Made by a program: the position numbers and the translations under genes. From an uncultured Alphaproteobacteria bacterium (lineage in GTDB: Bacteria; Pseudomonadota; Alphaproteobacteria; HIMB59; GCA-002718135), in assembly GCA_902576125.1 (NCBI GenBank), contig CACGUF010000011.1:1-40944 (forward strand): a DNA stretch of 40,944 nucleotides, written 5' to 3'. The notes under the pieces were generated by a model. It worked only from the letters and a program-made list of their open reading frames with translations, was not told where the DNA came from and did not search any database. Numbering within the stretch: position 1 is the stretch's first letter; the number at the start of each line of letters is the position of its first letter. Below are positions 1 through 40,944 of this stretch, piece by piece.

Positions 1-1023
1 ACACATGGTCAATTTACTCATGAACCAATAATAGGTTTGATAAAACACTTTAGTAATTTACTGAAAAACTCTAACTCTGAAAATATTAATCAAGCATGGG
101 AAAAAATGTATGGATCAAGTGTATTTTGGAATCGAGAAGGAATAGGGATTGGTGTTATGGGGGGCATAAACTTAGCAATGTATGATTTACTTGGTAAGAG
201 AATGGAGATGCCAGTTTATAAACTTTTAGGAGGTATTCAAAAAGAAAAAATTAGAATTTATGCAAGTAATGGTTTGTTTGATAATTCTCAACAACTTTTA
301 GAAGATGCTGCTAAAGCATATTCACTTGGATTTAGAGTTTATAAAATGCGAGTTATAAGTCCTGATAGTATTTTTGATTTAGTAAAATCATTCAATAAAA
401 AATTCAAAAGCAAGATGCAACTTATTGTTGATGCAGTTCAAGGATCTGCTGCAAATCCTTGGGCTACAAAAGTATCAATTAATTTAGCAAAAAAATTAGA
501 AAAAGAAGAAATAGTTTTTCTTGAAGAGCCATGTAGAGTTGAAAATTTAAAAGGATATAAAGATATAAAAAAATTTACTTCACTTAATATTGCTGGAGCT
601 GAAAGCATTCCTACTGCAAGGGCATTCAAAAAATACCTAGAAGAAGATGTAATAGATATATTACAATTTGATATTGCAACTTCCGGATTTACTGAAGGAA
701 GAAGAATATGTGATTTAGCATATATTCATAATAAACCAGTTGCTATCCACTCGTGGGGAAGTGCAATAAGCATAATGGCAGGTATTCATTTTGGTTTAAC
801 TGTTCCTAATGTAGCTTTTACAGAATATTGTTTTATGGATCATCCTATCAATAAAGATTTGTTCGAAAATAAAAAAATAAAAATTACAAATGGATATACT
901 CCAAAACCTAATTGTTATGGATTAGGTGTTAATTTTAAAGATATGTTGTCAAAAAAATTTCCCTATAAGGAAAAATTAAATACTATGATTGCAACAGATA
1001 ATGATGAAATTAAGCTTAAATGA
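1..1023 (+). CDS. Enolase-superfamily (mandelate racemase/muconate lactonizing type) sugar-acid dehydratase, 5' truncated
   Basis: The reading frame is open to base 1, so the gene starts outside the window; the in-frame TTG at 37 is not the true start. The C-terminal barrel shows the mandelate racemase subgroup pattern in order: a KMR motif in the KxK position (bases about 343-351), Asp in VDAVQ, Glu in LEEP, Glu in AGAES and the general-base His in IHSWGS. These residues bind Mg2+ and abstract the proton alpha to a carboxylate. Members usually dehydrate aldonic or aldaric acids. The second Lys of KxK is Arg here, which occurs in some dehydratases and argues against a racemase. The stop overlaps the next start (ATGA, 1020-1023), so it is co-translated with an SDR enzyme. 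The exact sugar acid cannot be read from the sequence. Confidence 0.85.
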   Translation, partial: THGQFTHEPIIGLIKHFSNLLKNSNSENINQAWEKMYGSSVFWNREGIGIGVMGGINLAMYDLLGKRMEMPVYKLLGGIQKEKIRIYASNGLFDNSQQLLEDAAKAYSLGFRVYKMRVISPDSIFDLVKSFNKKFKSKMQLIVDAVQGSAANPWATKVSINLAKKLEKEEIVFLEEPCRVENLKGYKDIKKFTSLNIAGAESIPTARAFKKYLEEDVIDILQFDIATSGFTEGRRICDLAYIHNKPVAIHSWGSAISIMAGIHFGLTVPNVAFTEYCFMDHPINKDLFENKKIKITNGYTPKPNCYGLGVNFKDMLSKKFPYKEKLNTMIATDNDEIKLK

Positions 1024-1982
1024 GTGTTTTAGTAACAGGTGGATTAGGTTTTATTGGTGCAAAAGTAGTAATACAATTATTAAAAAGAGATATTCCTGTT
1101 ATTCTTGCTGATTTAGATATTGAAAAAAACAAAGTTAGACTTGAAGAGAACATAAGCAAAATTGGTAAAGATAAAAAATTAGTTAGTTATCAAAAATTAG
1201 ACATTACAGATTATCAAAATATTGAAACAATATTTAAGAAACATAAATTAGATTGTGTAATAAATCTAGCTTACGGTATTGGAACTATATGTGAAGAAAA
1301 TCCTTTACAAGCAAGCAAGATAAATATTGTTGGCACTACATCTATATTTGAGATGATTGTTAAATATAAAATTAGGAGACTAGTTTTTGCAAGTAGTGAA
1401 ACAGTCTATGGAGCACATCAAGAATTCTATGGGGATAGAGCAGTTTCAGAAAATGATTACTCTGGAATTAATAATCATTTTTATACTTATGGAGTCATGA
1501 AATTACTAAATGAGTTCATGGCTGAAAAATATATAAAAAAACATGGTTGCAGTATAGCTTACACTAGACCTTCAGTTGTCTTTGGATATGGAAGGCAAAA
1601 TACCGCTATTAATTGGGCAGAAGATTTTGCTGCTAAACCCGCATTAGGACAAGCTGCATATTTACCTTTTTCAAAAAATAATAAAGATAATTGGATTTAT
1701 GTAGATGATTGTGCAGAACAACTTGTGCGATTAGCATTAAAAGAGACATTAAGTTATTCCTGTTTTAATACTGGTGCAGAAACTTTAGATGGTCATAAAC
1801 TTGAAACAACAGTTAAAAAAATTATACCTAATGCAGAAATTTATTTTGATGAAAAGGTAAAATCAACACCTTTAATTGATGATCAAAATGATGAGAGAAT
1901 AAGAAAGGAAATAGATTTTAATCCAAGATCTTTTGAAGAGGGAGTTAAATGTCTCATACAAGATGTTCGTGATAATAATTAA
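1020..1982 (+). CDS. NAD(P)-dependent epimerase/dehydratase (extended SDR)
   Basis: This 320-residue protein starts with a Rossmann dinucleotide-binding loop, TGGLGFIG at residues 6-13, and carries the SDR catalytic set: Ser125/Ser126 in FASSETVYG and Tyr157-x3-Lys161 in YGVMK. Length and motif order match nucleotide-sugar epimerases and uronate or sugar dehydrogenases of the extended SDR class. Translation is coupled to the upstream enolase-superfamily gene by a 4-base overlap, and the next gene begins 3 bases after the stop. This points to a sugar-acid pathway role (for example an aldose/uronate dehydrogenase) rather than cell-wall sugar synthesis, but the substrate is an inference. Confidence 0.85.
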   Translation: MSVLVTGGLGFIGAKVVIQLLKRDIPVILADLDIEKNKVRLEENISKIGKDKKLVSYQKLDITDYQNIETIFKKHKLDCVINLAYGIGTICEENPLQASKINIVGTTSIFEMIVKYKIRRLVFASSETVYGAHQEFYGDRAVSENDYSGINNHFYTYGVMKLLNEFMAEKYIKKHGCSIAYTRPSVVFGYGRQNTAINWAEDFAAKPALGQAAYLPFSKNNKDNWIYVDDCAEQLVRLALKETLSYSCFNTGAETLDGHKLETTVKKIIPNAEIYFDEKVKSTPLIDDQNDERIRKEIDFNPRSFEEGVKCLIQDVRDNN

Positions 1983-1985
1983 AAT

Positions 1986-3014
1986 ATGAGTTATCTTACT
2001 ACAGTTACTGGAAGTTATCCTAGAAAAGAAGTTCAAAAAGATACACTTAGAAAAACAAGTGTTTCAGAAGAAGAGTCTTTTGAAATGATAAAGTGGGCTG
2101 TTAAAGAACAGTCAGATTTAGGATTAGATATTATAACAGACGGTGAAGGATATCGCGAAAATATGTATTGGTTTTACCAATTAAGATTAGACGGCGTAGA
2201 TTCAGTAAATAAAATAAGAAAGGATTTTACACTAGGTGGTTCAACTGAAGGTGTTGATTTAAGCAAAACTCATGGAACAAAAGGTTTTGGAATTGAATGT
2301 GCTGTAATAAAGGATGAAATAAAGAATTTAAAAACAGGACTAGCAAAAAAATGGCGAATAGCTAGAGATAATACTCCATCAAATATTAGAGTTAAGCAAA
2401 CCATAACAGGCCCACATATGTTAGCCAGATTTAGTGTCAATGAGAGAACTGATCTTTATCCAGATGATATTGCACTGACAAGAGCTTATGCCTCTGTTTT
2501 AACTCAAGAGTTAGAAGAAATTGTAAAGGAAGGTTGTGATTATGTACAATTTGATGAACCTGTTTGGACAGAAAATGTTAATGAAACATTTTGGGCAGCT
2601 GAAATACTAAATGAAATAATAGCAAAATTTCCTAATGTAGATTTTAATCTTCATGTTTGTGGTGGTAATGCTCATCGAAAAAGAGGTTTTTTTGGAAAAT
2701 ATACAGATATGATTGAAGCATTTAAAATTCTTAAAGTTAATGAAATTCATTTAGAGCACTGTAGTCTGCATTATAAAATGTTAGATGTATTTAAAAACTG
2801 GCAGTTTGATGGAAGAATATCATTGGGCGTTATTGATCAACGCATTGATAATACTGAAACAGAGGAAGATATTATTAATGCCATTAAACCAGCTTTAGAA
2901 TATTTTCCTAAAGAAAAAATCTTACTTACAAGTGAATGTGGTTTTGGTCATGTGCCGATAAATATTGTGCGAAATAAAATCAAGATTCTCGTTTCAACTG
3001 CAAAAAAGTTATAA
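1986..3014 (+). CDS. Core-MetE-like (cobalamin-independent methionine synthase C-terminal domain) zinc methyltransferase
   Basis: The 342-residue protein corresponds to only the C-terminal catalytic barrel of MetE, which is about 750 residues when complete. The zinc ligand pattern is visible: His223 and Cys225 in LHVCGG, a Glu near residue 257 in HLEHC, and Cys318 in SECGFG. The N-terminus VTGSYPR matches the family. Such core proteins use a thiol or other acceptor activated by zinc, and several have roles other than methionine synthesis. It sits 3 bases after an SDR gene and in line with a sugar-acid dehydratase, so a role in demethylating or modifying a sugar-derived substrate is possible. 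True methionine synthase activity (Mes type) is the alternative. Family is certain, substrate is not. Confidence 0.85.
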   Translation: MSYLTTVTGSYPRKEVQKDTLRKTSVSEEESFEMIKWAVKEQSDLGLDIITDGEGYRENMYWFYQLRLDGVDSVNKIRKDFTLGGSTEGVDLSKTHGTKGFGIECAVIKDEIKNLKTGLAKKWRIARDNTPSNIRVKQTITGPHMLARFSVNERTDLYPDDIALTRAYASVLTQELEEIVKEGCDYVQFDEPVWTENVNETFWAAEILNEIIAKFPNVDFNLHVCGGNAHRKRGFFGKYTDMIEAFKILKVNEIHLEHCSLHYKMLDVFKNWQFDGRISLGVIDQRIDNTETEEDIINAIKPALEYFPKEKILLTSECGFGHVPINIVRNKIKILVSTAKKL

Positions 3015-3016
3015 TT

Positions 3017-3421
3017 ATGCGAGTAAGTGTCAGCTTTATATTTGTTTTATTTTTGTTAATTTCAAATTATTGTTTTTCTCAACAGATAAAAAATTTTCAC
3101 TGCGATATAAATTTAAGTACTAGTATAAAAAATATATCACCTCTTGAAATGTCTGCACCCCCAGTAATAAAAATAATTTATAATTCAAAAACAAATAATT
3201 TGATTGATTATATTTGGAATGAAAAAAGTGTTATTAAAGATTTTGAATTGATTTCAAATAATTTTAGTTCTGAATTTATTGAAATAGGACGCAAAGGATA
3301 CAAAAAAACCTTATCAGATAAAGATATTAGAAATGGTTTATACTTTAAGCTAAATTTAAAAAACTTCAAAGCTAATTTAAAAAAACAATTTATGAGACCT
3401 GTAAATTATACATGTCTATAA
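3017..3421 (+). CDS. Hypothetical secreted protein, 134 aa
   Basis: I do not recognise this protein. It opens with a typical Sec signal peptide: a positive start, a hydrophobic run of about 14 residues, then a likely cleavage after CFS (about residue 21). The mature part is about 112 residues, Lys/Asn-rich and predicted periplasmic. It has two Cys residues, near the mature N-terminus (FHCDIN) and near the C-terminus (YTCL), which could form one disulfide. It begins 2 bases after the MetE-like gene and ends 7 bases short of a convergent gene, so it is probably the last gene of the 1-3421 transcript. Function unknown. Confidence 0.6.
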   Translation: MRVSVSFIFVLFLLISNYCFSQQIKNFHCDINLSTSIKNISPLEMSAPPVIKIIYNSKTNNLIDYIWNEKSVIKDFELISNNFSSEFIEIGRKGYKKTLSDKDIRNGLYFKLNLKNFKANLKKQFMRPVNYTCL

Positions 3422-3428
3422 ATTTCCT

Positions 3429-3884
3429 TTAAATTTTTTTAATCTTTTTTGAATTTTTTATTTCATCTTTAAAAACTGATTTAAAGAAAGATTTAAATTC
3501 ATTTGGTGTTTCAACAAAAACTTCGCATTGCTCACCATCAAAGAATGGTTCTAAAGCAGTTACATTAAAAGCCCAAACATTTAAATTTTCTCTAAAAATA
3601 TTAAATCCATAGTTAATCATACTATTATTATCCAAACCTATTATGTAAATTATTTCTTTTGTTGTGTTATATTGTAAAATATTATCAGTGAGAACATCTA
3701 CTGTGTCGGAATTCTTAATTAATACTTGAACTGATTCCTCATTAATAAATTTGAAACCATACATAGATTTAAAAGTTTCATTTCCTTCCTTACAAATAAT
3801 AGCCTTATTTGCTAAATTTGAAATTTCATTTGAAAACAATGTACTTGGAAAAAATAAAAGTATCACTAATAAGAAACTTTTCAT
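3429..3884 (-). CDS. Hypothetical secreted protein, 151 aa
   Basis: Not recognised. The N-terminus is a clear signal peptide (MKSFLLVILLFFPSTLFS, cleavage likely before NEIS). The mature domain of about 130 residues has two cysteines (IICKEG and EQCEVF) that could pair in the periplasm, and a basic C-terminal tail (KNSKKIKKI). It is convergent with the neighbouring small secreted protein and lies 43 bases beyond the 3' end of the rhamnonate dehydratase gene on the same strand, so it may share that transcript. Its layout (signal peptide, two Cys, small beta-rich domain) is typical of short periplasmic proteins in streamlined marine bacteria. No function can be assigned. Confidence 0.6.
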   Translation of the reverse strand: MKSFLLVILLFFPSTLFSNEISNLANKAIICKEGNETFKSMYGFKFINEESVQVLIKNSDTVDVLTDNILQYNTTKEIIYIIGLDNNSMINYGFNIFRENLNVWAFNVTALEPFFDGEQCEVFVETPNEFKSFFKSVFKDEIKNSKKIKKI

Positions 3885-3927
3885 CGATTATTACTAAAAC
3901 TAAAATATAGAGAATTATATAAAAAAA

Positions 3928-5106
3928 TTAAATTTCTTCTAATTCAACTTCCTTATTAAGTTCAGCTCCAAAGCCAGGTAAATCGGTTAAAGTAACTTCT
4001 CCTTTTATAGGCACAGGTTCGTTTGTAAACATCTTGCCAAATATAGGAACAACCTCAGTTGCCTTTGGATGTAAATTAATAAATTCATTAAAAGGAGTTA
4101 ATGTTGATGCAATACCAAAATTATATGCATAGACGCCGCTACAATGAGGTATGACAGTTATGTCATAAGCAGAAGCCATAGCTGCAATTCTTAGAGTTTC
4201 GGTCATGCCACAAAGGGTTAAATCTGGCTGAAGTATATCTACTGATCTATCTCTAATTAAATTTCTAAAACCATATCTTGAATTTGTATGTTCACCTGTT
4301 GTCCATTTCTGCCAAGGACAAGCATCTTTAATATGTTTATGGCTTTCAAGATCATGTGGTGGAAGAGCTTCTTCAATCCAATATAAATTTGCTTCTTTGA
4401 CAGCATTCGCCAAATCAATTGCATAGGGCACGTCTAAAGACATGTAACAATCAATCATCAACCTATAATCTGATCCTACTTGCTTTCTTGTCTCCATTAT
4501 ATACTCTTGATTTTTTTTAAGACCTACAATTCCATCTCCAGGACCATAAGGTAGGGGTATTTTAGATCCTACATGACCCCAATCTTGTGCTAATTTAGCC
4601 TCTGGTCCAGTCACATAAGTCTGAAGTTTCTCTCTAACTTTTCCCCCTATCATCATATACACAGGCTCTTGTCTTACTTTACCAATTAAATCCCAAAGAG
4701 CTAAATCAATACCTGCTATTGTATTAATCACGACACCATTTTGACCTGAATAAGGAATAGACGCTCTATACATTTGGTCATATAGCTTGCTTAAGTTTCT
4801 AGCGTCAGCTCCTATTAAAAAACGATTTAAATGATTCTTTATAATCCAACTAGAGATGTAACCACCATAAGCTGTTGCATATCCTTGATGACCACTTTCT
4901 GTTGTTACTTCAATAAATATTCCTTTTAAAACATCCATTCCCCATGCTGATCTTGAATGCTGAAAATCATTATAAACTGACATTGGATTAGCAATGATTG
5001 TATCGTTAATCCAATGACCTGCTGCGTGATCAGTATAATCTGCTCCCGCACTCTGGGTTTTGACAATAGAAACTTTTATTTCTGCAATAATATATCTTTT
5101 ATCCAT
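3928..5106 (-). CDS. rhmD: L-rhamnonate dehydratase (enolase superfamily)
   Basis: The protein converts L-rhamnonate to 2-keto-3-deoxy-L-rhamnonate in the non-phosphorylative rhamnose pathway. The 392-residue sequence resembles E. coli RhmD along its length, as recalled: the N-terminal Y-x-DHAAGHWI and PMSVY region, DLALWDL, and the close-spaced active-site set His31, Asp219, Glu245, Glu272-His273, Asp295 and His321. These correspond to RhmD His33, Asp226, Glu252, Glu280-His281, Asp302 and His329 with a constant small offset. The gene is divergent from the sugar-binding protein gene (127-base gap), which is where a shared promoter region should lie. A related deoxy-sugar acid such as lyxonate or fuconate is a possible alternative substrate. 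Confidence 0.85.
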   Translation of the reverse strand: MDKRYIIAEIKVSIVKTQSAGADYTDHAAGHWINDTIIANPMSVYNDFQHSRSAWGMDVLKGIFIEVTTESGHQGYATAYGGYISSWIIKNHLNRFLIGADARNLSKLYDQMYRASIPYSGQNGVVINTIAGIDLALWDLIGKVRQEPVYMMIGGKVREKLQTYVTGPEAKLAQDWGHVGSKIPLPYGPGDGIVGLKKNQEYIMETRKQVGSDYRLMIDCYMSLDVPYAIDLANAVKEANLYWIEEALPPHDLESHKHIKDACPWQKWTTGEHTNSRYGFRNLIRDRSVDILQPDLTLCGMTETLRIAAMASAYDITVIPHCSGVYAYNFGIASTLTPFNEFINLHPKATEVVPIFGKMFTNEPVPIKGEVTLTDLPGFGAELNKEVELEEI

Positions 5107-5233
5107 AAATTTAGTAAATTAATTATAAATAAACTACAATATTCAAATGTAAAACTTATTTTTATATATAAAGCTTTATTTATTAATCATTTCTGTTAAT
5201 TTCTCCTTATAAAATACTAAAACAGGAGGAAAA

Positions 5234-6529
5234 ATGTTTAAACATTTTATTAAAGTGTTTTTTTCAGCATTGGTAATAACATTTGGTTTTGCAAATTTTA
5301 CTAAAGCAGAAACAGTAATACAAGTTGTAGACTGGCAATCTGGTGTTGGTGGTATAACAAATTCTTACGCTGACTTTATCAAAGAATTTGAAGCAGCTAA
5401 TCCAGGTGTTAAAGTAGAATACACTCAATATACTGTGACGACTTATAATGAATATTTAAAACCTGCACTATCATCAGGACAGGGTCCAGATGTATTTGCA
5501 GTATATCCAGGTCCAGATGTTGATGAGGTTGTTAATGCTGGTCACTTAGTTAATATAACTGCTGAAGCAGATGATGAATGGAAAAGTTGGTTAGGTAGCA
5601 ATATTAATATTCCAGAGTTAAGCAGAAATGGAAACTTATATTTAGCACCTCAGGATGCATTCACTGAAGAAATTTGGGTTTACAATGACATGATTGAAGA
5701 TCTAGGTTTTGAATTACCTGCTTTTGGAGATTCATATACTGTTGATGAATGGGTAGCTATAGGTAAAGCTGCTAAAGCTAAAGGTCTTGATGGATTAATG
5801 TTTGGTCCTGTTGAATCTTGGTGTGTTTTAGATGGTTTCGCAAATTTTGTTAATCAACAAAATGATGCTTACCCGACAGATGTTTTAGGTCAAGCTTATG
5901 ATGGTGAAATTTCTTGGGATCAGCCAATGTTTAGGGATGCACTTAATGCATATAAAACTATGCACGACAATGGTGTGTGGAGAGCTGATTCTCTAAGTAT
6001 GGACTATCAAGTTCAAGCTTGGGGTAAGTGGATCGATAGAGAAGGTGTTGGTATTTATTGTAATGGAGATTGGTTTATTTCTTCTGCTCCAGCAGAATAT
6101 AACACTGCTGATAGCCTTGGTATAACAATGATGTCATACCCGAAAATATCCAGCGATTCTCCTATGACTTATAATAAAGCTACAGGAACTAACCTAGGCA
6201 TAAATGCTAACTCTCCTAATAAAGATTTAGCAATGGAATTTGTAAAATTAACCAATAGCCCAAGTGCCTCAATGACATTTGCTGGCTATGGTCAAATTCC
6301 TGCAAACCTTGCTGCGGTAGACATGGCTGCACTTGCTGCATCACCTAACCTATTGTTTAATGATGGGATCAAAATGTTAGCAACAGAAGGTAGAAATACA
6401 AATATTTACTACTCTCAAGCTGAGCCAATGAAGCATCTTTATGATGGAATCATGGAAATGTTCTTAGGTGTAACAACAGTGGATGAAGTCATTGAAAAAA
6501 TGAATAAAGAAACTGGATACAGCGGTTAA
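5234..6529 (+). CDS. Sugar ABC transporter substrate-binding protein (family 1)
   Basis: A 431-residue periplasmic binding protein with a Sec signal peptide (hydrophobic residues 9-22, cleavage near TKA-ETV at about residue 25). The mature start VIQVVDWQSG, the segment FIKEFEAANPGVKVEYTQY and the QGPDVFAVYPG motif are typical of MalE/UgpB-like solute-binding proteins. A very good Shine-Dalgarno, AGGAGG at about 5224-5229, precedes the ATG, as expected for an abundant binding protein. A strong terminator follows, and two sugar-type permease genes lie just beyond it. The neighbouring rhamnonate dehydratase and lactonase suggest a deoxy sugar or sugar acid ligand; the ligand itself is an inference. 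Confidence 0.9.
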   Translation: MFKHFIKVFFSALVITFGFANFTKAETVIQVVDWQSGVGGITNSYADFIKEFEAANPGVKVEYTQYTVTTYNEYLKPALSSGQGPDVFAVYPGPDVDEVVNAGHLVNITAEADDEWKSWLGSNINIPELSRNGNLYLAPQDAFTEEIWVYNDMIEDLGFELPAFGDSYTVDEWVAIGKAAKAKGLDGLMFGPVESWCVLDGFANFVNQQNDAYPTDVLGQAYDGEISWDQPMFRDALNAYKTMHDNGVWRADSLSMDYQVQAWGKWIDREGVGIYCNGDWFISSAPAEYNTADSLGITMMSYPKISSDSPMTYNKATGTNLGINANSPNKDLAMEFVKLTNSPSASMTFAGYGQIPANLAAVDMAALAASPNLLFNDGIKMLATEGRNTNIYYSQAEPMKHLYDGIMEMFLGVTTVDEVIEKMNKETGYSG

Positions 6530-6543
6530 TTTTCTATAATCAG

Positions 6544-6578
6544 TAGGGGTTTATATTTTATAAACCCCTATTTTTTTT
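6544..6578 (+). terminator. Intrinsic terminator/attenuator between binding protein and permease genes
   Basis: A perfect 12-base stem (TAGGGGTTTATA at 6544-6555 with its complement at 6559-6570) closes a 3-base loop and is followed by eight T residues (6571-6578). It lies 14 bases after the binding-protein stop and 8 bases before the permease ATG. It should end most transcripts after the binding protein and let a minority read into the permeases. Confidence 0.9.
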
Positions 6579-6586
6579 GACCGATA

Positions 6587-7462
6587 ATGATTTACAAAAC
6601 ATTTCAAATTAAAACCTTATTATATTTACTTCCAGCATTATTTATTTTTTTAGTTTTTAATGTATTACCTGGACTTACTTCTTTAGCACTAAGTTTTTTT
6701 GATTTTACCGGTTTTGAAACTAATCTATTTAAAAAATTTGTTGGCTTTGATAATTTTGTAAAAATATATGAAGATAAATATTTTTGGATAGCTTTAAAAA
6801 ATACATTTTTATTAGTTTTTGGTGCAGTATTTATTCAAACTGGAATAGCTTTAATTCTTTCTATATTTATTTTTTTTGGAAATTTTAGATTTTCTGTTTT
6901 AATTAGATCAATTATATTTTTTCCTTGTGTTTTAGCACCAGTTTCAGTTGGCTTAGTTTGGAAAAAAATACTTGAACAAGACGGCGTACTCAATGCAATT
7001 TTAGGTTTAGATTTTTCATGGTTATCATCAGTAAGTTTAGTAATGTGGCTCATAATAATGGTAAATACATGGCAATGGATTGGTTATAGTCTAGTCATTT
7101 ATTATGCTGGACTTCAAAGTTTAAATATTGAATTATTAGAAGCATCTGACATAGATGGTGCCAACTGGAGTCAAAAAATTTTTTCAATCGTTATTCCTCT
7201 ATTATGGCCAACAACAATTTTAAATATGATTTTAAATTTGATTGGAGCCTTTCGAGCATTTGATATTGTCTATGTTTTAACAAGGGGAGGGCCGGCTCAT
7301 TATTCTGAAGTATTGGCTTCTTATTTATATTATTACTCTTTTGCTGCAGGCGGTCCAAATAAAATGGGTGTTGGTGCGTCTGTTGCATTTGTAATTTTTG
7401 CTTGTATTTTAACTATAGCGTTAGCTAGAATAATTGTATCTAAAAGAATTGAGAGAAATTAA
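6587..7462 (+). CDS. Sugar ABC transporter permease (MalF/UgpA type)
   Basis: A 291-residue inner-membrane protein with about six hydrophobic helices. The cytoplasmic EAA loop that contacts the ATPase is visible as EASDIDGANWSQKIFSIVIP near residues 185-204, followed by a conserved RAFDIVYVLTRGGP segment characteristic of the MalF/UgpA/LacF class. The ATG lies 8 bases after the T-run of the terminator and has no recognisable Shine-Dalgarno, so expression should be much lower than that of the binding protein. The second permease starts 2 bases after the stop. No ATPase gene accompanies the pair. Confidence 0.9.
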   Translation: MIYKTFQIKTLLYLLPALFIFLVFNVLPGLTSLALSFFDFTGFETNLFKKFVGFDNFVKIYEDKYFWIALKNTFLLVFGAVFIQTGIALILSIFIFFGNFRFSVLIRSIIFFPCVLAPVSVGLVWKKILEQDGVLNAILGLDFSWLSSVSLVMWLIIMVNTWQWIGYSLVIYYAGLQSLNIELLEASDIDGANWSQKIFSIVIPLLWPTTILNMILNLIGAFRAFDIVYVLTRGGPAHYSEVLASYLYYYSFAAGGPNKMGVGASVAFVIFACILTIALARIIVSKRIERN

Positions 7463-7464
7463 CA

Positions 7465-8352
7465 ATGAAAGACTCATTGCAAAATAACTACGGAGCAACT
7501 TTTAAAAGAAGTCCTGTCTTTTATATTTTAACCAGAATTGTCATTTTATTTTTTATGATAATTATAATTTTTCCATTGCTTTATACTTTATCACTATCTG
7601 TTCGTTCACCTGACACAGTTTATAGCGCAAGATATTTTTTAATACCCTATGAGTTTTCTCTACAAAATTATTATGATGCTTTTTTTTATGCTGAAGAAAG
7701 ATTAAAAGTTTCTTTTCCAAGAATGTTTTTGAATAGTATAATAGTAACTACATCCTCTGTCTTCTTAATCATCTCACTATCTATATTTGCTGCTTTTAGT
7801 TTTAGTCATTTGCGCTTTCCCATGAAAGAAAGTTTATATAATGTTATGATAGCAAGTGTAGCAATGCCAGCTCAAGTTTTGTTAATCCCATTGTTTTACT
7901 TACTAATTTATTTTGGAATTATTAATACATACACAGCTGTTATACTTGCATATGCTGGTTTTCTGATACCAATTGGTATTTTAATTTTAAGAATGTTTTT
8001 TGAACAGATACCAGGAGAATTGACAGAAGCAGGTATTGTTGATGGTGCAAGTGATTTTCAACTTTTAATGAGAATACTTCTGCCTTTAGCTAAACCAGCC
8101 ATTGCCACTTGCGTAATTCTTTTGTTTCTTGATACATGGAATGAATTTATTTATGCAATGATTTTCATGCAAGATCCCACTATTCATACAGTGCCAGTAG
8201 GATTAGCTAAAATTGGAACGAGTAGGTATCATATTAATATTGGGACATATAGTGCTTCAGTTATGATAACCATAATTCCAGTAATGTTAATTTTTGCAAT
8301 TTTTCAAAGATGGTTTATTGCAGGTATGACAATGGGTGCATTAAAACATTAA
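7465..8352 (+). CDS. Sugar ABC transporter permease (MalG/UgpE type)
   Basis: A 295-residue partner permease with about six membrane segments. The EAA loop reads EAGIVDGASDFQLLMRILLP near residues 190-209, followed by DTWNEFIYA, the MalG-class signature. It ends RWFIAGMTMGALK, the usual C-terminus of this family. It follows the first permease by 2 bases, so the two are co-translated and should form the heterodimeric channel for the binding protein encoded upstream. It is convergent with the lactonase gene. The ATP-hydrolysing subunit must be encoded elsewhere, or a shared MsmK/UgpC-like ATPase is used. Confidence 0.9.
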   Translation: MKDSLQNNYGATFKRSPVFYILTRIVILFFMIIIIFPLLYTLSLSVRSPDTVYSARYFLIPYEFSLQNYYDAFFYAEERLKVSFPRMFLNSIIVTTSSVFLIISLSIFAAFSFSHLRFPMKESLYNVMIASVAMPAQVLLIPLFYLLIYFGIINTYTAVILAYAGFLIPIGILILRMFFEQIPGELTEAGIVDGASDFQLLMRILLPLAKPAIATCVILLFLDTWNEFIYAMIFMQDPTIHTVPVGLAKIGTSRYHINIGTYSASVMITIIPVMLIFAIFQRWFIAGMTMGALKH

Positions 8353-8386
8353 AATTTTTTCAACTACAAATTCAAAAGAGGTTTTA

Positions 8387-9238
8387 TTACAAACTTACTT
8401 TGTAAATTTTTTGAGCATTTCCGTTGCCAATTGCAAGTGCTTCATCTTTAGATAGAGATGAAAGTATATTTCTTGTAACAGAAATCCATTCTTGAATTCC
8501 TTTCCCAAGGTTTACAACAGGCCAATCGCTCCCCCAAACCATTTTATTTGGGCCAAAACATTCCAAAACATGGTCAACATAAGGTTGAATAGTTTCTTGT
8601 GAAGAAGTTCCAGGAGCACAATAAGCCATTAATCCAGACAGTTTACATGTAACATTAGGTAACTCTGATAATTTTTTTATATCTTTACTCCACTGATCTA
8701 TCTCACCAGCAGCTATTGATGGCACACCACAATGATTTAAAACTAAATTTGTTTCATCACAATTTTTTGCTAAATCATAAGCTATCGATAATTGTGAAGG
8801 AAGATAACAAATATCAAACGGCTTTCCAGCTTGGCCAATTTTCTTAATATTGTTAATAAATGTCTGCGCTTGAGAAGTCTCATCAGGCATAACATGCAAA
8901 ATACGTCTGTAACCTGCCGCATTCATCTCAAGGGTTTTTTCAAACCAACTATTAAATTCATTATCATCTTCAGGTCTAATAGAAACAATTAACCCTTTGA
9001 TATTATTATTGGCATCTTCGGCTAAGTCTTGAACATATTTAGCCTCACTTTGATAATCAGGATCATCAACTCCTGTTTCCATAAATAGCGTTCCCCCTAT
9101 TCCTTGGTCTTCTGTAAGCTTTAAATAATCTCCAACAGTAAAATTATCTTCTGCAAGTGGTGGTATATCTTTCGCCCAGCTATAGGCAGCGACATCTCGG
9201 TAAACTAAATGTTGGTGTGTATCTAATAATTTGATCAT
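8387..9238 (-). CDS. Amidohydrolase-family sugar lactonase (COG3618, L-rhamnono/L-fucono-lactonase-like)
   Basis: A 283-residue TIM-barrel hydrolase of the Amidohydrolase_2 family. The metal-binding His-x-His is at residues 8 and 10 (DTHQHLV), another metal/substrate His is in LNHCGVP, and the catalytic Asp is in VWGSDWPV near the C-terminus. Members of COG3618 open sugar 1,4- or 1,5-lactones in the oxidative L-fucose and L-rhamnose pathways. This would feed the nearby L-rhamnonate dehydratase. It is convergent with the sugar permease gene. The exact lactone is inferred from context; a 2-pyrone-dicarboxylate lactonase-like role is less likely here. Confidence 0.8.
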   Translation of the reverse strand: MIKLLDTHQHLVYRDVAAYSWAKDIPPLAEDNFTVGDYLKLTEDQGIGGTLFMETGVDDPDYQSEAKYVQDLAEDANNNIKGLIVSIRPEDDNEFNSWFEKTLEMNAAGYRRILHVMPDETSQAQTFINNIKKIGQAGKPFDICYLPSQLSIAYDLAKNCDETNLVLNHCGVPSIAAGEIDQWSKDIKKLSELPNVTCKLSGLMAYCAPGTSSQETIQPYVDHVLECFGPNKMVWGSDWPVVNLGKGIQEWISVTRNILSSLSKDEALAIGNGNAQKIYKVSL

Positions 9239-9323
9239 ATATTTATTCTAACATAAATTTTTTTTGTGTAAAGATTATGTATAAGGAGTAATATTATAAA
9301 TATATTAAATAATATCAATTTTT

Positions 9324-10307
9324 ATGAAAATTCTTTTAACAGGAGGAGCTGGATATATAGGAAGTCATGTTTTACTATCTATTGTAGAAAATAAACATGA
9401 GGTAATTGTAATTGATGACCTTTCCACAGGGAACAAAAAACTTATTCCTAAGAATATTAAATTAATTAATACAAATATTAATAATTCAGAGAAAATTTCC
9501 AAATTATTAGTGGAAGAAAATTTTGATCTACTTCTTCATTTTGCTGGTTTTATTCAGGTGGAGGAGTCAGTTCAAAATCCTGAAAAATATTTTAAAAATA
9601 ATACTGATAACGCAATTGAACTTTTTGAAACTTGCTACAAACATAATTTACAAAATATTATATTTTCTTCAACAGCAGCGGCTTATGGAAACCCTAGCAA
9701 TAATGAATCCATAAGAGAAAATGAAACTCTTACCCCTCTTAATCCTTATGGAGAATCAAAAGTTAAAACAGAAGAATATTTGTTAAACAACAAAGATAAA
9801 TTTAACTCGATTATATTAAGATACTTTAATGTTGCTGGCGCTGATCCTAAATTAAGGTCAGGACTTATTTCAAATGATCCAACACACTTAATTAAGATTC
9901 TAAGTGAAGTTGCGGTTGGAAAAAGAGAAAAAATTTCCATATACGGAAATGATTATAATACTGAAGATGGGACAGCAATTAGAGATTATATTCACGTTAG
10001 TGATCTAGCAAGTATTCATTTAGAGGCAGCAAAATATTTATTAGAAAATCAAATTAGCAATATATTCAATTGTGGGTATGGAAAAGGCTACTCAGTATTA
10101 GAAGTAATCAATGTTGCTAAAAAAATATATGGAGAAAAAATAAAATTCGAATATGATAATAGACGGCCAGGAGATGCAGAAAAGTTAATTTCTAATGTTG
10201 ATAAACTTCATCAACATATAAATTGGAAACCAAAATTTGATAATTTAGATTTAATCATTCAAACTGCTGTTGAGTGGGAAAAAAAAATAAATGAAAAAAA
10301 TATATAA
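9324..10307 (+). CDS. galE: UDP-glucose 4-epimerase
   Basis: A 327-residue extended SDR with GGAGYIGSH at residues 7-15, Ser116/Thr117 in FSSTAAAYG, and catalytic Tyr142 and Lys146 in NPYGESK. The downstream segments RYFNVAGADP, RDYIHVSDLA and RRPGDAE are GalE hallmarks. It interconverts UDP-galactose and UDP-glucose in the cytoplasm. An AAGGAG run occurs 36 bases upstream of the ATG, too far to act as its Shine-Dalgarno. The gene overlaps galT by 17 bases, giving a galE-galT pair of the Leloir pathway; galK and a mutarotase are not in the window. Confidence 0.95.
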   Translation: MKILLTGGAGYIGSHVLLSIVENKHEVIVIDDLSTGNKKLIPKNIKLINTNINNSEKISKLLVEENFDLLLHFAGFIQVEESVQNPEKYFKNNTDNAIELFETCYKHNLQNIIFSSTAAAYGNPSNNESIRENETLTPLNPYGESKVKTEEYLLNNKDKFNSIILRYFNVAGADPKLRSGLISNDPTHLIKILSEVAVGKREKISIYGNDYNTEDGTAIRDYIHVSDLASIHLEAAKYLLENQISNIFNCGYGKGYSVLEVINVAKKIYGEKIKFEYDNRRPGDAEKLISNVDKLHQHINWKPKFDNLDLIIQTAVEWEKKINEKNI

Positions 10308-11340
10308 AAGAGAATTTGAAAGAAAAGATAAAAGACATTTACTTCTTTTTGGTTATGAGGAGCATAAAGAAATAGCTTCTGTAGAACTAGGAATTACTCC
10401 TTTACCTAGTCCACATATGAGGTGGAATCCTGCAAGACAAGAATGGGTAACTTATTCTGAAACCAGAAAAGTAAGAACCTCTTTTCCACCAGAAGAATAT
10501 TGCCCTTTGTGTCCTGGTGCAGAATTAAATTTTGCAACTGAAATACCGTTTAACAATTTTGAAGTTGCCATTTTTCCAAATAGATGGGCCAGTTTTAATA
10601 CTAATAATGATCAAATATCTATTGATGGCTTAAGCACAAAACCCTCAAATGGAGAATGTGAAGTAGTGGTTTATTCTTCTAAACACTTAGATACAATTGC
10701 TCAGATGCCATTAAGCAGAATAGAGCTTTTATTTAATGCTTGGTCAGATCGTTACATCAAACTACTAGAAAGAGATGATATTCAATATGTAATGCCTTTT
10801 GAAAATAGAGGGGTAGAATGTGGTGTTACGCTTCATCATCCACATGGACAAATTTATGCCTATCCTTTTATTCCTCCAGTAATTAAAAAAGAAATAGAAG
10901 CATTTAATAAAGAGAATTTTATTAAAAAATTAATGAAAGATTTAGAAAAAAATTATTTTGTTTATCAAGATGATCATGTCATTGCTGCTGTACCACCATT
11001 TGCAAGATACGCTTATGAGATATGGATAATTCCAAAAAGACAAATAGCAGGACCTTGGCAATTTACTGACCAAGAATATAATTCTTTTGCAGTTGCTCTT
11101 AAAAAAGTAGTTAAAGGATACGATAGTTTTTTAGGCAGAAGATGTCCATATATTATGGGATTGCATGCTGCTCCTAATTTAGAAGATGATAATTTTCATT
11201 TTCATATGGAATTTTATCCCCCTTTAAGACATGGTGATAAACCCAAAGTATTAGCTGGCTCAGAGTCAATGGCTGGGGTATTCATTATGGATGTTTTTCC
11301 TGAAGAGACTGCAATTGAGCTTAGAAAGTTTATGTCATGA
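10291..11340 (+). CDS. galT: Galactose-1-phosphate uridylyltransferase
   Basis: A 349-residue HIT-superfamily enzyme exchanging UMP between UDP-glucose and galactose 1-phosphate. Visible features are the zinc-binding Cys71/Cys74 in CPLCPG and the HHPHGQIYAYP active site, with His183 and the nucleophile His185 (equivalent to E. coli His164/His166) and Gln187. The C-terminal half has NFHFHMEFYPPL, the second metal/His motif. The start ATG lies within the end of galE (17-base overlap), so the two are coupled. Its last bases overlap sufE (ATGA). Confidence 0.93.
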   Translation: MKKIYKREFERKDKRHLLLFGYEEHKEIASVELGITPLPSPHMRWNPARQEWVTYSETRKVRTSFPPEEYCPLCPGAELNFATEIPFNNFEVAIFPNRWASFNTNNDQISIDGLSTKPSNGECEVVVYSSKHLDTIAQMPLSRIELLFNAWSDRYIKLLERDDIQYVMPFENRGVECGVTLHHPHGQIYAYPFIPPVIKKEIEAFNKENFIKKLMKDLEKNYFVYQDDHVIAAVPPFARYAYEIWIIPKRQIAGPWQFTDQEYNSFAVALKKVVKGYDSFLGRRCPYIMGLHAAPNLEDDNFHFHMEFYPPLRHGDKPKVLAGSESMAGVFIMDVFPEETAIELRKFMS

Positions 11341-11753
11341 AATCAATTGAAGAAAAAATTAATTTTTTTAAAGAAAATTTAAAATTATTTGATGATGATA
11401 TGGATAAATATAAATATCTTTTAGACCAAGCAAAAAATGCAAAACCCTTTCCCGAAGAATATAGACAAGATAGTTTTAAAGTCGATGGATGCCAGGCACA
11501 AGTGTGGCTGGTTCCATATATAGAACAAAACAAATTATGTTTTCATTCAGACTCTGATGCATTTATTTCAAAAGGAATGGTAACAATTCTCTGTGAGATT
11601 TATGGAGACAGAAATCCAGGTGAAATTGCAAAAGCAGACTTTGATCTTTTATCTTCATTACAACTAGATACCTTGCTAACGCCTGGAAGACGAAATGGTG
11701 TGTATTCAATGTTAATGAAAATTAAAGAGTATGGAAAAGTTTACAGTCAATAA
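11337..11753 (+). CDS. sufE: SufE-family cysteine desulfurase activator
   Basis: A 138-residue protein with the SufE signature FKVDGCQAQVWL. Cys52 matches the sulfur-accepting Cys51 of E. coli SufE. The later GMVTILCEIYGDRNP region and the C-terminal SLQLDTLLTPGRRNG segment also match. SufE takes sulfur from SufS and passes it to SufB for Fe-S cluster assembly. Its start overlaps the galT stop by 4 bases, an unusual partner, since the rest of the suf system is not in the window. Placement behind galT probably reflects genome compaction rather than a shared pathway. Confidence 0.92.
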   Translation: MKSIEEKINFFKENLKLFDDDMDKYKYLLDQAKNAKPFPEEYRQDSFKVDGCQAQVWLVPYIEQNKLCFHSDSDAFISKGMVTILCEIYGDRNPGEIAKADFDLLSSLQLDTLLTPGRRNGVYSMLMKIKEYGKVYSQ

Positions 11754-11785
11754 AATTAATTTAACTTAAAAATTTTATTCTCTTT

Positions 11786-11791
11786 TATAAT
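11786..11791 (+). promoter_or_regulatory. Possible -10 element upstream of malate synthase
   Basis: A consensus TATAAT hexamer sits 26 bases before the glcB ATG in the only non-coding gap (64 bases) ahead of the glcB operon. The best upstream partner, TTAACT at 11761-11766, is a weak -35 with a 19-base spacer. Chance matches are common at this base composition. Confidence 0.3.
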
Positions 11792-11817
11792 TTTTCCTAT
11801 ATCAGATTTTAATAAAT

Positions 11818-13974
11818 ATGATTCAAAAGAAAAATATTAAAATTAATGAAAAGCTCTATAATTTTATTAATAATAAAGCACTAAAAGGTATTGAGATTGA
11901 TGAGGAGATCTTTTGGAATGGATTTTCAGATATAGTAGATACTTACTATCCAAAAAATGTAGCTCTTTTAGAAAAGCGAAAGAATTTACAAAATCAAATC
12001 AACAATTGGCATAAAGAAAATAGATCTAGAGATACTGATCTTGATGAATACAAAAGTTTTTTAAAAAAAATAAATTATATTGTTGATGAAGGGCCTGATT
12101 TCAAAATTACAACATCAAATGTTGATGAAGAAATCTCAACAATTTGTGGTCCACAACTAGTAGTGCCTATCACAAATGCAAGATTTGCTATTAATGCAGT
12201 AAATGCTAGATGGGGCAGTTTATATGATGCGCTTTATGGAACAGATGCTTTGGGGGAAGTTCCAAAAGGAAATAGTTATGATCCTGAAAGAGGAAATAAG
12301 GTTGTTGAATTTGCTAAATCACATTTAGATAAATTTGCTCCACTAGAAAATATAAAATGGAGTGAAATTAATAAAATTGAATTGCAAGATAATAAAATTA
12401 TTTTAGGCAGTATAAAGGAAAATTCAGTAAATTTTGTAAATAAAAATCAGCTTGTAGGTTGGAAGTCTTCTAAAGACGATCAACTCCTAGAATTAATTTT
12501 ATTAAAAAACAATCTTCATTGCAGAATATTAATTAATGAAAATGATGTTATTGGAAAAAATGATCCTGCAAATATCTCGGATATATTGGTAGAGTCTGCA
12601 ATATCTAGTATTCTTGATTGTGAGGATAGTGTAGCAACTGTTGATGCTGATGATAAAATTTTAGCATACCAAAACTGGTTAGGTCTTACTAAAGGAGATT
12701 TAGAAGCTAAATTCGAAAAAAATAATAAACCTGTAAAGAGAGTATTAAATAAAGATATTATTTACAATTCTGCAGATCAAAAAGATCAAATATTAAAAGG
12801 GCGCTCTCTAATGCTTATTAGAAATGTAGGTCACTTGATGACAACACCTGCAATATTAACAAAAAATAATGATGAGATAGGCGAGGGTATAATGGATGCA
12901 ATTATAACAACACTCATTGCAACTCATGATTTTAAAAAATCAGAAAATAGAAATTCTAATTATAATTCTATTTACATTGTAAAACCAAAAATACATGGAC
13001 CTGAAGAAGTTGCATTTACTGATCAACTTTTTTCAGATATTGAAAAACTATTAGATTTACCAAATAGTACTATCAAAATAGGTATTATGGATGAAGAGAG
13101 AAGAACAAGTATAAATTTAAAGGAATGTATAAGGTCAGCACAATCAAGAGTGGCATTTATTAATACAGGATTTTTAGATAGAACTGGTGATGAAATTCAT
13201 ACCGCAATGCATGCAGGCTCTTTTATTAAAAAAGCTGATATGAAAAATGCTTCCTGGATATCATCATATGAAAAAAGAAATGTGAGCATTGGATTAGAAT
13301 GTGGATTAAAAGGTAAGGCTCAAATAGGTAAGGGCATGTGGGCAATGCCGGATTTAATGGGAGAAATGATGAAACAAAAAATTGGTCATCCTAGATCTGG
13401 AGCTAACTGTGCTTGGGTGCCAAGCCCAACTGCTGCTACACTTCATGCTCTTCATTATCACGAAGTAAATGTTAGAGAAATTCAGGAAGATATTCTTAAG
13501 TCTGGATCAACTGGAACGCTTAATGATTTATTAACTGTACCTTTATTAAGGGGAGAAAATTTATCAGAAGATGAAATTTCTAATGAGATAAAAAACAATA
13601 CTCAGAGCATTTTAGGATATGTTGTTCGCTGGATTGATCAAGGTATTGGTTGCTCAAAAGTTCCTGATATAAATAATATAGGTTTAATGGAAGATAGAGC
13701 TACATGTAGAATTTCATCTCAAGCTCTAGCAAATTGGTTAGAACACGGCATAGTATCCGAGGATCAAGTATTAAAGGCATTCGATAAAATGGCAAAGGTA
13801 GTTGATAAACAAAATGCAAATGATAAAAATTATATTCCTATGAGTGATAATAAAAACTCTATTGCTTTTAAAGCTGCGAAAGAACTTGTATTTGATGGAA
13901 TAAATCAACCTTCAGGTTATACAGAACCAATACTTCATAAAAGAAGATTAGAATTTAAATTAAAACATAATTAA
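11818..13974 (+). CDS. glcB: Malate synthase G
   Basis: A 718-residue cytoplasmic enzyme condensing glyoxylate with acetyl-CoA to malate. The length matches the G isoform (about 720 residues; the A form is about 530). Family segments run in order: CGPQLVVPITNARFAINAVNARWGSLYDALYGTD near residues 115-145, ILDCEDSVATVDADDK near 265-280 with acidic metal ligands, RSLMLIRNVGHLM near 325-340, GIMDEERRTS, and the C-terminal CRISSQALANWL. No isocitrate lyase is in the window. The aldehyde dehydrogenase starts within 20 bases after it, so the glyoxylate may come from the enzymes encoded downstream. The 64-base leader is too short for a glycine riboswitch, an element known upstream of malate synthase in SAR11. 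Confidence 0.95.
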   Translation: MIQKKNIKINEKLYNFINNKALKGIEIDEEIFWNGFSDIVDTYYPKNVALLEKRKNLQNQINNWHKENRSRDTDLDEYKSFLKKINYIVDEGPDFKITTSNVDEEISTICGPQLVVPITNARFAINAVNARWGSLYDALYGTDALGEVPKGNSYDPERGNKVVEFAKSHLDKFAPLENIKWSEINKIELQDNKIILGSIKENSVNFVNKNQLVGWKSSKDDQLLELILLKNNLHCRILINENDVIGKNDPANISDILVESAISSILDCEDSVATVDADDKILAYQNWLGLTKGDLEAKFEKNNKPVKRVLNKDIIYNSADQKDQILKGRSLMLIRNVGHLMTTPAILTKNNDEIGEGIMDAIITTLIATHDFKKSENRNSNYNSIYIVKPKIHGPEEVAFTDQLFSDIEKLLDLPNSTIKIGIMDEERRTSINLKECIRSAQSRVAFINTGFLDRTGDEIHTAMHAGSFIKKADMKNASWISSYEKRNVSIGLECGLKGKAQIGKGMWAMPDLMGEMMKQKIGHPRSGANCAWVPSPTAATLHALHYHEVNVREIQEDILKSGSTGTLNDLLTVPLLRGENLSEDEISNEIKNNTQSILGYVVRWIDQGIGCSKVPDINNIGLMEDRATCRISSQALANWLEHGIVSEDQVLKAFDKMAKVVDKQNANDKNYIPMSDNKNSIAFKAAKELVFDGINQPSGYTEPILHKRRLEFKLKHN

Positions 13975-13992
13975 GTTAAAATATTGAAAGAT

Positions 13993-15426
13993 ATGATCCA
14001 AGAAAAAAAAGATTTTTATATTGATGGTAAATGGGTAAAATCAAAAAAACCAAATGATTTTGAAGTAATTGATCCATCAAATGAAGAAATTTGTGCGATT
14101 ATTTCTCTAGGATCAGAAGCGGATACAAATCTTGCTGTTGAAGCTGCCAAAAAATCTTTTTTACCTTGGTGGAATACATCAAAAGACAAAAAGCTTGAAC
14201 TACTTAATAATTTATTAGAGATTTACGTAAAGAGATCATCAGAAATGGCCGAAGCAATTTCTCTAGAAATGGGCGCACCAAAAGATTGGTCTATTAACGA
14301 ACAAAGTCAATCTGGAGAAGATCATATAAAAACGTTTATAAATAAATTTAAAAATTTTGAGTTTGAAAATTATTTGGATGAAGAAAAAGGAAATTACATT
14401 TCTTATGAGCCAATTGGTGTTTGTGCTTTAATCACACCTTGGAATTGGCCTATTAATCAGATTGCTTTAAAAGTTTTACCTGCACTTGCAGCTGGATGCA
14501 CAATGATATTAAAACCCTCTGAAATTGCCCCGTTATCTGCGATATTGTTTACCGAAATGATTCATGAGGCAGGTTTTCCAAAAGGTGTCTTTAATCTAGT
14601 AAATGGTGATGGGCCTGGTGTGGGAACACAATTATCAAGCCACCCTGATATTGATATGGTATCCTTTACAGGTTCTACTCGTGCTGGAAAATTAATAACC
14701 AAAAATGCTGCGGATACAATTAAAAGAGTATCTCTAGAGCTAGGAGGCAAAGGAGCAAATATTGTTTTTGCAGATGCTGATGAAAAGGCGGTTAGAAGAG
14801 GAGTAAGAAGAGTCTTTAATAATTCTGGTCAAAGTTGCAATGCACCAACACGGCTTCTTGTTGAGAAATCAATTTATGAGAGATCGGTAAAAGAAGCAAT
14901 TGAAGTTGCAGAAAAAACAGATGTTGATGTGGCCAATAAACAAGGCCGTCATATCGGTCCAGTAGTTTCAAAAGTACAGTATGATAAAATTCAAAATCTA
15001 ATTCATGAAGGGATTAAGGAGGGAGCTAAGCTAGTGGCAGGTGGACCTGACAGACCTACTCATTTAAATAAAGGATATTTTGTAAAACCAACTGTATTTG
15101 CAGATGTAGATAATGAAATGACGATAGCGAAAGAAGAAATCTTTGGGCCTGTTGTGTCAATAATTCCTTTTTCAACTGAAGAAGAAGCTATAAAAATTTC
15201 TAATGATACTGCTTATGGATTAACTAACTATATTCAAACTAATGATACTGATAAAGCTCACAGAGTTGCTAGACAACTGCGCTCTGGAATGGTGGAAATT
15301 AATGGTGCAGGTTTTGCTGATGGATCGCCATTTGGTGGATACAAACAATCAGGTAATGGCCGTGAAGGTGGTAAATGGGGAATTGAAGAATTTTTAGAAG
15401 TAAAATCTATTAGTGGATGGAAATAA
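13993..15426 (+). CDS. Aldehyde dehydrogenase (NAD(P)+-dependent)
   Basis: An ALDH-superfamily enzyme of 477 residues from the ATG at 13993; a TTG at 13984 would add three residues but has no better ribosome site. It has ITPWNWP with the catalytic Asn, GSTRAGK in the cofactor site, the general-base Glu249 in LELGGKGAN and the nucleophile Cys282 in NSGQSCNAPTR (numbered from this ATG). The C-terminal PFGGYKQSGNGREGG is family-typical. It overlaps the dioxygenase gene by 10 bases and follows malate synthase by 18. An aldehyde released by the dioxygenase is a plausible substrate, but this is inference. Confidence 0.92.
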   Translation: MIQEKKDFYIDGKWVKSKKPNDFEVIDPSNEEICAIISLGSEADTNLAVEAAKKSFLPWWNTSKDKKLELLNNLLEIYVKRSSEMAEAISLEMGAPKDWSINEQSQSGEDHIKTFINKFKNFEFENYLDEEKGNYISYEPIGVCALITPWNWPINQIALKVLPALAAGCTMILKPSEIAPLSAILFTEMIHEAGFPKGVFNLVNGDGPGVGTQLSSHPDIDMVSFTGSTRAGKLITKNAADTIKRVSLELGGKGANIVFADADEKAVRRGVRRVFNNSGQSCNAPTRLLVEKSIYERSVKEAIEVAEKTDVDVANKQGRHIGPVVSKVQYDKIQNLIHEGIKEGAKLVAGGPDRPTHLNKGYFVKPTVFADVDNEMTIAKEEIFGPVVSIIPFSTEEEAIKISNDTAYGLTNYIQTNDTDKAHRVARQLRSGMVEINGAGFADGSPFGGYKQSGNGREGGKWGIEEFLEVKSISGWK

Positions 15427-16280
15427 ATATAACTTTGTCAAATTTGCAAATAAATAAATTAACACCAAATATTGGGGCGGAAATTATATGTAAAAATGTA
15501 TTTGATAATTTATCTTCAAAAATTTGTGATGAAATTTATAAAAGCCTAATTGAAAACAAAGTAATTTTTTTTCGTGATCAAAAAATTTCACCCACGCAAC
15601 ATATAAACTTTGCAAAAAGCTTCGGTGAAATAGACCCCCCTCACCCAGTCTATCCTCATGTAGATCAATTTCCTGAAATTGTTCTATTAGAAAATGATGA
15701 AAAAAAACCCCCAGATACAGATGAGTGGCATACTGATCTTACATTTAAACCTAACCCTCCTTTTGCATCAATTTTGTATAGTAAAATTATTCCACAATAT
15801 GGTGGTGACACTCTTTGGACTTGCTTGTCATCAATATATGAAGCCTTGCCTATCGAATTAAAAAAATATTTAAACACTCTAAAAGCAGTACATGATATGG
15901 GAGCCTTTAGAAATAATTATACAAAAAATGAACCAATTGGAGCTGCGCATAAACTTAATCAAGGACATCAAAAATTTGGCAGTTCAATTCATCCATTAAT
16001 AAAAACACATCCTATAACAAACAAAAATTACATTTATATTAATCCTAGTTTTACTCATCATATCGTTGGCATGAATGCTACAGATTCAAGTAATTTATTA
16101 AATTATCTTTTTGGTTTTATGAACAAACCAGAGTTTCAAATACGCTTCAAATGGACCGAGGATACTATAGCTATGTGGGACAATAGATGTACAATGCATT
16201 ATGCAATTGGAGATTATATGCCCCATAAACGTAAAATGCACCGAGTTACTGTATTGAATGATAAAAGAGAGAAAAAATGA
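15417..16280 (+). CDS. TauD/TfdA-family Fe(II)/2-oxoglutarate dioxygenase
   Basis: A 287-residue dioxygenase with the full facial triad: His105 and Asp107 in WHTDLTF and His261 in MWDNRCTMHYA, plus the 2-oxoglutarate-binding Arg276 in KMHRVTV. These correspond to His99, Asp101, His255 and Arg270 of E. coli TauD. The family hydroxylates a carbon next to S, N or O, usually breaking the molecule into an aldehyde and a smaller acid or amine. The start lies inside the aldehyde dehydrogenase gene and the stop overlaps the ArgE-like gene (ATGA), so all three are translationally coupled. Substrate unknown; taurine is not specifically supported. Confidence 0.9.
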   Translation: MEINITLSNLQINKLTPNIGAEIICKNVFDNLSSKICDEIYKSLIENKVIFFRDQKISPTQHINFAKSFGEIDPPHPVYPHVDQFPEIVLLENDEKKPPDTDEWHTDLTFKPNPPFASILYSKIIPQYGGDTLWTCLSSIYEALPIELKKYLNTLKAVHDMGAFRNNYTKNEPIGAAHKLNQGHQKFGSSIHPLIKTHPITNKNYIYINPSFTHHIVGMNATDSSNLLNYLFGFMNKPEFQIRFKWTEDTIAMWDNRCTMHYAIGDYMPHKRKMHRVTVLNDKREKK

Positions 16281-17431
16281 ATTCCTTTCAAATTTTAGAA
16301 AAACTAATTTCTTTTGATACTGTTAGTTCAAATTCAAATTTACAGCTCATATCTTATTGTGAGAAACTTTTAAAAGATGCTGGAGCAGAAATTACGCTTA
16401 TATCAAATAAAGAAAAAACAAAAGCTAATCTCTTTGCAACTATTGGACCTGTCGATCAACCAGGAATAATTTTATCAGGTCACACTGATGTTGTTCCAGT
16501 AACAAATCAAAAATGGAAAACTAATCCATTTAAGCTAACAGAAATTGATAATAAATTATATGGAAGGGGTACTGCTGATATGAAAAGTTTTGTGGCTTGT
16601 GCATTAAATGCGGCTTCAAAAGCGTCTTCAATGAATTTAAAAATCCCTCTCCATTTTTCTTTTTCATATGATGAGGAAATAGGGTGTATAGGTGTAAGAT
16701 CATTGATAGAAATGTTAAAATCTTCTTCAATTAATCCTCTTTTTTGTATTGTTGGAGAACCAACATCAATGCAAGTAATGTCAGGTCATAAAGGTAAAGT
16801 TAATGCTTTAGTTTCGATAAAAGGAAAAGAAGCTCACTCAGCTTTAACAACAAAAGGATTAAATTCTATCTACATAGCTAGTGAATTCATACAAGGGATT
16901 CAAAATATACAAACTAACTTAATAAATAACTCAACTCACGATAATGATTTTGAGGTTCCTTTCACAACTTTACAAGTTGGTAAAATTGAAGGAGGAGTCG
17001 CGGTAAATATTGTTCCAAGTTCCTCAAGTCTATTATTTGAAATAAGAAGTTTGCATAGTGATGATCCAAATTTAATATTAAAAGATATAGAAAATTTATC
17101 TGAGAAAATTGTAAAATCTCATATTGATAAATTTCCTGATACTGCAATTGAAATTAAAGTAACAAGTCAATACCCGGCACTAAATACAATGAAAAATTCA
17201 GATGTAATAAGTTTTTTAAATGGATTAACTGGAAGCAATAGTGTTCAAAAAGTTTCATTTGGAACTGAAGGTGGTCTTTTTAGTAAAGAATTAAAAATTG
17301 AAACAGCAATCTGTGGTCCTGGATCAATGAATCAAGGTCATAAACCTAACGAATATATTGAAAAAGCACAGATCAATTTATGTGACCAAATGTTAGAAAA
17401 TTTATTAGATAAATTAGAAACAGGATTATAA
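16277..17431 (+). CDS. ArgE/M20-family deacetylase (acetylornithine deacetylase-like)
   Basis: A 384-residue M20 metallohydrolase. Metal and catalytic residues are visible: His69 and Asp71 in SGHTDVVP, Asp101 in GRGTADMK, and Glu133-Glu134 in YDEEIGC. The dimerisation domain segment GHKGKVNALVSIKGKEAHS and the C-terminal GPGSMNQGHKPNEYI match ArgE. ArgE cleaves N2-acetylornithine in arginine synthesis. Here it is coupled by a 4-base overlap to a dioxygenase, so it may instead cleave another N-acyl amino acid in a catabolic operon. It converges with the acetylpolyamine amidohydrolase gene, leaving only 4 bases between. Confidence 0.85.
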   Translation: MNSFQILEKLISFDTVSSNSNLQLISYCEKLLKDAGAEITLISNKEKTKANLFATIGPVDQPGIILSGHTDVVPVTNQKWKTNPFKLTEIDNKLYGRGTADMKSFVACALNAASKASSMNLKIPLHFSFSYDEEIGCIGVRSLIEMLKSSSINPLFCIVGEPTSMQVMSGHKGKVNALVSIKGKEAHSALTTKGLNSIYIASEFIQGIQNIQTNLINNSTHDNDFEVPFTTLQVGKIEGGVAVNIVPSSSSLLFEIRSLHSDDPNLILKDIENLSEKIVKSHIDKFPDTAIEIKVTSQYPALNTMKNSDVISFLNGLTGSNSVQKVSFGTEGGLFSKELKIETAICGPGSMNQGHKPNEYIEKAQINLCDQMLENLLDKLETGL

Positions 17432-17435
17432 AAAC

Positions 17436-18470
17436 TTAAGATAAAGAGCCCTCAAAACCTTTTAATACATTAACTGTATTAATGCCTATTTCCTTAATTG
17501 CGTATCCACCTTCCATTACAAATAAAGTTGGCAAATTGCATGAAGCTATTTTTTTTCCAATATCAAAAAAATCGTCACTTTTTAACTTAAAAAAACTAAT
17601 GGGATCTTTTTCATACGTATCAACACCTAAAGAAATTAACAATGCATCGGGTTGATAAGATTGAATTTTTTCTATGGCATCATCAAGAGTTCTTGTCCAT
17701 TCAGTATAAGGTGTTCCAGGTTGCATTGGATAGTTAATATTAAAACCCTCCCCTGCTCCATGGCCCTTTTCATTAGCATGACCAAGAAAATGTGGAAATG
17801 CCTCCTTAGGATCTCCATGAAGTGATGCAAAGTAAACATCTGGTCGATCATAAAATATTGCTTGCGTTCCATTTCCATGATGAAAATCCACGTCCAAAAT
17901 AAAAATTTTCTTAGCACCTTTTTCAATTAATCTTTCTGATGCGATAGCAACGTTATTAAAAAAACAATATCCACCATACTGATCTTTAGATGCATGATGG
18001 CCTGGGGGTCGACATAAAGCAAATAAACTTTTTTCCTTTTCCAGCATATCAGTTGCTGTCAAAACAACTTTTACAGCTTCATAAGCTCCTTCAACTGTAC
18101 CTTCACTAATTGATGTTTCATTAGCAAGAGCATAATAACCAAGTTTGCCTTCAATAAAATTAGGAATAACATCTGAAGGCATCGATCGACTTGGCCAAAC
18201 AGTTGGAATAGCCTCACCTCCTAAGCCAAGTTTTAACCATTCTTTCCAAGCAACATTCAAAAATTCAACATAGTGCTTATCATGAACTTTAAAAATTATG
18301 TCTGTATTTATATTTACTGGGTCCATAATCGGTCCAAGATCTCGTTCTTTAATTGCATTAATAATAAATTCCATTCGCTCTGGTCTTTCAAATGGCTGCA
18401 CCAGTTCGCCCCCATACAATTCTGTTTTTGAATTACGAAGAATATGATTTTTTGAATAAATTGTTTTCAT
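17436..18470 (-). CDS. aphA: Acetylpolyamine amidohydrolase (class II HDAC-like)
   Basis: A 344-residue zinc deacetylase of the arginase/HDAC fold that removes acetyl groups from acetylputrescine, acetylcadaverine or acetylspermidine. Catalytic residues fall at the same numbers as I recall for Mycoplana ramosa APAH: His158 and His159 in PPGHHAS, zinc ligands Asp195 and His197 in DVDFHHGNG and Asp284 in GVDTYEKDP, and Tyr323 in EGGYA. The specificity-loop glutamates (IEGKLGYY and NETSIS) also appear conserved. The N-terminal HxLRNxKTELYGGELV is APAH-typical and excludes AcuC. It is the last gene of the (-) amine operon, 6 bases after the DMT permease gene. Confidence 0.92.
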   Translation of the reverse strand: MKTIYSKNHILRNSKTELYGGELVQPFERPERMEFIINAIKERDLGPIMDPVNINTDIIFKVHDKHYVEFLNVAWKEWLKLGLGGEAIPTVWPSRSMPSDVIPNFIEGKLGYYALANETSISEGTVEGAYEAVKVVLTATDMLEKEKSLFALCRPPGHHASKDQYGGYCFFNNVAIASERLIEKGAKKIFILDVDFHHGNGTQAIFYDRPDVYFASLHGDPKEAFPHFLGHANEKGHGAGEGFNINYPMQPGTPYTEWTRTLDDAIEKIQSYQPDALLISLGVDTYEKDPISFFKLKSDDFFDIGKKIASCNLPTLFVMEGGYAIKEIGINTVNVLKGFEGSLS

Positions 18471-18476
18471 TATCTA

Positions 18477-19379
18477 TTATTCGATTGGTATATTTTTAAT
18501 TCTATATTGTTGATTTCCTATCATAAAAATAGATATACCAATTAATAGCGTACTAATAAATTTTATAAAAGTAAATGTTTCTCCAAAAATAAGAAATCCC
18601 CACAAGAAACCTGCAGGCATAACTAAATATGAACTTAGATTAACAAAAACAGCACCTACTTTATTTAAAATATAAAAAAATAACCATACTTCAATAAAAG
18701 TTACAAACGCTAATATCCAGAAACTTGGAACAGTAAGCCATTGGTAATGATCGTATAATTTATTGCCATAAAAAATTGATAGAAGAATGACAAAGATTAA
18801 AGATGCAATAGATTCCCCAAATGCTACTTGTGTTGAGTCAAGGTTTCTAGGCCAAAATTTTTCCATAAAAATAGCATCAAATGCATAAGATAATGGAATG
18901 ATTAAAGCATAAACAGCCCAAATATTTGCTGATGTATTATTATAGTTATTTCCATATAATAAAATTACAAGACCAACTAATCCTGATAAAGTTCCTATTA
19001 GCAACTTAGTGGTTACATTTAATAGTCTAAATATCCAAATAACGAAAAGAGTAAAAACAGGAACAACTGATATAATTAATGTTAATATTCCTGCTTCAAT
19101 TTTAGGGGCAACAACAAATTCGACACTTAAAGGGATTACATAAGCAAGCATACCTGCAACAGAAAAGAATAGAGATTTTTTAAATGTGAATTTAAAAAGT
19201 TTTTTTTGAAAAAATAATAGAATAAAAAATAAAACACAAAGCACAGCTAACAAAGAAACTAAAATAGTTAATGGACTATCATCGGCTTCAACTAATTTAA
19301 CTAAAGAGAAGTGTAATGCCCATAATGAAGATAAGACAAATAGTAGCGCTATATTTTTATATTCTTCTAATTTTTCCAT
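18477..19379 (-). CDS. EamA/DMT-superfamily permease
   Basis: A 300-residue protein with about ten hydrophobic segments in two five-helix halves, typical of the drug/metabolite transporter superfamily. The second half starts near NIWAVYALIIPLSYAFDAIF (about residue 150). It starts immediately after the amidase stop with no spacer and is followed 6 bases later by the acetylpolyamine amidohydrolase. This placement suggests it moves an amine, amide or acetylated product across the inner membrane, either importing an extra substrate or exporting an overflow product. Direction and substrate are not readable from the sequence. Confidence 0.85.
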   Translation of the reverse strand: MEKLEEYKNIALLFVLSSLWALHFSLVKLVEADDSPLTILVSLLAVLCVLFFILLFFQKKLFKFTFKKSLFFSVAGMLAYVIPLSVEFVVAPKIEAGILTLIISVVPVFTLFVIWIFRLLNVTTKLLIGTLSGLVGLVILLYGNNYNNTSANIWAVYALIIPLSYAFDAIFMEKFWPRNLDSTQVAFGESIASLIFVILLSIFYGNKLYDHYQWLTVPSFWILAFVTFIEVWLFFYILNKVGAVFVNLSSYLVMPAGFLWGFLIFGETFTFIKFISTLLIGISIFMIGNQQYRIKNIPIE

Positions 19380-20816
19380 TCAAAGCTTGGGTCGATTATC
19401 TTTATCAAATAACCATGAAATAGATTTTTCATAACCCAACGATACTCTAAAAACTGTATTATCATCATAAGCTTTGCCAATAATTTGCATTCCCGTTGGA
19501 ACTCCATTTGAAGCAAATCCTGTTGGCGCTGACATAACCGGTAATCTTGACAACATATTAAATGGTGTTGTTAACCACATTGATTCATCTCCTGTTTCTT
19601 CAGTTCTTCTAACTTCTTCATTAAAGTCATAATTAAGATTTGGATAACCATGATCTGCTGGAATACCTGTTACTGCATTTGTAGGACATATAAAAACATC
19701 ATATTTGTCAAATATAGGTCCAAACTTGGCATATGCATCCCAAGCAACATTATTGCAATGAACTAATTCACTAAGAGTTTTTTCTTTACTAGCTTCAATA
19801 AATTTTTGCGTATAAGCGCAAAGAAGTTCTTCTTTTCCCTTTGAAATTTCTTTAAGACTCGTTCCCCATAAAGCAGTCAGATAAGTTCCTGCTGCATCCA
19901 AAATATTGTCTGGCAATTTTAGATCAACATATTCAACTGTTGCTCCGTTTTCCTCGAGTAGATTGAGGGCATTTTTCATATTGGTAACAATGTCATCCTC
20001 AACTTCAAATCCACATAAATGATCTGACCAAGCAATTTTAATATTTTTTAAATTTGAATTTCCATCAAAATCTTCTGGTTTCGGCATACTTGCAATATCT
20101 TGATTATGCATACCAGCAGTGGATAACTGCATTAAAATGATATCTTCAACACTACGTGCCATAGGACCTGAGTGACTGTAATAATCTAGATTGCCATATG
20201 GCACTTCAGGATTTCTTCCATAGGGAGGTTTGTATCCAAAAACACCACAAGCAGCTGCAGGAATTCTAATTGAACCGCCAATATCAGAACCAGAAGCTAT
20301 GGCGCAAGCTCCAGTCGCAAGAGCTACTCCTGAACCCCCAGATGATCCTCCTGGAGTATATTTCTTATTCCACGGATTAGTTGTTATACCGTGCAGGTCA
20401 GACCAAGTTGTTCCTAATAAACAAAACTCAGGTGTTGTTGTTTTAAATAATGGAATACTTCCTTGATCAAGCAAGCGTTGAATATAAACATCAGTATAAT
20501 TATCAATCCTATCTTTAAAAATTTTAGAACTACTTGATCGACAAGAATTCTTAAAAGCGAATTCTTCTTTAATAGCAAAAGGGATTCCTTCTAAAAGTCT
20601 TGGTTCTTGAGCATTGTCTAAAAAAACTCTCTCAGACTGTAGTGCTAAATCTATTGCTTGTTTTTCAAAAAAATCTGTGAAAGCATTACACTCTTTTTGT
20701 ATTTGATTTGCTCTTTCTAATGATGCTTTAGTAACTTCTACCGGAGATAATTCTTTCGACTTAAAAGCCTTTAATAATTTTTTTCCACTCCAGTATAAAA
20801 AATCTTGATCACTCAT
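19380..20816 (-). CDS. Amidase-signature hydrolase
   Basis: A 478-residue amidase-signature enzyme with the Ser-cisSer-Lys triad: Lys83 in FAIKEEF, cis-Ser158 in PGGSSGGSG and nucleophile Ser182 in SDIGGSIR, with the usual 24-residue spacing between the two serines. It is too short to suggest extra domains and GatA is unlikely without GatB/GatC. It probably hydrolyses a small amide or acylated amine feeding the amine-oxidation operon. The ATG lies 8 bases after a strong terminator that follows potD, with no recognisable Shine-Dalgarno, so expression depends on read-through. The stop abuts the next gene's ATG. Confidence 0.9.
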   Translation of the reverse strand: MSDQDFLYWSGKKLLKAFKSKELSPVEVTKASLERANQIQKECNAFTDFFEKQAIDLALQSERVFLDNAQEPRLLEGIPFAIKEEFAFKNSCRSSSSKIFKDRIDNYTDVYIQRLLDQGSIPLFKTTTPEFCLLGTTWSDLHGITTNPWNKKYTPGGSSGGSGVALATGACAIASGSDIGGSIRIPAAACGVFGYKPPYGRNPEVPYGNLDYYSHSGPMARSVEDIILMQLSTAGMHNQDIASMPKPEDFDGNSNLKNIKIAWSDHLCGFEVEDDIVTNMKNALNLLEENGATVEYVDLKLPDNILDAAGTYLTALWGTSLKEISKGKEELLCAYTQKFIEASKEKTLSELVHCNNVAWDAYAKFGPIFDKYDVFICPTNAVTGIPADHGYPNLNYDFNEEVRRTEETGDESMWLTTPFNMLSRLPVMSAPTGFASNGVPTGMQIIGKAYDDNTVFRVSLGYEKSISWLFDKDNRPKL

Positions 20817-20824
20817 ATATAAAT

Positions 20825-20862
20825 AAAAAAACCCATTGATGTAAAATCAATGGGTTTTTTTT
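20825..20862 (-). terminator. Intrinsic terminator after potD (symmetrical)
   Basis: A perfect stem (ACCCATTGAT at 20831-20840 with ATCAATGGGT at 20846-20855, extended by A/T pairs on both sides) encloses a 5-base loop at 20841-20845. T-runs follow on both strands, so it could work in either direction. It lies between the potD stop and the amidase start. Confidence 0.9.
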
Positions 20863-20872
20863 AGTTTAATTT

Positions 20873-21916
20873 TTACTGCATTAATTTAGTCCAAACTTTA
20901 TCAATAAGAGCTTGAGACTCTTTATTACAAGCTTGACCAAATTTAACAGGTATACCATCTGGTACCTGAATGTTAGTTGCATTTTTCATATCATCAGAAA
21001 GATATTTAGCAGATTCAGGAATTGCATTTGCATAAGCAGCAAAGTTAGATAACATTGCCATATTTTCAGGATGCATAACAAAATTCATAAAAGCTTTTGC
21101 TTCTTCCACGTTTTTTGCACCTTTAGGCATAACTAAACTATCAAACCATCCAACAACTCCTTCTTTAGGATAAGCATAAGTAAGGTCATCAACACCTTCC
21201 CATTTTCCAACCTGACTATATCCATCCCAATGTGCATGCATAATTACTTCACCACTCATCAAACGTTCGTTGATTCCCTCAGAAGAATAAACTGCCACAC
21301 ATTTTTTTTGTTCAATTAGGAGATCCATAACTGCTTGCATTTCATTAGGATCTTCAGAGCAAAAACTGGATCCTAATGCTAAGTGAGCCATATTTACAAC
21401 CTCCTCAGGAGATTTAAATACTGCTACTTTGCCACATACTTCATCTGACGGCTTAAAAAATTCCATCATTGATGAACCATTTCCAGAATAAGAGTCAGCT
21501 CTGTATGCCCAGCTAGCAGAACCCATCTGCCATGGAGTTGAGTAATCTTGGTTTGGATCAAAAGATGGTCCTTGAAATTGATCAGCTACATATTTGTAGT
21601 TGGGCATATCTTTAATACCATCTACTTTTTCAATTAAGCCCTCTTTGATCATGATTTCTACGAAATGTTGTGATGGAACTGCAAGATCATATCCTGTTGA
21701 ACCACCTCCTGCCTGTAATTTAGCAAGAAGGGTCTCGTTTGAATCATAAGTATCAACTGTAACTGAAATTCCTGTTTCTTTTTCAAATTTTTCAATGAGA
21801 TCTTCTGGTGTATAATCTGCCCAGTTGTACAAATTTAATTTGCCTGCAGCAAATACACTTGTACTAAAAAATAAAAAAGAAATTGAAACTAATATTTTTA
21901 ATAGCTTCCCTTTCAT
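20873..21916 (-). CDS. potD: Polyamine ABC transporter substrate-binding protein (PotD/PotF-like)
   Basis: A 347-residue periplasmic protein with a signal peptide cleaved after VFA (residue 23), leaving AGKLNLYNWADYTPEDLI, the hallmark N-terminus of PotD/PotF proteins. Later segments YDLAVPSQHFVEIMIKEGLI and MPNYKYV also match. A strong Shine-Dalgarno (AGGAGG) is 4 bases from the ATG. It is the fourth transporter gene after potA-potB-potC and is separated from potC by 118 bases, possibly to allow separate expression. Several Cys residues (EVCGKV, SSFCSED, KKCVAV, QACNKE) may form disulfides. The ligand could be putrescine, spermidine or a related diamine such as an acetylated form. Confidence 0.9.
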   Translation of the reverse strand: MKGKLLKILVSISFLFFSTSVFAAGKLNLYNWADYTPEDLIEKFEKETGISVTVDTYDSNETLLAKLQAGGGSTGYDLAVPSQHFVEIMIKEGLIEKVDGIKDMPNYKYVADQFQGPSFDPNQDYSTPWQMGSASWAYRADSYSGNGSSMMEFFKPSDEVCGKVAVFKSPEEVVNMAHLALGSSFCSEDPNEMQAVMDLLIEQKKCVAVYSSEGINERLMSGEVIMHAHWDGYSQVGKWEGVDDLTYAYPKEGVVGWFDSLVMPKGAKNVEEAKAFMNFVMHPENMAMLSNFAAYANAIPESAKYLSDDMKNATNIQVPDGIPVKFGQACNKESQALIDKVWTKLMQ

Positions 21917-21972
21917 GTATCCTCCTATTTGTTTTGGTTAAAAAAACTTTTAAAATTCTGATATATTAAACT

Positions 21973-21991
21973 GTAAAAATAGAATTTTTAC
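21973..21991 (-). other. Hairpin in the potC-potD gap
   Basis: A perfect 8-base inverted repeat (GTAAAAAT / ATTTTTAC) with a 3-base loop lies between potC and potD. It is A/T-only except for its end pair and lacks a following T-run on the (-) strand, so it is a poor terminator. It may be an RNA-processing or stability element that raises potD mRNA, or chance. Confidence 0.3.
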
Positions 21992-22034
21992 TAGTTAAAT
22001 TTTCCAAAAATCCCTAAAAATTTCAACTAAAATA

Positions 22035-22847
22035 CTAATTTTTTATTTTTCTATTAAAAAACCAATAAAGTGTAACAATAAATATAGAAAATGCTAACAT
22101 CAGACTTGATACTGCATTTACCTCAGGGGATACGCCCATCTTAACCATACTATATATGTATACAGGTAAAGTTGTTGCACCACCTCCAGCAACCATTAAT
22201 GTAATTATAAAATCATCAATAGATATTACAAACGCTAACATGAAACCTGATAAAATGCCTGGGGTTAGTAGAGGTAAAGTAATTGTTTTAAATGTAGATG
22301 TTTTATCAGAATACAAATCTCGTGCAGCTAATTCTAAATTAGGATCCATTGCCTCCAAAGCAGCTTTAATTGGCATAAATGCAAATGGTATGCAAAATAC
22401 TGTATGAGCGATTATAACATTAATAAGTCCAAGATTAATACCAAGAGATGCAAAGAAAATTAATGTAGCAACTGCTGTAACAATTTCAGGAACCATTAAA
22501 GGTAATGTGATTAAACCACTACTAAATTCTCTAAAACGAAATTCTCCACCTCTTACTAGTGCAAGTGCTGAAAAAGTTGCAATTATAGTCGCTAACGGAG
22601 CTGCAGCAAAAGCAACTATAAAAGAATTTATTGTTGCTGTTTGAATATCATCATTTGAAAATAATTTAGCATACCAACGAAATGAAAAACCAGTCCATAT
22701 CATTGCAAACTTACTTGAGTTAAAGCTGTAACAAACTAAGATAAAAATAGGTATGTATAGAAAGCCAAAAAATATTGCAGTCCAACCTCCAAAGCCTGGA
22801 AAATTCCAAACATAACGAAATTTTGTTTTCTTATTTTTGGTTTGCAT
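22035..22847 (-). CDS. potC: Polyamine ABC transporter permease PotC
   Basis: A 270-residue inner-membrane permease with about six hydrophobic helices. The EAA loop reads LELAARDLYSDKTSTFKTI followed by TLPLLTPGI near residues 170-198. The SIDDFIITLMVAGGG segment in the last third is a PotC/PotI signature. It begins 17 bases inside the end of potB, so the two permeases are translationally coupled and should form the heterodimeric channel with PotA. A 118-base gap with a small hairpin separates it from potD downstream. Confidence 0.92.
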   Translation of the reverse strand: MQTKNKKTKFRYVWNFPGFGGWTAIFFGFLYIPIFILVCYSFNSSKFAMIWTGFSFRWYAKLFSNDDIQTATINSFIVAFAAAPLATIIATFSALALVRGGEFRFREFSSGLITLPLMVPEIVTAVATLIFFASLGINLGLINVIIAHTVFCIPFAFMPIKAALEAMDPNLELAARDLYSDKTSTFKTITLPLLTPGILSGFMLAFVISIDDFIITLMVAGGGATTLPVYIYSMVKMGVSPEVNAVSSLMLAFSIFIVTLYWFFNRKIKN

Positions 22848-23739
22848 ATTCTCTGTGCTTTCTGTTTAAACGAGCATTAAATATTAAAACCAAGATTACC
22901 AAAGCCAATAAAAACATTGCCATTGCGGCACCAAAAGGCCAGTTTCTTGCATAAGAAAACTGAAACTGAATTAACGATCCTAATAATAATTTTTTTCCAC
23001 CCCCTAGTAAATCGGGTGCAATAAATGCTCCTAAACAAGGTACAAAAACCAAAATACTTCCACCAATTATTCCTGGCATTGATAGTGGTAAGATAATTTT
23101 ACGAATTAGTTCTATTCGATTTGAATATAGATCTGTTGCTGCCTCTAGAAGTCGTAAATCCATTTTCTCCATCGAAGCATATATTGGTAGAACCATTAAT
23201 GGTAAATAAGAATAAACTAACCCAATAAGTATAGCACTATTAGTGTACATTAAATTTAGAGAACTTTCCTCGTCTAACAAACCAAAAAAATTAAAAGAGG
23301 ATTCTATCACGCCACCCTTACCTAATATTATAATCCAAGCAAAAGTTCTGATTAATAGGTTTGTCCAAAAAGGAATAGTTACAAGAAAGATTAATATATT
23401 TTTTACTCTGTCAGACTGTCTTGAAATAAAGTACGCGGCAGGAAAACCAATTAAAAGCGATAAAAATGTTGCAGCTAGAGCCAACATAAAAGATCTGGCA
23501 ATAATAATCAAATATGCAGGATTAAATTCTATTTCATCAAATAGATTGGTATCAAATAAAATTTGTCGATAGCCACTAAGACTAAATTTAAAATGAACAC
23601 CTCCGTAGACATTTGATTCCATCAAAGAAACTACTGCCATAACCAACAAAGGGCCAATCATAAAAATTCCAATAACTATCCATAAAGGCAATAAAGATAA
23701 TATTCTATTTTGGGTTTTATTTTCTCCCTGAATATTCAT
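22831..23739 (-). CDS. potB: Polyamine ABC transporter permease PotB
   Basis: A 302-residue permease with about six membrane helices. Family segments include RSFMLALAATFLSLLIGFPAAYFISR, IPFWTNLLIRTFAW and the EAA loop RLLEAATDLYSNRIELIRKI followed by ILPLSMPGI. The C-terminal GGGKKLLLGSLIQFQF segment matches PotB/PotH. It overlaps the potA stop by one base (TAATG) and runs 17 bases into potC. Together with PotA, PotC and PotD it makes a complete polyamine importer, unlike the sugar importer at 5234-8352 which lacks an ATPase. Confidence 0.92.
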   Translation of the reverse strand: MNIQGENKTQNRILSLLPLWIVIGIFMIGPLLVMAVVSLMESNVYGGVHFKFSLSGYRQILFDTNLFDEIEFNPAYLIIIARSFMLALAATFLSLLIGFPAAYFISRQSDRVKNILIFLVTIPFWTNLLIRTFAWIIILGKGGVIESSFNFFGLLDEESSLNLMYTNSAILIGLVYSYLPLMVLPIYASMEKMDLRLLEAATDLYSNRIELIRKIILPLSMPGIIGGSILVFVPCLGAFIAPDLLGGGKKLLLGSLIQFQFSYARNWPFGAAMAMFLLALVILVLIFNARLNRKHREYANQK

Positions 23740-24818
23740 TAGTCAATAACCTGAGCACTTTCTTTTGGAAAATGAATATCAACGTAATCATCTTTTTTAA
23801 AAACTTTTAAATCTTCAATTGGTAAATTTACATTAATTAATTGATTATTTGATTTTAATTGGATGGTTGCAGCATTACCAAGATAAGTAAATTCAGAAAT
23901 ACTTAGCTGACTTTTATCTTTAGATGATTTTTCTATCTTAATTCTCTCAGGTCTAATAAATATTGTTACTTTATCATTTTGTTTTATGTGAGGGGGTACA
24001 AACAAGTTTAATTCATGCCCAGTATCAAGTTCACAAACACCATTTTCTCCAGGAGTTTTGCAAACACCAGATAATAAATTTGCTTCACCTATAAAATTTG
24101 CAACAAACTTATTGGATGGACTTTCATATATTTGCTCAGGCTCCCCAATTTGTTGTATCTCACCTTCATTAATAACAGCAATACGGTCTGACATTGTTAG
24201 CGCTTCTTCCTGGTCATGCGTAACAAATACAAAGGTAATACCAGTTTCTCTTTGTAAGGTTTTTAATTCAAAACGCATTGCTTGACGAAGCTTTAGATCT
24301 AAAGCAGACAGAGGTTCATCCAAAAGTAACACTTTTGGTTCTGGAGCTAAAGCCCTTGCTAGAGCAACTCTTTGCTGTTGACCTCCAGATAATTGATTAG
24401 GTTTTCTATTGGCATACTCTTTCATTTGAACAAGCTCTAGTACTTCAAAGGTTCTGCTTTCAACCAAACTTGCATCTTTTTTTAGACGTCTAAGACCAAA
24501 AGCGACATTTTCGTATACATTTAAATGGGGGAACAAAGAGTATTGTTGAAAAACTGTATTTACAGGTCTTTTATTTGGAGGAAGGTTTACAATTTCTTGA
24601 TTGAACAAGTTGATTGAACCCTCAGTAATATCTTCAAAACCTGCAATAAGACGAAGTAATGTAGTCTTACCGCAGCCGGAAGGACCAAGCAGTGTAAAAA
24701 ATTCATTATCATAAATAGTTAAGTTTGCGCTCTTTAATGCTTTGGTTTGAGTATTACCACTAGTGTAAATTTTAGTTACATTTCTAACATCAATTGCATT
24801 AACTTTTTTTTCCATCAT
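23739..24818 (-). CDS. potA: Polyamine ABC transporter ATP-binding protein PotA
   Basis: A 359-residue ATPase with Walker A GPSGCGKTT, Q-loop QQYSLFPHL, ABC signature LSGGQQQRVALARAL, Walker B VLLLDEPLSALD and switch His in VTHDQEEAL. A C-terminal TOBE-type domain (from about residue 235) is as in PotA/CysA/UgpC. It drives PotB-PotC. It is the first transporter gene, 81 bases after the amine dehydrogenase, on the same strand. It is the only ABC ATPase in the window, so sharing with the orphan sugar permeases is conceivable but unproven. Confidence 0.94.
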   Translation of the reverse strand: MMEKKVNAIDVRNVTKIYTSGNTQTKALKSANLTIYDNEFFTLLGPSGCGKTTLLRLIAGFEDITEGSINLFNQEIVNLPPNKRPVNTVFQQYSLFPHLNVYENVAFGLRRLKKDASLVESRTFEVLELVQMKEYANRKPNQLSGGQQQRVALARALAPEPKVLLLDEPLSALDLKLRQAMRFELKTLQRETGITFVFVTHDQEEALTMSDRIAVINEGEIQQIGEPEQIYESPSNKFVANFIGEANLLSGVCKTPGENGVCELDTGHELNLFVPPHIKQNDKVTIFIRPERIKIEKSSKDKSQLSISEFTYLGNAATIQLKSNNQLINVNLPIEDLKVFKKDDYVDIHFPKESAQVID

Positions 24819-24899
24819 AATATAAATATTAAAGTTGATGCATACTTAAACACATAGAGAAAAATTTTAAATCAAAAAAAATTTATTTTACGTTTTTTT

Positions 24900-26981
24900 T
24901 TAGTTAGACGCCAAATTTGTAACTTCTCTTCTAAAAGGAAGGTTATCTCCTATATCTTCGGCATCTAATTCTCTGGCATAGCGATGGCCAGCATATGTAG
25001 CCCAAGCAATTGGTCCTGGAGCATTTGCATCTCCAATTAACTTTACTGATGTAATTCCAGCATCATTCCATATTGTTTTTTTCAAAAGAAGATCTTTGTA
25101 CAATTGATCTTGAGGTTGACGCGATGCAACCATGACTAAATGATCTGTTTCAATTTCTTTTTTATTTTGCGTATAAATACAGTTGGAGATTAACTTTGAA
25201 TTAGAAATTGAAACCAAGCCTCTATTCAATTCAATCTCAACTCCCATTTCAATTAGTCTTTTTTGAATTTCTGCTTGTTCCAACGTATTAATAGACCATT
25301 CCGAAACATATGCGCACGGTGTTAAGAAAGTAACATCACAACCTTTTTCAATAAGTCTCTCTGCTATAACACCTCCCATATAGTAATGATCGTCATCATA
25401 AATAACAACTTTGCCTGTTGGTAAATTGTTATTCATAATATCATCGGGGGTATATATATTTATTGATTTATCATTTACAATTGGCACAACGTGCTGTCGT
25501 GATACCCCGTCTGCTCTCCAACTAGAGCCTGTTGCTATGCAAACATTTTCAAATCCAAACTCTAACACTTGATCAGCATTTAAAGGGGATTCTAAATAAC
25601 TCTCTACATTAGGTTTTTGAGATAATTGATATTCTCTATAATCGGCAACTCTCCCCCAAGCAGAGAGCCCAGGTAATTTTCTTTCTTTAGCGACTCTGCC
25701 TCCTAGAATGTTAGATGCTTCAGTAATCGTAACATCGTAACCTCTGTTAGAACATGCTAAAGCAGCTTCTAAGCCTGCGGGACCGGAGCCAATAACTAAA
25801 ACTTTAGATGTTTTTCCTTTAGGTTCTATTATTTCTGGGTGCCAACCTTTGCGCCATTCTTCCATAAAAGTTGGATTTTGAGTACATCTACTTATCGACA
25901 TAGTCATATCACCAGTAATACAAATATTACAACCAATACATTCCCGAATATCTTGTATGCGACCCTCTTCTATTTTTTTTGGTAAAAAAGGATCAGCAAT
26001 AGATGGTCTGGCACATCCTATGAAGTCAAGTGTACCTGTTTTAATTTGTTTAACCATTACATCAGGACTTGTAAAACGGCCAACACCTACGATTGGTTTC
26101 GAAGTCAGTTTTCTGATACCTGTTACAAGATCAAATTGAGCCGCCTCTTCTTTAAAACGCGATGGACCAGAACAATCTTCCCAAGCACCATGAGCTAAGT
26201 CCCATAAATCAGGTAAGTCTTGATTCATTTCAATAAAATCTCTTACTTCTGAATTTGCAAAACCAAGATCACCAATCATTTCATCCAATGATAAGCGAAG
26301 AGTAATACCCATAGTATCACCGACTTCATTTCGAACTTCTTCAACTACTTCTTTTACAAAACGTGCTCTGTTTTCTAAACTACCTCCATACTCATCTGTT
26401 CTTTGATTAGTTGCAGTAGATAAAAAGTGTTGAAATATTCCAAAACCATGAGCGCCATATAAACAAATTAAATTAAAGCCTGCAGTTTTAGATCTTTTTG
26501 CAGCATTAACAAACCATCGTCGAAGATTTTTTATATCTTCTTTATCAAGTGATCTTGCACTGACAGGATCATTTGTAAATGTTCGTATTGGCATGCCTGT
26601 TACCGCAAGAGGTACTTCTTTGGTATATAAGTTTGGGCCATTAATTCCTGAGTAAGCTAATTGAATACCAGCAAGTGCTCCATACTCTTTCATTCTATCA
26701 GCCATTTTTGCAATCATTGGAATATCGGCATCATCCCATAAACGTAACTCAATAAAAGGTGTAATTTCTGATGAGTGGTGCATTTCACATTGCTCTGTGA
26801 AAATTACCCCCCATCCACCTTGGCTTTTTATTCCTCTCATTTCTGCTGCTGCAGAGGGATCTCTATAGCCTCCACCATTACAATGTGGGACTTGATAAAA
26901 ACGATTTTTTGCTTTGACTGGCCCTATGTTAACTGTTTCGAATAAAATATCATAACGGCTATCACGGTCCATGTAATCCAT
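24900..26981 (-). CDS. Amine dehydrogenase of the trimethylamine/histamine dehydrogenase family (6-S-cysteinyl FMN, 4Fe-4S)
   Basis: A 693-residue iron-sulfur flavoprotein that oxidatively deaminates an amine and passes electrons to ETF. Residues 1-340 form the Old Yellow Enzyme barrel; Cys34 in RFYQVPHC matches Cys30 of TMADH, the covalent FMN attachment. Cys348, Cys351, Cys354 and Cys366 (CIGCNIC and CTQN) bind the 4Fe-4S cluster. Residues from about 393 (VLVIGSGPAG) form the ADP-binding dinucleotide domain. In the substrate pocket Gln64, Trp267 and Asp358 replace the TMADH aromatic bowl (Tyr60, Trp264, Trp355). As I recall, histamine dehydrogenase has the same Gln/Trp/Asp set. Tyr175 and His178 match the catalytic Tyr169/His172. 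This favours a primary diamine or histamine-like substrate. It starts one base after the ALDH stop. Confidence 0.88.
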   Translation of the reverse strand: MDYMDRDSRYDILFETVNIGPVKAKNRFYQVPHCNGGGYRDPSAAAEMRGIKSQGGWGVIFTEQCEMHHSSEITPFIELRLWDDADIPMIAKMADRMKEYGALAGIQLAYSGINGPNLYTKEVPLAVTGMPIRTFTNDPVSARSLDKEDIKNLRRWFVNAAKRSKTAGFNLICLYGAHGFGIFQHFLSTATNQRTDEYGGSLENRARFVKEVVEEVRNEVGDTMGITLRLSLDEMIGDLGFANSEVRDFIEMNQDLPDLWDLAHGAWEDCSGPSRFKEEAAQFDLVTGIRKLTSKPIVGVGRFTSPDVMVKQIKTGTLDFIGCARPSIADPFLPKKIEEGRIQDIRECIGCNICITGDMTMSISRCTQNPTFMEEWRKGWHPEIIEPKGKTSKVLVIGSGPAGLEAALACSNRGYDVTITEASNILGGRVAKERKLPGLSAWGRVADYREYQLSQKPNVESYLESPLNADQVLEFGFENVCIATGSSWRADGVSRQHVVPIVNDKSINIYTPDDIMNNNLPTGKVVIYDDDHYYMGGVIAERLIEKGCDVTFLTPCAYVSEWSINTLEQAEIQKRLIEMGVEIELNRGLVSISNSKLISNCIYTQNKKEIETDHLVMVASRQPQDQLYKDLLLKKTIWNDAGITSVKLIGDANAPGPIAWATYAGHRYARELDAEDIGDNLPFRREVTNLASN

Positions 26982-26982
26982 A

Positions 26983-28479
26983 TTAAGCTTTATATTTAAT
27001 CCATCTTGTTTTTAAAGATGTGTATTTATTGAATGAATGTAGCGATAAATCTTTACCATACCCTGATTGTTTTACGCCTCCAAAAGGAGTGATTGTATTT
27101 AATGCATCAACAGTATTAACAGAAACTGTCCCTGCATGAAGATGATCAGAAACTCTAAGCGCACGAGATAAATCATCTGTCCAAACAGATGCAGCTAAAC
27201 CATATACACTATCATTTGCAATAGATAATGCTTCTTCTTCAGTATCAAAAGGAATAACAGATAAAACTGGTCCAAAAATTTCTTCTTTAGCTATTATATC
27301 ATTGGCATTTACATTATTAAAAATAGTTGGTTGAACGTAACATCCTTTACCTTCAATTTTAATTTGTTCACCACCAATTACTAAATCTGCATTCTCTTTT
27401 CCTTTATTAATATAAGAAACAATTTTTTTTGTTTGTACTTCATTTACAATAGCACCCATTTTAGACGCTGGATTAAGCGGATGACCTGGCTGTGTGTCTT
27501 TTGCAATCAATGATAAACGTTCAACAAATTCTTCTTGAACAGTTCTTTCAACTAATAACCTTGAGTTAGCTGAGCAAACTTCTCCTTGATTAAAAAAAAT
27601 TCCAAAAGCTGCCATATTGATAGCTGACTCTAAATCCTTGCAGTCAGCAAATATAAGATTTGGACTTTTACCTCCAGTTTCTAACCATACTTGCTTCATG
27701 TTTGATTGACCTGCATATTGCTGAAATAATTTGCCAACCGCTGTTGAGCCTGTGAATGCAATACAATCTACATCTGGATGAAGGCCTAAAGCCTTTCCAG
27801 CTGTTTCTCCAAAACCTGGAACAACATTAAATACGCCTTCAGGCACACCTGCCTCTACTGCCAGCTCTGCTAATCGTAAAGATGACAATGGTGATTGTTC
27901 TGCAGGTTTTAAAACTATAGAGTTTCCAGCAGCTAAAGCTGCTGAAGCTTTCCATGTTGCCATATCAAGAGGAAAATTCCATGGCACTACAGCCCCTACT
28001 ACTCCAAGAGGCTCTCTTGTTACCATTGCTAAATCACCTGGTCCGGTTGGAGCAATTTCATCATATATTTTATCAATAGCTTCTGCATGCCATTGAAAAA
28101 ATGCTGCTGAGCCAGGAGCATCTATTGTTACAGCATCATTTATAAGTTTACCCATATCCAAACTATCAAGCAAGGCAAACTCTACTAAGTTTTGTCTGAT
28201 TAAATCAGCTAATTTAAGTAAAACCGCTTTTCTGTCTGCTGGAGGCATTTTTGACCAACTACCTTTTTGAAAAGATTTTCTTGCTATTTCAACTGCAAAA
28301 TCAACATCTTCTTGACCACACTCTGCAACCGAGGTTAAAACTTCATCTGTAGCAGGATTGATTGAATTAAAAGTTTTTCCTGATTTAGCTTCAACAAATT
28401 TTCCATTAATGAAAGCTTTATTTCTAAAGCTAATTTTACTCGCAAGCTTCTTCCATTCTTCAAAACTATAATCAGTCAT
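26983..28479 (-). CDS. Aldehyde dehydrogenase (PuuC-like aminoaldehyde dehydrogenase)
   Basis: A 498-residue ALDH with Asn169 in VVPWNFP, general-base Glu267 in LETGGKSPN and nucleophile Cys302 in NQGEVCSANSR, matching the standard ALDH numbering. Length and the N-terminal part (FINGKFVEAKSGKTFNSINPATDEV) resemble PuuC/KauB enzymes that oxidise 4-aminobutyraldehyde, gamma-glutamyl-aminobutyraldehyde or 3-aminopropionaldehyde. It sits one base upstream of the amine dehydrogenase, so it should oxidise the aldehyde that enzyme makes. Substrate is inferred from context; a betaine-aldehyde type enzyme is an alternative. Confidence 0.92.
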   Translation of the reverse strand: MTDYSFEEWKKLASKISFRNKAFINGKFVEAKSGKTFNSINPATDEVLTSVAECGQEDVDFAVEIARKSFQKGSWSKMPPADRKAVLLKLADLIRQNLVEFALLDSLDMGKLINDAVTIDAPGSAAFFQWHAEAIDKIYDEIAPTGPGDLAMVTREPLGVVGAVVPWNFPLDMATWKASAALAAGNSIVLKPAEQSPLSSLRLAELAVEAGVPEGVFNVVPGFGETAGKALGLHPDVDCIAFTGSTAVGKLFQQYAGQSNMKQVWLETGGKSPNLIFADCKDLESAINMAAFGIFFNQGEVCSANSRLLVERTVQEEFVERLSLIAKDTQPGHPLNPASKMGAIVNEVQTKKIVSYINKGKENADLVIGGEQIKIEGKGCYVQPTIFNNVNANDIIAKEEIFGPVLSVIPFDTEEEALSIANDSVYGLAASVWTDDLSRALRVSDHLHAGTVSVNTVDALNTITPFGGVKQSGYGKDLSLHSFNKYTSLKTRWIKYKA

Positions 28480-28490
28480 TTATAAAACTC

Positions 28491-29165
28491 CTATTCATCT
28501 CCTGGGACACCGTATGAAGGTGCCTTGGTTGGATCAATTCCTCTTTGTAAATAATCATTAACTTGCGGTTTATAAACTTCCCAAATTTCAGAGAGTTTTG
28601 TTATTGGACATCCTTCTGTCCAATCACACCTCAAATCAATTATAGGCCATGAAACTTCATGGCTTATTTTTATTCCTGCTGAATGTACAGATCCTGCCTC
28701 ACCGCCAGCCTCAAGGCCACCTTTTAATCCTGCCAACATTCTATCAGCTAAATGACCTTTGGTTTTTTCAAATACTGATATTATTGATTTTGTTACTTCT
28801 TTGTTTTCCAATAAATTTCCAGCAGAAATAATATTATCACCAATAGCTTCACTCCAAATACCAAGAGAATTGTTTCCTGAATGGATTGCTGTTTCCCCAT
28901 TTGAGTCAATTATTAATACCTGTCTATATTCTAAGTGCTGATTTGTTGATTTTATTTTCTCAATAACTTGTGATGAGGATAAACCTGTCTCAAGAAAATC
29001 AAGAGACTTTTTTCCTAATGATGGATCGGTGACATTTTGTGTTGAGACAGCTCCAACATTTGATCTCGTATAAGAGCATCTAGCGGCAACTGCTGGAGAG
29101 GACGATGCAACAGCTGTACCAAGCATACCTGTTTCTTTGCATCTGGCTACTAATGAAAAAGTCAT
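28491..29165 (-). CDS. DUF1028 family protein
   Basis: A 224-residue protein starting MTFSLVARCKETGMLGTAVA, followed by SSSPAVAARC and GAVSTQNVTDPSLG, the DUF1028 pattern. The family is thought to adopt an Ntn-hydrolase (proteasome-like) fold, but its reaction is not established. No signal peptide is seen. The start overlaps the RidA stop by 4 bases and the ALDH gene follows 11 bases after, so it is a translationally coupled member of the amine operon. An amide or acyl-amine hydrolase activity would fit the pathway but is a guess. Confidence 0.88.
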   Translation of the reverse strand: MTFSLVARCKETGMLGTAVASSSPAVAARCSYTRSNVGAVSTQNVTDPSLGKKSLDFLETGLSSSQVIEKIKSTNQHLEYRQVLIIDSNGETAIHSGNNSLGIWSEAIGDNIISAGNLLENKEVTKSIISVFEKTKGHLADRMLAGLKGGLEAGGEAGSVHSAGIKISHEVSWPIIDLRCDWTEGCPITKLSEIWEVYKPQVNDYLQRGIDPTKAPSYGVPGDE

Positions 29166-29578
29166 TCTGGCACTACTGCGGTTGCATCAATTTCAACCAA
29201 CCACTCAGGTCGTGCAAGAGCAGAGACAACTAATCCTGTTGATACAGGATAGATCCCTTTAGTGTATTGGCCAATGGTTCTGTAAACCGCTTCTCTATTT
29301 TTTATATCAGTAATATAGACAACTATTTTTACCAAGTGCTTCATCTCTCCCCCAGCTTCTTTAATAAGTTGTTCTATATTTTGCATCACCTTGTGTGTTT
29401 GATCAGCAGGATCGTTACTATCTAAATTTACAGCATCATCTAAATTTTGTGGGCATTGACCTCTAAGCCAAATTGTTTTTCCACCTTCAGTAACAACAGC
29501 TTGGCACAAGTCATTATCCAAATTTTGTTCAGGGTAGGTATCTTTAGTGTTAAACTTTCTAATTCTTGTATGTTCCAT
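29162..29578 (-). CDS. RidA/YjgF family enamine/imine deaminase
   Basis: A 138-residue RidA-superfamily protein. The characteristic C-terminal ARPEWLVEIDATAV carries the Arg that binds the carboxylate of imino acids in RidA, and the central GGEMKHLVKIVVYITD is family-typical. RidA proteins hydrolyse reactive enamine/imine intermediates, which form when amines or amino acids are oxidised. Its position 25 bases after a flavin oxidoreductase gene and overlapping DUF1028 fits clean-up of imine products made by the amine-oxidising enzymes of this operon. Subgroup (RidA versus Rid1-7) cannot be fixed here. Confidence 0.9.
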   Translation of the reverse strand: MEHTRIRKFNTKDTYPEQNLDNDLCQAVVTEGGKTIWLRGQCPQNLDDAVNLDSNDPADQTHKVMQNIEQLIKEAGGEMKHLVKIVVYITDIKNREAVYRTIGQYTKGIYPVSTGLVVSALARPEWLVEIDATAVVPE

Positions 29579-29603
29579 AATTTTAATAAATACTATCTTT
29601 TAT

Positions 29604-30824
29604 TTACCTATTAGCAATATGTTCAACTACATATTTTGCATCTTTCCAAACACCCCAAATAAAAGAGGAGCCCCTCATAGATAACCAAGGTAAACCAAGA
29701 AAATATAACCCCTTTTCAATACTAACACCATTCTTATGTTTTGGTTTTCCAGTTTCATCAAAAATATCAAACTTTATCCAGTTAAAATTATTCTTATAAC
29801 CAGTTGCCCAAATTATATTCTTTATATTTGATAACTTTAAATCTAACTCTAATATTGGATTTGCAATACATTCATGATCTTTTTCAAATTTTCTTGCCTC
29901 TGGCTCCTCTGGAAAATCTAAATTATTACTTTTAATATATTCATCAGCTTCATCTAATAGACTTAAATAATTATTATCACCATTAATTATATTTTCTTTT
30001 AAATCATTTTCAAAAATTATTTTTTCATTTTTATATTCTTTTGTCATACCTAAAAGGGTAATACCCATGTTAGCAAATTTTCTAAAATCAATTGTTTTTC
30101 CTCCATCATAACCGCTTACTGCAATTGTAACATGTTGTGTTCCTGGGTTTGGTGTTTTTGCTTCCCATTTTCCTAGAACACCCAACCACCAAACATTATC
30201 ACGACCTCTATATCTTCTTGGTGGTCTGTCATGAGGGCCTATTGAAAAGTAAACTTTTTTATTTGAGCGCCTTAATTCTTCAGCAATTTGTGATCCAGAA
30301 GAGCCAGAGCCAATAATTAATACAGCGCCTTCTGAAAATTGATCTGGGTTTTTATATTCTTGTGAATGTATTTGATTAACTATAGAATTCTGAGGAATAA
30401 TTTTAGGAATTATAGGTTCTTGAAAAGCTCCCGTTGCAACTATAACATTATCTGCTTCATATAAACCATCAGACGTTTGAACTAAATATTTGGGATTAGA
30501 AGAATTTTTCTCAACCTTTTCAACATTCACATTAACATGAATGGGGGCATTAATTTTTTTTGCAAATTCTTCAAAATATTCTACTACGCGATTTTTTGAA
30601 ACAAATGAATTAGGATCAGAATTAGAAAACTCTAATGTAGGAAATCGATCGTGCCATGCTGGTCCATTTGCAACAAGTGAGTCCCATCGACAACTTCTCC
30701 ATTTTTCTACAATCCTGTTTCTCTCAAAAATTATATGTTGTATATTATTATTTTTTAAGTGTTCACTAGCAGCTAAACCAGCTTGCCCACCACCAATAAT
30801 AATCGTGTTTGTATATTTGAGCAT
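29604..30824 (-). CDS. Flavin-containing monooxygenase-like FAD/NAD(P)H oxidoreductase
   Basis: A 406-residue flavoprotein with an N-terminal FAD-binding GGGQAGLAASEHL (residues 11-23), a second dinucleotide motif GSGSSGSQIAEELRR near residue 170 and the ATG-type motif WATGYKNNF near the C-terminus, the arrangement of CzcO/FMO-like monooxygenases. A Trp-rich segment (NVWWLGVLGKW) lies in the middle. It is the first gene of the (-) amine operon, so it may N-oxygenate or otherwise oxidise an amine or its product. Substrate unknown. The upstream 132-base gap is shared with the divergent miniprotein gene and should hold the operon promoter. Confidence 0.85.
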   Translation of the reverse strand: MLKYTNTIIIGGGQAGLAASEHLKNNNIQHIIFERNRIVEKWRSCRWDSLVANGPAWHDRFPTLEFSNSDPNSFVSKNRVVEYFEEFAKKINAPIHVNVNVEKVEKNSSNPKYLVQTSDGLYEADNVIVATGAFQEPIIPKIIPQNSIVNQIHSQEYKNPDQFSEGAVLIIGSGSSGSQIAEELRRSNKKVYFSIGPHDRPPRRYRGRDNVWWLGVLGKWEAKTPNPGTQHVTIAVSGYDGGKTIDFRKFANMGITLLGMTKEYKNEKIIFENDLKENIINGDNNYLSLLDEADEYIKSNNLDFPEEPEARKFEKDHECIANPILELDLKLSNIKNIIWATGYKNNFNWIKFDIFDETGKPKHKNGVSIEKGLYFLGLPWLSMRGSSFIWGVWKDAKYVVEHIANR

Positions 30825-30886
30825 AAATTTAAAAAAATTAAAAATTTACAATAAATAAAATACTAAAAAAAACACTGGTTTTCTTG

Positions 30887-30892
30887 TATAAT
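30887..30892 (+). promoter_or_regulatory. Possible -10 element for the miniprotein gene
   Basis: A TATAAT hexamer lies about 64 bases before the miniprotein ATG in the divergent gap. No convincing -35 is visible at 17 bases upstream, so the call rests on the -10 match and position only. Confidence 0.3.
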
Positions 30893-30956
30893 TTAGAAAA
30901 TGATAACTTTTATCTAAAATGCAATTAATATAACCTAAACTATCGATGGAGGTATT

Positions 30957-31028
30957 ATGAATAATAAATGGACTTGGGTAGTTGCGGCTGTTGTCGTAAT
31001 AGTAGTACTATATTTCGTATTTTCTTAA
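30957..31028 (+). CDS. 23-residue single-helix membrane miniprotein
   Basis: A short open frame, MNNKWTWVVAAV followed by VVIVVLYFVFS. It consists of a polar, positively charged six-residue start and one uninterrupted hydrophobic helix of about 17 residues. A strong Shine-Dalgarno (GGAGG at 30950-30954 region) is 4-5 bases before the ATG, one of the best in the window. A strong intrinsic terminator follows 17 bases after the stop. Together these make it look like a stand-alone gene. It probably inserts in the inner membrane with its N-terminus inside; function unknown. It could be a small regulator of a membrane complex or a toxin-like peptide, but nothing supports either. Confidence 0.7.
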   Translation: MNNKWTWVVAAVVVIVVLYFVFS

Positions 31029-31045
31029 AAATTTTAAAGATTATT

Positions 31046-31085
31046 TATACCTCTCTTTTATAATTTTGAAGAGAGGTATAGTTTT
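31046..31085 (+). terminator. Intrinsic terminator after the miniprotein gene
   Basis: A perfect 12-base stem (TATACCTCTCTT at 31046-31057 with AAGAGAGGTATA at 31069-31080) has an 11-base loop and is followed by GTTTTT. On the (-) strand it lies just beyond the end of the convergent CIA30 gene and could also stop that transcript, although the A/T flank there is weaker. Confidence 0.85.
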
Positions 31086-31096
31086 TAATAGACTAT

Positions 31097-31648
31097 TTAG
31101 TACAAATTAATCTCTGATACAGAAACATCTGCTTTAAATTCTCTACCATATGCAACAATCCCAAAAGTTCTAATATCATTTCCATCTAAATCTTTATTTG
31201 AAAATTTATTTTTAAAATTTGAAAAGGGTAAGTCAACTATTGTCCATTTATCTCGTGCAATAAAAGTTGCTGCAAAATAATCTCGATACGATCGAGTTTC
31301 ACTTGTTCTAATAAATATATGGTAAACTTCTCCATTACCACGAACCTTCAACCTAACACCTTTTAAGTTAATCATTTTTTTATCAAAATTTATAAATGTT
31401 AGTGTAGAACGTAATTGTATAAAGCCACCGTTATTTTTCGTACTTACATTTCCAGTGAGTCTAGCAAAATATATATCACCTTCTTTATCAAGCACAGCCT
31501 GACCATCTGATATACCACCCATAGTTCTGTCACTAATGTACTGCCAGTGTTTTGCATTTTCTTTTGTAAAAGTAATATTTATTACATTATTTTTTGCAAA
31601 GGCTATATTAGAAGAAATTAAAAATATAATTATAATTATATACTGCAT
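31097..31648 (-). CDS. CIA30 family protein (secreted)
   Basis: A 183-residue protein with a signal peptide (hydrophobic residues 2-17, cleavage near AFA-KNN) and the CIA30 domain: the W-x-x-x-SDRTMGGISDGQA motif near residues 35-55 and FVR-like GNVSTKNNGGFIQLRS near 70-85, then a jelly-roll-like beta pattern. In mitochondria CIA30 (NDUFAF1) helps assemble complex I; bacterial secreted homologues have no settled role and the fold resembles carbohydrate-binding modules. It is convergent with the miniprotein unit. The short 78-base gap to the divergent DMT permease gene should carry both promoters. Confidence 0.85.
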   Translation of the reverse strand: MQYIIIIIFLISSNIAFAKNNVINITFTKENAKHWQYISDRTMGGISDGQAVLDKEGDIYFARLTGNVSTKNNGGFIQLRSTLTFINFDKKMINLKGVRLKVRGNGEVYHIFIRTSETRSYRDYFAATFIARDKWTIVDLPFSNFKNKFSNKDLDGNDIRTFGIVAYGREFKADVSVSEINLY

Positions 31649-31726
31649 GGTATCTAAATAGTTTAAATATCTAAAATATCATATTTTAGATATAAAGAAT
31701 TAAAAAATGTATAATCAATAAATTAA

Positions 31727-32596
31727 ATGAAAGTGTTGTTAATTGGTATTTTTTTGATTTGCCTAAATGGGTTTACAGGATCTACATTTGATACAATTAC
31801 AAAATTCTTAAGTATTAATAATTATAAATGGTATCATTACTATTCTTTAGGGGGGACAGTTGCTATTTTAACTTTATTAATTTTTCTAATTTTTAATGGA
31901 GGTCTTAAAAAACATATTGTACTAAAAAATAATAAATATTATTTTCTGCCTTTATTAAGAGGGTTACATTTTTTTATTATTTTCATAATTATATTTTATT
32001 CTTTAAAATATATCCCTATAAATATTTTTACACTTTTATTAATGACAACCCCTTTATTTCTTATAATTTTTGCAAAGTTTATTTTAAGAGAAAAACTAAA
32101 TATTATTAGTTGGATTGCTATTGTAATTGGTTTTGTAGGTGTAATCATAGTTCTACAACCTTTTGAAACGAATCTTAATGTTTATATTTTGTTGATACTA
32201 TTTGTTGCTATTTCAAATGCTTTGAGTTTTACTTTGGTTGGTAAGTATTCATACATAGCATCAACTTATGGTTTTACTTTTTATGGTTATCTGCCAGCTG
32301 TCATTTTTTCTTATATCTTTTTTCTTAATGATCCTTTTCTTCCATCAATTAAAGAATTATTAATATTTTCTAGCTCAGGAATTATCGTAATGATATCAGC
32401 GTGGGCTTTTACTGCTGCTTACCATATTGCAGGTAAATATAGCAGTATCATAAGTCCTTTCATCTTTTTACAGATATTGTGGGGAACTCTTTATGGCATG
32501 TTTTTCTTTTCTGAAAAAATTAACTTTACTTCAATTATAGGAATTATTGTAATTATATTTTCTGGATCTATTGCTCTTTATAATCGCAACACATAA
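31727..32596 (+). CDS. EamA/DMT-superfamily permease
   Basis: A 289-residue integral membrane protein with about ten hydrophobic segments. The first-half ending LKYIPINIFTLLLMTTPLFLIIFAKFILREKL is the classic EamA pattern, and the equivalent second-half segment is near SSIISPFIFLQILWGTLYGMFFFSEK. It resembles RhaT/YdcZ-like and S-adenosylmethionine-transporter-type DMT proteins, but the substrate is unknown. It stands alone on the + strand between CIA30 (divergent) and bactofilin (convergent). It is only distantly similar to the operon-linked DMT permease at 18477-19379. Confidence 0.85.
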   Translation: MKVLLIGIFLICLNGFTGSTFDTITKFLSINNYKWYHYYSLGGTVAILTLLIFLIFNGGLKKHIVLKNNKYYFLPLLRGLHFFIIFIIIFYSLKYIPINIFTLLLMTTPLFLIIFAKFILREKLNIISWIAIVIGFVGVIIVLQPFETNLNVYILLILFVAISNALSFTLVGKYSYIASTYGFTFYGYLPAVIFSYIFFLNDPFLPSIKELLIFSSSGIIVMISAWAFTAAYHIAGKYSSIISPFIFLQILWGTLYGMFFFSEKINFTSIIGIIVIIFSGSIALYNRNT

Positions 32597-32633
32597 TTAA
32601 AAACAAAGTAAGGCTATATTTAAAAATAATTTT

Positions 32634-33104
32634 TTACTTATTATCCCTTTTTATTGACTCTTGAAGAGAAATAGATGAGTTACTTTCCTCTTTTACGTCC
32701 TTTTTAAGAGTTTGTATTTTATCTGACATTTTTATATCGCCACTTAACTTTCCACCAAGTTTTATTTGCATTTTTTGATATTCAATCGTTCCAGTCGCCG
32801 TACCTTCCTCTTGAATTGTAAGTGTGCCAGAAGCTTTTAAATCTCCGTCAAAAACACCCCAGATATCGGCATTGTGAGTCTCAATATTTCCTTTGCAATT
32901 ACCAGTATTCCCAATGACAATATTATCTGTTTTCATAGTTACATCTGCTTCTCCATCAATTTGTACTTCATCTGCTTTTTTAATTTCTCCTGTAATTGAA
33001 ACTCCATGTCCAATTACAACCTTAGCACTTCCTTTTGCCGGCCTAAATACGTCTGTCACGGTTTTATCATCATCTGAATTTTTATCTTTACTTTTGTCAA
33101 ACAT
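32634..33104 (-). CDS. Bactofilin
   Basis: A polymer-forming cytoskeletal protein of about 156 residues. The core repeats short beta strands with Gly and hydrophobic residues (VIGHGVSITGEI, VQIDGEADV, GNCKGNIETHNADIWGVFDGDLKASGTLTI, GTATGTIEYQKMQIKLGGKLSGDI), which build a beta-helix that self-assembles without nucleotide. Polar tails flank the core. The ATG at 33104 (MFDKSK) is chosen because GGAGG lies just 4 bases before it; an upstream ATG (33116) and TTG (33119) would start within or before that ribosome site. Bactofilins act in cell shape or envelope organisation; no partner peptidase is next to it. Confidence 0.92.
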   Translation of the reverse strand: MFDKSKDKNSDDDKTVTDVFRPAKGSAKVVIGHGVSITGEIKKADEVQIDGEADVTMKTDNIVIGNTGNCKGNIETHNADIWGVFDGDLKASGTLTIQEEGTATGTIEYQKMQIKLGGKLSGDIKMSDKIQTLKKDVKEESNSSISLQESIKRDNK

Positions 33105-33271
33105 TCCGCCTCCCATCAATTTTTTGTCAGATCAATTTCTGCAGATGTTTTGATGAAGTAGGTTGCTGCGACTACTGTTATTTTAGATATATATTGTTCC
33201 AAAGCGTTTTAATTGTCAATTAATTTGTTGAACTAAATTACATTTTAATAAACTTATACCAAGCTTTTCAA

Positions 33272-33688
33272 TTAATACTGTGGTTTAACAGTTATTAATT
33301 TTTCATCAATCCATGAGGTAATTCCACTTTTTGCGTTATAAATAACATTATCAAATTTTTTTATTTCCATCATTTTGGCGATTATGTTAGTTCTTCTTCC
33401 AGTTCTACAAATTAAGATTATTGGTTTACCTTCATCTATTTCTAAAAGTAATTTTCCATACCAATCATCATAATCATAATTTCCTTCTTTATCAAAAAAG
33501 GTTAGCAGAATGCTTTTTGGAACAACTCCAGTTTGATCCCATTCAGAACTTCTTCTTATGTCTACAATTGGTATATTATTTTTTAATAATGCTTTAATTT
33601 GCTCATTATTTACATCAACAATATCTGCAAATGCAAATTTTATAGTTAATAAAAATCCTATAAATATTATAAAAAATCTAATTAACAT
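33272..33688 (-). CDS. Rhodanese-like domain protein, exported
   Basis: A 138-residue protein with an N-terminal hydrophobic signal peptide (cleavage near AFA-DIV, residue 21) and a single rhodanese domain: PIVDIRRSSEWDQTGVVPKS and the active-site loop CRTGRR with Cys94 as the sulfur-carrying nucleophile. It therefore probably works in the periplasm as a sulfurtransferase or redox-linked protein. It begins 2 bases after the lipoprotein gene stop, so the two are co-transcribed. The 167-base gap behind it before the bactofilin gene shows no further open frame or clear hairpin. Confidence 0.88.
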   Translation of the reverse strand: MLIRFFIIFIGFLLTIKFAFADIVDVNNEQIKALLKNNIPIVDIRRSSEWDQTGVVPKSILLTFFDKEGNYDYDDWYGKLLLEIDEGKPIILICRTGRRTNIIAKMMEIKKFDNVIYNAKSGITSWIDEKLITVKPQY

Positions 33689-33690
33689 TT

Positions 33691-34365
33691 TTAATTTTGG
33701 ATGTTATTTTTAAGAATAAACAAAGGCGTCCACAAGTTATTTTCAAGGAATGATGAATTAACATTAGAGGACTGAATAATTAGTAATTCTCTTCTTTCCA
33801 TCATATATTCAGTTGAAAAAACTATCGGTTCATTATTTACAAAACTTGGGGGAACTTCTATTGTTGCTTTATTCAAGTCATTATTTAATCTGATAACTAA
33901 ATTACTATCAGCAAGAGAAAGTTCTTGAAAAGTTTCATTGTATACATAATTTTTTAGACTTTCAAATAATTCAGCACTAGTCACAGCATCAACATAAACA
34001 AGTGTTTTATCTTCAGATAGATAAGACACAAATCCAATAAGGCTATCGTTTGAATTATTAAAAATATCATACTTATTTACAACTGGTACACTAACTTGAG
34101 CAGTAGCATAACTCATAAAATCTTCTCCAACAGAGCAACCGGTGTTTTGAAATTCAATAAAATACGTTGAGAGCATCCTGCTACTTTCATCACTTTCACA
34201 ATCAGATACCTGATATGCAACTTCCATTGGTAAATTAAATTGTTTATTCTCTACTGTATTTGCTAAATCAATTAAGTCTGAGGTATATAGATCACCAGTA
34301 AAATCAATTTTACAACCCGTAAGAATTAAAATTAAACTTATTAAGGTTAGAGATTTTTTTATCAT
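33691..34365 (-). CDS. Hypothetical lipoprotein, 224 aa
   Basis: Not recognised beyond class. The N-terminus MIKKSLTLISLILILTGCK is a lipoprotein signal with lipobox LTGC, Cys18 being the lipidated residue. The mature protein is about 206 residues, beta-rich, with two further Cys (SDCESD and TGCSVG) close enough to form a disulfide. A late EYMMERRELLIIQSSN segment is the most regular part. It is the first gene of a two-gene unit with the rhodanese. No promoter can be called with confidence in the 185 bases between it and the tRNA. Confidence 0.75.
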   Translation of the reverse strand: MIKKSLTLISLILILTGCKIDFTGDLYTSDLIDLANTVENKQFNLPMEVAYQVSDCESDESSRMLSTYFIEFQNTGCSVGEDFMSYATAQVSVPVVNKYDIFNNSNDSLIGFVSYLSEDKTLVYVDAVTSAELFESLKNYVYNETFQELSLADSNLVIRLNNDLNKATIEVPPSFVNNEPIVFSTEYMMERRELLIIQSSNVNSSFLENNLWTPLFILKNNIQN

Positions 34366-34550
34366 AATAAAAAAGTATAATTATATTTATAAAACTACTA
34401 AATATTTATTCATATATCAAAGCAATAACAAGAAATGCTTATATTTTTTAAAAAATTATATTGACCTATAGTTGACCAGCAAAATGAATTTCTTAAAATT
34501 TGCTCATGGACTTAAGTTTAAAAACCAAGTAAAAGTAGGAAAAACAATAT

Positions 34551-34635
34551 GGGAGTATGGCGGAACTGGTAGACGCGCCGGATTCAAAATCCGGTCACTT
34601 CGGTGGTGTGGGTTCAATTCCCTCTACTCCTACCA
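34551..34635 (+). tRNA. tRNA-Leu (anticodon CAA)
   Basis: A class II tRNA of 85 bases including the encoded CCA. The acceptor stem GGGAGTA pairs with TACTCCT (a G-U wobble at 1-72), the D-arm has GCG/CGC with CTGGTAGA, and the anticodon stem CCGGA/TCCGG holds the loop TTCAAAA, giving anticodon CAA, which reads UUG (Leu). The variable arm CAC-TTCG-GTG is long, as in Leu tRNAs. The T-loop is TTCAATT; its stem has one apparent U-U mismatch. The discriminator base is A, as required for LeuRS. The next gene starts 5 bases after CCA. Confidence 0.95.
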
Positions 34636-34640
34636 AATAA

Positions 34641-35225
34641 ATGAAACTTTTAAGATCTCTTTACAACTGGACACTTAACAAAGCAGAGCACAGATATTCT
34701 TCTTGGATTTTAAGTATTGTTGCTTTTGTTGAAAGTTCATTCTTTCCAATTCCACCAGACATTCTTCTTATTCCTATGATAATTGCTAAAAGAGTAAAAG
34801 CATGGACATATGCATTCATTTGTACATTTTCTTCAGTGCTTGGGGGTGTTGCAGGATATGCTATAGGTTATTTTTTCTACAACAGTATTGGTATTTTAAT
34901 TATTGATGCATATCATTTGTCTGAATCATTTAGTACTTTTGAGAGTTACTATAATGAATATGGAATATTAATTGTTTTGGGTGCTGGATTTACCCCTTTT
35001 CCATTTAAATTTATTACTATTGCAAGTGGCGTATTTAATCTTAATATATTTTTATTTATAATAACAGCCATTATAGCAAGAGGTTTAAGATTTTATATAC
35101 TTGCAGGATTACTTTTTGTTCTTGGTGAAAAAATAAAAGTTTTAATTGATAAATATTTTAACATACTTGCTATCTTATTTTTTATTCTTCTAGTCGGAAG
35201 TGTGCTATTAATTAAATTTATCTAA
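34641..35225 (+). CDS. YqaA/DedA-family membrane protein (VTT domain)
   Basis: A 194-residue protein with about four to five hydrophobic segments. The N-terminal part RYSSWILSIVAFVESSFFPIPPDILLIPM has the E-x(3)FPIPPD motif typical of YqaA/DedA proteins, and the FSSVLGGVAGYAIGYFF and GAGFTPFPFKFITIASG segments also match. DedA proteins are thought to move lipids across the membrane or support envelope homeostasis. The ATG is 5 bases after the tRNA CCA, with no room for a Shine-Dalgarno outside the tRNA, and the stop overlaps dsbB (TAATG). Confidence 0.88.
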   Translation: MKLLRSLYNWTLNKAEHRYSSWILSIVAFVESSFFPIPPDILLIPMIIAKRVKAWTYAFICTFSSVLGGVAGYAIGYFFYNSIGILIIDAYHLSESFSTFESYYNEYGILIVLGAGFTPFPFKFITIASGVFNLNIFLFIITAIIARGLRFYILAGLLFVLGEKIKVLIDKYFNILAILFFILLVGSVLLIKFI

Positions 35226-35716
35226 TGTTACAAAAGTATTGGTTTTATCTTGTTGCTTTCTTTAGTGTTGTTGCTTTAGCTTCAGCTTTCACAGCTGAAT
35301 TTTATTTTGGCTTAACCCCATGTGAAATGTGTTTAAAACAAAGAGAGCCTTATTACATTATCATTGCGGGTTTTACACTAATTACAATACTTAAGTGGCA
35401 GAATCGCATTTGGTTTTATCTTGGTATTCAACTAACTAGCATTTATGGATTATTTTATTCTATCTGGCATGTAGGCATAGAAAATAAATTTCTCGCTGGT
35501 CCAGCAGGATGCTCAGGTGGATTAAATATAGCAAATAATACTTCAAGTCTTAAAGAACAAATTCTAACTAAACCAGTTATAAATTGTGAAGATATAACTT
35601 GGAGTATTTTTGGTTTATCAGCTGCAACTATTAATACTCTGCTTTTATTTTTGATTTTTATTATAAATGCCATATATATTTGGAACAATTATGGTGAAAA
35701 AAAAGAAATCAGTTAA
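35225..35716 (+). CDS. dsbB: Disulfide bond formation protein B
   Basis: A 163-residue protein with four hydrophobic helices and both DsbB cysteine pairs: Cys33-Cys36 in TPCEMC and Cys96/Cys121 in the second periplasmic loop (AGCSGG and INCED). It re-oxidises DsbA and passes electrons to ubiquinone. LKQREPY after the first pair includes the Arg that contacts quinone in E. coli DsbB. It overlaps the upstream YqaA-type gene by one base and the downstream coq7 gene by 26 bases. Linkage to a ubiquinone-synthesis gene is functionally neat, although dsbA is not in the window. Confidence 0.93.
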   Translation: MLQKYWFYLVAFFSVVALASAFTAEFYFGLTPCEMCLKQREPYYIIIAGFTLITILKWQNRIWFYLGIQLTSIYGLFYSIWHVGIENKFLAGPAGCSGGLNIANNTSSLKEQILTKPVINCEDITWSIFGLSAATINTLLLFLIFIINAIYIWNNYGEKKEIS

Positions 35717-36266
35717 AAAAAAGAAATCAGCGTCAAAAAATAAAGCTTCAACTGATAAAAATATCTTGGATGAAATAATTCGAGTTGATCATGCTGGTGA
35801 GTATGGTGCAACACGTATATATGATGGACAAATAGCAATTTTTGGCAAAAATTCCAAAATTGGTAAAACAATCCAACACATGGCTGATCAAGAACAAGAG
35901 CATATTGAAAAGTTTAATGAACTGTTAATTGACAAGCGCGTGCGCCCTACTGCTTTATTACCTTTATGGAATTTTGCTGGATTTGCTTTAGGGGCTGGCA
36001 CAGCTTTAATGGGAGAAAAAGCGGCAATGGCATGTACAGTGGCAGTAGAAAAAGTAATTGGTGAGCATTACAGAGAGCAGCAAGAGTTATTAGAAGATGA
36101 TGAAAAAGAACTTAGGAAAACTATCGCAAAATTTGAAAAGGATGAGCTAGAACATCATGATATTGGTTTAGAACATGATGCAGAAAATGCTCCTGGTTAT
36201 AAGATTATGACAAAAGTAATTGAGATTGGCTGCAAAACAGCTATAGCAATTTCAAAAAAAATTTAA
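35691..36266 (+). CDS. coq7: Demethoxyubiquinone hydroxylase (COQ7/Cat5 family)
   Basis: A di-iron hydroxylase for the late ring-hydroxylation step of ubiquinone synthesis. Ligands are visible in order: the Glu of VDHAGEYGA, the E-x-x-H of EQEHIEKF, the Glu of GEHYREQ, and E-x-x-H of ELEHHDIG. From the ATG at 35691 it has 191 residues; the in-frame ATG at 35667 would extend it further into dsbB, and GGAA 7 bases before 35691 favours the shorter form. The first 15 residues are a Lys/Ser tail encoded by an 18-base tandem duplication with A-runs. It implies aerobic ubiquinone synthesis. The stop overlaps the convergent HNH gene in TTAA. Confidence 0.93.
   Translation: MVKKKKSVKKKKSASKNKASTDKNILDEIIRVDHAGEYGATRIYDGQIAIFGKNSKIGKTIQHMADQEQEHIEKFNELLIDKRVRPTALLPLWNFAGFALGAGTALMGEKAAMACTVAVEKVIGEHYREQQELLEDDEKELRKTIAKFEKDELEHHDIGLEHDAENAPGYKIMTKVIEIGCKTAIAISKKI
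35697..35730 (+). repeat. Tandem 18-base repeat with two A8 runs at the dsbB/coq7 junction
   Basis: The 16-base unit AAAAAAAAGAAATCAG occurs at 35697-35712 and again at 35715-35730, an 18-base period. In coq7 it encodes two copies of KKKKS; in dsbB the first copy encodes the C-terminal EKKEIS. The eight-A runs are slippage-prone. Confidence 0.9.
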
Positions 36267-36817
36267 TTTTCCAATTCTGTATCCCAATATAAGTAATCTC
36301 TCCAACTATCATGTAAATAGTTAGGAGGAAAGTTGCGTCCATTATTTTGTAAGTGAATAGAATTTGGCTGCATAGGTTTTTTTAATAATTTCATATCAGT
36401 ATTTTGTAATAACTTTCGACCTTTTTTTAAATTACAAGTTGTACAAGCAGAAACAACATTTTGCCAAGTTGTTTTGCCATGCAAACAACGTGGCACTAAA
36501 TGATCAAAGGTAAGATCATTAGCAGGAAATTTTTTAGCACAATATTGACAGGTAAAATTATCACGAAGGAAAACATTAAACCTCGTAAAGGCAGGTTTAC
36601 GCTGAGGCATTACATAATCTTTCAGTGCTATAACACTAGGTAACTTAAAAGAGACTGTAGGAGAACTTACAGATTGATCATAACACTCAATTACAGAAAC
36701 ACGATTTAAAAATACAGATTTAACAGAATCTTGCCATGAACAAAGTGATAGAGGGTAATATGATAGTGGTCGAAAATCTGCATTCAACACTAGTGCTGGA
36801 TTTCCAAGTGCACTCAT
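36263..36817 (-). CDS. HNH endonuclease family protein
   Basis: A 184-residue protein whose centre carries an HNH fold with zinc-binding pairs: Cys90/Cys93 in CQYC and Cys125/Cys128 in CTTC, with catalytic Asp105-His106 in TFDHLVPR and Asn120. The N-terminal ALVLNADFRPLSYYPLSLCSWQDSVK matches a widespread, chromosomally conserved HNH group that is not phage-borne and whose role is unknown. No methylase or restriction partner is adjacent. It ends convergently with coq7, sharing TTAA for both stops. Confidence 0.92.
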   Translation of the reverse strand: MSALGNPALVLNADFRPLSYYPLSLCSWQDSVKSVFLNRVSVIECYDQSVSSPTVSFKLPSVIALKDYVMPQRKPAFTRFNVFLRDNFTCQYCAKKFPANDLTFDHLVPRCLHGKTTWQNVVSACTTCNLKKGRKLLQNTDMKLLKKPMQPNSIHLQNNGRNFPPNYLHDSWRDYLYWDTELEN

Positions 36818-36879
36818 TTTTATTTACTTACCCAAGCCATGTTATTCAAAAATGAGTATAATATTAAAACTAGATGAGA

Positions 36880-37554
36880 TCATAGTATTTTTTTTATAAA
36901 ATTTTGTAATAAAGTTATTGCCTCTGAGGAAATATTATGTCCATCTAATGGTAACACATGGGATTCAAAATTGCATTTATAAGAACTTAAATAATCTTTA
37001 GAATCATAAAAACTTTTTACAGGTATAACTTCATCTTTTTCTCCATGAGAAATAAATATAGGTGTTTGTTTTAAGATTTTATTTTTAATTGGATAATTTT
37101 TCATAATGCGACCTGATAGAATTACCAATCCAGCAAGTTGTTTATTAAGAAAATTTCCAACTTCAAATGTCATCATTCCACCTTGAGAAAAACCCATTAA
37201 AATACAATCAGCGAATGATAAGTTAAGTGACTTACAATATTCTTCCATTGTATTAACTATTTTATTAATGGCATCACTAATTTCATTTCTTATTTTTTCA
37301 AATTCCTTAGGGCCTGCTTCAGAGATATAGATACCATTAGGATATAAATCAAACCACTGATACCCCATTAAATTACCTGTGATAAAATTTGGTGCATTCA
37401 TGGCAACATACAGTGCTTTCCATTCATCCTGATCAATAGGATTGGCAAGATGCAAAAAATTTGCAGCATTGTCACCATATCCATGGAGCATAAAAATTAT
37501 TTTTTCAGGCTTATCATGCTTGGAAATTGAGGGCCCATTTAAAATTTCTGACAT
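36880..37554 (-). CDS. Carboxylesterase/phospholipase-type alpha/beta hydrolase
   Basis: A 224-residue serine hydrolase of the small carboxylesterase (YpfH/EstB) type. The oxyanion region FMLHGYGDNAANF is at residues 21-33, nucleophile Ser123 sits in GFSQGGMM, and the acid and His are in SHGEKDEVIP and LDGHNIS. It is cytoplasmic, with no signal peptide, and probably hydrolyses short acyl esters. It is divergent from the HIG1 gene. A 62-base gap separates its end from the HNH gene start on the same strand. Confidence 0.9.
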   Translation of the reverse strand: MSEILNGPSISKHDKPEKIIFMLHGYGDNAANFLHLANPIDQDEWKALYVAMNAPNFITGNLMGYQWFDLYPNGIYISEAGPKEFEKIRNEISDAINKIVNTMEEYCKSLNLSFADCILMGFSQGGMMTFEVGNFLNKQLAGLVILSGRIMKNYPIKNKILKQTPIFISHGEKDEVIPVKSFYDSKDYLSSYKCNFESHVLPLDGHNISSEAITLLQNFIKKIL

Positions 37555-37615
37555 AATATAATATATGCGACAATTGATAGTTCGTTCAAGAGAAGATTTG
37601 TACTATATTGATTAT

Positions 37616-37810
37616 ATGGATGTATTACAAATTGTATTAGTTGTATTTATGGCTGGAGCATTAGGTGCTGTTATTGTAGGTGTCATTGCTATGGCAATTA
37701 ATGGCAAATTAAATAAAAATCATAGTAATAAACTTATGCGCATTCGTGTATTATTTCAGGCTGTCGCAGTTCTAGTATTTGTAATAATTATTTGGCTTTC
37801 AAGGAATTAA
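37616..37810 (+). CDS. HIG1-domain twin-transmembrane protein
   Basis: A 64-residue membrane protein with two hydrophobic helices joined by a basic loop, and the HIG1 motif NKLMRIRVLFQAVAV at the start of helix two. Mitochondrial HIG1 proteins (Rcf1/HIGD) bind and tune cytochrome c oxidase and supercomplexes; alphaproteobacterial versions are presumed to act likewise. I choose the ATG at 37616 because family members of about 65 residues begin right before helix one and because this leaves 61 bases for divergent promoters. An in-frame ATG at 37565 would add 17 polar residues and leave only 10 bases. Confidence 0.85.
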   Translation: MDVLQIVLVVFMAGALGAVIVGVIAMAINGKLNKNHSNKLMRIRVLFQAVAVLVFVIIIWLSRN

Positions 37811-37870
37811 GCCAAATTTACCTACTAGAAATAAATATATTTTTTTAGTATAAGACATCAAGAGATTGTC

Positions 37871-38053
37871 ATGGGTATTCATTTTAATCACAAATCAAAG
37901 GCGGGAGACCGCAAAATGCAAAAAGAGTTAAAACTCAAACAAAAAGCTGAAGAACGTAAAAAGAAACGTGAAGATCAAGAACGTCTTAAGCAAGAAGAAG
38001 AAATGCGCAGATTAGAAGAGCTTACTAAGCCTGATCTACCCTCTAATGAATAG
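37871..38053 (+). CDS. Small highly charged helical protein, 60 aa
   Basis: Not recognised as a named family. The protein is almost entirely charged: after MGIHFNHKSKAGDRKMQ it is a run of Lys/Glu/Arg with regularly placed Leu/Ala (residues about 17-52), predicted to be one long helix or coiled coil, then a short TKPDLPSNE tail. It has no membrane segment or Cys. An AGAG lies 7 bases before the ATG. It may follow the HIG1 gene on one transcript (60-base gap). Its composition suggests binding to nucleic acid or ribosomes, but this is a guess. Confidence 0.65.
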   Translation: MGIHFNHKSKAGDRKMQKELKLKQKAEERKKKREDQERLKQEEEMRRLEELTKPDLPSNE

Positions 38054-38072
38054 AATTTTATAATTTCTATTC
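38048..38072. terminator. Possible shared hairpin between convergent genes
   Basis: GAATAGAA (38048-38055) pairs with TTCTATTC (38065-38072) around a 9-base A/T loop. Both genes end in GAA TAG, and these codons form the two arms. No T-run follows on either strand, so it is at best a weak terminator. Confidence 0.35.
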
Positions 38073-38879
38073 TGCAGGATGATTTTTTCTTATAAATTTT
38101 TTCAATAATTCTAAAGATTTACCTGCCTCTTCAAGCAATATCATATGACCACAGTTTTCAATTATTTCGACTTCTGAATTTTCAATATTATCAGCCAATT
38201 TTTTGCCTTCTTTGATAGGACACATCCTATCTCGATCTCCAAGAATATTTATAGCGGGGCACTTAATTTTTTTTGCAGCTTCAAAACCATTTTTATAATT
38301 ATCACATGCTCTAAAATCAACACCAAGAGCATTTTTAACAGAACCATTAATTACGATTGACCCACCTAAATTAATATGATGAAGGCCAGGGACCGGATGT
38401 CCGCCAAAATGACCGGCAGGACCATGAGCCCAATCCATCATAAGATCTACAGCTTTAGGATCTCCCTTTTCTGCTAAATCTAAAAGTTCAGGATTCATAG
38501 GTATTGCTCCTGCTCCTCCCATCAAACCAATAGACTTTATTTTATCTGGAAACTGTGAAGCACATTCCAAGGCAATTAAACAACCTTGCGAATGACCAAC
38601 TAGTGAGGCTTCTTTTATATTAACTGAGTCTATTACATCTGCTATCCATTTACCTTGCTCTTCAATAGATTCTATTGCAGGGCCTTCAGAGTACCCATGT
38701 CCTGGAAGATCAATAGCTAAAACACTATAACCATGAAATGCAAAATATCTAGTTTGTAACACCCATGTTATATGACTTAAGCCACTACCATGAATAAAAA
38801 CAATAAGAGGTTTTTTTTCATCAAATGGTCTTCCTCCAGTAGATGCAAAAACCTCTTTGTTGTTTACTTTGAACTTCAT
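38067..38879 (-). CDS. Alpha/beta-fold hydrolase
   Basis: A 270-residue hydrolase with the oxyanion HG at FIHGSGLSHITW (residues 28-39), nucleophile Ser97 in VGHSQGC, the acid in LGDRDRMCP (near 220) and the His in ENCGHMILLE (near 250). It is cytoplasmic and of the general esterase/thioesterase-like type. Its start overlaps the metY stop by 4 bases and the acyl-CoA synthetase lies upstream of metY, so it belongs to a three-gene unit. A thioesterase or acyl-ester hydrolase role beside the synthetase is possible but not shown. Confidence 0.9.
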   Translation of the reverse strand: MKFKVNNKEVFASTGGRPFDEKKPLIVFIHGSGLSHITWVLQTRYFAFHGYSVLAIDLPGHGYSEGPAIESIEEQGKWIADVIDSVNIKEASLVGHSQGCLIALECASQFPDKIKSIGLMGGAGAIPMNPELLDLAEKGDPKAVDLMMDWAHGPAGHFGGHPVPGLHHINLGGSIVINGSVKNALGVDFRACDNYKNGFEAAKKIKCPAINILGDRDRMCPIKEGKKLADNIENSEVEIIENCGHMILLEEAGKSLELLKKFIRKNHPAE

Positions 38880-40186
38880 TTATTAGCTACTAATTTAGGT
38901 TTTTTAGCAGCTCTAAAGCCATCCTCAAAATCATTTATAATATCTTCAATATCCTCAATACCAACTGAAAGTCTAATCATGTCATGAGACATATTTGCTA
39001 ATTTTAAAGTAGCCTCATCCATTTGAGAATGAGTTGCCGAGGCAGGATGTATTACAAGAGTTCTTGTGTCACCAACATTTGCTAAATGAGAGGCTAGTTT
39101 AACATTATCAATAAATGCAGCACCTGCTTCTTTTCCACCTTTAATACCAAAAGCAATCATTGAACCAGTGCCTTTAGGTAAAAGTTTCTTCGCAAGTTCA
39201 TAATCAGGATTATCTTTTAAACTTGCATGTGAAACCCAAGCAACACTCTCGTGGTTACTTAAATATTCGACCATCTTTAATGCATTTGAACAATGTTTTT
39301 CCATTCTTACTGATAAGGTTTCAATACCTTGCAAAACATTCCATGCATTTTGAGGACTTAGGCATGGGCCCATATCTCTCATACCTTCAGCTCTAGCTTT
39401 CATAGTAAAAGCAACTGGGCCAAACTCTTCAGCAAAAGATAAACCATGATAACCTTCATAAGGCTCCGTCATTGTTGGAAATTTGTCTGTTTTAAGAAAA
39501 TCAAATTTTCCTCCTTCTACTAAAATTCCTGCCATTGATGATCCATGACCTGCCATCCATTTAGTTAAAGAATGAACAACAAAATCTGCACCATTTTCCA
39601 GTGGTTTAAATAGGTAGGGTGTTTGATATGTACTATCAATTACAACAGGTATACCGGCATCATGAGCCATTTTAGATATTTCAGGCAAATTCATTAGTTC
39701 ATTACCTGGGTTACCAACTAATTCTCCATAAATACACTTAGTGTTTTCTTGTATAGCGTTTTTGAAACCTTCAGTATCTCTAGGCTTAACAAAAGTTGCA
39801 TTTATGCCAAATTTAGGAAGAGTTAAACGAAATAGGTTTACTGTTCCTCCATATAATTGAGAAGATACTACTACATGATCTCCAGCATTACATAATGTCA
39901 TAATAGTTAAAAATATTGCGCTCATACCTGAAGCTGTGGCTAAAGCTGCAGTGCCACCTTCTAATGCTGCAACTCTTTCTTCTAAAACTTGAACTGTTGG
40001 ATTAGAAATTCGACTATATATATGACCACCACGCTCCAAATTAAATAATGCGGCTGCATGATCAACATCATCAAACATATAAGATGTTGTTTGATAAATT
40101 GGTACTTGTCTTGAGCCTGCATTTTTACTTGGCATATATCCTGCATGCAAACTTAATGTATCAAATTTGTAAGTTTTTGGATCCAT
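38876..40186 (-). CDS. metY: O-acetylhomoserine aminocarboxypropyltransferase-like PLP enzyme (MetY type)
   Basis: A 436-residue Cys/Met-metabolism PLP enzyme. The N-terminus TLSLHAGYMPSKNAGSRQVPIYQTTSYMF, the IYSRISNPT motif, the cofactor Lys209 in VHSLTKWMAGHG and IDSTYQTPYLFKP are MetY/O-acetylhomoserine sulfhydrylase features; the 430-plus length also fits MetY better than MetB/MetC (about 390). It makes homocysteine from O-acetylhomoserine and sulfide. It starts 1 base after the acyl-CoA synthetase stop, so no riboswitch can precede it. With MetE-like at 1986 it could serve methionine synthesis, but they are 36 kb apart. Confidence 0.9.
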   Translation of the reverse strand: MDPKTYKFDTLSLHAGYMPSKNAGSRQVPIYQTTSYMFDDVDHAAALFNLERGGHIYSRISNPTVQVLEERVAALEGGTAALATASGMSAIFLTIMTLCNAGDHVVVSSQLYGGTVNLFRLTLPKFGINATFVKPRDTEGFKNAIQENTKCIYGELVGNPGNELMNLPEISKMAHDAGIPVVIDSTYQTPYLFKPLENGADFVVHSLTKWMAGHGSSMAGILVEGGKFDFLKTDKFPTMTEPYEGYHGLSFAEEFGPVAFTMKARAEGMRDMGPCLSPQNAWNVLQGIETLSVRMEKHCSNALKMVEYLSNHESVAWVSHASLKDNPDYELAKKLLPKGTGSMIAFGIKGGKEAGAAFIDNVKLASHLANVGDTRTLVIHPASATHSQMDEATLKLANMSHDMIRLSVGIEDIEDIINDFEDGFRAAKKPKLVANK

Positions 40187-40187
40187 A

Positions 40188-40944
40188 TTAAATCTCCTTT
40201 GCTTTATTTCTTAGTTCAAATTTTTGTATTTTGCCTGTCGACGTTTTAGGTAATTCACCAAATACTACATGCTTTGGTCTTTTAAATCCAGCCATATTTT
40301 CTTTACAGAACTGAATAATTTCTTTTTCAGTAGCATTTTTACCAGGCGCTAACTCGACAAATGCACATGGGGTCTCTCCCCATTTTTCATCAGGTTTTGC
40401 TACAACTGCGACAAGTGATACAGAAGGGTGTTTTGCAACTACATTCTCTACTTCTACAGAAGAAATATTTTCTCCTCCTGAAATAATTATATCTTTAGAG
40501 CGATCTTTGATTTGAATATACCCATCCGGATAAACAACAGCTAAATCACCTGAGTGAAACCAGCCATTTCTCATTGATGTTTCAGTTGCTTCTTTATTTT
40601 TATAATACCCTTTCATTACCACGTTTCCACGTATTAAGATTTCTCCCATTGTTTTTCCATCTCTTGGAACAGGAGTATAGGTTTCTGGATCAGCAACTAT
40701 TGCTTCTTCAAGATTTGGATAACGCACTCCCTGTCTTGAATTTAAATCTGCTTTTTCAGTATTTGAACGATCATTCCATTCCTCATTCCATGCACATTGC
40801 AAAATATGTCCATATGTTTCTGTAAGTCCATATACATGCATAACTTCAAATCCTAAGTTATCCATTTTTTCTAAAATCGCACTTGTTGGAGGGGCTCCTG
40901 CCGTAAGTACATAAATTTTATGATTGATTGCTTTTTTGTCTTTT
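40188..40944 (-). CDS. Acyl-CoA synthetase (AMP-binding), 5' part missing
   Basis: The frame runs open to the window end, so this is the C-terminal 251 residues; a Met at 40865 is internal, not the start. Preceding residues LTAGAPPTSAILEKM and HVYGLTETYG are the conserved substrate/AMP motifs. DGWFHSGDLAVVYPDGYIQIKDRSKDIIISGGENISS contains the hinge Asp/Arg, and PKTSTGKIQK carries the adenylating Lys near the C-terminus. It resembles fatty-acid or short-chain acyl-CoA ligases of the DmdB kind, which act on medium acyl or methylmercaptopropionate substrates. The substrate cannot be fixed. It is first in a unit with metY and a hydrolase. Confidence 0.9.
   Translation of the reverse strand, partial: KDKKAINHKIYVLTAGAPPTSAILEKMDNLGFEVMHVYGLTETYGHILQCAWNEEWNDRSNTEKADLNSRQGVRYPNLEEAIVADPETYTPVPRDGKTMGEILIRGNVVMKGYYKNKEATETSMRNGWFHSGDLAVVYPDGYIQIKDRSKDIIISGGENISSVEVENVVAKHPSVSLVAVVAKPDEKWGETPCAFVELAPGKNATEKEIIQFCKENMAGFKRPKHVVFGELPKTSTGKIQKFELRNKAKEI

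Follow-up and report, generated by a model that had tools for sequence, protein, structure and literature searches.

Layout of the locus

Which compound is served by a run of genes in which an amine dehydrogenase and a PotABCD-type importer stand beside a monooxygenase, a RidA protein and a DUF1028 protein? The preliminary description saw here one operon for the uptake, deacetylation and oxidation of polyamines or acetylated amines. We consider it very probable that this operon serves to take up and degrade histamine, with the activities, the transporter ligand and the single transcription unit being predicted; what is read directly from sequence is which genes are present and in what order, that the dehydrogenase matches the histamine enzyme in its active site, that the genes co-occur, and that the site has modular states.

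The window (the whole stretch of 40,944 nucleotides that was analysed) belongs to a genome of 1.26 Mb in 37 contigs (72% complete). ORF calls and translations bore out the description of twelve consecutive genes with small gaps: 12 ORFs lie at 17436-30824, all on the (-) strand, with neighbours spaced from a 17-base overlap to a 118-base gap. Gene families were assigned by Pfam/NCBIfam (names in brackets).

29604-30824 (-): HinF-type FAD monooxygenase (flavin monooxygenase-like, FMO), predicted imidazoleacetate 4-monooxygenase by family and gene order, first gene of the unit
29162-29578 (-): HinL-type RidA (Ribonuc_L-PSP), predicted deaminase of an imine/formimino intermediate
28491-29165 (-): HinH-type DUF1028 protein (DUF1028), predicted amidohydrolase
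26983-28479 (-): aldehyde dehydrogenase (Aldedh, ALDH), predicted imidazole-acetaldehyde dehydrogenase, HinD role
24900-26981 (-): histamine dehydrogenase (Oxidored_FMN and Pyr_redox_2; 6-S-Cys-FMN, 4Fe-4S), by identity to 6de6 and active-site residues
23739-24818 (-): PotA-like ABC ATPase (ABC ATPase) of the predicted histamine importer
22831-23739 (-): PotB-like permease (BPD_transp_1)
22035-22847 (-): PotC-like permease (BPD_transp_1)
20873-21916 (-): PotD-like binding protein (SBP), by family and site residues
20825-20861 (-): terminator-like hairpin of 16 pairs with a T-tract, following potD
19380-20816 (-): amidase-signature protein (Amidase), past the terminator
18477-19379 (-): EamA/DMT permease (EamA), past the terminator
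17436-18470 (-): acetylpolyamine amidohydrolase-like protein (Hist_deacetyl, APAH), resident gene of the site
16277-17431 (+): M20 hydrolase of HinG type, convergent with the operon, its predicted role being that of an N-formylaspartate deformylase
18471-28490 (-): 10-kb stretch of eight genes between DUF1028 and APAH, present or absent as a unit in the relatives seen

The range 17436-30824 leaves out the functionally linked M20 hydrolase gene (16277-17431, + strand). A tRNA was the sole Rfam match, and a promoter scan was uninformative (58 found vs 64.5 expected by shuffling).

A dehydrogenase with the active site of the histamine enzymes

The dehydrogenase is identical to the Rhizobium histamine dehydrogenase (6de6) at 497 of 685 positions over the full length of the alignment (72.6%), and scores 1167 bits against it and 504 bits against TMADH. 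All twelve active-site or mutagenesis-target positions published for the Rhizobium enzyme (Gln60, Ile69, Phe72, Glu74, Asn110, Tyr171, His174, Phe176, Arg225, Trp263, Asp265 and Asp354; excerpts of PMC10180351) are identical at +4 numbering, as are five of six further tunnel residues (Thr262 is replaced by Ala266); in 46 paralogue rows, by contrast, variation falls mostly on six of these twelve positions. Flavin Cys34 and the four cluster cysteines (Cys348, 351, 354 and 366) are kept. By its sequence the product is a histamine dehydrogenase (EC 1.4.9.1), for which a preference for histamine is predicted. The aromatic bowl of TMADH we take to be Tyr60/Trp264/Trp355: of these residues Trp264 alone is kept, Gln64 standing opposite Tyr60 and Trp355 lying within an insert next to Asp358, and a TMADH function is thus rejected. 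From the "TMADH/HADH-type" assignment made earlier, identity and active site therefore retain the histamine-dehydrogenase half and discard the other. The ETF proposed as electron acceptor is plausible, as an ETF alpha gene is present in the window's genome.

Aldehyde dehydrogenase and importer

The ALDH, whose best match is PuuC (at a score below the PuuC cut-off), would link both halves of the pathway in a predicted HinD role, assigned independently of any HinD sequence; ALDHs of this kind occurred in 38 of 80 relatives' loci at the threshold used.

PotABCD resembles the spermidine/putrescine transporter in family, in subunit order A-B-C-D and in the main acidic and Trp site residues, the PotA-like ATPase scoring above the TIGR01187 (potA) cut-off. 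It differs in that the PotD-like protein reaches about 162 bits against E. coli PotD and has exchanged several ligand residues. In E. coli numbering, Trp34, Tyr37, Ser83, Glu171, Trp229, Trp255, Asp257 and Tyr293 are kept, while Thr35, Tyr85, Asp168, Gln327 and Glu36 are replaced by Ala, His, Ser, Cys and Asp (in the protein's own numbering, Asp259, Glu172 and the site Trp residues are kept; Ala33, His84, Ser169 and Cys330 are altered). The Asp168 change was dropped as proof of a histamine ligand, since not every solved relative has Asp at this position (we read Gly in the 4gl0 row). The genome holds no other close PotD; among 162 genomes of the order, five have the protein, and each of these carries the operon. 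We reason that PotABCD is likely an importer of histamine, its predicted ligand.

The monooxygenase-RidA-DUF1028 module and the M20 hydrolase

The genes for FMO, RidA and DUF1028 adjoin in the order F-L-H (30824 down to 28491) without other genes between them. In Pseudomonas, hinFLHG (PA5393-PA5390) leads from imidazoleacetate to aspartate (PMC8231116, in excerpt), HinF being an FAD-monooxygenase (EC 1.14.13.5), HinL an enamine deaminase, and HinH and HinG amidases (PMC6467879, in excerpt). FMO, RidA, DUF1028 and M20 would correspond to HinF, L, H and G by family description and gene order, a comparison made apart from the P. putida sequences; gene order and the word amidase suggest that DUF1028 is the family of HinH. 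With a Pantoea DUF1028 protein as query, none of the best 120 of 7313 matches was from Pseudomonas.

The order FMO-RidA-DUF1028-ArgE/M20 recurs in Pantoea, Burkholderia, Arthrobacter, Streptomyces and Mycolicibacterium plasmids. It is followed by aspartate ammonia-lyase in Streptomyces (L131) and in Arthrobacter (L116), where ALDH and a primary-amine oxidase precede it. Because the FMO clade also includes proteins without adjacent RidA or DUF1028 (E. coli plasmid L127, Pantoea L134, Allorhizobium L135), FMO alone is no proof of imidazoleacetate as substrate. Its nearest named NCBIfam family is the Nit1C flavoprotein MSMEG_0569 (TIGR04046), to which it shows about 36% identity; membership was rejected, as the score stays below the cut-off (378 vs 498 bits) and the tree splits it from two MSMEG_0569 rows at 100/100. 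No Nit1C neighbours were seen among the genes identified at this locus. In the FMO tree the RidA/DUF1028-linked proteins do not form one group (6 changes, with starred branches forcing at least 4), and the window's FMO is not firmly placed inside its clade; the listing of FMO relatives covered 120 of 8000. On a Pseudomonas silvicola plasmid (L126) the FMO match came in five pieces amid sparse annotation, and was set aside.

At position 113 RidA has Ser instead of the Arg seen in several solved Rid proteins. The DUF1028 protein, found as a single copy in this 72%-complete genome, has the conserved Thr2. The M20 gene adjoins the operon but is convergent with it, within another run of genes, and overlaps a taurine-dioxygenase-like gene by 4 bases. 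In a quick tree its nearest rows outside its own clade, among those compared, were M20 proteins of dehydrogenase loci (50-53% identity); the rows were the 16 best-scoring M20 proteins of such loci and three long ones from the own genome, of uncertain place and the only ones from outside dehydrogenase loci.

Synteny, site states and transcription

The relatives' set held 80 loci, 58 of them well covered (at least 8 kb on both sides). FMO, RidA and DUF1028 were all present in 44 of the 58, M20 in 39 and all of PotABCD likewise in 39; four further orthologue loci include one without any module gene (L140) and one with FMO only (L139). Among 16 paralogue loci (49-59% identity), none had a FMO, RidA, DUF1028 or M20 match at E 1e-5. 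On a Rhizobium gallicum plasmid (L128), FMO, ALDH, dehydrogenase, RidA, DUF1028, M20 and PotAB lie in one stretch on one strand. A LysR gene is found in 54 of the 80 loci vs none beside the operon here. The gene set of relatives and the predicted functions support the view that amine import, dehydrogenation and aldehyde oxidation belong to one pathway, and much of the set is kept; the exceptions are amidase and DMT permease, which pass the score threshold used in only 3 of 80 loci, each closely related to the window (four more loci gave weak amidase matches of 70-163 bits).

At the same chromosomal site relatives show four states: APAH alone, with hinFLH added, with M20 added, and with the 10-kb block (ALDH, dehydrogenase, PotABCD, amidase, permease) added, a block absent in G346 and G347 and present in G349. 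Since these states are stepwise, the pathway is, on the evidence of its genes, put together from separate blocks.

A single twelve-gene unit is now doubtful, and was rejected as an assured one: all three relatives examined (L032, L034, L035) retain the hairpin between potD and amidase. With its T-tract it suggests that transcription may largely stop after nine genes; its end lies near the start of the amidase gene, which leaves room for read-through, so that the units may or may not be separate.

Proposed pathway and alternatives

Histamine would be imported by PotABCD and oxidised by histamine dehydrogenase to imidazole acetaldehyde, with electrons probably passing to ETF; ALDH would yield imidazole-4-acetate, whose ring the HinF-type monooxygenase would hydroxylate. 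Ring opening and removal of the formimino nitrogen and the formyl group would fall to DUF1028 (HinH), RidA (HinL) and M20 (HinG), the share-out among the three being provisional, with aspartate, ammonia and formate as predicted end products.

The names of the genes themselves favour another substrate, as the best-fitting names for PotABCD and the acetylpolyamine hydrolase come from polyamines: PotABCD would import polyamines or acetylpolyamines, APAH deacetylate them, dehydrogenase and ALDH oxidise them, and FMO, RidA and DUF1028 act as clean-up enzymes. Most polyamine-site residues are kept in PotD; of the 80 relatives' loci, 12 hold an N-carbamoylputrescine-amidase-type gene and 14 an APAH gene (15 when counted by clustering); and histamine dehydrogenases are partly active on such amines (relative to histamine, the Rhizobium enzyme acts on agmatine at 10% and on 1,3-diaminopropane at 13%, that of Nocardioides on putrescine at 30%; excerpts of PMC10180351). 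Yet the dehydrogenase has the histamine enzyme's site, the FMO module (imidazoleacetate to aspartate by description and order) precedes aspartate ammonia-lyase in two actinobacteria, and amidase and permease lie beyond a kept terminator. APAH stands at the site in G354 and G323 without monooxygenase-RidA-DUF1028 and dehydrogenase genes there, so that its deacetylation step, as claimed earlier, is weakened and was rejected as shown; we regard it as a resident gene of the site rather than a demonstrated step. Polyamine use thus appears quite improbable. Somewhat less so, though still unlikely, is another imidazole amine (N-acetylhistamine or methylated histamine) as true substrate and histamine as intermediate, with deacylation by APAH or amidase, both adjoining the operon, and demethylation by a Rieske GbcA-like enzyme in relatives. 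APAH does adjoin PotABCD in other carriers (e.g. L043, L048, L054) and GbcA-like genes occur in 13 of 80 loci, but each of these genes, like the amidase, is confined to a minority, and APAH also occurs without the pathway.

That two unrelated functions share the operon, with FMO-RidA-DUF1028-M20 acting on external imidazoleacetate and the inserted block on some other amine, seems highly improbable to us. The blocks do occur apart (G346, G347 and G289 have FMO-RidA-DUF1028 and lack the dehydrogenase block; at 7 of the 58 well-covered dehydrogenase loci none of FMO, RidA and DUF1028 lies nearby), but several lineages bring them together in varying order and orientation (e.g. L041, L055, L101, L128), fitting a shared pathway, and the predicted product of dehydrogenase and ALDH is what the FMO module needs. 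A wider reading is tentative and to us rather doubtful: FMO, RidA, DUF1028 and M20 might form a common imidazoleacetate plug-in core, shared by soil and marine bacteria, to which a dehydrogenase, an aminotransferase, a copper oxidase or a GMC alcohol oxidase could be fitted as front end. DUF1028 would in that case open the ring as imidazolone-acetate hydrolase, and the RidA that lacks the arginine would act as formimino-aspartate deiminase. Both families would then gain defined new reactions, and streamlined ocean bacteria would really draw nitrogen from dissolved histamine or imidazoleacetate.

Comparison with known systems and significance

Returning to histamine degradation, by its gene content the operon is a variant of the Hin pathway of Pseudomonas putida U and P. 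aeruginosa (hinABCD, hinFLHG, hinIJ, hinK; excerpts of PMC8231116 and PMC6467879) with a dehydrogenase and ABC-importer front end. As far as these excerpts describe it, both would start from an ALDH, continue in the order F-L-H(-G) with an FAD-monooxygenase, an enamine deaminase and an amidase, use a further hydrolase (here the M20 candidate), and end at aspartate. They differ in the first step (flavin dehydrogenase here, aminotransferase HinC there), in uptake (ABC importer vs APC permease HinA), in the HinK-type LysR gene, not seen alongside here, and in the hinG-like gene, here convergent and in another run of genes; neither a HinC aminotransferase nor a HinA permease is among the twelve genes by Pfam/NCBIfam. 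The putative Brevibacterium pathway (PMC6467879, in excerpt) likewise pairs HinD, F, L, H and I homologues at neighbouring locus tags with an alternative amine-oxidising front end, although there, in another phylum, it is histamine oxidase or HinC plus permease. The Rhizobium enzyme (6de6), close to ours in identity, site residues and flavin and cluster cysteines, and that of Nocardioides simplex (3k30) are treated in the literature excerpts as isolated assay enzymes, whereas here the dehydrogenase sits within a pathway with importer.

Among the open-licence literature matches listed, we found neither histamine breakdown in SAR11, AEGEAN-169 or roseobacters nor an operon of histamine dehydrogenase and hin genes; in its excerpts PMC9227395 mentions only Pseudomonas hin genes, and AEGEAN-169 pot genes are read as polyamine uptake (PMC10308909, in excerpt). 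If our reading is right, some PotABCD-type genes taken for polyamine uptake in such bacteria would serve histamine uptake. Histamine is familiar from animals and food; it could then be tested as a source of nitrogen and carbon for roseobacters and for marine bacteria with small genomes. DUF1028, a Pfam family of unknown function, would gain a concrete candidate pathway step, and the site states would record block-by-block pathway assembly in a small genome. The nearest named records by dehydrogenase are the SAGs AG-447-A02, AG-447-O15 and AG-319-D07 and Pelagibacterales SAG-MED31.

Predicted pathway

The cluster is best read as a predicted histamine-to-aspartate pathway, a variant of the Pseudomonas Hin pathway that would have a dehydrogenase and an ABC importer as its front end. 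Each of its parts has been described before; judged by the papers that the literature searches listed, the novelty lies in how they are combined, in the organism group and in the block-wise assembly. ORF and domain-family searches bore out the twelve (-) strand genes of the preliminary description, in position and in family, and its idea of one conserved amine pathway holds; polyamines as the substrate and deacetylation as a step, which it proposed, are not supported.

The 693-residue dehydrogenase scored 1167 bits against the Rhizobium histamine dehydrogenase (6de6), 805 bits against the Nocardioides enzyme (3k30) and 504 bits against trimethylamine dehydrogenase (TMADH), and is identical to 6de6 at 497 of 685 positions. 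In the alignment, Nocardioides Gln65, Trp267 and Asp358 pair with Gln64, Trp267 and Asp358 of the window protein, Gln64 standing at the position of TMADH Tyr60 (a site residue of that enzyme). Passages of PMC10180351 name twelve residues that belong to the active site of the Rhizobium enzyme or were targets of mutagenesis, and all twelve are identical in the window; from the further tunnel residues of the same passages five of six are identical, Thr262 being replaced by Ala266. Among 95 orthologue rows (not all independent, as some genomes occur in duplicate and the window itself contributes a row) ten of the twelve site residues were invariant, and Phe76 and Asp269 were kept in 90. Of the 46 paralogue rows, 43 retained the three catalytic residues Tyr, His and Trp, and all retained the Arg; variation lay chiefly at positions 64, 73, 76, 114, 180 and 269. 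The 72%-complete genome holds one match each for ETF alpha, DUF1028 and Hist_deacetyl.

The Hin intermediates are imidazolone acetate, N-formimino-aspartate and N-formylaspartate, and the P. putida HinF, L, H and G proteins have the accessions AWA45227-AWA45230. According to passages of PMC8231116, P. putida U requires eleven Hin proteins, HinFLHG convert imidazoleacetate to aspartate, and hinF, L, H and G are PA5393-PA5390 in P. aeruginosa; passages of PMC6467879 describe HinF as a FAD-monooxygenase (EC 1.14.13.5), HinL as an enamine deaminase, HinH as an amidase and HinG as an amidase (EC 3.5.1.8). Likened to these accounts by description and order, the flavin monooxygenase-like protein (FMO), RidA and DUF1028 of the window fit HinF, HinL and HinH.

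RidA position 113 (Ser in the window) was Ser in 69, Cys in 4 and Phe in 1 of 74 rows, and in solved relatives it is Arg (3r0p, 5v4d, 3k0t) or Ser (2ig8). Thr2 of DUF1028, whose sole solved relative is 2imh (47 bits), was conserved in 73 of 74 rows, which would suit an N-terminal nucleophile. By the E. coli PotD numbering, PotD keeps Trp34, Glu171, Trp255 and Asp257, with Asp168 replaced by Ser and Gln327 by Cys.

Gene layout and transcription

Features of the region
17436-30824 (-): FMO, RidA, DUF1028, ALDH, dehydrogenase, PotA, PotB, PotC, PotD, amidase, EamA, APAH; successive junctions: gap 25, overlap 4, gap 11, gap 1, gap 81, overlap 1, overlap 17, gap 118, gap 56, gap 0, gap 6 bases
28491-30824 (-): FMO-RidA-DUF1028 block
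29604-30824 (-): FMO, predicted HinF-type
24900-26981 (-): dehydrogenase
20825-20861, 3' of potD: hairpin of 16 pairs followed by T residues
17436-18470 (-): APAH, acetylpolyamine amidohydrolase-like protein
16277-17431 (+): M20, candidate HinG-type hydrolase, the next gene in opposite orientation, 4 bases separating its stop from that of APAH
11818-17431 (+): malate synthase G, ALDH, taurine-dioxygenase-like gene and M20 in one run, the last three overlapping by 10 and 4 bases

The potD hairpin (one of 15 terminator-like sites on both strands, against 6.5 expected) is also present in three loci of close kin (L032, L034, L035), the L034 copy differing in sequence. Such a site points to a histamine unit of nine genes, from FMO to PotD, and to separate or lower expression of amidase-EamA-APAH. 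The PotD-amidase gap leaves scant space for a promoter, and therefore some read-through past the hairpin is likely. The G+C content is 33.5% in the cluster and 30.6% in the remainder of the window.

Conservation in relatives

Synteny was assessed in the best 80 loci of 571 confirmed relatives, with genes counted at fixed score thresholds: FMO, RidA and DUF1028 were each present in 60, M20 in 50 (on the dehydrogenase strand in 35), ALDH in 38, PotA in 53, PotB and PotC in 54 each and PotD in 51. Where at least 8 kb were covered on each side (58 loci), FMO, RidA and DUF1028 occurred together in 44 (in 35 with M20 as well) and a complete PotABCD in 39; all three of FMO, RidA and DUF1028 fell below threshold in 7. 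APAH was over threshold in 14 of the 80 loci, amidase in 3 and EamA in 3. RidA and DUF1028 lay at most 300 bases apart on one strand in 55 of the 56 loci with both over threshold. Four of the loci, L032-L035, are closely related to the window; L033 stops at PotC. In the cultured roseobacter Roseovarius nubinhibens ISM (L083), FMO, RidA, DUF1028, ALDH and dehydrogenase genes occur side by side in one locus. ORF clustering over the 80 loci (L032-L111) yielded recurrent families outside the twelve, namely LysR (54), Rieske GbcA-like (13), AguB-like (12) and HpaB-like (9); these counts differ from the former because those apply score thresholds. In four Granulosicoccaceae MAGs (L057, L061, L067, L088) PotABCD precedes the dehydrogenase, with APAH between in L057 and L088; L057, L061 and L067 showed none of FMO, RidA and DUF1028, and L088 has FMO and RidA.

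As a control, a class sample of 289 genomes gave 49 places, of which 44 fell short of 67% identity; among 16 taken from these 44 (49-59% identity, 20-kb stretches) none had FMO, RidA, DUF1028 or M20 matches at E 1e-5. In the 67-75% identity group (n = 4), L142 carries FMO, RidA, DUF1028, ALDH, M20 and PotABCD, L141 carries RidA, DUF1028, M20, PotABCD and APAH, L139 FMO only, and L140 no module gene.

Block-wise assembly

Across 162 genomes of the order, orthologues of the dehydrogenase (at least 85%) were found in 6, of PotD in 5, of FMO in 8, of APAH in 9 and of M20 in 6, with one further M20 match at 40%. The genes missing from dehydrogenase carriers (n = 6; FMO in G344, PotD, APAH and M20 in G296, M20 in G343) would fall past contig ends by the listed coordinates. 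Relatives share the flanks of the site, CIA30 (mostly with bactofilin) on one side and TauD-ALDH-malate synthase G on the other. Between them, G354 and G323 have APAH without FMO-RidA-DUF1028 (a contig end removes the TauD/M20 side in G323), G347 has FMO-RidA-DUF1028-APAH without M20, and G346 has the same with M20; G349, like the window, has an extra 10-kb block (ALDH, dehydrogenase, PotABCD, amidase, EamA) that separates DUF1028 from APAH. G289 belongs to another genus; there, M20 and FMO-RidA-DUF1028 lie back to back among different neighbours. From these site states, three parts are separately present or absent, with gain and loss unpolarised: APAH, FMO-RidA-DUF1028(-M20), and the dehydrogenase-importer block. 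The malate synthase G run also occurs without M20 in G347 and G354.

FMO on plasmids and in close kin

The order FMO-RidA-DUF1028-ArgE/M20 recurs on plasmids of Pantoea (L112), Burkholderia (L115), Arthrobacter (L116), Streptomyces (L131) and Mycolicibacterium (L132), followed by aspartate ammonia-lyase in L116 and L131. With a primary-amine oxidase and an ALDH close by, L116 is, by predicted gene functions, a full histamine-to-fumarate gene set. Of 18 plasmid FMO regions hand-picked from match lists, 12 also contain RidA and DUF1028 (L112-L116, L128, L131-L133, L136, L165, L166) and 5 lack them in the stretch (L127, L129, L130, L134, L135); L126 could not be judged. The FMO-type proteins of L129 and L130 are MSMEG_0569 proteins. 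In L127 (E. coli) and L134 (Pantoea dispersa) FMO lies beside an ABC transporter and glyoxylate reductase. Klebsiella plasmid records matching FMO at E 1e-70 numbered 105 (53-55% identical among the matches listed).

Plasmids of Salipiger abyssi (L165, 8992-18791) and Acetobacter pomorum (L113, 8165-16564) combine FMO, RidA, DUF1028 and ALDH with a GMC-type oxidoreductase, with no amine dehydrogenase in the stretch, which suggests an alcohol-oxidising front end, perhaps for imidazole-ethanol. Among close kin, the window's FMO is 74% identical to that of L032/L035 (dehydrogenase 95-96% identical) and 85-86% identical to that of L033/L034 (dehydrogenase 85%), a sign of FMO allele exchange.
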